A DNA stretch of 64,000 nt from Siphonodentalium dalli. Lineage: Eukaryota; Mollusca; Scaphopoda; Gadilida; Siphonodentaliidae. How positions within the stretch are numbered: the stretch's first letter is position 1; every line of letters begins with the position of its first letter. The stretch is taken from the NCBI GenBank assembly GCA_032622095.1, contig CP136062.1:229416578-229480577 (forward strand), written 5' to 3'. Positions 1-64,000 of this stretch are shown here, piece after piece. The notes under the pieces were generated by a model. That model was given only the letters and a program-made list of their open reading frames with translations. It ran no database searches and was not told where the DNA came from. Both the position numbers and the translations under genes were made by a program.

Positions 1-1336
1 TGTGCGAGCACTTTTGTCGCACAGTAGATCGGTGGGCATAAAGCATTAATGTCGTAATCGGAAAATTTTGTTACTGTGTCTTTCGATTACTGGTATTTCA
101 AATGAGAATTATGAATTATGAATTACAATGTAAGTTCATTCGTAGTGGTAGTAACGGGTAGTTTACCTTTTATTGAGAAAATAAGACACAATAATTAATT
201 ACACTATAGTAACTACAGTCTACACCCATTATGGGCGAGTGAAACGTGATCGAATTTCGTGATGTGAAATATAATAAGATTGACATCACAAATTTACCGA
301 TCTACTATGCGAAGGTGGGTCTTTAATGTACAACAATTGGTACTGTACTGTGCGAAACGAAATAACATATATTTAATATGGAATTAATTGTTATCATAAG
401 ACTATATAGTAGATACATGCATGTGATAATCCATAAATATCATACTATTTTCTGGAATCGAAAAAAACACATAATTATGAACAAATCAGAAAATACATTC
501 ATGCATGTTCAGGCGAACTCGGTCAATTGGGGAAAGTTACACGATGACGTTGGTCGTCGATTTCCATTGAAATCAGCATGGTGACGTCTTATGAATGAAA
601 TGAACAGCTATGAAATGGACACGCTTCTCCATACACTATCTCAGCCACAGCGCTCACCCAGCGTCAACAAATATATTGCTTAAATTCAATAAAAATGTTC
701 CCGTTCCCCTCTCGACAAGGTATAACTATTTTCACTTTGAGGCCATGTATACATTGTAGTCTAGCTGTCAATAAAGACTACCCGGAAGTACGATTGGCCT
801 AATTTATACTCGAAATTACGATTGGGGCCCATTCTTTTCGACGAATCGTTGTGTACGGAGTGTAATCACTGATAATCACCCCAGGAAATAGGTTTATGTG
901 AATCTTATTTTGGTGTGAATACCAAGGAATCTATAAACTAATTTCGATAAAAAGTATAAATTAAAAGCCACAGCTATCCTCGTGTGAGTGGTTTAGCTTT
1001 GGTTCGTTATTGCGCTAGCGTATGGTCATGTTAATATCTTACCAATCTCTCTTCATCAAGGTATGACATGGCATAATTGAGGCCGAACGATTTGGAGAGA
1101 TGTAGAAGATTATTATATTAACTCATTCAGTGAATTTCCTTGGAATTAATAAATAATTTATAACTAACTAATAATCTGTCTGGTGGGCTTAATTGGTTAG
1201 CCGTTTCTATGATGTGTTAAAAATATTTATATCTCTATCGTCTCACAGCACACACTACCCAGTTCACAGACATCGGCTGGACATATTTATCATCGGATCA
1301 CGGTGTCGTTAAACTTCTCCACGGAGGCAGTATGGT
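1..1336. other. Non-coding AT-rich sequence
   Basis: I see no exon, RNA gene or clear repeat here. Open frames are short and have no recognisable motif. It is either intron or flank 5' of the first visible GALC exon. Confidence 0.5.
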
Positions 1337-1900
1337 TACTCTGGTCAGCACAGATAAAAAAGATATCACCATTGTCATAGAAACCATGGTATACTATCTT
1401 AGTAGTCAGCTTAGATAAAAGAGATATAACTATCGTCATAGAAACCATGGTATACTATCTGATAACTACTGTTATAGTCAGTCCATATAAAAGAGATATA
1501 ACCATCATTATGGAAACCATGGCATACTATCTAAGTAGTCAGCTCAGATAAAAGAGATATAACTATCGTCATAGAAACCATGGTATACTATCTGATAACT
1601 ACTCTTATAGTCAGTCCATATAAAAGAGATATAACCATCGTCATAGAAACCATGGTATACTATCTAAGTAGTCAGCTCAGATAAAAGAGATATAACTATA
1701 GTCATAGAAACCATGATATACTATAACTCTTCCCATAGTCAGCCCTGATAAAAAAAGATATTGCTATCGTCATAGAAACCATGGTATACTATCTGATAAC
1801 TCCTACCATAGTCAGCCCGGACCAAAAGGATATGATGATCGTCATAATAACAGTGGTTTAGTAACTGTGCTGACTATTCGATATAGTCAGCCCGGACAAA
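1337..1900. repeat. AT-rich tandem array, ~70-85 bp units
   Basis: Units combine 'agataaaagagatataac', 'catagaaaccatggtatact' and 'gtcagctcag' blocks, repeated about seven times with variation in spacing. The 'agagatataaccat' block is shared with the 36-bp array that follows, so the second array probably grew out of this one. Confidence 0.85.
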
Positions 1901-2613
1901 AGAGATATAACCATCTCATAGTGACCTTGGTATAAAAGAGATATAACCATCTCATTGTGATCTTGGTATAAGAGAGATATAACCATCTCATTGTGATCTT
2001 GGTATAAGAGAGATATAACCATCTCATTGTGACCTTGGTATAAGAGAGATATAACCATCTCATTGTGATCTTGGTGTAAGAGAGATATAACCATCTCATT
2101 GTGACCTTGGTATAAGAGAGATATAACCATCTCATTGTGACCTTGGTATAAGAGATATAACTATCTCATTGTGACCTTGGTATAAGAGAGATATAACCAT
2201 CTCATTGTGATCTTGGTATAAGAGAGATATAACCATCTCATTGTGATCTTGGTATAAGAGAGATATAACCATCTCATTGTGACCTTGGTATAAGAGAGAT
2301 ATAACCATCTCATTGTGACCTTGGTATAAGAGAGATATAACCATCTCATTGTGACCTTGGTATAAGAGAGATATAACCATCTCATTGTGATCTTGGTATA
2401 AGAGAGATATAACCATCTCATTGTGACCTTGGTATAAGAGAGATATAACCATCTCATAGTGACCTTGGTATAAAAGAGATATAACCATCTCATTGTAACC
2501 TTGGTATAAGAGATATAACCATCTCATTGTGACCTTGGTATAAGAGAGATATAACCATCTCATTGTGACCTGGGTATAAGAGAGATATAACCATCTCATT
2601 GTGACCTTGGTAT
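1901..2613. repeat. 36-bp minisatellite
   Basis: About 20 near-identical units of the form 'gagagatataaccatctc' plus 'attgtgaccttggtataa'. The period is divisible by three, which is why long open frames run through it on the minus strand; these are not genes. Main variants are 'gatctt' versus 'gacctt' and loss of one 'ga'. Confidence 0.95.
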
Positions 2614-2672
2614 TGTATTGTAATCAAAACCTTTTATGAAGGAGCGGCCTTAGTTTAGTGTGCCTGTCATTT

Positions 2673-2766
2673 GCAGAATGAGGTTCCCAGAGGGTGAATT
2701 TAGTGACGCTATCCCGCATACCGGGCTAGCATCAACAAATTCACCCTCTGGTGATCTTATTCTGCA
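2673..2766. repeat. Foldback element F (copy 1)
   Basis: Imperfect palindrome with arms 'gcagaatgaggttcccagag' and its near complement ending 'cttattctgc'. The centre contains 'gtgacgctatcccgcatacc'. The same core (gaatttagtgatgctagc) recurs at 2962, 10228, 10377 and 25755, so this is a dispersed hairpin family. Confidence 0.7.
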
Positions 2767-2961
2767 TGGCCTTATCTGATATGGGAGACACAGACTCAGA
2801 TTTCAAGTTCCCAAAATGGTGAATATTGTGATGTACACCCATTGAGAACCTCGATTATGCAATGTATCAACTGCCAATTTGTGAATATAGAGAAACTAAA
2901 TTAACAAAGAAATAGAAACCATGTGAAGAAGTTTCTATAGAAATTTTATAATAAACTTTCC

Positions 2962-3070
2962 AGAGAAGATGAGGTCTAAGCAGAATGAGGTCCCCAAAGG
3001 ATGAGTTAAGTGATAGCGTCACTAAATTCACCCTCTGGGGACCTCATTCTGCTTAGACCTCATCTTCTCT
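2962..3070. repeat. Foldback element F (copy 2), near-perfect hairpin
   Basis: The left arm begins 'agagaagatgaggtctaagc' and the right arm is its exact complement ending 'catcttctct'. About 35 bp at each end pair perfectly, with a mismatched inner part and the centre 'gtgatagcgtcac'. It lies 125 bp upstream of a GALC exon. Confidence 0.8.
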
Positions 3071-3195
3071 GAGTAAACCACTGGAGGGTTGTCATTTGTA
3101 AATAGTCTATATACATTTTGTTCATGTCCCAAGAATAACGGCTGAGAATAAAGCATTACTCACTCACTCCTAAAGATCTCCTCTCTATTTTTCAG

Positions 3196-3285
3196 TCACA
3201 TAATCACTCTGTGTGTATTCGACCACCGTTACCTCCATACACCGTGAACCCACAGAATATAACTATCATATTGGCAGGAAGTTTC
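3196..3285 (+). CDS. GALC: GALC exon (SHNHSVCIRPPLPPY...LAGSF)
   Basis: Preceded by 'ctctatttttcag' and followed by a strong donor, 'gtaagt'. It is 90 bp, phase 0 at both ends, 30 residues. The CIRPPLP motif matches the region after the barrel in GH59 enzymes. Downstream, bases ~3880-3905 repeat the last 27 bases of this exon and the following intron, but there the donor GT is changed to AT. Confidence 0.88.
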
Positions 3286-6200
3286 GTAAGTATGTCACTT
3301 AACATGGACCAGCCTAGAGAATTCAGATTGGGAGAAATACTTCTCTCTATTAGATTATTAGGGAGAAGTGGACTGTTATCAGGGAGAAGTCACTTCTCTC
3401 TATTAGATTATTAGGGAGAAATGGACTGTTATCGGGGAGAATTCACTTCCATCTATTAGATTATTAGGGAGAAGTGGACTGTTATCAGGGAGAAGTCACG
3501 TCTCCCTATTAGATTATTAGGGAGAAATGGACTGTTATCAGGGAGAAGTCACGTCTCCCTATTTGATTATTTTATCACTACTCCCCATTAGATTATTAGG
3601 GAGAAATAGACTATTATCAGGGAGAAGTCACTTCTCTCTATTAGATTATTAGGGAGAAATGGACTGTTATCAGGGAGAAGTCACTTCCCTCTATTACATT
3701 ATTAGGGAGAAGTGAACTGTTATGAGAAAGACGTCACCTCTATCTATTACATTATTATGAAGAAATAGACTATTACTTCTCCCTATTAGAATATTAGGGT
3801 GAAGTGGACTGTTATCAGGGAGATGTCATAAAGGCTGAAGTTCATTTACTCTCCATCCTCATTTTTCTGTGATCAAATAACTATCAAATTGGCAGGAAGT
3901 TTCATAAGTATGTCACTTAACATGGACCAGCCTAGAGAATTCAGATTGGGAGAAATACTTCTCTCTATTAGATTATTAGGGAGAAGTGGACTGTTATCAG
4001 GGAGAAGTCACTTCTCTCTATTAGATTATTAGGGAGAAATAGACTATTATCAGGGAGAAGTCACTGCTCTCTATTAGATTATTAGGGAGAAATAGACTAT
4101 TATCAGGGAGAAGTCACTTCTCTCTATTAGATTATTAGGGAGAAATGGACTGTTATCAGGGAGAAGTCATAAAGGCTGAAGTACATTTACTCTCCATCCT
4201 CATATTTCTGTGATCAAATAAGTATTATGCAACACAAGAGCTCATTTATAATATAATTATAGTGAGAGAGTACACCATTATAATACATTATAGTGAGTAA
4301 GTACACCATTATAACACATTATAGTGAGTAAGTACACCATTATAATACATTATAGTGAGTAAGAACACCATTATAATACATTATAGTGAGTAAGGACACC
4401 ATTATAATACATTATAGTGAGTAAGGACACCATTATAATACATTATAGTGAGTAAGTACACCATTATAATACATTATAGTGAGTAAGTACACCATTATAA
4501 TACATTATAGTGAGTAAGTACACCATTATAATACATTATAGTGAGTAAGTACACCATTATAATACATTATAGTGAGTAAGTACACCATTATAATACATTA
4601 TAGTGAGTAAGTACACCATTATAATACATTATAGTGAGTAAGTACACCATTATAATACATTATAGTGAGTAAGAACACCATTATAATACATTATAGTGAC
4701 TAAGTACACCATTATAATACATTATAGTGACTAAGTACACCATTATAATACATTATAGTGACTAAGTACACCATTATAATACATTATAGTGAGTAAGTAC
4801 ACCATTATAATACATTATAGTGACTAAGTACACCATTATAATACATTATAGTGAGTAAGAACACCATTATAATACATTATAGTGAGTAAGTACACCATTA
4901 TAATACATTATAGTGAGTGAGTACACCATTATAATACATTATAGTGAGTAAGTACACCATTATAATACATTATAGTGAGTAAGTACACCATTATAGTGAG
5001 TAAGTACACCATTATAATACATTATAGTGAGTAAGAACACCATTATAATACATTATAGTGAGTAAGAACACCATTATAATACATTATAGTGAGTAAGTAC
5101 ACCATTATAATACATTATAGTGAGTAAGAACACCATTATAATACATTATAGTGACTAAGTACACCATTATAATACATTATAGTGACTAAGTACACCATTA
5201 TAATACATTATAGTGACTAAGTACACCATTATAATACATTATAGTGAGTAAGTACACCATTATAATACATTATAGTGACTAAGTACACCATTATAATACA
5301 TTATAGTGAGTAAGAACACCATTATAATACATTATAGTGAGTAAGTACACCATTATAATACATTATAGTGAGTGAGTACACCATTATAATACATTATAGT
5401 GAGTAAGTACACCATTATAATACATTATAGTGAGTAAGTACACCATTATAGTGAGTAAGTACACCATTATAATACATTATAGTGACTAAGTACACCATTA
5501 TAATACATTATAGTGAGTAAGTACACCATTATAATTAGCAAATATACCTCAAATATGCCGAGTTGAAATGTGCAAACTGGTTTTAGAGAGAAGTCACATC
5601 TCCCAAGGACAAAAGTAGGGAGAAGTTGCACATTTTTGCGAGAAGACGTCTCCCAGGTTGTCATCAAGTCTTGTCCCTGTCACTTAAAAATAGAAGTAGC
5701 TCTCATTGTGACTAACTTTACAGGATTCTATAATTTCAATGTGTTCTTCAGTGTATGAAATGGTAAGTCTGAGCCAAGAGTTCTTTGGTTAATTAATCAT
5801 TTATATACTAAATGGATTCTTTCCCACTCAAGTATTAAAATTATACATTGGAATGATCTATTATTCGTCTGTAGGAATCTTCACGAAAAATTGAACAGAC
5901 AACAGACAATAAAAGTACAGAAGGTTTAACTTATTATTATCTGAATATTTCCTAAGGGAACTACTCGTCAATGAGTGTTTAGTATACAATGGGTTAATGT
6001 GAGACTGCCCCCAAGTCCTGCCATTTATAGAGCCTTTCAGGCACATCCTGAGTTCAACCCTGTGCCAATGCATTCTCTTAATTATATATATATAAGAGAA
6101 TGCATTGGCCTAACAAATTTTATATTATTTATTATAATTGTTAAAAAATGTAAGAAGAATGAAAAACATAATAAAAAATTGTTAAAGAATGTAAGAAATA

Positions 6201-9200
6201 ATGATATTATGATAAAAATTGTTAAAGAATGTAAGAAAAAATTATAAAAAATTATAAAGAATGTAACAGAAAATGGTAAAATGATAAAAAAAAATTGATA
6301 ATACTTGCCCAAATTATGTGAACATTTCCTTAGGAAAACTCTCTTCTCGGTCCACAACAGCTTAGGATATCGGTTGGGATGATGCTATTTTGGACTGAGT
6401 CCTGCCCCATTACTCTTCTATAACAGACTTTACGCCAAGAATCTTGGGTGGGGGTTATCTTGCTTGTATGTCTTCGGATTAGGTCAAGTGGAAGCTTTGC
6501 ATGTAGGAACATAGAGGGCAGCCTTTCCCAAGCATGTTGGTATCAAACATGCATATATCAGAGGTCCATTAACCCTTTACCCAACAAACCGGCCAAAACC
6601 GGCCAAATAAAGCTTCAACAGCCTAAAATATCTTCGGTCTGTCTCAATAGAACCATACAAATATGGATATCATTGGAACAGGCTCCTTGACCACATTGTG
6701 ATAGTTACAGTTATGCCCTGTGCCAATGCATTCTCTTATATATGCGAGTCGACCATAGGTCGCCTCGCATATATAAGAGAATGCATTGGCCTAAAAAAAA
6801 TCTTTTTTTACCATTTTTTCTTACATTCTTTAACAAATTTATAATTTTTAATGTGTTAAGCCAATGCATTCTCTTATATATGCGAGGCGACCTATGGTCG
6901 ACTCGCATATATAAGAGAATGCATTGGCACAGAGCCGTTCTGTTGGGTAAAGGTTTAAAGCAGCAAGATTTATAAATAAACAAAGCCTTGTTTTCCAGAG
7001 AATTCTGACATGTCAGATGATTAATCACATGTAGTACATGTACGTCTTTGAATGAAAGTCTGTTATAGAAGACCAAGTGGGCGGTACTCAGTCCAAAACA
7101 GCAATATCCCACCGATTTCTCAAGCTGTTGTGGACCCAGAAGACAATATCCCACCGATTTCTCAAGCTGTTGTGGACCCAGAAGACAATATCCCACCGAT
7201 TTCTCAAGCTGTTGTGGACCCAGAAGACAATATCCCACCGATTTCTCAAGCTGTTGTGGACCCAGAAGACAATATCCCACCGATTTCTCAAGCTGTTGTG
7301 GACCCAGAAGACAATATCCCACCGATTTCTCAAGCTAACAGCAATATCCCACCGATTTCTCAAGCTGTTGTGGACCCAGAAGACAATATCCCACTGATTT
7401 CTCAAGCTATTGTGGACCCAGAAGACAATATCCCACCGATTTCTCAAGCTGTTGTGGACCCAGAAGACAATATCCCACCGATTTCTCAAGCTGTTGTGGA
7501 CCCAGAAGACAATATCCCACCGATTTCTCAAGCTGTTGTGGACCCAGAAGACAATATCCCACCGATTTCTCAAGCTGTTGTGGACCCAGAAGACAATATC
7601 CCACCGATTTCTCAAGCTGTTGTGGACCCAGAAGACAATATCCCACCGATTTCTCAAGCTGTTGTGCAACATCCCACCGATTTCTCAAGCTGTTTGTGGA
7701 CCCAGAAGACTTGGTCTGTATTCTTCAATGAGTATATGGTAAAACAAGGGTTAAGTCCCCTGCGAACCGTTCGTAAGTCACTTTCAAAAATAGAAAAGAT
7801 CAGAACATAAAATGCGTAGATTTGAAACCAAAGTCGCAGACGAATAAACATCTCCATTATAAAATAATTCTTTATTATGTAATTATCTTATAGTGTGGAT
7901 GGGCCCAATGGCCGCAATACTTAAATAACCGTTGATTTTACTATAATAATGTCCACTAACTGTTATGATTGCCCACTCTATCGTGAGTCTACGACAACAC
8001 GGTCGTTGTTTGGGTTCGAGATTCGAGGTTCAGTTCGATTCGAAACCGAGACGATGATTCGGTCTCAAGGTTCGGTTCGACCTAAAATCTAAGGTTCGCA
8101 GGGCCCTAAACAAGGGTTAAGCTTTTCTACCAATGTTGTTCAATAACTTACAATACTTTTGAGATGGTTCATTACATTACCTAGGTTGACATTTTGATTT
8201 GGCTGTCTTTAGATCTCGAGATTAACTGAATGTGTCTTGTATATTTACCTGTTTCAGTTTAATATATCTTCCCTGAACATGTGGTACAGTAAGCTGGGAT
8301 TTAATGGGGCACCAACGACTCTCTTCAAGAAGTTAGCGACCAAAAAAGTAAGTAGCTTGACTCCGTTACGAGAATCTGAATCATGAGTATAATTGGCTTC
8401 TGCGAACGTTCGAGATTCGATTCGATGTGAAATCACACAAAATGTTTGATTTGAATCGAAATGATAGCGGAGATTCGAACCTCAATCAGGAGACTCGTGC
8501 GACTGTCTAATATTAAGAATTGAAAAAGTCCTTAAAACATTGATCATGTTTAACAGAAGGGAGATAACAGCCTATGTACAATTATTAGGTTACAAATGTA
8601 CCCTTTTCTAATTTGATTTCATTTATCCATTCAATTTTCCAGTAATAATAAGGTATAATCAGCCAAAATATGACACCGAAGAGCCATGATGAATTGATCA
8701 ATTACTCGTCATGTATGTTTCCATAATCACTGGCAATGAAAACAAATTATTAATGTCGCTGAACTTTCGATTATTTGGTTTGATTCAAAGTGAAATCGTC
8801 CCCCAATTTGATTCGAGGTTTGATTCGGCAAAACAATTGTGATTCGCAGGAGCCTAGAGTATAAAGGTTCAATCTAATATAGAAACAGTTTTGGAATTTT
8901 ATTCAACTTGTAAATTTCTGGAGGATTATGTAAAGTCATGGAATTTTCCGCAGCCAAAAAAGTTGTGTTTTGTTGTGATTTGGCCAAGCAGCTAAATAGA
9001 CTCTAAACTTTAACCATTTATCCAACAGAACGGCCCTGTGCCAATGCATTCTCTTATATATGCGAGTCGACCATAGGTCGCCTCGCATATATAAGAGAAT
9101 GCATTGGCTTAACACATTAAAAATTATAAAATTGTTAAAGAATGTAAGAAAAAATGGTAAAAAGTGTTAATTAAATTGAATTGCTCAGAAACCTGTTGTA

Positions 9201-12200
9201 TAGACGCTCAGTATAGAGAGTGGGAAGTACGAAATATTTGTATGGATGGAAAAAAAATTATTTTTTAATTCCAAGAAGTGGATATCCTTTCCCCCTAAAC
9301 TGGGCTATCAGCAAACCAAAGCACAATCAAATCAGATGATCCGTGCCCATGTAACAAGCTAAAATGTTCATACGGACACACAATTAAGAAATTCCCAAGC
9401 CAAACAAGGGCGAAAACTCTAGTAAAAGTAAACGGACACAGCCAAAAAAGTTGTGATTTGGCCAAGCAGCTAAATAGACTCTAAACTTTAAAGGGGTACG
9501 GTACGCCATTTTCATTAAATTTCCGGTGACAACAACGATCTAATATCGATAATATATAGAAACATAAGTAATTTGAGTCGAAGATGTATTCTGTAAACGC
9601 TCAGGTTAATAGGCTATCTTAAAATTTAATAATTTAAAAGTTAATAATTTAATATAAATTGAATTTATGACTGGAGCCATAAAATGGCGTCATTTAAATT
9701 ACGAATTGCCGTAATCAAAAATAGTAATTGAGGGATACTGGATTTTTAAACCGATCGCACACACGATCGCTTAAAATATTATGATGATACGGGGAGAACA
9801 CTCAAGCCACTCACTGACTAGCGACGATACAATAACTTAAATGATTATATGGGACTAGTATGCATATAATATAACTTTTATTTGATTCATTTGGTTGAAA
9901 ACTTTACAAAAATTACTCGACAACGACAATTTGTATTTTTGCATTCCGGTAAATTTGTCATCCGTAACATGACTTCGTACTCAACAGACTTTCAAATAAT
10001 GGAAAAATTGTTACCTTATTCTCCGACTCAGAGACTATAGAAACCAACAACAACATGTGGCGTACAGTACCCCTTTAAGCTTTTCTCGGTTAGTTTACCA
10101 TTTGGAGATATATAATAAAGATAGGAATAAACAAATAAATCCCCCAGCAACTATTTGTTTTTAATTTAAATTTTACGAGAGGTCAGGCAAGATATTGACC
10201 TAGTGATCGACAAGCCTTGAAATAGTGTGTCTTTCATCTGCATGAGGTCCCCAGTGGGTGAATTTAGTGGCTATCCCACACTGTGGCTAGCATCACCAAA
10301 TTCACCAAACTGAACAGAAGGGAAAAAGTAACCAAAAACAATGTTAATTTAAGACTAGATACTTCCCAGATATGAGGCCTAAGCAGAATGAGGTCCCTAG
10401 CAGGTGAATTTAGTGATGCTAGCCTGTCATCAGTGTTCCCGCTGGACCGAAAAAATCTCCTGGCGAAAAAAGTGGCCAACTGAAATATTTAGTGGCCAAA
10501 TAAAAACAAAATTGGCCAAATGTTTTTTGGCCAAATTAAAAAAACTTGGGCCAAATTAAATCCTCATTTTCTGGGCTCACAATTGATGACTAAATTATAT
10601 TTTTCAAATATATAACTCTCTGACTCTATGTCGCGTCGCTGACACCATGTTTGCCAACTAATCAAGCAATGGGGTGTGTTAGTTGTCATCACTATTTTTG
10701 CCGAAATAAAACAACAGTTCTGTTTCTTATTGTCGTGAGGTGTTGAATAACTATTGTTGTATTAATAATCTTTATGGTGTGAAGCCCAGTTGTTATAAGA
10801 CGGGAGGCAGTTTACGACACATTGCATAACGGACATGCCATCGCTGGTACATCAAATTATAGGACAATGCATTTACGTATTTCATCTTACATACCGCCTG
10901 ATCAACAAAATGATAATTATTATGATATAACCAGTGCAGAGATTAATGTTTTTGACGATTAGTAATCGCCTTTGTACAACCATCACCATTCAATCAATGC
11001 TCCCCTTACAAAATAAATTTTGGTTGTCATCGTATGATGTATCCGAAGTATAACACTCGCGTGTCCAAAAACCAGCAATAATTCGTCGCCTTACTAATCA
11101 TCGCTTTTTGAATTAGATTTCTGTCTCCATTTGTGGTGGGAAAAAAAATGGCCACCGACAGCGCGAACACTGCCCGTCGTCTGGTATAACAACTAAATTA
11201 ACCCTTCGGGGACCTCATTCTGCAAGAGATACATTGTTGATATAATGGCAGGTAACTGACGGCCAGGTGTCACTGACCCTCGGTGTTGATGAAGTCTATA
11301 TGCTTACCACATTAAGAGATACATTGTTGATATAACGGCATGTAACTGACGGCCAGGTGTCACTGACCCTCGGTGTTGATGAAGTCTATACGCTTACCAC
11401 ATTAAGAGATACATTGTTGATATAACGGCATGTAACTGACGGCCAGGTGTCACTGACCCTCGGTGTTGATGAAGTCTACACTCTTACCACATTAAGAGAT
11501 ACATTGTTGATATAATGACAGGTAACTGACAACCAGGTGTCACTGACCCTCGGTGTTGATGAAGTCTACACGCTTACCACATTAAGTCGCGGCAACAAAG
11601 CTGACTCTGGTACTCCGCCTCCATCCACTCCATTCCCGATTCCATATAAAGAAGACTTCGAAGGTAAGATGTCAAGCTCTAAGAGCTCTTTCCATCAATG
11701 TATCACATTATTATAATCAATAAATTTGAAAAATGATCAAGGAAATATGGGTTGATACAAAAATCGGACTTGGCACTGAAAGGGTTAAGTCATAATATGA
11801 AAGTCATTATAAGAGAAGACGGATTTACTGGATTGACTGCATCCATCTGTATGTTGATCCCTTTGTCCGTCCATCCGGGCATATATCTCAGCCTTTGGTT
11901 ATCATTTCATTTAAATTTCATATGGATGTTCACCATCATGACTGCTTTCGCATTTTCCATCCTATAGTTATCCTTCTTTATTTAGTGTTGTTTATGAGTG
12001 TTGTCTGTGAGGGGCTCCATAAGGGTAGTTTAACCCTTCCATGACTGGAGCTTCCTGTAGGGAGCCCCATACAGGTGGCAGCTTGCATTGCTGAGTGTCG
12101 TCTGTGAGGGGCTCCATAAGGGTAGTTTAACCCTTCCATGACTGGAGCTTCCTGAAATTTTGCGAAAACCCTGTGCAAATGCATTCTCTTATATATGCGA

Positions 12201-15200
12201 GTCTCCCATTGGGACAGGATCCGCGCTGGACCGAAATTTACTTTTGGCCAAATGAAAATATTTTTTGCCTAATTCTTTTTGAATTTGCCAAATGCTATCC
12301 CCGATAGTATCATTTTCTGCAACATTGATTGGATGTTATGTTAATAATTATACTCACATCTCTATAATGGTTTATCATAGAACACATCACCAAACAATAA
12401 AATGGTAGATGGGTTGCTTTATCAGAAGGGCACACCACAAGAGGATTAGCTATGTAAACACCACGATCACACTAAATACGGATAATCCCTCAACCCAATC
12501 GATATTAATGCTATCAGACTAACTGCATCTAAATGGAGGTGTTAACTTTTTCCAAAACCATGTAAAACACCACTAATATAATTCTATTGTAGTCTCATAA
12601 AATGAATGGTATTGATTGAACGATATTTTTCAACTTTATTGAGGAATTATTAAGTGACTTACCAAAACTTTTGCCAAATGAAAATATTTTTTGCCAAATG
12701 TGGCAGCGCGAACCCTGCATTGGGAGCCTCGCATATATAAGAGAATATATTGGCCTAACAATATTTACCTTGACCTTGTAAGCCAGTGCATTCTTTTAAT
12801 GCTGCACCAGCGCAGTTCCCGTCAAAGAAGGAGTGGTTACACAGTCTTCAAAAGATGCTTCAGTTATCTGAATCGATTAATTACCAAACAATAATGCTAA
12901 CCACTGTCAACTCCAGTATAACATTTTCCAAAATGTGTTATATATCAACATTTTGTTCAATGCAATTTGGTATCAACAGTATGTCGGTCGACTTGTAGAA
13001 TATTTGCTTGGCCGCCAAATAATATTACAGGTGATGAAAAATAACAGATTAAAAAAATTTATACCTGATAACTCTGAGCTTTGATGGGTGGGTTCCTCGA
13101 CTCGAATTAAGTATTTTTTACACCTGAAACCAAATAAATAGTAATTTAGGAGCGTTAATTTTGATTATGTATCGTCAAACCTTCACCTTTTTACCTGTAG
13201 GTTATAAGGAGCATGAGGAGCCCTTTAACATGGCACAGCAGACAGGGTCGTTCGAGGTGTTAGCGTCGTCTGCTCAAAACAAAATACTGCGGCAAATGGT
13301 GAAAGAGAAGCCGTGTTACTGGTGTGCTGGAGACAAGTTTGACAACATGAGCAGTAACCTACTGGGCGATCATTCCTGGTGAGACTTAAGCCGCGTTCAC
13401 ACAAGTCTGTTGCATATGTTGCATTGAAATTGGATTACATGCAATAACACCAAAACCCTCAGATGACTGCGATGCGTCAGTTGCATTGTCTGCATTAACG
13501 CACACAACGGAGAGATTATATTTTCAATGCAACGTGAAGTGTAATGCATACCTTATATGGCGTGCGTCGTGACGTCGCTTGTCCAACTCCATGCAGGGTT
13601 TATCTCCCTTGATGATTCGATTGTTTTCAATCAATGAAAGATGGCGTATGTCTTTGAAGCGAAGGAAAATCGTATTTATCATATGACTCAATCATTATTT
13701 ACGTTGGAAAGTATGTCATAATCAATTTCATATGAACTACTAGTTCATATCACCTTCCGATAATTTGATTGGTTTGTTGACAAAAAGTGTGTTTTGATTG
13801 GCTGAATGGCAGCCGGGGCCGAGCCGTATCTCTAACTAAATGCAGGTCAAATTCGTGCGCGTCAATCAACGCGATGCCGAAATTCTCGCAATTATAATCT
13901 TGAAATATATAGTTTTGGACATTGTTATACGATAAATAGAATATGTTATTCGTATTTATCAAATAAACATACGATATAATGTCACAAACTGAGAACAGAA
14001 TAGCGCACTATATCTTCGCGTGTGTATTATTTCTGCTAGTTCACCAGGTGTAATTGGGCTTCCGGTGCAATGACGTGACGTCACATTAACCTTTTGCTGC
14101 CGATGTCATATAGCTATTTAGTGATTTGTGTGCGTTTTGGACATCATAATCAATTTATAGGTGTCATATGATAAATAGAATATGTAATTCGTGTTTCTCT
14201 CATATGATATTTATGAAACTCGTCACGAATTTTCAGTTTTCTCTCGCCAGAGGCTTGAGAAAACTGAAAATTCTTAGACTCGTTTCATAAATATCATATG
14301 AGAGAAACACTCATTTCATATCCTCTATTTATGTCAATAAAGTGGTAGTTGTTGGGATTTTACAGGTTTGATATTATCATACAATTAATTTATTACAGAT
14401 AGATTCATTTAGCAATTATTCCAAATTCTAAAAGGTTACTTATTCCAAACCCATTGATGTGAGGCACATGTATTTACAAGCCAGAACTATTCTTGTTGAC
14501 GTTGTCGCCAAGAGATATGACTTCCATTACATTACATCAGGGATCCAACCCGATTATTACTGGTTATTCGTCAGACTAAAAATACAATAAAGGTAGCTAT
14601 ATCATCATGAAGATGACAGTAATGATTGAACATATCTGACACAGCAGTGTAGATAATCTTGAACATTTTATCGAACTTGTTGCGGATGCTGCGGAGTTAC
14701 ATTTCACTCGAGATACGCTCTCGCGAAACATATCCTTGCACCGTCCGCAATTCATTTGATAAAAGATTCATGATTAAGATGCGCGTTGTGTTCTGTCTAT
14801 ATCTGTGATATGATGTGCATGTATACAACAATTTTAAATTTTGTATTGGTTGATTTTGTTCAACCTATAGTTTCGCATTCAATGGACGGCTATACAGTAA
14901 TGCCCTAATTAATCGACTCTTTAACCACAGCAGAATTATGGGTAACTTTTCAGGATTTAGTCGGAAATATGGCTTGTTGCCATTCATCGGAAAGCTATCG
15001 GGGAGAGCTTTCCAATGAATGGCAACAAGCCATATTTCCGACTAAATCCTCAAAAGTTACCCATAATTCTGCTGTGGTTAAGCAATCGATTAATTAGGGC
15101 ATTACTGTAGATGATGATAACCCGATAAGTTGAACAAATATCAACAGATTTTATTGATATTCAGTATAAGAGACTTGCTCAACAATATCTTGATCAAGTT

Positions 15201-18200
15201 CGAAAACTGGCCAGTGAAAACATTGGTAGCAAAGCTCACCTTAGGAACTGGTGTTCTTCACCGGCCCCACAGTCTTTTGCTGTCCTCCATTACTTTGTTC
15301 TCCTTTCATTTATTTCCTTCTTCCCCGCACAAACATTCAAACCGACTGACGTATCTTCTTCCACTTCCGCTCCACTTCCGGTATGTACATATTGCTGTCA
15401 AAGACCATTAACTCTATCTCTCTTATTCACAAACAGTCTCTCCATATAAATCAACATGTAGTTAACAGCCAGGTCCGCCTATTTTGGGTGAAGTTTCAAC
15501 CCATAATTAGTTCATTTTGATGAATTTTGATCATAATAGCATGATAACTTGAACAAATATCAAATGATTTTATTGATATTCAGTATAAAACATGATCAAC
15601 GATGTCATGAAAGGGTTAACCCTTTACCCAACAAACCGGCCAAAACCGGCCAAATAAAGCTTCAACAGCCTAAAATATCTTGGGTCTGTCTCAATAAAAC
15701 CATACAAATATGGATATCATTGGAACCGGCTCATTGACCACATTGTGATGATTACAGTTATGCCCTGTGCCAATGCATTCTCTTATATATGCGAGTCGAC
15801 CATAGGTTGCCTCGCATATATAAGAGAATGCATTGGCCTAAAAAAAATCTTTTTTTAACACTTTTTACCATTTTTTCTTACATTCTTTAACAATTTTATA
15901 ATTTTTAATGTGTTAAGCCAATGCATTCTCTTATATATGCGAGGCGACCTATGGTCGACTCGCATATATAAGAGAATGAATTGGCACATGGCCCTTCTGT
16001 TGGGTAAAGGGTTAAGTAACTAAACAAAGAGCATATATAAAGCTTACTGCCCAAACATATTGTGGCTGTGAATGTAATTAAATTTGTGTATACTATATTT
16101 AATATGTAAAATACACATATGATAACGCGGAAATATGTAAAATATAGGAATGTATGCGCCCGATGCGATCTCGGTGGATTCCGATACCTCCCGCTAACAA
16201 CAAGGGCACCTCCGATGTTTATATAAACAATATAACCTGACTACGACTGTTGTTGAATTTATAGTTGTAGTGTATACCATCGTGTAATCAATTCATGATA
16301 TTCAGGATTCTCTACAATTTTATTTACACTATTTTTAATTTTTGACTGGCTAAAACTGCTCCTACGGCAGACTGTCTGTTCATCATTAGCATACTAGTTA
16401 TAAGCTTCCGGTGAGCAAGGCGGGGGTACCTTGTTTGTGGGCCCAGGACACTGTGGCATCACCTGCTCATTCTGTATATATGGGCTCTATAAAACAAAGT
16501 TAATTAATTAAACAAAGAGCAGATGTAAAAGCCTACTCTATAAAGAAGGATAACTCTAAACCCTAATAAAGCCTACTCTATAAAGAACTCTAAACCCTAA
16601 TAAAGCCTACTCTATAAAGAAGGATAACTCTAAACCCTAATAAAGCCTACTCTATAAAGAAGGATAACTCTAAACCCTAATAAAGCCTACTCTATAAAGA
16701 AGGATAACTCTAAACCCTAATAAAGCCTACTCTATAAAGAAGGATAACTCTAAACCCTAACTCTATAAAGAAGGATAACTCTAAACCCTAATAAAGCCTA
16801 CTCTATAAAGAAGGATAACTCTAAACCCTAACTCTATAAAGAAGGATAACTCTAAACCCTAACTCTATAAAGAAGGATAACTCTAAAGCCTACTCTATAA
16901 AGAAGGATAACTCTAAACCCTAATAAAGCCTACTCTATAAAGAAGGATAACTCTAAACCCCAATAAAGCCTACTCTATAAAGAAGGATAACTCTAAACCC
17001 TAATAAAGCCTACTCTATAAAGAAGGATAACTCTAAACCCTAATAAAGCCTACTCTATAAAGAAGGATAACTCTAAACCCTAATAAAGCCTACTCTATAA
17101 AGAAGGATAACTCTAAACCCTAATAAAGCCTACTCTATAAAGAAGGATAACTCTAAACCCTAATAAAGCCTACTCTATAAAGAAGGATAACTCTAAACCC
17201 TAATAAAGCCTACTCTATAAAGAAGGATAACTCTAAACCCTACTCTATAAAGAAGGATAACTCTAAACCCTAATAAAGTTGCCCGAACAGTTTGTGGCTG
17301 TGAATGTCACAAACATATGTTGCTAGTTAGCCCTTCCAAGAAAGACTGGAGAAATTTTGCGAAAAACCTGGGGCCAATGCATTCTCTTATATATGAGAGT
17401 CTCCCATAAGGAGCCTCACATATATAAGAGAATTCATTGGCCTAACAATATATACCTTGATCGTGTAAGCCAGTGTATTCTCTTATATGTGTGAGGCTCT
17501 TTTTGGGAGACTCGCATATATAAGAGAATGCACTGGCACAAAATCTTTAATGCTGCACTAGTCCAAGTCTTCTCGTACTAAAACCGGCTAAGATATTGGG
17601 ATGGAGGTGCCGGTCTTTAGTCCGAGTTCCAGGCCCATGCATTATTATGACACGACTTAAGCGTTAGTGACCCGCTCAAATAAAACCACAATTATATGAA
17701 ATAAAATATCACAATTGCGACAATAAACGGATATTTTCCGCAGAAGACATGCTATTTTATCTGAAACCCACATCAGTTGTGAATTTAAAACGGTAATTTA
17801 ATGCGAAAAGAGACATTTACCTCAATGTTTACAATTTTTTAAAAGTATGCGAACTCGGTTGACCTCGCGAACTGTGTTCGGCATTTTCCGTTGAAAATAT
17901 TCCGTAGATTTTGGACAACAACGCAAATTACGATGAATTCTCCATTGTAATCGTAATTATGTGTGTCAATAAATAAAATAATAAATAGATTAATTAAACA
18001 TTGGAGATATAAATGTAATACACTAAATAAATGAACCTTAAGTTTGAAAAGTCCCACTAAAACGGAAGAACTATATTTCGAAACTGTGTGATTCGGTTCT
18101 CCGATTATTTTATCAACACAGATGTCAAAATGCACACCACACGCATGGCAACTTGGCAAGTCAGACACAAGAGTTCTAATTTGCTCCAATTTTGACAAGT

Positions 18201-20958
18201 TGCTTGCGAAAATTGTCAACAAAACTACCGTTCTGATCCTCCATTATGTCATTAAGTTTTTAGTGCGGGAATTGTTCTGAAAGCACATAGAAAACTGGAC
18301 TTTCGGGCGATCGGTTTTCGCCATTTTTGTTCGGAAAACCCGCGCTATATATAGAAACGGAAAGTAGAATTCCCAGAACAAACAGCGGATTATGCCGAAC
18401 TTATTCGGACCACTTCGGCTTTCGGTTAAAACGTAAACAAACAGAGAAACAAATCGATGTTTTTGTCAATCAACCGGAATATTCTATGTGTAATTTAACA
18501 TTAAAGTTAGATTATTATACACCATTATGACCTTAAGATGTAAGCCTTTCCGATGTATATAGCATCATGTATTGATTTGCTAGGTAAATCGAGTAAAATA
18601 CACCACAAATTCCCGCCACAGATCGTGGGCGTAAGTCGTGTCATAGGATTGGTATACAAGCGGTCTTGGACTAAAGACCGGCACCTCCATCCCAATATCT
18701 TAGCCGGTTTTAGTACGAGAAGACTTGGACTAATGCTGCACCAGCTCAACTCCCATCATGAAAGGGTTAATCTGCATGATGAAACCTCACCAATAAATGT
18801 AAAATAGCGTATGTCCTCACTGAATGATAATCATAATCATTTTGGAAAGTAATTGAATATAATTAAAAAAGTAATTGAATTACATGCTATTTATCCAAGT
18901 AATAAATAACTTTTTTTACTTTTAATTGAGAAATGTCCCAATTAAAAATTACTATCAATTACTTGAGAAAAAGTTATTAATTAGAGTCATTTACAATTAC
19001 CCCATCCCTGGCTACTTTTGATATTTCTCTTCATCGTGCACTAATTAACACTAATATGCTTACAGGACTGATATCTATACTGAGATAGAGTCGTCAATCG
19101 GTGAAGTGAATGCCACAGATGCTGTCTTTATTGCTGCCCGCGTTAGCCTCAGCACGTCCTTCTGTGTTATCTACAAAGCTACTGGGATATTTTTCTTCTT
19201 GTATACGAAAGAGAATAAGTTCAAGGTCACAGCCGACTTAGGTAGTTAGTTTATATTGTCATATTGGGGGGCACTGGCAATTTTTGGGTGCCCCCCCCCA
19301 GGCCCCCCTAATTACAGTGTATTTTATCACCTTTAAATGCCTAATTGCAGTGTATTTTATCACCTAATTCCAGTGTATTTTATCACCTTTAAATGCCTAA
19401 TTGCAGTGTATTTTATCACCTAATTACAGTGTATTTTATCACCTTTAAATGTCTAATTGCAGTGTATTTTATCACCTAATTACAGTGTATTTTATCACCT
19501 TTAAATGTCTAATTGCAGTGTATTTTATCACCTAATTACAGTGTATTTTATAACCTTTAAATGCCTAATTGCAGTGTATTTTATCACCTTTACCAGTGTA
19601 TTTTATCACCTTTAGTAGTGTATTTTGTGACCTTTACCAGTGTATTTTATCACCTAATTACAGTGTATTTTATCACCTTTAAATGTCTAATTGCAGTGTA
19701 TTTTATCACCTAATTACAGTGTATTTTATCACCTTTACCAGTGTATTTTATCACCTTTAGTAGTGTATTTTGTGACCTTTACCAGTGTATTTTATCACCT
19801 AATTAGTGTATTTTATCACCTTTAAATGCCTAATTGCAGTGTATTTTATCACCTAATTCCAGTGTATTTTATCACCTTTAAATGCCTAATTGCAGTGTAT
19901 TTTATCACCTAATTACAGTGTATTTTATCACCTTTAAATGTCTAATTGCAGTGTATTTTATCACCTAATTACAGTGTATTTTATCACCTTTAAATGTCTA
20001 ATTGCAGTGTATTTTATCACCTAATTACAGTGTATTTTATCACCTTTAAATGCCTAATTGCAGTGTATTTTATCACCTTTACCAGTGTATTTTATCACCT
20101 TTACCAGTGTATTTTATCACCTTTTAAATACCAGTGTCTTTTATCACTTTTACCAGCCCAGAACAATACCCTGCTTGAAGGGAAGGTGACAGGTTTAAAG
20201 ATGTGGAACAAGCTTTCACTGCTCGTCGAGGTGCGTGTTATCTATTCCTGTTATCATCAACACTGTTCACAATATTTTGGTGTGTCTTGGTTTCCCGCGA
20301 AATTTTTCATTAATTCCAATATGTGTCTCATGTAAAATTGATTTTTTGGCCTTCATTATCCCCCCCCCCCCCCCCCAAAAAAAATCCAATGGCCGAAAAA
20401 GCCACAGGCTGAAAAAACAGGTGGTTTGGAATTTATGGACCAAGTTTATATCTCGCATGGTTTCTGAGGTAGGAAACCAACAAAAGTGGTGTACATTTAT
20501 TTTATAAAAAATAATATTTTCATAAATAGAGGCTGGAACCTCATATACTTTTGTTAAATCTAGTCAGTACCTTTAGTATTATTTGATTACGATTATCCAA
20601 CAATGAATCTACTGTAGGGCCCTGAAAATATTCGATGTCGATGTCCCCGTTGTGCAGACAGGTGCCGATTCGCAGACTCCTATTATATTCATGTGAATCT
20701 TCATATCTTTTGCAGGGTGATACTGCCGCTGGTGCTGTTAATGGCCAAATCACCTTCACTATTCGTATACCACCTAACATTACAAATGGGTTTGTTGGAA
20801 TTGGCACATCCAGTTTTGGTTTGGCTGACTTTGACAACCTGGAAATCATTCGAGCGTCTGAGGGAAAAAAGAAACTCAAAGTAGAAGACAAAGCAGCGAG
20901 CAAGAATCACGACAATAATCTGTACTTTGAACCACATCATGTCTACAATGGACAATAA
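3196..20958 (+). CDS. GALC: Galactocerebrosidase gene, seven 3' exons (5' part outside window)
   Basis: Lysosomal hydrolase that removes galactose from galactosylceramide (GH59). Exons at 3196-3285, 8258-8347, 11522-11663, 13201-13378, 19066-19241, 20157-20230 and 20716-20958 have AG/GT borders and matching phases, and together give about 297 residues. Recognised family landmarks in order: CIRPPLP, MWYSKLG, LTLGVDEVYTLTTL, YKEDFEGY, LLGDHSWTD, VFIAARV, FKVTADLA, and GFVGIGTSSFGLADFDNLEI near the end. These correspond to the C-terminal beta-sandwich and lectin-like part of the enzyme; the TIM barrel with the catalytic glutamates would lie upstream. The protein ends with about 30 residues beyond the usual family end. 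The introns (0.5-5.7 kb) are full of mobile elements. The assignment rests on remembered family similarity and on phase consistency, not on a search. Confidence 0.92.
3330..4195. repeat. 53-bp minisatellite with a duplicated exon end
   Basis: Units contain 'attagattattagggagaa', 'tggactgttatcagggagaa' and 'gtcacttctctct'. There are two blocks. The second begins after 3875 with a copy of the exon 3' end and intron start (compare 3257-3350 with 3880-3970), so the duplication unit included coding sequence. It lies in the first visible GALC intron. Confidence 0.9.
4236..5536. repeat. 31-bp satellite with higher-order structure
   Basis: About 42 units of 'gtgagtaagtacaccattat' plus 'aatacattata'. 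Variants (gtgactaag, gtaagaac, gtgagtgag and one short unit 'accattatagtgag') appear in the same order twice, about 455 bp apart (4671-5000 and 5125-5455). This shows recent block duplication. Intronic. Confidence 0.95.
5537..6353. other. GALC intron, mostly unremarkable
   Basis: AT-rich intron. At 6064-6112 there is a short palindrome, 'gccaatgcattctctta' facing 'taagagaatgcattggc', a loop-less relative of the hairpin module in the MITEs. From about 6140 to 6300 there are loose repeats of 'aaaattgttaaagaatgtaa'. No coding signal. Confidence 0.5.
6573..6954 (+). mobile_element. TTAA-target MITE, family A (copy 1)
   Basis: Flanked by TTAA on both sides (6569-6572 and 6955-6958). The left terminus is 'ccctttacccaacaaaccgg' and the right terminus is its near complement, ending 'ctgttgggtaaaggt'. 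TTAA duplication plus CCC termini is the signature of piggyBac-type transposons (established), so this is probably a non-autonomous piggyBac derivative. It contains two 69-bp hairpins (6722-6790 and 6860-6928) around an AT-rich centre and has no coding capacity. Confidence 0.75.
7104..7690. repeat. 42-bp minisatellite within one arm of an inverted repeat
   Basis: About 13 units of 'caatatcccaccgatttctc', 'aagctgttgtggacccagaa', 'ga'. The 42-bp period keeps all frames open, giving a false 252-residue frame (DNIPPISQAVVDPE repeats). The flanks (7055-7140) are an inverted copy of 6354-6433 (tctgttatagaag, actcagtccaaaa, agctgttgtgga), so the array expanded from one arm of an inverted repeat that encloses MITE A. 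Intronic. Confidence 0.9.
7985..8110. repeat. TTCG-rich degenerate repeat
   Basis: Loose repetition of 'gattcgaggttcggttcgat'. Similar patches occur at 8400-8490 and 8765-8850. Simple-sequence character, with no coding meaning. Confidence 0.5.
8258..8347 (+). CDS. GALC: GALC exon (FNISSLNMWYSKLG...LATKK)
   Basis: Acceptor 'tttacctgtttcag', donor 'gtaagtag'. It is 90 bp and phase 0 on both sides, so it joins the previous exon without a shift. MWYSKLG followed by LFKKL fits the GH59 segment after the LAGSF strand. Contains one NIS glycosylation sequon. Confidence 0.85.
9014..9168 (-). mobile_element. MITE family A, half copy in reverse orientation
   Basis: Starts after TTAA (9010-9013) with 'ccatttatccaacagaacgg', then the 69-bp hairpin (9040-9108), then the AT-rich centre in the complement orientation of the copy at 15620-16011. 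The other half is missing, so this is a solo arm. Confidence 0.65.
9492..10074. mobile_element. TTAA-target MITE, family C (copy 1)
   Basis: 583 bp flanked by TTAA (9488-9491 and 10075-10078). Termini are 'aggggtacggtacgcca' and 'tggcgtacagtacccct'. A second copy of identical length lies at 33982-34564 and differs by only a scattering of substitutions. No open frame, so it must be moved by a transposase supplied elsewhere. Confidence 0.85.
10228..10307. repeat. Foldback element F (copy 3)
   Basis: 'catgaggtccccagtgggtg' followed by 'aatttagtggctatccc' and an inverted 'ggctagcatcaccaaattca'. Same hairpin family as 2673 and 2962, with shorter arms. Confidence 0.55.
10377..11224. repeat. Foldback element F (copy 4), split by a hAT-type element
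   Basis: The left half (10377-10430: aagcagaatgaggtcccta, gaatttagtgatgctagcct) and right half (11173-11224: 'cttcggggacctcattctgc') are the two arms of one hairpin, separated by 10431-11172. The inserted element dates later than the hairpin. Confidence 0.65.
10431..11172. mobile_element. hAT-type non-autonomous element (copy 1)
   Basis: Termini are 'cagtgttcccgctgg' and 'cagcgcgaacactg' (inverted complement cagtgttcgcgctg). CAG-starting short inverted termini with 8-bp target duplications are typical of hAT transposons. The flanking octamers 'cctgtcat' and 'cccgtcgt' match at 6 of 8 positions, so the duplication is decayed. The interior has 'ggccaaat' runs next to the left end and no transposase frame. 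Confidence 0.65.
11225..11584 (+). repeat. Four 90-bp units containing a splice acceptor and part of a GALC exon
   Basis: Each unit runs 'agagatacattgttgatata', an acceptor region, 'gtaactgacggccaggtg', then coding text for VSLTLGVDEVY.LTTL. Units start at 11225, 11315, 11405 and 11495. Only the last unit continues into the rest of the exon. In units 2 and 3 the acceptor 'gcag' reads 'gcat'; units 1 and 4 keep AG. Reading on from an upstream unit hits TAA within the next unit. Confidence 0.92.
11522..11663 (+). CDS. GALC: GALC exon (VTDNQVSLTLGVDEVYTLTTL...YKEDFE)
   Basis: Acceptor 'ataatgacag' is inside the fourth 90-bp repeat unit; donor 'gtaagatg'. It is 142 bp, phase 0 to phase 1; the final G joins GT of the next exon to make Gly. 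LTLGVDEVYTLTTL and PFPIPYKEDFE match the GH59 linker region. The first 63 bases of the exon are the repeated part; the remainder is unique. Confidence 0.88.
12131..12836 (+). mobile_element. TTAA-target MITE, family B (copy 1), interrupted
   Basis: Left end after TTAA (12127-12130): 'cccttccatgactggagctt'. Right end near 12836 is decayed ('gtcaaagaaggagtgg', then TTAC). A second left-end copy lies just upstream (from about 12031). It contains the hairpin module with a different loop (gagtctcccattgggagc). The hairpin is split by the hAT element at 12215-12717. Confidence 0.6.
12215..12717. mobile_element. hAT-type MITE with perfect 8-bp target duplication
   Basis: 503 bp. Termini 'caggatccgcgctgg' and 'cagcgcgaaccctg' form a 14-bp inverted pair with two mismatches. 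Both sides are flanked by CATTGGGA (12207-12214 and 12718-12725), an exact 8-bp duplication as expected for hAT transposition. Internal 'ttttggccaaatg' runs sit near both ends. No coding capacity. Confidence 0.85.
13201..13378 (+). CDS. GALC: GALC exon (GYKEHEEPFNMAQQTGSFEV...LLGDHSW)
   Basis: Acceptor 'ttttacctgtag', donor 'gtgagact'. 178 bp, starts with two bases of a split codon and ends with TG, completed by G of the next exon to give Trp. QTGSFEV, ILRQMV and NLLGDHSW are in the order expected in GH59 enzymes after the linker. Confidence 0.9.
13379..14190. other. GALC intron, no gene seen
   Basis: Starts with 'ttaagccgcgttcacacaag', a motif that looks like a repeat end, and has a 'ttgcat/atgcaa' rich stretch to 13560. 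No partner end was found, so no element is called. Confidence 0.4.
14191..14310. repeat. 120-bp palindrome
   Basis: The left arm 'gtgtttctctcatatgatat' continues through 'ttatgaaactcgt' and 'gaattttcagttttctc'. The right arm is its complement ending 'catatgagagaaacac'. The loop is 'gccagaggc'. Flanks at 14170 and 14320 (ataaatagaatatg, tcatatcctctattt) are also weakly inverted, so the element may be larger. Confidence 0.8.
14895..15107. mobile_element. TA-target foldback MITE (copy 1)
   Basis: 213 bp, bounded by TA on both sides. It is almost entirely a hairpin: left 'cagtaatgccctaattaatc', right 'gattaattagggcattactg', with arms of about 100 bp around 'gctatcggggagagc'. TA target plus CAGT terminus suggests mobilisation by a Tc1/mariner-type transposase. 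Sister copy of equal length at 26916-27128. Confidence 0.8.
15620..16011 (+). mobile_element. TTAA-target MITE, family A (full copy)
   Basis: 392 bp between perfect TTAA (15616-15619 and 16012-16015). Termini are 'ccctttacccaacaaaccgg' and 'cccttctgttgggtaaaggg'. Two 69-bp hairpins at 15769-15837 and 15917-15985. Directly to its left, 15604-15615 ends 'catgaaaggg', the right terminus of family B, so two families abut at one TTAA. Confidence 0.85.
16528..17277. repeat. 40-bp minisatellite
   Basis: About 19 units of 'taataaagcctactctataa' and 'agaaggataactctaaaccc', with several shortened units lacking 'taataaagcctac'. Contains 'aaaccctaa' but only once per unit, so it is not a telomeric repeat. 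It lies in the GALC intron between 13379 and 19065. Confidence 0.93.
17331..18766 (+). mobile_element. TTAA-target MITE, family B (copy 2), split by a Mutator-like element
   Basis: Left end 'cccttccaagaaagactgga' after TTAG (mutated TTAA); right end 'cccatcatgaaaggg' before TTAA (18767-18770). Contains two hairpins (17373-17441 and 17469-17537). The sequence resumes as 'cagctcaactcc' after the insertion at 17559-18732; the uninterrupted text is visible in copy 1 near 12800 (aatgctgcaccagcgcag). Confidence 0.8.
17559..18732. mobile_element. Mutator-like element, non-autonomous, 65-bp inverted termini
   Basis: 1174 bp. Left terminus 17559-17623 starts 'tagtccaagtcttctcgtac'; the right terminus 18668-18732 is its exact inverted complement, ending 'cgagaagacttggacta'. 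Both sides are flanked by ATGCTGCAC (17550-17558 and 18733-18741), a perfect 9-bp duplication. Long inverted termini with a 9-bp duplication are typical of Mutator-like (MULE) transposons. The interior has no transposase. A 127-residue minus-strand open frame (17839-18222) has no recognised motif. Confidence 0.8.
18838..19014. repeat. Degenerate AATTAC-rich block
   Basis: Dense 'aattac/gtaatt' text ending 'acaattaccccatccctg'. A second block of the same kind is at 44385-44552. The shared end (cagggatgggg in complement) may be a hAT-like terminus, but the other end was not found. Confidence 0.5.
19066..19241 (+). CDS. GALC: GALC exon (TDIYTEIESSIGEVNATDAVFIAARV...FKVTADL)
   Basis: Acceptor 'atatgcttacag', donor 'gtagttag'. 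176 bp, phase 2 in and phase 1 out. VFIAARV, then IFFFLYT and KFKVTADL are the hallmark strands of the GH59 C-terminal lectin-like domain. Has an NAT sequon. Confidence 0.92.
19309..20155. repeat. Intronic minisatellite abutting an exon acceptor
   Basis: Composite units: 'cagtgtattttatcaccttt', 'aaatgcctaattg' alternating with 'cagtgtattttatcac', 'ctaattac', about 57 bp together. Toward the 3' end shorter units read 'ttatcacctttaccag'. The last of these, 'ttatcacttttaccag', is the splice acceptor of the next exon. Earlier units at about 19590, 19735 and 20090-20110 carry the same acceptor-like text. Confidence 0.9.
20157..20230 (+). CDS. GALC: GALC exon (QNNTLLEGKVTGLKMWNKLSLLVE)
   Basis: 74 bp: two bases complete the Ala codon opened by the previous exon, then 24 codons to 'gtcgag' and donor 'gtgcgt'. 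GKVTGLKMWNKLSL matches the strand after the V-T-G/A-D-L-A motif in GH59. The acceptor is part of the upstream tandem array. Confidence 0.88.
20231..20715. other. GALC last intron
   Basis: 485 bp. Contains a run of about 18 C followed by A-rich sequence at 20361-20385 and otherwise no repeat or exon signal. Confidence 0.5.
20716..20958 (+). CDS. GALC: GALC terminal exon with minisatellite-encoded tail
   Basis: Acceptor 'atatcttttgcag'; 80 codons plus TAA. GFVGIGTSSFGLADFDNLEI is the conserved end of GH59 proteins. Family members usually end a few residues later; here the frame continues with a Lys-rich stretch (SEGKKKLKVEDKAASKN) and then HDNNLYFEPHHVYNGQ, which is translated from the first unit of the 40-bp array. 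The stop codon TAA is the 'taa' of 'gacaataatc' in the second unit. Contains an NIT sequon. Confidence 0.9.
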   Translation, partial: GDTAAGAVNGQITFTIRIPPNITNGFVGIGTSSFGLADFDNLEIIRASEGKKKLKVEDKAASKNHDNNLYFEPHHVYNGQ

Positions 20959-23945
20959 TCTGTACTTTGAACCACATCATGTCTACAACGGACAATAATC
21001 TGTACTTTGAACCTTACCATGTCTACAACAGACAATAATCTGTACTTTGAACCACATCATGTCTACAACAGATAATAATCTGTACTTTGAACCACATCAT
21101 GTCTACAACAGACAATAATCTGTACTTTGAACCACACCATGTCTACAACAGACAATAATCTGTACTTTGAACTGAATCATGTCTACAACGGACAATAATC
21201 AGTACTTTGAACCACATCATGTCTACAACAGACAATAATCTGTAATTTGAACCACATCATGTCTACAACAGACAATAATCTGTACTTTGAACCACACCAT
21301 GTCTACAACAGACAATAATCTGTACTTTGAACTGAATCATGTCTACAACGGACAATAATCAGTACTTTGAACCACATCATGCTACAATGGACAATAATCT
21401 GTACTTTGAACCACATCATGTCTACAACAGACAATAATCTGTACTTTGAACCACATCATGTCTACAACAGACAATAATCTGTACTTTGAACTGAATCATG
21501 TCTACAACAGACAATAATCTGTACTTTGAACCACATCATGCTACAATGGACAATAATCTGTACTTTGAACCACATCATGTCTACAACAGACAATAATCTG
21601 TACTTTGAACCACATCATGTCTACAATGGACAATAATCTGTACTTTGAACCACATCATGTCTACAACAGACAATAATCTGTACTTTGAACCACATCATGT
21701 CTACAACAGACAATAATCTGTACTTTGAACCTTACCATGTCTACAACAGACAATAATCTGTACTTTGAACCTTACCATGTCTACAACAGACAATAATCTG
21801 TACTTTGAACCACATCATGCTACAATGGACAATAATCTGTACTTTGAACCACATCATGTCTACAACAGACAATAATCTGTACTTTGAACCACATCATGTC
21901 TACAACAGACAATAATCTGTACTTTGAACCACACCATGTCTACAACAGACAATAATCTGTACTTTGAACTGAATCATGTCTACAACGGACAATAATCAGT
22001 ACTTTGAACCACATCATGCTACAATGGACAATAATCTGTACTTTGAACCACATCATGTCTACAACAGACAATAATCTGTACTTTGAACCACATCATGTCT
22101 ACAACAGACAATAATCTGTACTTTGAACCACATCATGCTACAATGGACAATAATCTGTACTTTGAACCACATCATGTCTACAACAGACAATAATCTGTAC
22201 TTTGAACTGAATCATGTCTACAACGGACAATAATCAGTACTTTGAACCACATCATGCTACAATGGACAATAATCTGTACTTTGAACCACATCATGTCTAC
22301 AACAGACAATAATCTGTACTTTGAACCACATCATGTCTACAATGGACAATAATCTGTACTTTGAACCACATCATGTCTACAACAGACAATAATCTGTACT
22401 TTGAACCACACCATGTCTACAACAGACAATAATCTGTACTTTGAACCACATCATGTCTACAATGGACAATAATCTGTACTTTGAACCACATCATGTCTAC
22501 AACAGACAATAATCTGTACTTTGAACCACATCATGTCTACAACAGACAATAATCTGTAATTTGAACCACATCATGTCTACAACAGACAATAATCTGTACT
22601 TTGATCCTTACCATGTCTACAGTGGACAATAATCTGTACTTTGAACCACATCATGTCTACAACAGACAATAATCTGTACTTTGAACCACATCATGTCTAC
22701 AACAGACAATAATCTGTACTTTGAACCACACCATGTCTACAACAGACAATAATCTGTACTTTGAACCACATCATGTCTACAATGGACAATAATCTGTACT
22801 TTGAACCACATCATGTCTACAACAGACAATAATCTGTACTTTGAACCACATCATGTCTACAACAGACAATAATCTGTACTTTGAACCACATCATGTCTAC
22901 AATGGACAATAATCTGTACTTTGAACCACACTATGTCTACAACAGACAATAATCTGTACTTTGAACTGAATCATGTCTACAACAGACAATAATCTGTACT
23001 TTGAACCACATCATGCTACAATGGACAATAATCTGTACTTTGAACCACATCATGTCTACAACAGACAATAATCTGTACTTTGAACCACATCATGCTACAA
23101 TGGACAATAATCTGTACTTTGAACCACATCATGCTACAATGGACAATAATCTGTACTTTGAACCACACCATGTCTACAACAGACAATAATCTGTACTTTG
23201 AACTGAATCATGTCTACAACGGACAATAATCAGTACTTTGAACCACATCATGCTACAATGGACAATAATATGTACTTTGAACCACATCATGTCTACAATG
23301 GACAATAATCTGTACTTTGAACCTTACCATGTCTACAATGGACAATAATCTGTACTTTGAACCACATCATGTCTACAATGGACAATAATCTGTACTTTGA
23401 ACCACATCATGTCTACAACAGACAATAATCTGTACTTTGAACCACATCATGTCTACAACAGACAATAATCTGTACTTTGAACCACATCATGTCTACAACA
23501 GACAATAATCTGTACTTTGAACCACATCATGTCTACAACAGACAATAATCTGTACTTTGAACCACACTATGTCTACAACAGACAATAATCTGTACTTTGA
23601 ACTGAATCATGTCTACAACAGACAATAATCTGTACTTTGAACCACATCATGCTACAATGGACAATAATCTGTACTTTGAACCACATCATGTCTACAACAG
23701 ACAATAATCTGTACTTTGAACCACATCATGTCTACAATGGACAATAATCTGTACTTTGAACCACACCATGTCTACAACAGACAATAATCTGTACTTTGAA
23801 CCACACCATGTCTACAACAGACAATAATCTGTACTTTGAACCACATCATTTCTACAACAGACAATAATCTGTAATTTGAACCACATCATGTTTACAACAG
23901 ACAATAATCTGTAATTTGAACCACATCATGTCTGCAATGGACATG
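20920..23945. repeat. 3-kb, 40-bp minisatellite at the GALC 3' end
   Basis: About 75 units of 'gacaataatctgtactttga' and 'accacatcatgtctacaaca'. Variants include 'gaactgaatcat', 'gaaccttaccat' and a 38-bp form 'catcatgctacaatg'. Runs of the same variant order recur (e.g. around 21121-21380), which points to block duplication. No AATAAA was found within or just after it, so the polyadenylation site is unknown. Confidence 0.95.
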
Positions 23946-24245
23946 GTTTATTTCAGTCTCTTTGAAAATCCGACAAAACTATTTTATTGGACGTATATCT
24001 CTAGAACTCTCTATTAAAATTAGGTTCTGTATTGAAGCGATTCCCTCCATTTCATTGGAGTTTGGTGCAGACTCTGCGAATTCATTTGTTTATGGCATAG
24101 AAGATCACGTCAGAGATCAGAGGTCAATGACGTGTTGACAATTTCCCCATGCATTGTCAAACTCAACTATTATTGGAAAACTGAATACAGGTGATATATC
24201 TATAATTCATTTTATTCATCGTAATATAGGATACATCATCTTTTA

Positions 24246-25032
24246 TCATTATACCCCCCGCATTACCCCCCGCAACGAAGTTAGGGGGGGTATACTGGAG
24301 TCAGCTTGTCCGTCCGTCGTCCGTCCGTGGACACAAATTTGTCCGGAGTTTTTCTCAGTCGTTTTTTGATCAATTTCCGTGAAACTTGGCACAGACATCA
24401 ACCACCATGGGAACCTGTGCACCTGCGATTATGATGTCTGTCGGACATTTGTTTTTGGAGTTATCCCTCCTTTTTCGACTTAGAAAATTTTGCAACATGT
24501 ATACTTTTGTCTGAGCTTTTATTCCTACATTTTTTGGTCAATTTTTTAAAAACGTGGTACAGATATTTAGTACCATTGGAACTTGTGCACCTGCGATTAT
24601 GACATCTGTCCGACATTTTTTGGTGGAGTTATCCCCCTTTTTCAACTTAGAAACTTTTTGTTGCAACATGCATAATTTTGTCCGAGCTTTTATTCCTACA
24701 TTTTTCGGTCAATGTTTTTTAATCTTGGCACTGATATTTATTACCATGGGAACCTGTGCACCTGCAATTATGACGTCTGTCCGACGTTTTTTGTGTGGAG
24801 TTATTCCCCTTTTTCGACTTAGAATTTTTTTTCGCAACATACATAATTTTGTCCAAGCTTTTATTCCTACAATTTTCGGTCAATAGGTTTAAGATTAGGG
24901 TTATGGTTGTACACCTGCAATGGGAACTGTTATTTTATTATTTTAACTAAATGTTTACTGACATGTGAAACATCTTAGTATTTTTTAAAAAGGGGGGTAT
25001 CCGTAGTCCCATTGGGACAGTCACACCTCTAG
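24246..25032 (+). mobile_element. Short Helitron-like element
   Basis: Right end: hairpin 'gtcccattgggac' then 'agtcacacctctag' and T, the layout of a Helitron 3' terminus (hairpin, CTAG, then host T). Left end is taken at 'tcattataccccccgc' after A. Near the left end there is a second hairpin (ccccccgcaacgaagttagg...). The interior holds about three 175-bp repeats around 'gcacctgcgattatgac'. The CCGTCCGTCCG motif is common in lophotrochozoan repeats. The 5' limit is less certain than the 3' limit. Confidence 0.55.
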
Positions 25033-25284
25033 TTTTATCAGTCAATGATATTCATGATTGATTATTCTTTCGCATCTAGTTGTATTTATAACTATTTCTA
25101 AATACTACGATTCTCACAAACATTTACTACGCCAGGAATGCACTCCATATTTGGAAACAGTTTATTACGTCATGTTGGGAATGCTGCGTCATCGTAGAAA
25201 TGAAATATTATGGACTCTTCTAGAGACGTACATCCGATATAGTATTTTCGTCGGCTTTTCAAAGAGACTGGTTTCAATTTGGCA

Positions 25285-25521
25285 ACATCCATTACCCTGC
25301 AGGGAGCCCCACACATATATAGAAGCATATAGAAGAGTGTCGTCTGCTCATGTTTGTCTGGGGCTCTGTATGGGTGAAATTATAAAATTGTTAAAGAATA
25401 CAAGTAAAAATTATTAAAATTGTAAAAAATTGTTAGGCCAATGCATTCTCTTATATATGCGAGGCGACCTATGGTCGACTCGCATATATAAGAGAATGCA
25501 TTGGCACAGGGTAAAAAAATC
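25285..25521 (+). repeat. Dispersed hairpin repeat E (copy 1)
   Basis: Shares its whole length with 56874-57120: 'acatccattaccctgcaggg', 'agccccacacatatatagaa', an AT-rich spacer, the 69-bp hairpin (25437-25505) and 'cacagggtaaaaaaatcc'. Probably another MITE family that uses the same hairpin as families A and B. Ends are not resolved. Confidence 0.6.
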
Positions 25522-25525
25522 CCGA

Positions 25526-25635
25526 CTTACGAGAGCTTTCCGATGAATGGAAACAAGCCATATTTCCGACTAAATCCTGAAAAGTTACCCATAACTCTGC
25601 TGTGGCTAAGAAGTCGATTTCTTAGAGCATTACTG
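25526..25635 (+). mobile_element. TA-target foldback MITE, right half only
   Basis: Matches the right arm of 14895-15107 from 'gagagctttccgatgaatgg' to 'gcattactg' followed by TA. The left arm is absent. It directly follows repeat E. Confidence 0.7.
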
Positions 25636-25754
25636 TATGCCAGCAGCCGTGATGTAACCTGTTGTTGAATTTCCCCACAGAGAACATTCCAGGATCTGAC
25701 TCCAACTTCATTATTTTCTACATTTGTTTATTATTTGTATTATTCATTTTCAGG

Positions 25755-25830
25755 CCTGAATATAAGGTGTCTGTTTAGTAATGCTATCACACACAGCAGG
25801 CTAGCATCACCAAATTCACCCACTGGAGAC
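25755..25830. repeat. Foldback element F (partial copy)
   Basis: 'gtaatgctatcacacacagc', 'aggctagcatcaccaaattc', 'acccactggagacct' is one arm and the loop of the F hairpin family. Confidence 0.5.
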
Positions 25831-25837
25831 CTGAAAA

Positions 25838-26003
25838 TTTTTTGGGATTGGGTGGGATTAGAACCCAGGCCCGTGACTCAAAGTCCGACGTCAGTACCAC
25901 ACGGCCACCAAAGTGACCCGCTGTGTGGTATTGACGTCGGACTTTGAGTCGCAAGACGCGCTCGCCGTCACGGGCCGGGGTTCGAATCCCACCCAATCCC
26001 AAA
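25838..26003. repeat. Inverted pair of tRNA-like SINE heads
   Basis: Right arm (+): 'tgtgtggtattgacgtcgga', 'ctttgagtcgcaag' and a clear B-box-like 'ggttcgaatcc'. Left arm (- strand): 'tggccgtgtggtactgacgt' (A-box-like) and 'ggttctaatcc'. Both arms end 'caccc aatccc'. These resemble Ser/Leu-type tRNA halves, but acceptor stems and a normal anticodon arm are not intact, so I call SINE-derived sequence rather than a tRNA gene. Also, 26045-26070 and 26150-26180 are an outer inverted pair (aaggaataatcttcat). Confidence 0.55.
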
Positions 26004-26915
26004 AAATTTGCACTGTCTCAAAAATTAAATTTGCTTCAAAATATAAGGAATAATCTTCATTCCTGATATAATTACACAGTATAAATAAATTTGTGCCAAT
26101 CACAAATATTTATAAATCGCTTTGTGATCGAAATGTTTGTGATTCGGCCGAAATTATATCAGAAATGAAGATTATTCCTTAAACACCTATAAATACCATA
26201 GAAAACAACTCTATCATTTTTATTGTCCATCGACGTTCTGAAAGAAAAGGGGGACTAGAGAAACGGGCTCTGTACGTCTGTCCGTCCGTCCATCGGTCCT
26301 TCCGTTCGTCCGTCACACTTTTGAGTAATTTCATGGTGTAATCCTCTCCTACAGATTTCATCCCAGAGATCTGAAGCTTCAGAATATTGTTGCCTATATA
26401 TTGAAGATGTGCAACACATATATAGATGACGGGAAAAAAAATATATTTTGACAGAGTTATTAACCCTTTTCGACTTTTTTTTCGACTTTTTATTTCTTTA
26501 ACAAAGTGGCATCGACTTGCCACGTTGTCGGGGGGACACTGTGGTCGGCTGACCTTTTATTATCTATGAATTCATCATCACTATGTATTTTATAAAATAT
26601 CTTGTCTGCATATAGTGGGACTCATTATATAGCTGTATATATATACCTATATGTCAGACATTTTAGAGAGAGGATAATTTTTTATGATGTTTACAATATG
26701 GTTGTTTGATTTACAATAATTCATCATCAATATCTATTTTTATTTATAGTACACTCATTGTAATTATTGATTGTTATTTATAGTACATCCATCATTATCA
26801 TAATCATGCTCAGCGTCGTAAAATCAGAATGTGGTAAAATAGGGAAGAGGGTAACAATATATTTTATAATATATCTAGACTGCATTTAGAGAGACTCACT
26901 ATATAGCTATATGTA

Positions 26916-27128
26916 CAGTAACGTTCTAAATAATCGACTCCTTAACCACAGAAGAATTATGGGTAACTTTTCAGGATTTAGTCGGAAACATGGCGTGTTG
27001 CCATTCATCGGAAAGCTCTCCCGGAGAGCTTTCCGATGAATAGCAACAAGCCATATTTCCGACTAAATCCTGAAAAGTTACCCATAATTCTGCTGTGGTT
27101 AAGGAGTCGATTAATTAGAACATTACTG
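26916..27128. mobile_element. TA-target foldback MITE (copy 2)
   Basis: 213 bp, same length as the copy at 14895. TA on both sides (26914-26915 and 27129-27130). It lies in a second copy of host sequence whose unoccupied version is nearby (26610-26670: 'atagctgtatatatatacct'), so the insertion point and TA duplication can be read directly. Confidence 0.85.
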
Positions 27129-27204
27129 TATACCTATATGTCAGACATTTTAGATGAAAAGATCATTTTCTGGACGAATCGTAGTTATATCCATATATCG
27201 CGGT

Positions 27205-27452
27205 TAATTTCCTATGGAGGGATATCATGTACCTAACCCCTATAACTATGGAGGGATATCATGTACCTAACCCCTATAACTATGGAGGGATATCATGTAC
27301 CTAACCCCTATAACTATGGAGGGATATCATGTACCTAACCCCTATAACTATGGAGGGATATCATGTACCTAACCCCTATAACTATGGAGGGATATCATGT
27401 ACCTAACCCCTATAACTATGGAGGGATATCATGTACCTAACCCCTTAACTAT
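27205..27452. repeat. 34-bp minisatellite
   Basis: Seven near-perfect units of 'tatggagggatatcatgtac' and 'ctaacccctataac'. The unit is related to a part of the adjoining 190-bp satellite (tatggagggctcatgta), so it is probably a local amplification of one segment. Confidence 0.93.
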
Positions 27453-29660
27453 GGAGGGATAGGGGTTAGGTCTCCCCAGGACGGCGCATTTCTACCCGGA
27501 ATTGACATACTGTATACTCATTTTATATAGTAAATACGCTATATTATGGCAGAAATGGGTTAATTATTCTGGACGAATCATAGGTGTATCCATATATCGC
27601 GGTAATATCCTATGGAGGGCTCATGTATCTTGAACAAACTATGGAGGGATAGGGGCTAGGTCTCCCCAGGACGGCGCATTTCTACCCAGAATTGACATAC
27701 TGTATACTCATTTTATATAGTAAATACGCTATATTATGGCAGAAATGGGTTAATTTTTCTGGACGAATCATAGGTGTATCCATATATCGCGGTTAATTTC
27801 CTATAGAGGGTCAATTATCTCGAACATACTATGGAAGAGTAGGCGTTGGGTATCACCAGAACGGTGCCTTTCTACTCGGAATTGACATACTGTATACTCA
27901 TTTTATATAGTAAATACGCTATATTATGGCCGAATTGGGTTAATTGTTCTGGACGAATCATAGGTGTATCCATATATCACAGTTAATTTCCTATAGAGGG
28001 TCAAATATCTCGAACATACTATGGAAGAGTAGGCGTTAGGTATCACCAGGACGGCGCATTTCTACCCGGAATTGACATACTGTATACTCATTTTATATAG
28101 TAAATACGCTATATTATGGCAGAAATGGGTTAATTATTCTGGACGAATCATAGGTGTATCCATATATCGCGGTAATATCCTATGGAGGGCTCATGTATCT
28201 TGAACAAACTATGGAGGGATAGGGGCTAGGTCTCCCCAGGACGGCGCATTTCTACCCAGAATTGACATACTGTATACTCATTTTATATAGTAAATACGCT
28301 ATATTATGGCAGAAATGGGTTAATTATTCTGGACGAATCATAGGTGTATCCATATATCGCGGTAATATCCTATGGAGGGCTCATGTATCTTGAACAAACT
28401 ATGGAGGGATAGGGGCTAGGTCTCCCCAGGACGGCGCATTTCTACCCAGAATTGACATACTGTATACTCATTTTATATAGTAAATACGCTATATTATGGC
28501 AGAAATGGGTTAATTATTCTGGACGAATCATAGGTGTATCCATATATCGCGGTAATATCCTATGGAGGGCTCATGTATCTTGAACAAACTATGGAGGGAT
28601 AGGGGCTAGGTCTCCCCAGGACGGCGCATTTCTACCCAGAATTGACATACTGTATACTCATTTTATATAGTAAATACGCTATATTATGGCAGAAATGGGT
28701 TAATTTTTCTGGACGAATCATAGGTGTATCCATATATCGCGGTTAATTTCCTATAGAGGGTCAATTATCTCGAACATACTATGGAAGAGTAGGCGTTAGG
28801 TATCACCAGAACGGTGCCTTTCTACTCGGAATTGACATACTGTATACTCATTTTATATAGTAAATACGCTATATTATGGCCGAATTGGGTTAATTGTTCT
28901 GGACGAATCATAGGTGTATCCATATATCGCAGTTAATTTCCTATAGAGGGTCAAATATCTCGAACATACTATGGAAGAGTACTAGTAGGCGTTAGGTATC
29001 ACCAGAACGGTGCCTTTCTACTCGGAATTGACATACTGTATACTCATTTTATATAGTAAATACGCTATATTATGGCCGAATTGGGTTAATTGTTCTGGAC
29101 GAATCATAGGTGTATCCATATATCGCAGTTAATTTCCTATAGAGGGTCAAATATCTCGAACATACTATGGAAGAGTAGGCGTTAGGTATCTCCAGAACGG
29201 TGCCTTTCTACTCGGAATTGACATACTGTATACTCATTTTATATAGTAAATACGCTATATTATGGCCGAATTGGGTTAATTGTTCTGGACGATTAATTGT
29301 TCTGGACGAATCATAGGTGTATCCATATATCGCGGTTAATTTCCTATAGAGGGTCAAATATCTTGAACATACTATGGAAGAGTAGGCGTTAGGTATCCCC
29401 AGGATGGTGCATTTCTACCCGGAATTGACATAGTCTATACTCATTTTATATAGTAAATACTCTATATTATGGCAGAAATGGGTTAATTATTCTGTACGAA
29501 TCATAGGTGTATCCATATATCGCGGTTATTTCCTATGGAGGGATCATGTACCTAACCCCTATAACTATTAATTTCCTTTTGAGGGTCAAATATCTCGAAC
29601 ATACTATGGAAGAGTAGGCGTTCGGTATCTCCAGAACGGTGCCTTTCTACTCGGAATTGA
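27453..29660. repeat. 190-bp satellite, about 11 units
   Basis: 'atattatggc' recurs at 27541, 27731, 27921, 28111, 28301, 28491, 28681, 28871, then with slight drift. There are two unit types. Type 1 has 'gacggcgcatttctaccc' and 'tatggagggctcatgta'. Type 2 has 'aacggtgcctttctactc' and 'tatagagggtcaaatatc'. Type 1 dominates the middle and type 2 the right side. Confidence 0.95.
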
Positions 29661-30540
29661 CTTTATCATTCTCATTATCTATGAATTCATCATTACTATC
29701 TATTTTTATATTTTCATCTTTTGATTGTTATTTATAATACATCCATCATTTTCTTTGTTAGTTACAATAAATGCATCAATGCATAATCATCATGTGTTGT
29801 TATTATCCCCCGCCTAATTGAAAATTTGCGGGGGATATAGGAATGGGTTCCGTCCGTCTGTCCGTCCGTGCTTACATCTGATGTTTATGTGGCCAATTTT
29901 AAGAAAAATTGATAGTTGGGTGGCCAATTTCCGTTACATGGCTATCAACCCTAAAAAATTATCTATTTGGCCCTATCAGCATATTTAATCTTGTCACTCA
30001 ATAGTTGGAAACAAAATGTCCATAGATTTAGACATCCATGAACTGTCAATAGGAGGTGTTCGGACAGTTATGGCTAGCTACCCAATCACGGACCTGTCAT
30101 TTTCTCCTATTCCACTTTCCTAGCTATTTGCTGTTTACAAGTTTTTGGGTTTCAATCAGCTACTTCTGCTATAATTCCTACATGTTCTGTCTCCACAATC
30201 AGAAATTGTATCACTTTTAACTTCTTGATAGCCACATAAAAGTTTTTTTCTACTACTTGATAGCCACCTAAATTTTGTAGCCACATAAATATTTTAGTCA
30301 CATAACTTAATATGCACATATCTCCCCAAATGTTGGTATGTCGAGCCGCTCTGAAAATTGACATTTATGGGCTTAAATTTTGGTATGTCTATGCATATGG
30401 GCTTATAATTATTAAGAGCTTAAGCCCATAAGAGGTTAGGAAGTATGCCACAAAATGATCAATGTGGGCTTATCTTCTAAAACAAACTCGCCTTAAAAAA
30501 AACGGATATCCAGAATGTCCATTGCTATGGACACAAGTGT
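29661..30540. other. Non-coding, with one hairpin
   Basis: At 29807-29850 'tcccccgcc' faces 'gcgggggat', followed by 'ccgtccgtctgtccgtcc', resembling the left end of the short Helitron-like element at 24246. From 29885 there is text rich in 'gtggccaattt' and 'agccacataa'. No gene seen. Confidence 0.45.
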
Positions 30541-30900
30541 TTAAAAAAAGTGCTAACATTTAGGGTTTATGACCTCAACAAGTCCAGATACTTGAGAGGT
30601 TAGTCTAAAAATAGAAAAGTCCAACGATTGTGGGGTATCAACTTGTCCATGAGTTTAATGAGGTTCCAATACAAGCATGGATTATAGGGTATTGAATAGC
30701 TCTAGAGTATTACAACACTACCTTCCTGTTGTTTACATGCTAACCAGTTAACTGGTTGAGTGGTAGATTATTTTTGGAAGCTAGAAATAGTGTATTAAAA
30801 TTTGTTACACATTCGATGGACTTTTCTATTTTTAGACTAACCTCTCAAGTGTCTGGACTTGTTGAGCTCATAAACCCTAAATGTTAGCACTTTTTTAAAA
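30541..30900. repeat. Foldback element with ~80-bp arms
   Basis: The left arm (30541-30626: 'agtgctaacatttagggttt', 'caacaagtccagatacttga', 'gaggttagtctaaaaatag') is mirrored by 30816-30900 in complement. The 190-bp centre is unique. Likely a MITE, but the target duplication is unclear because the ends are A/T runs. Confidence 0.7.
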
Positions 30901-30969
30901 ACTCATAAAATTGAACTGACTCAATAAATTAACTAGCTCATAAAAATTTTGCCTCATAAACCTCAAATG

Positions 30970-32860
30970 TTGGTAGAGCCGTCCACCCGTCCGTCCGTCA
31001 ACAATTCTTTAAACATCTTCTCCTCTTGAACCATAAGACCGGATGGGTTCATGTTTTGTTAGGTGACTCACATTCAGATTTGTTCAAACGAGTTCATTTG
31101 GTCAAATAGTTGCGAAACTCTTTCCCTCTATAGTAATTCTTAAAATGACTTCTCAAATACCATCAGGCCAAATGGGCTCATATTTGGTATGAAGGATCCT
31201 TGTGTGACTGGGGTTCAGATTTGTTCAAATGAGGTCACTGGGTCAAATGTGGGCGGGGCCAGGGACATAACTAAAAAAAATTCAGATTGAACTCGTTGCT
31301 CAATTAAAAAAAAATATGGAAAAAAAGAAGAAAATTAGACTGATTAATTTAGATTCAACTCCTTGCTCAATGATTTTGTTTTGGTTTTAAATCACTCTAA
31401 AATGCAGAACATATGTACACAGCACATACAGCTCTCCAAAATATAGGAGACAGAATGTTTACTTAATAACAGCATAGAAGTCAGAAAGGTGATTATCAAG
31501 TCATTATGGCAGCTGTGATTGAAATTAAATCTGCTTGTGACAGCTCTGTGTGGAATATCCCATAATTCTACTGGTAACCAGCATATGCCATGCCTGTGTC
31601 ACAGTTTGAGCTGTTTGTATATAAATGGCCCAGAATGGCTATGATAACTATCAATCCACATTCTTCGGTTTGTTGTATTCATGCAGAATTATGCCAAGTG
31701 TGATTCTGACATTAAAAATAAATACCTGTGTTCTAACACAATTATATATATATGGGAAACTGGATGGAAGAGGGGGGCTTTTTATCTCACCTGAGACCAA
31801 CTCTGGTGGAGCTACAGTCTTCTTCTCAAGAACCATCAGACCTATTCAGCTTAAATTTGGTATGGAGGGTCCTTGGGTGACTGATACATATTTTCAAATG
31901 GGGTCACCGGGTCAACTAAGGGCACAGCCAGGGACATAACTTGTCCATCAATTGTAATTCTTCAAACGTTTTTATCAAGAACCCTCAGACCTATTCAGCT
32001 TATATTTGGTATGCAGAGTCCTTGGATGGAAGGGATTCAATTTTGTTCACCAGGTCAAATAGCGTTAGAGTCAGGGACGCAACTTGTTCCCTCTCTAGTA
32101 TTTCTTAAAACACCTTCTCAAGAACCAACAGGCCTATTCAGCATATATTTGGTATGGATGGTCTTTGGGTGACTATGATTCAGATTTGTTCAAATTGGAT
32201 CACTGGGTCAAATAGGGGCAGAGCCAGGGACATAACTCTTTACCTCAATCATTATTCTTAAAACATCTTCTCAAGAATGCACATAGCCTCAAATCGATTA
32301 AAATTTAGAAAATTATTGAATATGTAGCTTCTTAATACCCCAAGGACTACTGAATCAACTGTACGGAATCACCATATGCACTTAATTTTGTTTTGCTTTT
32401 TGTTTTGTTAATCACGTGAATCTTTTTTGTAATTTATATTTTGTTGAGTCGGACTTATGTAGGTCTTCGGACCTGTTGTCTGGCTCATTGCATATTTTAT
32501 TTGCAATAAACCTATTTATACAACAAAAATTTAGCATATTTAGCTTATATTTTGTATGGAGGGTCCTTAGTTGACTGGGATTCAGATTTGTTCAAATAGG
32601 GTCACCAGGTCAAATAGGGGTTAGACCAGGGACATAACTATTCCCCCATGGTAATTCTTAAAACGTCTTCTACTCAAGAGTCATTGGGCCTATTTAGCCT
32701 ATATAGAGTATGGATGGTCCTCAGGTGACTGGGTTACATTTTAAAAATAGGTTAGATTGGCGTTTGATGCATAGGGTCCATGGAGAGTTTGGATTCAAAT
32801 ATGTTTGAATGGGGTCAGCCATTAAAAAAAGGGGGAATGTCAGGTTGGAACTTTGCAACA
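30970..32860 (+). repeat. Diverged tandem units of a dispersed repeat (~150-175 bp)
   Basis: Repeating phrases: 'cttctcaagaaccatcag', 'cctattcagcttatatttgg', 'tatggagggtccttgggtga', 'tcagatttgttcaaa', 'gggtcaccgggtcaaat', 'cagggacataact'. It begins with 'ccgtccacccgtccgtccgt'. About eight units, interrupted by a LINE fragment at 32277-32526. A 104-residue open frame at 31625 lies inside and is not a gene. Confidence 0.75.
32277..32526 (+). mobile_element. 5'-truncated LINE copy (3' UTR only)
   Basis: About 250 bp, matching in complement the 3' end of the LINE at 44906-45160: 'atgcacatagcctcaaatcg', 'ttgagtcggacttatgtagg', 'tcttcggacctgttgtctgg' and the terminal 'caataaacctatttataca'. It interrupts one unit of the surrounding dispersed repeat. 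AATAAA at the end is the likely polyadenylation signal of the LINE. Confidence 0.85.
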
Positions 32861-32989
32861 GCTGGGAAAGCTTGAGATATCAGTTGTAAAATTTCAACAT
32901 GTGCAAAGGATTTTTTACGAACTTGGGAGTGTGCTTGCTTAAGTTATGATACGACAGACTGGCTATGTACTATATGGATGGGATGGGAG

Positions 32990-33660
32990 GTATCAGGGGC
33001 GTGCAGTTGAACATTTCAATGTGGACACCCCACTGCTTAACGGGGACCCTCCAGCTATTTTTTCTTGTTTAGAACTACTTGTTTTTATGTGATTTTGACA
33101 AGTACTAACTCTTATGGTCTTCAAGAGTCCCAGTCTTTACAGCCTGGTGAGCTACCCACAGTCATTGACTGTCTTGTTTAGACTAACAGTCAATATTTTG
33201 CTACTTCCTGTTAAACTGTTGGACCGAAATTCGAAATGACCACAAATTTTAACTTTATGGTGGGGGGTGGGGTCGGGTAGGCCATACATTTTAACTTTAT
33301 GGGGGATGTCAGTTTGGCCACAAATTTTAACTTTATGGGGGATATTAGGTTGGAAATTTCCAAAAGTTGGAGAGCTTGATGTACCAGTTGCAACATTACA
33401 AACTTAGAGGGATGTGTAAAAGTAATTTTGTGAACTCAGGAATGTGGTCTGGTTGTCTTGTTTAAAAAGAGTTGGGGTTGAAGATTTGTCAGTGGTGTGT
33501 AATTTCAAGGTGAAGGCCTCTGCTTAACGAAGATCCTCCAGCTATGTCCCTGTTTCGATCTACTTGTCTTAAGTCATTTTGAGTACCGACTGTTGTAGTC
33601 TTCAGAGTCTCAGTCTTTGCAGTCAGGTGGGCGACTCCACAGTCATTGACTGTCTTGTAT
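32990..33660. repeat. Two diverged copies of a ~480-bp segment
   Basis: 33000-33180 and 33490-33660 share 'ctgcttaacg', 'gatcctccagctat', 'gatctacttgt' and 'cagtcattgactgtcttgt'. Between them is a short triplicate of 'aattttaactttatgggg'. No coding content. Confidence 0.6.
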
Positions 33661-33981
33661 AGGTGACCAATAAGTGGTAAGTGGCTGTCTGACCAGGTAA
33701 CACATGTAGGGTTAAACCCATGTCACACTCCGCTGCGATCAGGCCGGCGCTTACATTGCGCTGAAAAAGTACCAAAGCGCCAAGCTAATCGCATTAAGGT
33801 CTCCAAGAACCGATTGGTGATGCAGTGGACACTGGCTGGGACGGGAGAGGATCCCCATGACGCCAGAGCGCCGCGCTTGTTTTGTGCGTGCACATATAGC
33901 AATATCAAGGATGCATACAAGCTACTTGTGGTCGCAGCAAGAAATCAATCTTGTCCTCCGCGACTACAGTATTAAGCTTAA
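33661..33981. other. Non-coding, GC-richer stretch
   Basis: From 33720 to 33960 the sequence is richer in GC (gcgatcaggccggcgc, gccagagcgccgcgc) than its surroundings. Short open frames only; no recognisable product. Confidence 0.4.
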
Positions 33982-34564
33982 AGGGGTACTGTACGCCATT
34001 TTCATTAAATTTCCGGTGACAACAACGATCTAATATCGATAATATATAGAAACATAAGTAATTTGAGTCGAAGATGTATTCTGTAAACGCTCAGGTTAAT
34101 AGGCTATCTTAAAATTTAATAATTTAAAAGTTAATAATTTGATATAAATTGAATTTATGACTGGAGCCATAAAATGGCGTCAATTAAATTACGAATTACC
34201 GTAATCAAAAACAGTAATTGAGGGATACTGGATTGTTAAACCGATCGCACACACGATCGCTTAAAATATTAGGATGATACGGGGAGAACACTCAAGCCAC
34301 TCACTGACTAGCGACGATACAATAACTAAAATGATTATATGGGACTAGTATGCATATAATATAACTTTTATTTGATTCATTTGGTTGAAAACTTTACAAA
34401 AATTACTCGACAACGACAATTTGTATTTTTGCATTCCGGTAAATTTGTCATCCGTAACATGACTTCGTACTAAACAGACTTTCAAATAATGGAAAAATTG
34501 TTACCTTATTCTCCGACTCGGAGACTATAGAAACCAACAACAACATTTGGCGTACAGTACCCCT
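33982..34564. mobile_element. TTAA-target MITE, family C (copy 2)
   Basis: 583 bp, TTAA on both sides (33978-33981 and 34565-34568). Left 'aggggtactgtacgcca', right 'tggcgtacagtacccct', a perfect 17-bp inverted pair in this copy. Very close to 9492-10074, so the family moved recently. Confidence 0.88.
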
Positions 34565-34568
34565 TTAA

Positions 34569-35270
34569 TATCTCATTTCGGCCAATTTGGCCGGTTACTT
34601 CATGTGACTTTTTCATCTGACGTGTGTGTCGGATAATTGATCTGGAGGATTTATGTAAATGTTAGCCCAAACTACATTTCCAAGTAACGATGGTTTTGTT
34701 GTTTATTTTGAGGAATAATACCGCGTCAGATGAATTCAGCCCAAATATGTTAACAGTTGTCGTGTCAAACATTCGGCAGTAGGTTAGCGTTATTTAGTAT
34801 TTGTGGATGTCATTTAACATGGGGAAAATAGACTACTGCGCTTGAACGAGCATGTGAATTTGTCGTTTTTAATGTACAGCAACTTGATAATCAATAACAG
34901 AGGCATTCTCTGTCAAATAAGGTCGCTCTATTTACGGTATTAATTGCGGAACTTTCTAAAGTAAACTACGCGTAAACGGATACATACGGTAAATTATAGA
35001 ATGTGCCGGAATCGGCCTAATCGCCCCAGGGCCAACTCGCCCAGTCGACGTGTGTCAATTCGGTACCTACTATAACATGTACCCGAGTCCGATACGGAAT
35101 AAAAGATGTATACGGGTGTTATATAGCGTTTGGTCCGTTGTTACTCAAATGAATATTATTGAAATTTGGTGTATATGTCCGGGCTGGGACATGGAATACA
35201 ACAACGTTTGAATTGTTTTTAAATTTACAAATTTGTTGATTTTATTCAATTTTTTTTCGTTCTGAAAACA
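34569..35270. other. Non-coding, no feature seen
   Basis: No open frame of interest, exon-like segment or repeat recognised. Confidence 0.4.
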
Positions 35271-35595
35271 CACTATAAAGTGTATATAATATAATAACGA
35301 ACACGAGACATACATAATTTATAAACTGTTAACAAAAGATATCAAATTCAATACATGACAAAGATGACTCAGTGGAGTTTATAAAGTGAACATAAAAACA
35401 TTGAGGTAAGAATCTTTTTAAGGAATGCAACTTTATTTAATGATAATAAACACATAAATTAAAATAACAAACATGAGACATACATGATTTATAAACTGTT
35501 AACAAAAGATATCAAACTCAATACATGACAAAGATGACTCAGTGAAGTTTATAAAGTGAACATAAAAATATTAAGGTAAGAATCTGTTTAAGCAT
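35271..35595. repeat. Tandem duplication, ~175-bp spacing
   Basis: 35290-35415 and 35465-35590 are near-identical: 'cgagacatacataatttata', 'aactgttaacaaaagatatc', 'atgacaaagatgactcagtg', 'ataaagtgaacataaaaa'. Confidence 0.85.
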
Positions 35596-36699
35596 TACTA
35601 AACCGTTTAGCACAGACCACAGTCCACTTCACTCATCCGATCATCACCAAACTTCATATTTATCTTGATATTGATCTATCAGATGAGAGCTATCAAATAT
35701 TTTTTTAATTTCATAGGAAAAAATGGTCGCCAGCGGCCATATTGCATTTACGTTATATTTTATCGCGTCATGTCGATATCTAGTATTACTTAGAAATTTC
35801 ACCTTTCCAGATTCATAATTGCTCCATTGACTGTAACAGATGAAATTATTCCCCTCTTCGGATAGAGTGTCACTGAAACTTTATTTTGTCAGACTGTCTG
35901 TATAATCACTGATTATATATGGCAATAATCTGTAATAAGATGTAGCACTATTTTATTTTATATTTACATGCAGTGCTGTTTTTATACATCAATTATAATC
36001 CCCCTAGATCATCATGTGATCGATCATACATCGCGCGAGGACCTGGTTGAATTAAGGGGGGTTTTATGGATCACTTCTGTCCTCAAGCTAGATTATACTT
36101 ATGACATTTAATGGCATGTCACTAACGTGGAGGGTTAGATATGCTTGAGAAACCACCACTCTTTAATTCACACCAAGTTCTCAGCTGTCATGTTCGGATA
36201 TTAGAACCCATAGCCATGATATATGGTTTATTTTGTGTATACTAGTAACATAGTTATTTTCAGTACCTTTATATACCAGTACTGTGTATAACAATGCATA
36301 TAAATTAATCCATGTATACATGTATATTGATTCAACAGATTCAGTGGTTTTGTCCATCAGTCTATCAAATTTGCGAGGAAAACATGGCCACAAGCAGTAC
36401 ACCCTGCTAAATTTCGAATTTGAATCAATTGGCGCACCCTGCAGCCAGCTTTTATTGGAGAACTTTTTCTCATGTGGATAGTTTGGGTCACCGCTAGATG
36501 TGAGCCATGTTTTGTTCTCAAGCTGTCCTTGTGAAGACATCACTGCCAGCGGTGATCTTGAATAATCCGATAATAATGAGCTATATGTCGAGAATTTGTC
36601 CCTACAGTGTCCCAAAATGGCGGCGAATATTGCAATCGAAAGTCAAAAATATCTATTTCGTCATTGATTTTTAACTAAATCTTCTCATATCCGGTATCG
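35596..36699. other. Non-coding, no feature seen
   Basis: Minus-strand open frame 36181-36615 (144 residues) has no recognisable domain and no splice or composition support. 36000-36070 has a loose 'ccccct...aggggg' inverted pair. Confidence 0.4.
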
Positions 36700-38640
36700 A
36701 ATATAATTTGATGAGTGTCCACAGCAACCAAACTAGTATCTTAATACATCCAATGAGTGTCAAAAACAACTTAACGCGTGTCCCAAACCATCGAAGGGGT
36801 GTAAAACCACGCAACGTGTGTCTCAAGCGACAACCGCCTTAATAATTTACCAAATTAGTCGATGAGTGTCCCAGTCCGTAGCAGCCGCAGGGGCATTCCA
36901 AATCAGCCAACGAGTGTCCCAAACCACATAATATGTAACACAGTCCACACAAATAGTGTCACAAACCATCCCATTAGTGCCCAAACCAGTCCAATGTGTG
37001 TTCTATACCATCCAACGATTGCCATATGTCACCCGGCCATTAATGTATTAATGTGACAGAAACCTGCAACAAAAAACCGCATTATTCCTGTTGCCATAGC
37101 ATAATTATGCCTGGCATTTCGTGCATAATTTGACCTTAAAACTATAAAATGGTGAATCCTAATCCGTAAGGTAGTAAGTCATATCCCGAGGATTTGACAA
37201 TTCGGTGTCTAAACAGTTTTCAAAATGACAGCGAAAATGGCAGTCGGAAGTGAACAATTGAAGTGTTTTTTTGTTTTTGTTTTTTTTTTTTAACTAAATC
37301 TTACGATATCGAATAAACGTATAGCCAATATGTAGTCACATATGCCACCATACGAGTTTCCAAAGCCACAAATAGTTTCATAATACATCAAATGAGTGTC
37401 CCAAACCACACGAGTCCGCCAAACCATATACAGAGTTATAAAACCCATCTGATATAAAAAAAATAAAACCAACATGTGAGTATCCAAATCGATACGACGG
37501 GCGCCCCAACGAGTCTCACAAACCACATAGACTGATGTAGACTGAGGTCGGTAGCTCCCCAAACGATACTCAACTGCTGTCATTGCCCACACGTATAGTT
37601 CCCCAAACCATGCATCTGCTATTCCAACTCACCCAAAATGAGTGTCCCAAACCACTAAATGAGTGTCTCAATCGACCCGATTAAGGACCCAATCCATTCA
37701 AAGAATGTTCCCAAACCACACCAGAAGTGTTCCATACGTTGCAACCTATGTTCGAAACAACATAATAGGTGTATCCCAAGCCATCCAGTAGGTTCCAAAA
37801 ATATCAAATGAGTGTCCATAACCATCAGATGAGTAACACATGTGTCAAACCACTCAATCAGTGCCCCAAACCACACAATGGCTGTACCATGGTTACCAAA
37901 TCATCCGTCTGGTTTTCGAAACCACACGAGAGGCAGCCATCCAATATGTAGCCCATGCCATATGTCATTCAACATACAACTGTCGTCTCAATCCATTCAA
38001 CTGTAGTGTCCCAAACGGCCCAACCAGTGACCCAATAGGCCACTCAGTGTCCCAATGCACATAATCAGTATCTAAAATCTATAGCGAGTGTCCCAAACCA
38101 CTCAATGTGAACACTCCACCCAATTGGTGTCCCAAAAGAATCCAACTGAAGTCACAAATCACTCAGCGGGTGACCCAAGCCACAACACTAGCATCATAAA
38201 CCATCCAACAAGTTCCCTATCCATCCAACTGGACAGGACTGGTGTTACGAACCAACAACCAACTGTCATATCAATACATCTACAATAGTGTACAAAACCC
38301 TCCATCGAGTATTTGACACGATCAAGTGAGTTTGTCAAACCATCCAATGAGTTTACCAAAACACGGTGTGATGGATGGTTTTGTACTCTAGTTTGGGACA
38401 CCTATTAACTGACTGGGACATCCACTGGTGGTTTGAGACACTAGCTGGACGTTTTAGACACTCCTGATGGTTTCGATAATCATCGTGTGGCTTGGGACAC
38501 TCGTTGGATGATTATGGACACTCATATGTTGGTTTGGGACACCCATTGGATGGTTTGTGGTACACACTTGATGATTTGAGGCACCCATTTGTGTGGTTTG
38601 GGACACCACGTACATGAATTGGGACACTCGATGTAGTATG
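36700..38640. repeat. Degenerate ~21-bp array that switches orientation
   Basis: From 36715 to about 38360 units read 'aaaccatccaatgagtgtcc' with heavy variation (core gagtgtccc, aaaccac). From 38385 to 38640 the same unit appears in complement ('gtttgggacactcgttggat'). A 240-bp plain stretch (37060-37320) interrupts the array. The two orientations meet near 38365, around 'ggtgtgatggatggttttgt'. Confidence 0.85.
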
Positions 38641-38659
38641 GTCGTCGGAGGGTTAGACC

Positions 38660-39125
38660 CAGAAGAAATTGGCAAAGAAGCGGTTTTGGTGTCATTCGAC
38701 GCGGGAGAACATATCCAAAATCCGGTTTGGGGAAAATCCAGGATCCAAGATGGCGTCCAACATGGCAGCCGTTAGTCAAAAGAGACTGATTGAGATTAAT
38801 TCGATTACAGTGAGAACAAATGTTGTCATATGTATACAAATGCATACATTTTTGCGATGGTACAACATTATGTCACCTGTTTATGGCAAAAATGGAACCC
38901 CTCGTCCCAGATGGCCACCAAAATGGCGGCCTAAATTCGAAAAATTGAAGTCTTTGCCTAATATCTTAAAGATCAGTTCCTGTTGTTTGATAATGGTTCA
39001 GACTGGCGACTTTGCTTAGTCTTATGCATGTTAATTCAGCATTGGAGCAATGAAAGATACCACAAATGGGGTCCCAGACTCATCCAAACCCTAAAAAATT
39101 CGATTTTACAGAACTCTGTATAAAA
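38660..39125 (+). repeat. Dispersed repeat G, arm 1
   Basis: Inverted match to 43130-43600: 'ggaaaatccaggatccaaga', 'tggcgtccaacatgg', 'tatgtatacaaatgcataca', 'gttcctgttgtttgataatg', 'aaaaattcgattttacaga'. About 80% identical by eye. Further downstream (39240-39480) related 'ccaaaatggcgg' motifs continue without a partner. Confidence 0.8.
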
Positions 39126-39649
39126 TTTCACAAAAATCGCCATTGGGATTCCAGTCATATATCAACAAGAAATGGACAGAACTGTACAATAAAAGAGTTG
39201 GGCATACCATTATCTATGAAAACTCCAATTAAATATGAAACCCAAATTGGCCCTTTGTCTCAAAATGTCTGCCAAAATGGCGGTCAAAATATGGAAAATG
39301 GCCGATATAGATATTGCCCAGAGTGTCATTCAATCGATTATAAGTAGTGGTTTTGATGAATAAAATTGACTAAATAAATATAAATGAATACCTCTGTATG
39401 ATGCCATTATGCTAGCTCTATGGAAAAACTTAAAAATCCGTACTGTAAATGGCTGCCAACATGGCCACCCGATGTGAAAATACTATTTTATATCACTTCT
39501 TTTTATCACTTATTGCTCTCTGAACTGGGGTACACTTGGTATACTCTTTCAATGGTCGTGTCAACTGATCATTCCAGCAATGACATGTGTAATCGTTTAG
39601 GTCATAGTTTACTCCGGTCCTTCACTCATTAGTTCTAACGAATGCGGTA

Positions 39650-40492
39650 TGAAATTTAACCAAATCGGCTTTGGGGTTGTGGTCACATTTGATATTTAGA
39701 GATGAGCTGATCTTGTCTACAAAATAATTGAGTGTTTCTTTAATTTGTGAACATTCTCAAATGGACCAAAAGAAATAATAAATTTGATCTAATATGGCTT
39801 CCAAAACGAAAATTGTAGACTCTACCCAGCTTATCATATAATGGAAGTTGTGACTTGTGGTTACAGTTGATAGTTGGCTAATACATGTGCCTTATATACG
39901 TCAACACTAATATTTATAATAATGGAGCCTTGGTTTATTTGCAATCTTTTGGTGGCTTCCCGCGGGTTGGCAAATATTAACTATTCGGGGTCGGCCATCA
40001 TTTCGTACACTTACGGTACACAGTGTCAATATTTCTACTTATAACGACTATTCGGAATGTTTCCATCAAATATATGGGCATCGGTGGTCTAGTCCGGAAG
40101 CATCAGGCTATAATGGGTCACCCATTGATGACGAAGCTGGAAAGTGGAAAGGACACGAAGGAAGGGCGAATAATCTGGGGTTTACTTAATGGGTGGGCAA
40201 GTTGGTTATCGGAGCTAGGTAGTTTCAAAGTAAAATTATTTTCTTCAATATCAAGAGTAAAAATGAAAATTCCGCATTGTACATTGTATACCCTTCACCA
40301 TCAATGTGATAATTCCGTGTCATGCGACTGAGGGTATACGTGGATAGAAACATTCTAGTAAATATCGATATATACTACACATCGAGTGAATTTAATCAAT
40401 GATCTGTAGGCACAATGTACGCCACGACTGGATCTGAACGCATTGAGTATTCCGGTCGATTTTAGCCTATTTAGTTATTATCTGTTATGGGT
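39650..40492. other. Non-coding, no feature seen
   Basis: A 102-residue open frame at 40023-40331 shows no recognised motif. Confidence 0.35.
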
Positions 40493-41871
40493 AATGGACC
40501 TATCCGTACGTCCCGCCCACCTGTAGACTGCATGGTTACTGTTACTACGCACCACAAGCCATCTCAATTCCGCTATCTCTTCAGTGCTAAAATAGCTTCC
40601 GGTGAGAAAGGACTGTGTTGTTAAACGCCATGTAACACGATAATATAGCTTCGTTCTGAATATCACGATTTTCAAGATACCTTTGTGTGTATATATGCAA
40701 CATGTAAAAGTGACTGTCGTTAGATATAAACAAAAATAGAACCAGTTTTTAAACAAAAAACAGGTGTGATTGTTAGACCACTTCCGATAAACAACAGAGA
40801 TAGATGTTTAGGCATACCTTGAATCAAACGGTGTAAATGAAGCCATTATGAAACTTCAATATCAAATAGCAAATTTAATATCGAAGCTATGCTAATGGTT
40901 CACACATTGATGAAATAAACCAAAACGGGGGTGTACATGTGGTAATTAATCCATAATCCCTCTTTTGTCGAAATAAATATAACGATATCAGTTTACCATA
41001 CACGAGCGTCCTGAATGAACCCTGGTGACATCAGGCCGGATGCAAAGGATTATCAAATAATGGCCTTTTAAAATAAAGTACATTAAAGAAAACGCCGACT
41101 ATCATGGAGCCAGTTACATGTTGCCATGTCGAGGCAACAATGGCACAAAGTGAACTTGTTCGGTGAAGGTTGCGTGTGTACACCGCGAAGCACGTGCAAT
41201 TTGTGAAATTTCGTGTAATTCTCTTGGAAAACATCTGTTGATTCTCATTTACACGTACATTGTCTGAGGAAGCTTTAGATTCTCAAATGGATTCAGTAAG
41301 ATCGACGTTCGCACGAGATCCTACAGGTTAGTGCATGTGAATGGCAGACATTCGAACTCAATAACTCAATATTACCACGATGTTATAACAGCAACAAATG
41401 TATACATTTATAACGAAAAACACTTCACATAAAACACATACTCGCGGCACAATTAATATTCATAACGCATCGTCTATCGGGACTACTATTTCCACGTTTT
41501 AGTCTGAAATATGTTATATATAAATATTGAAATTTAAATAACACTAGGATCCGAGTGTGGTCGTTGGCATTGTTTAATCCAGCGTAAAGAGAAGTCATAG
41601 TTACTTTTCTATTTAGGAAACCGAACTAAAACATGTATAAATATCGTTCGTCAACGGGACATATTCCCCATGCACATATCAACACCATTGTAGCTTTTTA
41701 AGACATATTTTGCTCTCGTGTTCGTAAATTCCCTATATCTTACAACTGTTGTTAGAGACCGGCTTGTGGTGCGATTCATATCACTAGACAGGCGTAGTCG
41801 CTTCCGGGTTTAAGCTATCGGCTCATTGGCTATAATTGAAATTGGGGCGGTACATACGGATAGGTCCATTG
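40493..41871. mobile_element. Possible element with ~28-bp inverted termini
   Basis: Left 'aatggacctatccgtacgtc' and right 'gtacatacggataggtccat' are inverted with few mismatches, 1.38 kb apart. 'gcaccacaagcc' near the left end also recurs inverted near 41765. No target duplication is evident and there is no coding content, so this is tentative. Confidence 0.35.
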
Positions 41872-43129
41872 CCTCCATATATTCAGAATATTTAGTTTAT
41901 TATCCCATTGCCAACAATAAATTATACTATAAAAAACGTCATCATTGCCAACTAACCCCAACAATGACTATAACATTTGTTGTAGTTTTGGCGCTTTTAG
42001 GCATCTGTTATTCTTCCATGGATGTGTTCACTTTACTTAGTTTGATGTACATGTAGCGCGAATGTCCTGAGATAATACGCCGTTGTTACAAGCTCTATCT
42101 GATTCCCAGGCGGATATGGAGACAGGTATTTGCATCAATGATATATATTGGCACCATCGACCCAACTGCAAAATTTTGATTATTCACTGTACTTCGATGT
42201 AGACGTTTCTGCATATCCAGTGCTTCAACGTTATTATCATTCCTCTACTTGCAGGCGTAAATGTATGAACCATATAGCTTGATGAACTGGTATTTCAAGG
42301 TTGTCATTGGATGGAAATGCCACATGCATACGGTGACCAACACCATGTTTGTCAAAGAAATGTGAACAATGAACATGTTCTGTTCCGGATGCTAGACAAT
42401 CAAACTGCCACATGTAAGGCTTTCATCCATGCTGATAAGAGCACGAAATATTTGCAAATTATTGACATGAAAACTATCTCCTGCAGTCGACGCACTCTAG
42501 ACCTACAACCAACGTCATTTCCTATGAACTTTTACTGTTTGTAAAGACGGTTTCGAGTTTTGAAAATCACGCTTGTACAAGAAGACCTCCACAGACTTAC
42601 TGATTCGATGTGTAAACAATGTATGGGGATAGTTTCCTCATACATATATGTATTTGGCACAAGTATTTCTAGGACATAAGACATTACCATTCACACCGGG
42701 GAGTTGATATCTGAGAAGACCAAAGAGTAAAACCACTTCTCGTACATATTGAAATGGGGGAATCCATGGGCTACATTTAGTTTGCGTTCACAATCTGTTT
42801 AGCGGAAATTTATTGTCATTATGTTTTACTCTATCGAAACCGTCCAACTAAAGAGTTGTTTTTTCAGTGTATCTCAACATGGCTATAAATCGGACACGTT
42901 CCTGTTTAGGTAACCTTCTTAAGAGGTTGTGGAACATGATTTTTCATACATAATCCAGATTAAAACAATACTGTAATCCATAAGAGATATATATGCATGT
43001 AAAATTCTTTTTTCGAAAAGGAATCAAAGAGCAAATATCCTATTTATGACTTATATCGTTGTCGGGGGCCATATTGGATACCATCTCGGATCTTAAAGTA
43101 TTCCCAAATCATATATTTTATCCGATATC
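41872..43129. other. Non-coding, no feature seen
   Basis: No exon-like or repeat structure recognised. Open frames are short and without motifs. Confidence 0.4.
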
Positions 43130-43610
43130 CGATATCGCGACCGTGTACCGTAAATTCTGTAAAATCGAATTTTTTAGGGTGTGGATTAGTCTGGGACCAA
43201 ATTTGTGGTATCTTTCATTGCTCCAATGCCGAAATAACATGAATAAGACTAAGCAAAGTCGCCAGTCTGAACCATTGTCAAACAACAGGAACTGATCTTC
43301 AAGATATTAGGCAAAAACTTCAAATTTTCTAGTTTAGGCCGCCATTTTGGCGGCCATCTGGGACGAGGAGTTCCATTTTTGCCATACACAGGTGGCATAA
43401 TATTTTACCATCGCAAAATGTATACATTTGTATACATATGACAACTTTTGTTCTCACTATAATCGAATTAATCTCAGAGTCTTTTGACTAACGGCGGCCA
43501 TGTTGGACGTCATCTTGGATCCTGGATTTTCCCCAAAGCGGATTTTAGCGGATTTTGATTATGTTGTACCAGAGATTCTCCCGCGTTGAATGACACAAAA
43601 ATTAAACGGC
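43130..43610 (-). repeat. Dispersed repeat G, arm 2
   Basis: Reverse-complement partner of 38660-39125, with 'ggccgccattttggcggcca' and 'gttggacgtcatcttggatc'. The two arms enclose about 4 kb. Confidence 0.8.
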
Positions 43611-44384
43611 CGATCATTCTGTCGTCATATATGTAATTTTTCCACGTGATATGTGTATACAATAGGTGTATGCATATACACATCTTACAATCTATACATA
43701 TTCAATTCTTGAATTGTCTGCAGTATATGATTATGTGATATTTATGTGGTGGTAAACCAGTGTATAACCACTTAACCACGATTCCAAATAATGAATTTAG
43801 ATGTGCCACATATAAAATACACGGTGGAGTACAGAGAGCAGCCAATGTACTGAGTCCAGTATAGGTGTTCGTAGAACTGAGCTAATCATGATTTATAGCT
43901 GGCAATTCCAGCGTGTTGCATTGGCAGCTTGTAGTCGGGGTTGATCTTCTAGAAATTGGAATGATATCAGAGATTTATGAACTTTGCTAACTATCTTCAA
44001 TGATTTGGCATTCTTGATCGATGTTTTAGAATACTGAAAGAACCTAGGTTGTTAATCATTTATCAGATGGAGATAATGGAACATGATCATAAGAGTGATC
44101 TATTATAGTGATCTATTGTCAATTATTTGAAGTTGCCAGTGGTTTCTCGTTGTATTTATCAAAACAAGCCTTCTACCTCAAAGGTTAACCAATGCTTAAG
44201 CAAACAAACAGGAGGTGTCAACATAATTCACCATTGAGACACAGTGGATAAAAACTCAGTGTTGTGACAACATAGTGATAGCCAGTCACCAGTCTTACAC
44301 TTTGAAATTTGGAAAAAAACATTTGAAGAAACCATTGGATGAATCATGAAAGAGAACTTTGAGAAGAAACAAGTACCTGTGATT
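43611..44384. other. Non-coding, no feature seen
   Basis: Nothing recognised. Confidence 0.35.
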
Positions 44385-44692
44385 TTGAAGTAATTGAAAT
44401 TATACCCTAATTACAATTACAATTAAAGCCTAACCAATTACAATTGCAATTACATGTAATTGAGAATAAACTCAATTACCAATTACATGCAATTACTTGA
44501 AAAAAATGTAATTAATTACAATCAATTACAAATTACAATTACCCCATCCCTGCTCTGAATAGGCTGTGACATGGTTTTCTATCGGTTAAAGTCAATGACG
44601 TGGTTAGTGGGTCTTGATTGGTGGCCGGAAGGGGTGGGAACAATGACGTGGTTAGTCGGTCTTGATTGGTGGCCGGAAGGGGTGGGAAGAGG
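44385..44692. repeat. AATTAC-rich block and a 47-bp duplicate
   Basis: 44390-44552 is 'caattacaattac' text ending 'ccccatccctg' (same end as 18838-19014). At 44592-44690 'atgacgtggttagt', 'ggtcttgattggtggccgga', 'aggggtgggaa' occurs twice in tandem. Confidence 0.75.
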
Positions 44693-44905
44693 GTGTCTAC
44701 ATTGGAACTGTTTCGTTTCCAGTCCTGGTGAGTTTCTCCGAAAAATAAGGTCCCAGTGATAATATGGGGTGGATTTATACGTAATTCCATTTATATGTAT
44801 GTGTGATTTTGCTTTACTATTGAGTTCTGGGTCAGGAAATATCCAACAACTTAAAAACAAATTCAAAATGTAATGTTTTGACATTGATAATAATGTATTG
44901 ATATT

Positions 44906-45226
44906 GTTTTTGTATAAATAGGTTTATTGCAAGTAAAATATGCAAAGAGCCAGACAACAGGTCCGAAGACCTATATAAGTCCGACTCAACAAAATATAAA
45001 TAACAAAAAATATTCACGTGATCAACAAAACAAAACAAAAAACAAAATTAAGTGCATATGGTGATACTGTACAGTTGATTCAGGTGTCCTTGGGTGGTAA
45101 GAAGCTACATATTCAATAATTTTCAAATTTTAATCGATTTGAGGCTATGTGCATCGGTTTGGGTAATTGGCCAAATAGATATTTTAGACACCAGAAAAAT
45201 CATATAGGATTGCGCTTTATATAATA
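44906..45226 (-). other. LINE 3' UTR, distal part
   Basis: In complement: 'tcctatatgatttttctggt', 'gcacatagcctcaaatcgat', 'gagtcggacttatataggtc', 'tcttgcaataaacctattt' type text with AATAAA near the end. Matches 32277-32526 over about 250 bp. Confidence 0.82.
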
Positions 45227-45500
45227 CTAGCAGGTTAGCCCGCCACTGGCGGCATTCGTCCCATGGCTTTGTTCGAAAAAGCAATTGCAACAGGTTCCGA
45301 GACACTTGTGCTGCATTTGCAGCAAATTTCGGCAATAGTCAGAAACATGACAATTTTAATATAATTTTTTGTTTTTCAATGAGTTAATTATTTTGTTTTT
45401 CAATGAGTTAATTGTGCCTTTTTAATTTTTTAGCAGGTTAGCCCGCCACTGGCGTGGTTCGTCTCATGGCTTTGTCAGAAACATGACTTTTTGTTTTTCA
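45227..45500 (-). repeat. Duplicated Helitron 3' end
   Basis: 45229-45260 and 45433-45465 both read 'agcaggttagcccgccactg' followed by 'gcg', a target-like 'ttcgtc' and 'catggctttgt'. The outer copy ends CTAG-T; the inner ends CTAA followed by A in complement. Both keep the terminal hairpin. Confidence 0.75.
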
Positions 45501-47040
45501 ATGAGTTAATTCTGCCCTTTTAATCAAGAGAAATAATGGTCTCACCATGGACCAATAACAATTCAAGTACAACATTTGGGATTTTTCCCCACACCATTTC
45601 AATTTCCTGAGTAACTGGATTTGCATTTTTCTGTCTATACATTCACTCATCTAAGAGTTTCTTAATACATTAATTATAGTTGTTGATTGATTCGTTAATT
45701 GAACTGAATGGTCAGAATACAGAACTGAAAACGTGAGGAGACACATGAGATAATCAATGAGTTAATTCTGCCTTTTAATCAAGAGAAACAATAGTCTCAT
45801 CATGGACCAATAACAATTCAAGTACAACATTTGGGAATTTTTCCCCACACCAATTCAATTTCCTGTGTAACTGGATTTGCATTTTTCTGTCTATACATTC
45901 ACTCATCTAAGAGTTTCTTAATACATTAATTATCGTTGTTCATTGATTCGTTAATTAAACTGAGTGGTCAGAATACAGAACTGAAAAAGTGAGGAGATAA
46001 TGAGTTAATTCTGCCTATTTAATCAAGAGAAATGATAGTCTCATCATGCATGGACCAATAACAATTCAAGTACAACATTTGGGAATTTTTCCCCACACCA
46101 ATTCAATTTCCTGAGTAACTGGATTTGCATTTTTCTGTCTATACATTCACTCATCTAAGAGTTTCTTAATACATTAATTATAGTTGTTGATTGATTCGTT
46201 AATTGAACCGAATGGTCAGAATACAGAACTGAAAACGTTAGGAGACACATGAGATAATCAATGAGTTAATTCTGCCTTTTTATCAAGATAAACGATAGTC
46301 TCATCATGGACCAATAACAATTCAAGTACAACAAATGGGAATTTTTCCCCACACCAATTCAATTTCCTGTGTAACTGGATTTGCATTTTTCTGTCTATAC
46401 ATTCACTCATCTAAGAGTTTCTTAATACATTAATTATCGTTGTTCATTGATTCGTTAATTAAACTGAGTGGTCAGAATACAGAACTGAAAACGTGAGGAG
46501 ATAATGAGTTAATTCTGCCTATTTAATCTAAGAGTTTCTTAATATGGACCAACAACAATTAAGACGGAACACTCTAACTTTAAAATCATGCCTGTCTTTA
46601 GAAACCTGGCCCTCGAACAATTCAACTGTCAACTCCTGCCATGCAGGGCTGCACGTGAAATGTGATGAAAAGGTCCGGACGACCGAAGTGCCTGACAAAT
46701 GTCACAGCATCCTGCGTCTTTTCCTGCATATATCGCGGGCTACCTGTGGATGTCGACGGGGGAATTACCAGTTGGCCGACTCCGGCTATTTCCTGATCAT
46801 TAGTTATGCTATCACAGAGGTGTATATATGAATCGGCACGGAGTTTATGTACAACAATTGGGAATTTTTCCCCACACCAATTCAATTTCCTGAGTAACTG
46901 GGTTTGTATTTTTCTGTCTATACATTCATCTAATAGTTTCTTAATCCATTAATTATCGTTGTTGATTAATTCGTTAATTGAACTGAGTGGTCAGAATATA
47001 GAACTGAAAACGTGAGGCGACACATGAGATAAATAATCAA
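45501..47040. repeat. ~250-bp tandem repeats in the Helitron 3' region
   Basis: Units start near 45527, 45779, 46020 and 46273 with 'aatcaagagaaa', then 'tctcatcatggaccaataac', 'tttttccccacaccaattca', 'ctgagtggtcagaatacaga'. A partial fifth unit is at 46850-47040. A coding fragment lies between the fourth and fifth units. Confidence 0.88.
46545..46850 (-). pseudogene. Duplicated Rep fragment inside the Helitron
   Basis: Copy of about 50260-50545 in the same orientation, including the text for RADSYIHLCDSI, GVGQLVIPPST, SPRYMQEKTQDA and FVRHFGRPDLFITF. Frameshifted and with no start. It covers part of the Helitron-like N-terminal region and the first Rep motif. Confidence 0.85.
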
Positions 47041-47209
47041 GTGAATGAACCAGATTGTGTGCAGAGCGATAATGTGGAATGTACAACGAATGAAAATGTT
47101 GGAAGAGATATCAATATAACCACTAAGCGCACCCACATCGAATGAAAGGGGAGGTCTCAAAAATCTAAGACAATGTTTTGGTTTTTCAATGAGTTAATTC
47201 TGCCGTTTT

Positions 47210-47395
47210 AATCAAGATAAATTTTCGACAGTTCGTAAGGAGTTATACGATGTTGGATCTTCCACTTCATGCAGCAGCATTCTCAAGAAAAACAAACATT
47301 GCTGTTGTGTAGGATGAACAGTGTAGACCCTACCGAGAGCACAGTCTTTGAACACGCCCATTACTCCTTCGACGGGTTCACCATTTCGCTTTTGA
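47210..47395 (-). pseudogene. Duplicated Rep-helicase linker fragment
   Basis: Matches 49210-49365: 'ttcatgcagcag', 'gtgtagaccctaccgag', 'actccttcgacgggttcacc'. Directly adjoins the 3' end of the intact helicase frame at 47400. Confidence 0.8.
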
Positions 47396-47399
47396 AAAT

Positions 47400-50300
47400 T
47401 TACCTCAGTGCTTCTGGGTAGACAACGTTCCTAGTTTTCCCTTCTGGTGCATAAACTAACAGACTGGAGGGGGAGCCGACCCGTGAGCATGCAACGTATA
47501 GCTGTCCATGTGAGAAACAGGGACTCTGAAGTTGGAGGCCAACAACTTTAAGTGTCTGTCCTTGTGATTTGTTGATTGACATTGCAAAGCTCAATCGAAC
47601 TGGGAACTGAAGCCGGCGGAACTGTATTGGCGACTCAGTGGGAATCAATGGAATCCTAGGGAGAAAAACATGCTCCCCTTTCGCACATCCAGTGAGAATA
47701 GTTGCCTCAATGATATGAGGTGATATTTTCTTGATAGAAAGTCGTGTACCATTACACAACTTAGGTGGTTCAACATTTCGGAGCAACATGATTGGTGCAC
47801 CTACCTTCAACTGCAACTGATGAGGTGGCATGCCTGGGGGTTTGAGTGAATTGAGATACTCGGTCGGGTAATTTACAATTTCTGATTGGTCTGGAATGGT
47901 ATCAATGGAGTGCATAGAATGAAGCTGTCCAGGGACTTGTTCCAACAATTTCAAGTTAACCTCGTCAACAATATCATTTGTAGGAGCTAGGATGGTTCTC
48001 TCACAGAGCCATGTGTGATCCGAGAGCTTGCTAGGAAGATCTCTGAAAACATTCACAATAAGCTCATCAAGAGAGGAAACAATCGAGCTCAAAGCAGATA
48101 GATCTATTCGTCCTTCGGCATCAGAATTGCACTTGCCATCGCCAATTCTGAGTAACTGGTCGGAAAAATATGCAGCCACGTCATTACCAAACAGATGCGC
48201 CCTCATGTTAATTGTCAGCTTGAGTATTCGAACACTCTTCCAAAGGTAAGATGATTTGATGCAAGCTTTTAATTCATCAGCCTTTGTGCCTTTTGGTACA
48301 TTAGGCAGAGTTTGTCGGAAGTCTCCAGACAATAGTAAGGTTATGCCACCCATAATATTGTTACAGCCCCTTATATCTTGCAGTGTTCGATCCAGTGCCT
48401 CGAATGCCCTCTTATGTGACATAGTACACTCATCCCAGACAATCAACACAGCCTCTCTCAACAGGTGAGCAAGACCAGTACCCTTGCTTATATTACATGT
48501 TGGAGTATCGCTCGCATTCAAATTGAGTGGCAGTTTGAATGTTGAATGTGCAGTTCTACCTCCAGGAAGAAGTGTTGCAGCTATGCCAGAGGATGCAACT
48601 GCAACAGCGATTTTCCTTTCTTCCCTGACTGTCGCCAATATAAGGTTGGTTACAAACGTTTTCCCAGTGCCCCCGGGAGCGTCGAGAAAATAAATACCAC
48701 CAAGGTGAGTGGCAACACTCTGCAGTATGGTCACATAACAGTGTCGCTGCTCTGGGAGAAGATTTGGTTCGCCCGATGACAGAGTTTGTTCGATGGTATC
48801 TAAATCATACGACAGTTCACGTAGCACCTCTCTGGGCAGTGCAGACATGCGAGAATGTTGAGTGCGAGGGAGACCGAAAGTGTGGAGCTCTGGTCCCCCA
48901 AGAGCCAGGATTTTGTTTTCGATCTCGATGAGAGAAGCATTGAAAATATCATCGTTGAATGAAACGTCAATGCCAGGATTTGCAACCTGCAACCTGTACT
49001 TAAGATCCTCCGAGAGGTTTTCTCTGAATTGGAGCCACAATTCAAGAGGATTGGCAATACCACATATGTGCAAGAGAGTCGCAAACAAACTACGCAAACT
49101 CCTAGGAGACTTTGATATGGCTGCGTCTGTCATCGGTGCCTCCCATTGATGGTCGTCTTCCAATAGTCCCCTTTTGAAGCACGCTTCTCTGTAGCTAAGA
49201 CATAATTGGCCGTCGACAGTTCGCAAGGAGTTAAAAGATGTTGGACCTTCCACTTCATGCAGCAGTATTCTCAAGAAAAAACATTCCTGTTGTGTGGGAT
49301 GAACCGTGTAGACCCTACCGAGGGCATAGTCGTTGAACACGCCCATGACTCCTTCGACGGGTTCACCACGCTTGCGGCGGACCCATCGATTATTGACAAA
49401 GGTGAAATAAGATGGGAGGTCACAGTACAAAATTGTGTTGGCAAAATCATCTTCTTGGCAAAGTTTGAAAAAGGCAGTGAGTGTCGTCTCTTTTGGTGCC
49501 GATACAACTTGTGCCGCTGTTTGTTCGGTGAAGTACACTCTGTCCATTTTCTAAATGCACAGCAAGTCGAAAAACGGCTGGGTGTCTATCGTGGATGGGG
49601 AAGTCAAAAATGCGCCAAAACGCTTCATTGGTACTGATGTACCTACCCATTTGAAACTGACTCAACTCGTCCTTTGTTCTCATGTCTCGTAGGGCGAACA
49701 TGGCCGCATCTGATCCCTTATTGATGTATTTGCATACATACTTTATAGCTTTTACAGAGTTGCAAAACTCAACGTTTATGTGTGCGTTGAAGATTTTTTA
49801 TAACATGGGACAATATGGAACAACCCACCTATTGTCTGCAACAAAATCCTGTCCATTTTTAAGTGTTATATTGGCGACATTTCCACCATCATCTGGCGAT
49901 CTCCTCCTGTAAAGTGGATAGCCATCATGGCCAGTTTGCGTTTCTAAGAGGAACGCCCGAGGGTACCGCTTCGTACATTTTCGATCTTTCATGCAGGGCG
50001 AATTGAAATTGAATGTACCACATGGACCGTGTATCATCTGAGCCTTCACAGTCTCGAACAATTCTGGATCATCATCAGGATCAGGAAATTCGGCAGAAAT
50101 GAAGCTGTCGATCTGTTCGGGGCGTATTTTCTGTTTAAGCCAAGTTAAAATGTGTGCATGTGGTAGTCCTCTCTTTTGCCATTCAACCGTATACATATCG
50201 CACACAGGTTGGCCGAAAATGTGCGATTTCTTCAAAAGATTCATGAGCTTCGTCAATTTCAGACGGAACACTCTAGATGTCAAGTCATGCCTGTCTTTAG

Positions 50301-51869
50301 AAACCTGGCCCTCGAACAATTCAACATTCAACTCCTGCCATGCAGGGTTGCACGTGAATGTGATGAAAAGGTCCGGACGACCGAAGTGCCTGACAAATGT
50401 CATAGCATCCTGCGTCTTCTCCTGCATATATCGCGGGCTACCTGTGAATGTCGACGGGAGGATTACCAGTTGGCCGACTCCGGCTCTTTCCTGATCATTA
50501 TTTATGCTATCACAGAGGTGTATATATGAATCTGCACGGAGTTTCTGTTGGTTGTTCCGAATATAGAGGAGTCTTTCACCCTCCACTTTGGCGTACATAT
50601 CCACAGCAAACTGACTGAACAGGTTCCGGCTTCTCTGCAATTGGTTGAAGGACCCATCACGAACCATGAAATGATAGGAATAAAGTCCTTGCATGACACA
50701 TTCTTGTTGCCGATTGAGCGTGGTATAGCGAACTTATATCCGTCTTCACCGAAGACACATAGGAGGGGATATTGGAGAGGGTCGTACGATCTATGTGTCT
50801 CGCAAATGCGAAGTATAGTGTCGTCACGATGCTTTAAAACAATATCACGCCTACCATGCTCTGCGCCTGCTAAAACGACCGCTATCTCATTGGACGCAGG
50901 TTCATTAAATCGACCACTGTGTTGATTGAGTGGTCTTCTGTCCGCGTCTATGACCACCTGCAAATTTGGTGTGTTGTAGGTTTCTAGAGCATATTTAAAA
51001 CTGGACACATAAGAGTTGTGTTGATGGATCATTTGCTGGAGAGTGTATATAACTTCAGGTCTGGTGCCATCAGACAAAGCGGAACGGAGTTCTACCTCTC
51101 TATTAAAATCACCAACAAAGTATATCTGCATGTATTGAGGTTGTGCATCATCATTGGGTTGTAGAGGGCCGATGCGATGGTAAACCTGACCTTGAACTTT
51201 GAACGTTGGCATATACACACCTTCAGTTATGATATTTGCCCCAAAAGATGTCATTTGGAATGCGGCATTATATTTCTGGATGTTCTCGAGAAAATGTTTA
51301 GATTCTTGGGTTGAACCACGAAGCAGGTCTTGAAGAGGTTCAGGTGGGTCAGCATGTTGTTGAAGCATAACTTTGGCATTCAAGCAGCACATCCCTGGTG
51401 GTTCACCTTGCCATTTAAAGGCGCGACAATGTTGACACAATTCGGTCATTCGGGAAATCTGCAAAATTCTGTGCGACTTGTAGTCGATGTGAGGGTCATA
51501 AACGAAAGCAGAGTTTTGCCACTCCCCGATCGCGTGTGCATGTCGCCGGCGACGATCAGCCTCATGATGCCGCTGCTCATCGGTTTCAACGGCTCGAGCA
51601 TGAACAGCCCTCTCCCGGAGATCTAATAGGCGTTGTTCACGCTGCTGCCCAGTTTCCACTTCTCGAGCCTGAACAGCCCTCTCCCGTTTATCTAATAGGC
51701 GCTGTTCACGCTGCTGCTCAGTTTCCACTTCTCGAGCCTGAACAGCCGTCTCCCGTTTATCTGATAGGCGTTGTTCACGCTGCTGTCCAGTTTCAGTAGC
51801 CTTTTCTATTTTCTTACGTTTGGCACCTGAACTTGTCCGGCCAATGATTGGTCTCTTCTTGGGCGGCAT
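47400..51869 (-). pseudogene. Helitron Rep/PIF1-helicase protein, broken by two frameshifts and one stop
   Basis: Rolling-circle transposase fused to a PIF1-family helicase. Start MPPKKRPIIGRTSSG at 51869; a Lys/Arg/Gln-rich part has three to four copies of EQQREQRLLDKRERAVQARE; then the Helitron N-terminal region. Frameshift near 50690 (before MQGLYSYHFM). Rep motifs: FITFTCNPAW; the HUH pair in GLPHAHIL (about 50150-50172); the two-Tyr motif KYVCKYINKG (about 49718-49752). A TAA sits at 49798 just after VVPYCPML. A second frameshift near 49540 (VHLENG / RVYFTEQTAA). Helicase: Walker A GGTGKT (about 48660), Walker B VWDECTM (about 48430), SINKSQGQT (about 47555), YVACSRVG near the end, stop at 47400. 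Catalytic residues are kept, so inactivation looks recent. Inference: not functional as it stands. Confidence 0.88.
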
Positions 51870-52487
51870 GCCAAAATGCAGGACTCAACAATGGCAGTCT
51901 GATCAGAATGCAGAAAATACAATATAATTAATTTGGCAGTCTGTTTTCACAATACACAGAGCAAGAATGAACAATGATCGAAGGCAGTCTGACTTTCAAT
52001 AATGTAGGCAGTCTGATTCGTATTGGTCACAATACAAAATGATTGAAAGTATTATGAATGCACAATCATGTTTGCAGTGTCAGAATGCAGAATTATCGAG
52101 TCCCTTGCGCTAATAGTGGCCCTCAGAAGGGCCGTTCAAATTATATGAACTTCGAGGGAACCGAGATAATACTAACAACTTCTGAAAAGATCGAAAATTT
52201 ATGAAGATAAATTTGCGTGGTACATTGCCCGACATCACTTACAATGATGGGCATTTAAAGTGAAGTTTCGATTCTCTCATGGTGGAATCTCGTCAGGGGC
52301 GACCAATCTCGTCAGGAGCGACCAGCAGTTCACACCCAAACAGGGGAAGATATGCTTCTGATTAATACATTTTGCCATTTTGGCAGCGAAAAAAGTAAAA
52401 TGACACAAACTGGATGAATGTTGAGGAAATGTCTGATAACAATGGTCAGAATGCAAAAATACAATATAATTATTTTGGCAGTCTGTT
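51870..52487. other. Helitron 5' leader
   Basis: Upstream of the Rep start on the minus strand. Contains scattered 'ggcagtctgattcgtatggt' and 'cacaatacacaaagcaag' repeats. Promoter elements are not identifiable with confidence. Confidence 0.4.
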
Positions 52488-53272
52488 TTCACAATACACA
52501 AAGCAAGAAATGCACAATAATGTAGGCAGTCTGATTTGTATAGTCAGAATGCGAAAACAAATGTAGGCAGTCTGATTCGTATGGTCATAATGCAATGCAA
52601 CGGCGCTCGGTAAACAAAACCTGGCCGTAGGAAAAGAATGCTATCGAGCGTCGGCAAACAAAACCAAGAAAACTGATAACAATGGTCAGATGAATGCAAT
52701 GCTATCGAATGAATGATAACAATGCCGTGTGATAAGATGAATGACAGTAAAGCACTGATCGAATTAATGGTCTGCTATCGAATGAATGCGACAAACGCAC
52801 TGACCGTCGGTGCTCGGTAAACAAACTGCCGATTGCAATAAAGAGCGTTCGTCGTTAACAACTCCGTATATGGTATAGATAAAGAGCGTTAATGCCTTAA
52901 CCCCCCGAAGTGCCTTTGCGGTGATTTGGGAGTGTCACAATACAAAATGATTCAAAGTATTATGAATGCAGAATTTTCACAATACACAAAGCAAGAAATG
53001 CACAATAATGTAGGCAGTCTGATTTGTATGGTCAGAATGCCAAAAAAATGTAGGCAGTCTGATTCGTATGGTCAGAATGCAATGCAACGGCGCTCGGTAA
53101 ACAAAACCTGGCCGTAGGAAAAGAATGCGACAAACGCACTGACCGTCGGTGCTCGGTAAACAAACTGCCGATTGCAATAAAGAGCGTTTGTCGTTAACAA
53201 CTCCGTATATGGTATAGATAAAGAGCGTTGATGCCTTAACCCCCGCCGTGCCTTTGCTGTGATTTGGGAGTG
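52488..53272. repeat. Direct repeat in the Helitron 5' region
   Basis: 52488-52935 and 52974-53272 share 'caatgcaacggcgctcggta', 'acctggccgtaggaaaagaa', 'cgcactgaccgtcggtgctc', 'caactccgtatatggtatag' and 'cctttgc.gtgatttgggag'. The second copy lacks about 150 bp in the middle. Confidence 0.85.
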
Positions 53273-53509
53273 GATAAAGGGTGATCAGAGCTTCTCGAAA
53301 ACACGACTACGGCGGTGTCGGTGTGATTTTACACTTACATACGAAATTTGATCTCAATCTGTACACGCGTTTTGGATTCTATGAAGTACACACACATAAT
53401 TATACGAAGTCTCAAAATATATAGTATAGATAGATTATCTAATTGCATCCTCACCAACAGAAAATGAAAGATTAATAATTCAACTTGTAACTTGTAACTG
53501 TATCAAAAG

Positions 53510-56500
53510 TTATGCATTTTGGAATCTGGATGTTGCTTCAACATAAATATGAACTGCTTTTACAATTTCTGAATTTATAGTGGTACTCAAGCGATTGTTT
53601 CCATAAAGTAATAGATGAGTTTTGATATCAACTTCCAATAATCCCAATGCATTAAAGAGTTCAAATCGCTCCAATACATATAGCGGACAGTACATAAAAT
53701 AATGTTCTGTATCTTCATATATATTCCCACAAATACATTTTGGATCATCAGTCAGCAATCGCTCAAACTTATGTGCTTTTAAATCACTACAGCCAAGGCG
53801 CATTCTCGCATGTACTATCTGTGTCTCTCTTTTTCCTTCATAAAAGTAAACTGGAATAATTGAATCGCCCCGTTTCAGAGTGTATTTCAACAACGAAATT
53901 GATTTTGATATCTTCAGTTCCTCTTCCAAACAGTTCTATAATCTAGGACCTGATTGAAAGAATGAATTCAAGAAACTTTTAATCGGATTTTGAGAGTATA
54001 CATAGCTCAAATTAGTTGCTGTTCTCATTTCGTAGTCACTAATATCTGATACGCGTCTTGGAATTTGAAGGGAAATATAGTTGGGAGCCATTTTGTGGAC
54101 TGCCTTATGAATCGTAACCACTTTCCTTCTAGACCTTCTATCAGCTAGTGGTATATACCCCGTTTCCTTGTAAAGTAAAATACGACTTGTCCCCCTGATC
54201 ACACCACTGATGGACCTCAACGCGTCTAGTTGTAAATTTTCAATAAGCCCTGCCTTACCTAAGGAACAGTTATCCCATATGACATCAGCATAGTCGAACA
54301 ATGGCAAAATATAAGATTTATAAAGGGTGTCTAATGCTTTTCTATTTAGTCTATATTTTTGACTTCTCAGACAGTTTATCATGGGACTAATATTTTCTAA
54401 TATAGTATCAATATGAAAATCCCATGTTCCTGATTTGTGAAAATTTAGTCCTAAATGTTTATGATTATCAACTTCCTTTATTTTTTTACCATTAAGATAT
54501 AAAGGGAAATACAAGAGTGGTTCATCACATCTACTAATCGTAAGAGTTTCTGTTTTCGGTGGACTAAATCTAACCTGCCATTTATCAGCCCATTTACCTA
54601 TTTTACTTAAGTCTCTATTCAATATATCTGAAGCCAATTTATCATCTTCAACTGGAATGAAAAGTGACGTGTCATCAGCGTACAACCTTATATTTGCTTC
54701 TATGTCAACAACTATGTCGTTGATATAGACAAGAAATAGCAGGGGCCCTAATACTGACCCCTGGGGCACTCCAGCTTGTACCAGTTGTGTTTTAGATGTC
54801 TGACCATTTATCACAGTCGATTGTGTCCTACCTGCTAAATAGTTTTGGAACCAAGACAAAAGTTTACCCCTAATACCAACATTGAACATTTTAAAGAGTA
54901 ACCCCTTGTGCCATACTCTGTCGAATGCCTTGCTAATATCACAGAACACAAACCTCATCTTTTTCCTATCATTCAGTGCACGTTGAACCTCTGCATCAAT
55001 GTCTATCAATTGGTAAATAGTGCCATCTCCAGGAACAAAGCCAGATTGGAATTTAGTCAGTATATTATTGTCTTTAAAATATGTAAATACATTTTTAAAC
55101 ACTACTTTTTCAAACACTTTACTTAAGCTAGATGTCAGAGAAACTGGCCTGTAATTCTCTTTGTTATTGATTGAATCTTTCTTGTGAATTGGCATAACGT
55201 TAGCATGTTTCCATTGGTCCGGGAAGTAACTATTTTCCAAACATTTATTAAATAATTTTGCCAGAGGATTTGAAAGAATGCTTGCGGATAGCTTGAGTAT
55301 TCTATTACTAATTAAGTCTGGGCCTGAGGCTTTTCCTACATCTAGTGAATCAAGAACATCTTTTACCTCTCCATCAGTTACACTTATATCACTCAGAGTG
55401 TCTTCTCGTATAACATGGTAACTTTCTGGCAAAGGTGCGTCAAATATAACATCGGAGCTCTGATTCGCAAAATGTTCATTTAATATATTTGCTATCTCTT
55501 CAGGGTCGTTCACCACACTACCATTTTAATATAAAGGCGGAAATATTGAAGACGAGTTATGTTGTTGTTGGCTGAAATTTTTCATCAATTTCCACCAATG
55601 TCTAGATTTAAAATCACAACTAGATATTTTTTCACTCATACGCGCATCATAATCTTTTTTCGCTCTACGGACAATGCTGATAGCCTCATTTCTTTTCTGA
55701 CGGAAAGCCTTCCATGACTGAGAACTATTATGCTTTACGGCTAATGTATGAGCTTTATCACGTTTTTTCATCATTTTCCTTACTGCTTGGGTCATCCATG
55801 GCTTGTCTCTAAATCGGACTGTTATTAATTTGGATGGTATGAATTTGGTACATGCTTCTGTGATATTAGCAGAAAAGTTATCAACAATCATGACAAAATC
55901 ATTGTGTTCATTTTCTATCAAGCTATTCCAGTCAACTCTCGCCAATGATTCCAAGAAACCCTCTCTTTCCATATGGTTATAATCCCAGATTACTCTTTTA
56001 TATGACAATTTAGATGGAATTTTATCCTTTATGGTTATGTATGTACCATGATGATCACTACACGATGGCGCTATCACATTACAATTTATAATCGATTCAG
56101 GCCGGGACGAAAACATGTGATCAATTACAGTAGAAGTAGTGTTAGTTACTCTTGTTGGTGAAATTACCATTTGTTTTAATTCATGTCCCAATTCAATTGC
56201 TTTTATTTTAGGATGTATGTACTGCAAACAATCTGCATTGAGGTCCCCCGCGATGATACAGTGAATAGACAAGTCACTCCTTAATGCAATGCTAATTGAA
56301 TCATGAATCAAGTCCCAATATGAGGCTTTTGCTTTAGGATGTCTATATATAGCTCCAAAAAGTAAGACTTTATTCGCATATCTAATTTCAGCCCAGATTA
56401 CTTCTAGGCCTACGATATCACAATCTGACCTTTGTTTGTAAATTAATGTATCTTTAACATATAGAACAACCCCGCCACCATCTTCTAATCTGTCTTTTCT

Positions 56501-56523
56501 TAGTGGTGGATAACCCTCTCTTT
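53510..56523 (-). pseudogene. LINE endonuclease-reverse transcriptase polyprotein, two nonsense codons
   Basis: Single frame on the minus strand. Apurinic-type endonuclease part (about 56523-55560): GGGVVLYVKD, FGAIYRHP, GDLNADC, TVIDHMF, SDHHGTY (catalytic D/H motifs). Stop TAA at 55526 within PPLY*NGSVV. Reverse transcriptase: YRPVSLTSSLSKVFEK, FCDISKAFDRVWHKG, AGVPQGSVLGPLLFLVYIND and the catalytic YADD (about 54690). Then GPRL*N, where TAG at 53936 replaces the usual Trp codon, and a C-terminal Cys/His domain (PKCICGN, EDTEHYFMYCP) ending at 53510. Frame is kept across both stops. Motif style fits the Jockey/CR1 group; clade not certain. Confidence 0.88.
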
Positions 56524-56873
56524 CTCAATGTATTGATATAGCATATCCACCAGAAGCACTTTGTTAATAAACAGTGCACTGGCATGTTTGGTCAAAGCCT
56601 TTATAATGAGTGTGGACCTTAATAAAGCTGAGTCAATATTTTGGTAGATGTAGCCATTTTGATAACTGTGTGAGATGCAATATGTTCTTATTCCGACTAA
56701 GCCACTATCGCAGGAGACTCAATAAACCACCGGTTTCGGCGAACTCATGTCAGTCCGTTAGGGTATGTTCACACACTCGACATTTTGCCAGACAATATCT
56801 GGAAGCATTTTGGTATAGCAAACTACAATAGGACAGGAACTGAATGTAAAGATGCATAGGACATAAAATAAAA
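56524..56873. other. Non-coding flank of the LINE
   Basis: A short minus-strand open stretch (56517-56600, containing ASALFINKVLLVDMLYQY) adjoins the LINE 5' limit but I do not recognise it. Otherwise nothing seen. Confidence 0.35.
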
Positions 56874-57120
56874 AACATCCATTACCCTGCAGGGAGCCCC
56901 ACACATATATAGAAGCATATAGAATAGTGTCGTCTGCTCATGTTTGTATGGGGCTCTGTATGGGTGAAATTATAAAATTGTTAAAGAATACAAGAAAATA
57001 TTATTAAAATTGTTAAAATTATTAAAATTGTTAGGCCAATGCATTCTCTTATATATGCGAGGCGACCTATGGTCGACTCGCAAATATAAGAGAATGCATT
57101 GGCACAGGGTAAAAAAAATC
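56874..57120 (+). repeat. Dispersed hairpin repeat E (copy 2)
   Basis: Nearly identical to 25285-25521, including the hairpin (57035-57103, one arm mismatch 'caaatata'). Confidence 0.65.
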
Positions 57121-57317
57121 CTAAATCAAATGCATATGTACCACAGTAAAAACGATGTAGTTCACATATAGTAGCGATGCTATCGAAATGTCCCTGTAAA
57201 CGGCCATTGCGATTGACCCCCTCCCATGGAGCCTGACGCATGCATATTACTACGGGCATCATTTTTATCACGCAACAACTCAATTATTGAAAACTCTGTC
57301 CCCCTCTACTTTCTCAC

Positions 57318-57320
<3 letters not shown>

Positions 57321-57358
<38 letters not shown>

Positions 57359-57378
57359 ATTTCTCTCTCTCTCTCTCT
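57321..57378. repeat. CT microsatellite
   Basis: 'ctctctctctctctctctct' run with a few TA/TT interruptions. Confidence 0.95.
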
Positions 57379-58600
57379 AACTCTGCCTCCTGTTATCCCT
57401 AACACTATCTTCCCGCTGTTTCCATCCCCAACTCAAACTTAGTTAATACTTCTCCTTTAAAAAACATTATTTCTATCCTTTCCCGTCTGATCGATTCCCC
57501 TCCCTCACTTATTGTGGAAGGGTCATGTCGCCAAAGAGGAGAAGACTTTATATAAGCCCCCCGGCTTGTTGTCTGATCCTCATTTCCATACATTATCTCT
57601 TCTATGTATGCATATTTGTATCATCTGTATATTATGTTATGTTGGATTTGGAAATGAAAATATGTTTACACTAAATGGCATGAAATTATCTTGTAAGAAT
57701 CAACCATACAGGTATTTTGTGGCAAAGTGTTAGTAGCACCGTTACATTTGGAACTACAGAAATTTTACTTCGCATGTCGTTAGTTTTGGTTAATATGTTT
57801 TTATATGAATGCTGCCGTTCATATAATAGAGAAAATGGCTGCAAGAAGGGCCGTGCAAACTTGTCAGTGTATGAACGTACCCTTATCGAATGGTGCCATT
57901 CTGCGTGCAATCCGACAACAAATGCTCTGCAGTTATTGCGTACGTGCAAACACGATTTTGTTATTAATATATTTTTCATCTATAACATACATTCGTTCAG
58001 GACATATGTTCACAACATTACCCGATAGCATCTTATTTAGTTTCTGTGGAAATGATTACGTATATATAATAGATTTGTCATGTGTTATCAGGCCCAAATA
58101 TGAATTTGTTAACGACATATGGTCGCAACAAAACCCGATAGCATCTCGTTTAGTTATTCTGAAAACGATCACGTATATATCAGAGATTTGTCATGTTAGA
58201 AGAGAGGATTCCACCACAGCCACATGGTGCTCTTCTCTCTCAATAAATATACATCGCGCCGCCGCACCAGACACCAATCATCTTCCAGAGGCAGAAAACA
58301 GATTCCTCCAGGTAAGTGAAGTTCGATTCTAAATAATTTGTTAAGTGTAAGCACTATGTTATTCTCATGTGAGCACATAATAAAAATCACACTACACACA
58401 ATAACATTTTTTATTTTTTGGTATTGTGTAACAATACATATAGATATAGCGCAATAACATCATCATGTATGCCATGATGTACAGTGAGCACATCGAATTA
58501 AATGTGGCATCGGCTATGTGTGGTCATTCTGTTAATAATCAAATGGGGGTTATTTGTATGATCAAAGGCAAATTCAACAGAATATTATAATTGAGAACCG
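57379..58600. other. No firm gene
   Basis: A 175-residue open frame (57805-58332) ends at a stop after a good donor-like 'caggtaagtg' at 58313. The codons before it (HLPEAENRFLQ) could be an exon end, but no homology is recognised and the rest of the frame looks random. 58030 and 58140 share 'acccgatagcatc.cgttta' (short local duplication). Confidence 0.3.
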
Positions 58601-61600
58601 CACTTAAATGGGTACTGTACACTAAATCGGGTCATTTGTGGCACCATCTCCTTTTATATATATCTATCTGATATGCAAAAAGTGTTGGTTAATTTAGATT
58701 TTCCTGCCATTTTTTGCTGAAAAATCGCTCTTTTTCACAAAAATATTATTTTTCAAACATTATCATTCAAACGAATATTGCAATAATGCCGAAATATTTA
58801 ATCTATATGGTGTAGTAGTTATCAAACAACAATAAGAAGAAAGAAGTTAACAGAAATTTTGAACAGTTTGCGAGATACTGGATTTTATCTACCCCTCCCC
58901 CAAACACGTTTTTGGTTGAAAAAATACATATTTTTGATAACCACTTTACAAACATTTTCTAATTGATCTTAATGACACCCAATATGAATCTTGTACTGAA
59001 CGTTTTGTCCAGGGATACCTTTTAATTGATTACAGATGTGTTCAAGTTTCCAAACCCCAAAGTTACAACAAAATATTTTATTGATAACAGGTAATTCTGC
59101 ATGCATTAACATCGATTTTATATACAACTAGCAGGGTTACCCGGCGTTGCCCAGGTTAATGTATGCTGTGGATATTTGTTGTGAATAGAGAATGCTCTTG
59201 CTTAAAGTGTTATACGTTTTCTCATAAATTGTATATTCAAATAGCATCACAAAACATGATTATTACAGTCATGGAATATAAGTAGTCGCTCACCTTGTCA
59301 ATTGTCATTCTGTTTATCGCGATTAATCCGTTCCACCAATAATGAAGTATTTATTTATTTACAACTGCGTATACATTAGACGTTATAATATGATACATGA
59401 ACATCATAAACATATTAGTTCGATAAAAGATGATAATTGGGTTTTACATATTGAGATGTATCAATCAATCTAGTGGGTTGGACTAAGATCTCGAGGACAC
59501 CTGGCTATCATATCTCCATGAAGATACAGATGTTTCAAAGAAATTTCCAGGTGCTCCTCTGTTCATGGTGCTATATATTGGCTAAATATTCTTAGTTTAA
59601 ACGAAATGTTGCTGCGCAGATATATTAGCTACATGTGCCAGATACAGAGCGAGATTTTGAGTTGTTTATGTCAGTCGATGAGTCTGTTCTAAAACCCTTG
59701 TCAGATGTCAGTATTGGTAGGATCCTGAAAAGTCTTGTGCTACTAACTGCATTTTCTTGTATATCAGAAGAAACTATATTTGACTGCATACTGTGACCTC
59801 TATTTTTGAACAGGCCTTCCATATCTCTTGACAAATTGTAACTTTTTGTGGAAACTGTATTGAATGGAACAGACTAAATTTTGTTATTATATATATGCAA
59901 TCCTCTGACGGTTCGAGGTCTCAGTTTGCACGAATAGATGTATCTCTTCAATAGAATGATAAATATACGTTTAATGCTTCTTCTAGTTATCTCTTTTTGC
60001 TAGCTCATTGTGTGAATGCCTTGATTGCCATTCCCATATAAATATGACTGTTACGAAGATATAATTGTGACTTATGTGGGTCACCGTATGTCGGGATTGT
60101 GAAATGTGAACGCCCAACTACTTAAAATGATATGGAGATGGCCTGGTGACTGTATATAACTTATATGTGGATATCGGCGAATAGCAATCTTATCAATGAT
60201 AGTGCATATCCGCTCGCCATCCGTGACGCAAACGACACCAAATGTGATTTAATTCATGGTATATCATTAGAGAAAAACGTGTATTAATTTGGTGGAATTT
60301 GGTTTATTAAATCAATTATTGACGCAACGCTGACTCGAACAACGCCATATTGTGAAGCTGATTATGTATTCGTTTGGTGGAAATCAGCGACAAAACTATT
60401 TCACCATATTTTTTAAATTTCCCCTTCCACCAACAGCGTCATTTTAGAAAAATTTAACCCGCACCATTATCTTCCTTGTAAAAAGTTACCCCTCTTAGAA
60501 CGCCTTGGTGCCATCTCGATTGTACCGCGTGAAGTTATATATAGAACGCACACAGACAGACAAAAAGACAGACAGAAAGCACGATTTTATTTCTTGTATC
60601 ATTTGAGAAGAACGTGTCTGAATTTGATGGTAATTGGTACTAAAAATATTTTGTATCAGTTTTGGTGACCCTCCCGTCCCTATTTCGGACTCAAGCTGCA
60701 CACACTAAGACTCATTAGAGATTAGAGATGCATATATATGAAATTTGTGAAAATTGGCGAGTATACAAATTCGTATCAAATTTAAGGTCCCCATATGTCT
60801 CACCCATAGGGCACCAATTCGGTGTATCTGAACCACACGATAAGATTCCTCGTATCACGGAGAAGAATATGTATCAATCTGATGGAAATCGGCACTAAAC
60901 ATATAGATATAATTGTTTGTGTCCCTCTCATCTCTATACACCACTAACTCGAATGGCCCCACTTGTGACATCCTTAAACCACACGATTACACTCCTGATA
61001 TCATGGAGATGATTGTTAATAAGTTTGGTGATAATCGGCGACTAAACAATTTTTTTTATCAAATTTGGTGCCAATCCCCACCTCTCCATCTCTCACCCAA
61101 ACAGCACCACTATGGCGTCTTTAAATCACGATTAAATTCCTCGTATCATGGATAAGAACGTGTATCAATTTGGTGGAAATTGGCGCTAAAAACATTGTGC
61201 ATCAATTTTGGTGCCCCTGTCCCTTTCAATGCAACCCTGACTCGAATGAGGCCACATTTGACAGATAAAAGCCACACCATTAGACTACTCATACCATGGG
61301 GATGATTTTGTATAAGTGTGGTGGCAATCGGCGACTTATTATCAAATTTAGTGCCCACCCCCTCCCAATCTCTCATCCAAAAACAACAATTTGGCGTTGT
61401 TAAATCGCACAATTAGATTCCTTGTATCATGAAGAAGAATATATATCAATTTGGTGGAAATCGGCGCTAAAATTAGTTTTTATCAATTTTGGTGCCCCTC
61501 TCCCCTTCCGTTCATCCCTGACTCAAACGACGCCACCTTTGACATATTTAAACCACACCGTTGGATTCTTCATATCATGGGGATGATTATATGTAAGTTT

Positions 61601-62230
61601 CGTGTAATCGGCGACAGAAAACAAATCTGCCCCCCCCCCTTCCGGGCACCGCTGACGCGAACGGCGCGACTTTTGCCATATTTAACCCACGCCATTAGAT
61701 TCCTCATATTATGGGGATGATTATATATAAGTTTGGTGGCAATCGGCGACAAATTGTTTTTCTGCCCCTCCCCCTTTTCTGCTCCTGACAACAACGGCCC
61801 CGACCATTATCTTTCTCGCAAAAAGCTACTCCTAGTAGACCCCTTTGGCATCATCTGGATGGTCCCCTGTGAATTTCTATAGAACACAGACAGACAGACA
61901 GACATTCGCAAATATAGATAATATTTGTTATAAACAACACATGACCAACTGTATAATTCATATGGCTCAGAAGTTATCTGGATATAACAAGTAGAAATAA
62001 TTTGACAGAAATTGTGAACGGTTTGCCACATATTGGATTTAGGTACGCTCCCCCGAACGCATTTTTGGTGGAAAAAACACATATTCAAACTTTTCTAAAT
62101 GGTTCTAATGGCATCAAATCATGATTCATGTGATGAAAACCTGATCCGTAGACACCGCGGGTGTGGTTAAAGATGTCCTCATGCTTTTCCAAACCCTCAA
62201 TTACAACAACACATGTTTTTTATAACATGC
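58600..62230. repeat. Duplicated host repeat flanking a Helitron-like insertion
   Basis: 58840-59100 and 61985-62220 are diverged copies (gaaattttgaacagtttgc / gaaattgtgaacggtttgc; 'ctcccccaaacacgtttttg' / 'ctcccccgaacgcatttttg'; 'ccaaaccc...ttacaacaa'). The Helitron-like element 59128-61918 lies between them. The first bases (ttaaatgggtactgtacact, 58604) resemble a MITE C terminus. Confidence 0.6.
59128..61918 (-). mobile_element. Non-autonomous Helitron-like element, 2.8 kb
   Basis: On the minus strand it starts 'tctatatttgcgaatgtctg' (61918) and ends 'cctgggcaacgccgggtaac', 'cctgctag' (59128), i.e. a hairpin followed by CTAG. The flanking bases are A before and T after, as for Helitrons. 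Inside, from about 60240 to 61800, there are 7-8 diverged ~190-bp repeats (aatttggtggaaatcggcg, tcctcgtatcatgg, cctgactcgaacg). No coding frame of note. A run of 'cagacagacaga' sits near the 5' end. Confidence 0.7.
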
Positions 62231-62440
62231 ATGCAATTTTATATTAATATATAGAGACTTTGTAGAACTAAAGTATATGTTCTAAACGACACATAATAAT
62301 AGACTAACATATACAGAACAAAATCATTGTTGCTGTCATAATGATTTTTAGAGTCCCTCTAAATCGACCAAAATATAGAACCAATGGCTATTGTATTTTA
62401 TATCTCATAAACTATTCTGCCCAAGGTGGCAAGCGTTGGT
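62231..62440. other. Non-coding spacer
   Basis: AT-rich, with no repeat or gene recognised. Confidence 0.35.
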
Positions 62441-64000
62441 TCAATATGTTCTATGTTTTGAGGCCCCTACACTATAAGAAGTCTTGAACACACCACGAAC
62501 TGAAAGAATATAAACAATGTTTATGGATGGGTTGGTTCCCGAACTAGTGTGGCACTTTACAAATCGCGGCTGCGTGGTAAATATGAAAGGCGAATTTTCT
62601 ATTTTTCGAGAACACACTACCTGATTTAAAGTCTTGAACACAATACTAACTGATGAAGCTATATGCTCTCGATATTAACAGAGAGTGTGGCTGGAAGGTA
62701 GTGCTATCAGAGAATACATAATTTGTATGGGTGGCTTGTGTCTGTGTCGCTTTATGCAAATACATATGCTCTTATTATTAACTGACAGTGTGAACGAAAG
62801 GCAGTGATATCGGGCAATATTCAATTTAAATGGGTTGTTTGGTTCCCAAAATCCTAGGGTACTTTACAAAAGGCGGTTGGCAAATACGAGAGTTGAATTT
62901 TCTTTGAGCACCCTACCCCATTTAAAGTCTAAAACACACCACGAATTGAATGGGTATGCTCTCAATATTAACTGAGGGTGTGGACAAATGGCAGGTAATT
63001 CAGGAAATACACATCTTTAATGGGTGGGTTGGTTTCGAATGTCTGGGACACAAACGAGAAAGGCGAATTCTCACTGTTCTGGGTACCCATAACCTATTTG
63101 AACTCTTGAGCACACACTCTGAACTGAAGCTATATATATGTTCGCAATATTAACTGAGTGTGTGAACTAAAGGTATTGCTATCATGGATTATATACAATT
63201 TGTATGGGTGGTTTGGTTCCCGAAATCCTTGGGCACTTTACAAAAGACGGTTGTCAAATACGAAATGTGAATTTTCTTTATTTTGAGGCCACACTACCCC
63301 GTGGAAGTCTTGGACACACCATGAACTGAAATGATTTGCTCGCAATATTAACTGAGTTTGTAGAGAAATGAACGCAATATCAAGGAATTCACATCTTTTA
63401 TGGATGGGTTGGTTCTTGAATGTCTGGGTCACATTTCAAAAAGCGTTTGGCAAATAAGACAGGCAAATACTCAGTTTTGGGGGACCCCTTAACTCATTTA
63501 ATATCTTGAACACAGCATGAACTGAAGTTATATGCTCTCAAACGTATATGCGTGTGTGAACAAACGGAATTATCAATTGATATGGGTGGTTTGTTTCCTC
63601 CGACATTCTTGGGCATTTTACAAAAAGCGGCTGGCAAACACGAAAGGCGAATGTTTTATGTTTTGAGGACCACACTATCCCACTTGAAGTCTTAAACAAA
63701 TAATATGCTCTCCATGTTAACTGAGGGTGTGGACAAATGGTAGTATTATCCGGAAATACGAATGTGTTATGGATGAGATGGTTCCCGAAGCATTTACAAC
63801 AAGCGGCCGGTAAACGAAAAGGGCTAATTTTCACTGTCTTATGGACTCTAATCCCTATTTGAGGACTTGAACACACCACTACCTGAAAGCATATGCTATC
63901 AACATCACCCGCGATTGTGGCCGAATGGCTGTTTTGTCAGAAAAGATGCAATGCTCTCGCGAACCAACCGTTCGCGAGAACACTGTGGCACCTTACACAA
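62441..64000. repeat. ~215-bp tandem repeats running off the window
   Basis: About seven diverged units: 'cttgaacacaccacgaactg', 'atatgctctcaatattaact', 'gagggtgtggacaaatggca', 'atgggtgggttggttcccga', 'gcactttacaaaaggcgg', 'gcgaattttc'. Two unit variants alternate ('acatctttaatgggtgg' versus 'caatttgtatgggtgg'), suggesting a dimeric higher-order unit. Confidence 0.85.

Follow-up and report, generated by a model that had tools for sequence, protein, structure and literature searches.

A minisatellite with four copies of an acceptor and exon start in a GALC gene, and like arrays at other exon edges of the family

Introduction

What becomes of a gene when one of its splice junctions is taken up into a tandem repeat? 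The question is raised by a GALC gene in the window (the whole stretch of 64,000 nucleotides analysed here, C2:229416578-229480577), where a minisatellite carries the acceptor and the start of one exon four times. How did such an array arise, which of the copies would the spliceosome take, and is this junction a special case? We answer these questions by comparing the units with each other, with the GALC paralogues of the same genome (2.23 Gb in nine contigs) and with the junctions of a control gene family.

Results

Structure of the 90-bp array

A repeat with a period of 90, 4.0 copies, 95% matches and a score of 649 was detected at 11224-11586 (TRF). Its units span 11225-11584, and each consists of 27 bp of intron end followed by 63 coding bases (21 codons). 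A sequence-only reading of the window had placed the unit starts at 11225, 11315, 11405 and 11495, with an intron end and the first 63 coding bases in each, and both TRF and the alignment of the units agree with it. The array and its surroundings are arranged as follows (a slash in a motif marks a splice junction or break point).

8258..8347, + strand: preceding GALC exon E11; 30 open codons; ends AAA/GTAAGT; junctions single-copy
11225..11314, + strand: unit 1; intron tail, AG and 63 coding bases; decoy acceptor CAG kept; exon copy from 11252
11315..11404, + strand: unit 2; decoy acceptor changed from AG to AT (CAT); exon copy from 11342
11405..11494, + strand: unit 3; decoy acceptor changed from AG to AT (CAT); exon copy from 11432; both near-acceptor changes of unit 2 present
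11495..11584, + strand: unit 4; last copy, running on into the full exon; presumed real acceptor AG (CAG) at 11520-11521
11522..11663, + strand: GALC exon E12 (142 nt), in which the Glyco_hydro_59M match ends; donor GT at 11664

Only unit 4 joins the full exon. The translation of E12 matches the GALC PDB chains 4ccc_A (E 5.4e-7) and 3zr5_A (E 5.5e-7), and E12 begins at the same codon in 5/5 GALC paralogues of the genome. The sequence confirms that AG is kept in unit 1 and replaced by AT in units 2 and 3, as had been proposed, and the reading frame likewise confirms the in-frame TAA that would follow the use of unit 1: the frame reads VTDGQVSLTLGVDEVYMLTTLRDTLLI and then stops (27 codons plus TAA). 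Units 2 and 3 have a second substitution in common, T to C, five bases upstream of the AG-to-AT change. Three G-to-A changes are private to unit 4, and two of them jointly turn a glycine codon into asparagine.

Minisatellites are error-prone in genome assemblies, and on this general ground the array could be suspected to be an assembly or collapse artefact. However, the units differ from each other at 2-6 of 90 positions and the window contains no N, which is evidence against a simple artefact; independent arrays also exist at other junctions and in other paralogues. We thus regard an artefact as extremely improbable.

A private expansion in one paralogue

The genome contains five GALC paralogues, all on C2: A (the gene of the window, about 5.4 Mb from the end of C2), B (229.61-229.66 Mb), C (229.68-229.74 Mb), D (193.89-193.95 Mb) and E (233.88-233.97 Mb). 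In addition, an inverted 5' GALC piece is found at C2 194.2 Mb. Paralogues D and E each contain one unit only; its acceptor bases are those of unit 1, and the sequence that flanks it on either side is homologous (L001, L002). The proposal that an exon start was amplified is thereby borne out, with one unit in D and E and four in the gene of the window. Judged from these sequences, the array is a private one-to-four expansion of paralogue A. Unit 1 has two differences from the single unit of paralogue E (L001), and the units in general differ from it at 2-3 of 90 sites, whereas the upstream introns of A and E are diverged by about 7.5% (695 of 751 aligned sites identical); the array is therefore probably younger than the split of A from D and E.

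The break points have the bases AAG in common (left flank TTCTGC/AAG, right end CACATT/AAG). A tandem duplication at this microhomology, following the split from D and E, would have taken in the last 27 bp of the intron and the first 63 bp of the exon in one paralogue. Later events would then have led to four units, with the AT-bearing unit copied once. The loss of AG from units 2 and 3 is best read as a single mutation that was then copied, since the second substitution is common to both units.

Further observations concern the introns and exons of the family. A 42-bp repeat of about 15 copies lies in the intron between E10 and E11 (7052-7810, + strand) and is open on both strands (NIPPISQAVVDPED on the + strand); it is also present in paralogue E and has no Pfam match. 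Paralogue B contains three different E13-type exon copies in series (L020, L021 and L022; C2:229651800-229656700), which are perhaps alternative exons. Within one GALC intron, there are seven CCTAAC repeats (telomere-type TTAGGG; L008 76-118).

Arrays at other exon edges

An exon-intron junction inside a tandem array had been called unusual. This does not hold for the present genome: besides the E12 array, 20 further junctions of the GALC family sit in like arrays among 136 examined. We examined pieces of about 500-600 bp on each side of the exon matches in the five paralogues (plus the window) and counted copies of the junction-centred 30-mer at 80% identity within 600 bp. By this measure, 7/71 acceptors and 14/65 donors are multi-copy (21/136 in total), counts that support no significance test as the paralogues are not independent. 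The counts cover the exons that could be located (thus not E5, E15 or the first exon(s)), with E16 represented by its acceptor only, and omit the extra E13 donor (L022), the E13 of paralogue E, copies of parts of E3 and the inverted 5' piece on C2. The multi-copy acceptors are those of E1 (B, C), E7 (C), E8 (B, C) and E12 (A, B), and the multi-copy donors are those of E3 (all five paralogues), E7 (A, D, E), E9 (A, C, D, E) and E14 (D, E). TRF arrays are present at, or no more than 30 bp from, many GALC exon matches. If the arrays that paralogues have in common are inherited, we infer at least nine separate origins. All extra junction copies are on the intron side of their exon (98/98) and none on the exon side; thus, the whole exon always adjoins the innermost copy.

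The gene of the window itself has further repeats of this kind.

1344..1794, + strand: second array at an exon edge in this gene; units of 61/72 bp that include the E9 end (last base 1388) and donor ATG/GTATAC
3196..3285, + strand: exon E10; donor at 3286; donor-edge copy with AT for GT at 3904, in a longer-period array at 3620-4225
20911..23937, + strand: last-exon array; about 76 copies of 40 bp from the end of the apparent last coding exon

The E10 copy at 3904 lies beyond the 600-bp limit and is thus not included in the main count. At the 3' end, the predicted GALC stop codon (20956-20958) is inside the 40-bp array, and the last 15 codons are array sequence; the same 40-bp last-exon amplification is seen at loci L047, L059 and L036.

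The acceptor of E12 is also amplified in paralogue B, where a 66-bp array (L003 3265-3598) has 19 exonic bases per unit and contains five copies of TAG/GTAACAAATGGCCAG, with AG intact in all. Its unit length, exonic share and break points differ from those of A, so that, by its sequence, it is of independent origin. We considered and rejected the idea that this double hit marks a hotspot: when five events fall on 14 acceptor positions, the chance of a repeated hit is roughly even. A rule of frame-preserving unit lengths was also rejected; 90 and 66 are divisible by 3, but the 98-bp unit and the spacings 45/46 and 72/70/69 are not all so.

Other acceptor-side arrays in paralogues B and C (L030 211-605, L031 290-561 and L011 396-580) have units of 98, about 70 and 45 bp that include up to about 80 bp of exon, and every decoy in them retains AG. 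On the donor side, paralogues B and E have recurring copies of the E3 end and its donor, which extend over kilobases among G-rich repeats (L013, L050, L051) and yield extra partial Glyco_hydro_59 matches.

For a control family, we looked at myosin-head loci, where a TRF array lies over the exon match in 2/30 loci. These are the sister copies of the muscle-myosin relay exon L066 and L068, which have a 67-bp two-copy duplication of the exon end and the donor AAAAG/GTAGG; the exact myosin junction pattern placed only part of the 30 loci. A cluster of muscle myosin heavy-chain genes with eleven relay-exon matches is located at C4:274.2-275.5 Mb. The relay exon matches the chains 2ec6 and 2os8, which we take to be scallop myosin chains, only slightly better than human cardiac myosin.

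Junctions compared with nearby introns

We next set the junctions against their surroundings, using the share of 30-mers that are repeated. Acceptors are repeated at a rate of 0.10 (7/70) and donors at 0.24 (14/59); with seven more junctions included, the counts are the 7/71 and 14/65 given above (0.22 for donors). The introns reach 0.18-0.21 at 50-300 bp upstream of acceptors and 0.33-0.44 at 50-250 bp downstream of donors, whereas exon sequence 30-45 bp inside acceptors is at 0.05. Farther out in the intron (300-500 bp), the rates are 0.06-0.13 upstream and 0.22-0.29 downstream, which is a rough baseline as the pieces end there and the search flank is shortened. In the whole window, 2295 of 9138 30-mers are repeated (0.25), and twelve 3-kb samples of the genome have a mean of 0.20 that is very uneven (0 to 0.98).

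An amplification that targets junctions finds no support in these numbers, in which nearby intron is at least as repetitive as the junctions. The low rate of arrays at myosin exon edges goes together with less repetitive introns at the myosin loci (317/6398 30-mers, 0.05). Acceptor junctions are repeated about half as often as the intron 50-300 bp upstream of them, and a duplication that crosses a junction is thus probably less than fully neutral. The simplest account is that tandem duplication is blind to gene structure, with exon interiors purged and exon edges mostly tolerated.

Fate of the decoy sites

Did selection silence the surplus acceptors, as the sequence-only reading had suggested? 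According to this explanation, units 2 and 3 went from AG to AT since their use was harmful. Two of the three decoys in the array of the window are indeed without AG, and the use of a decoy would truncate the protein ahead of its Glyco_hydro_59_C part. We counted decoys with a looser match (70%, within 800 bp, intron-side copies only) and found AG in 18/20 decoy acceptors and GT in 96/101 decoy donors across the family. Both lost acceptors are units 2 and 3 of the window, and weak selection could also explain why these are the only ones; but their common second substitution makes them best read as one event, the acceptor of unit 1 is intact, and outside the array of the window 17/17 decoy acceptors retain AG. 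Among the donors, the simple 21-bp arrays of E7 have GT in 58/58 decoys and the others in 38/43. Retention of the dinucleotides is about what drift predicts (about 90% at a unit identity of 95%). Selective silencing is thus not borne out, and we rate it as quite unlikely.

The concern that the array makes the gene vulnerable to changes in copy number holds in part. Gain or loss of whole units alters the length of the intron only. An exchange between units 3 and 4, in contrast, would be hazardous: with a break inside the 63 exonic bases, it would place a dead AT before the real exon and leave only the AG of unit 1, whose frame stops. Given this hazard, the silenced decoys would be a liability and not a protection.

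Which acceptor is taken

Scored with a crude matrix built from the family, the acceptor of unit 1 reaches 2.0 and that of unit 4 reaches 1.1; both are weak, as the median is 7.3. The sequence of the site thus does not choose between the two, and the nearness of unit 4 to the donor of the exon is likely to be the discriminator. As the acceptor of unit 1 scores as high as that of unit 4, some use of it may occur.

We consider it very likely that the array is what has been termed a mirage in lancelets, that is, a near-neutral tandem duplication in which the exon-proximal site would be the one used. Such duplications would arise wherever minisatellites arise in the genome and would be kept if one whole exon edge remains. 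The spliceosome would take unit 4, the copy adjoining the full exon: exon definition would pair the donor at 11664 with the nearest acceptor, and the outer copies, treated as intron, would drift. This account does not imply that the array has a function.

A second explanation assumes that decoy use corrects itself. Unit 1 would be spliced to E11 first, and a second step from this joint to unit 4 would remove the decoy exactly (recursive splicing). E12 starts with GTAACT, so that an intact unit reads AG/GTAACT and combines acceptor and donor potential in one site, as in a ratchet point. The motif CAG/GTAACT of units 1 and 4 has a donor score of 7.1, which is above 21/59 real donors of the family, and the joint of E11 and unit 1 would rebuild AAA/GTAACT, near E11's own AAA/GTAAGT. 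Furthermore, E12 starts with GTAAC in 5/5 paralogues, and all four decoys of paralogue B read TAG/GTAAC. Against this, the AG/GT site is lost in units 2 and 3, and at the remaining acceptor arrays the exon (E1, E7 or E8) does not start with GT, so that recursive splicing gives no general account of why the arrays are tolerated. We see it as improbable that recursive splicing operates here. There is a similarly small chance that the E12 junction, amplified twice independently in A and B, is a natural array of reversible splice sites; if so, the use of decoys would be harmless, and the junction would show how arrays of splice sites can spread.

Hox genes and other elements

The homeobox search gave 28 matches. 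Ten of these loci were read: in one, a Lox5-type KLTGP peptide follows the homeodomain, and UbdA-like tails are present in four. We take these to be lophotrochozoan Hox signatures. Hox-like homeoboxes extend on one strand over about 1.35 Mb at C7:77.47-78.82 Mb (L102-L109, L111), and two neighbouring copies (L106, L107) are identical in the frame that was read. A genome search for the GFP family and for molluscan haemocyanin gave no match; it was run without a positive control, and the absence of either is thus not proven.

Two mobile elements were seen in the window.

47400-51869, - strand: Helitron-type element with PIF1 helicase and Helitron_like_N domains
53936-56311, - strand: LINE-type reverse transcriptase; endonuclease-like piece upstream (weak matches)

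Discussion

Comparison with known systems

The closest known structures are the mirages of lancelets, which have been reported in Adh3, troponin C, the globins BflGb6 and BflGb9 and PGBD5, and are described there as not disturbing splicing (PMC3087553, PMC3902484). As described in these accounts, they are tandem, minisatellite-like repeats of the boundary between intron and exon, located at 5' or 3' edges, with units of 10 to about 160 bp and with AG/GT in many but not all copies, and the arrays here share these features (PMC3087553, PMC3902484). The E12 array consists of near-identical copies in head-to-tail order (4.0 x 90 bp, 95%); its unit spans the boundary, with 27 bp of intron and 63 bp of exon, and one copy joins the full exon. 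Both acceptor edges (7/71) and donor edges (14/65) are affected in the GALC family. The host is different: the range in the mirage papers is cephalochordate, which is not a structural criterion, whereas the genome here has lophotrochozoan Hox signatures, and these peptides disfavour a lancelet. Compared with the lancelet cases, we also infer at least nine origins within one gene family, and the array is known from the sequence of one assembly, with a unit number of 1 versus 4 between paralogues.

Two variants of human CBS come close to single aspects of the arrays. In c.844ins68, a 68-bp tandem duplication includes the junction of intron 7 and exon 8, and the splicing machinery is reported to favour the more distal site strongly, resulting in normal mRNA (PMC2630376). 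It resembles the present case as a tandem duplication of an intron/exon junction but is a human polymorphism with one extra copy, whereas the array here has four copies and is known from DNA (PMC2630376). The 31-bp VNTR c.1444_1467+7 of the same gene, reported with 16-21 copies, comprises by its name 24 exonic and 7 intronic bases; it would thus be an exon end with its donor, like our donor-side arrays, and differs from the 90-bp array in its side and its much shorter unit (PMC2630376). Internal tandem repeats at human exon-intron boundaries are a looser parallel (PMC2812944). The introns of earthworm metallothionein genes contain minisatellites, with none across a junction mentioned in the portion of that source considered here (PMC12783039). 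A literature search of incomplete coverage found no exon-boundary arrays in lophotrochozoans in the titles and abstract beginnings of the papers listed, which does not prove their absence. Duplications of boundaries that form introns likewise cross an intron-exon boundary and inherit their splice signals from the parent copy; unlike these, the start of E12 is unchanged in comparison with its paralogues.

The structure itself is thus known from lancelets, and what is new is the host group and the density of arrays within one gene family. If the pattern is genome-wide, minisatellites at exon edges would be a common by-product of minisatellite-rich genomes and not a lancelet curiosity. The GALC family would offer a natural setting, ready for use, in which to test how the spliceosome selects one site from neighbours that are nearly identical, and also how new introns might be seeded by tandem duplications. 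When such genomes are annotated, many junctions will confront gene finders with false partial exons.
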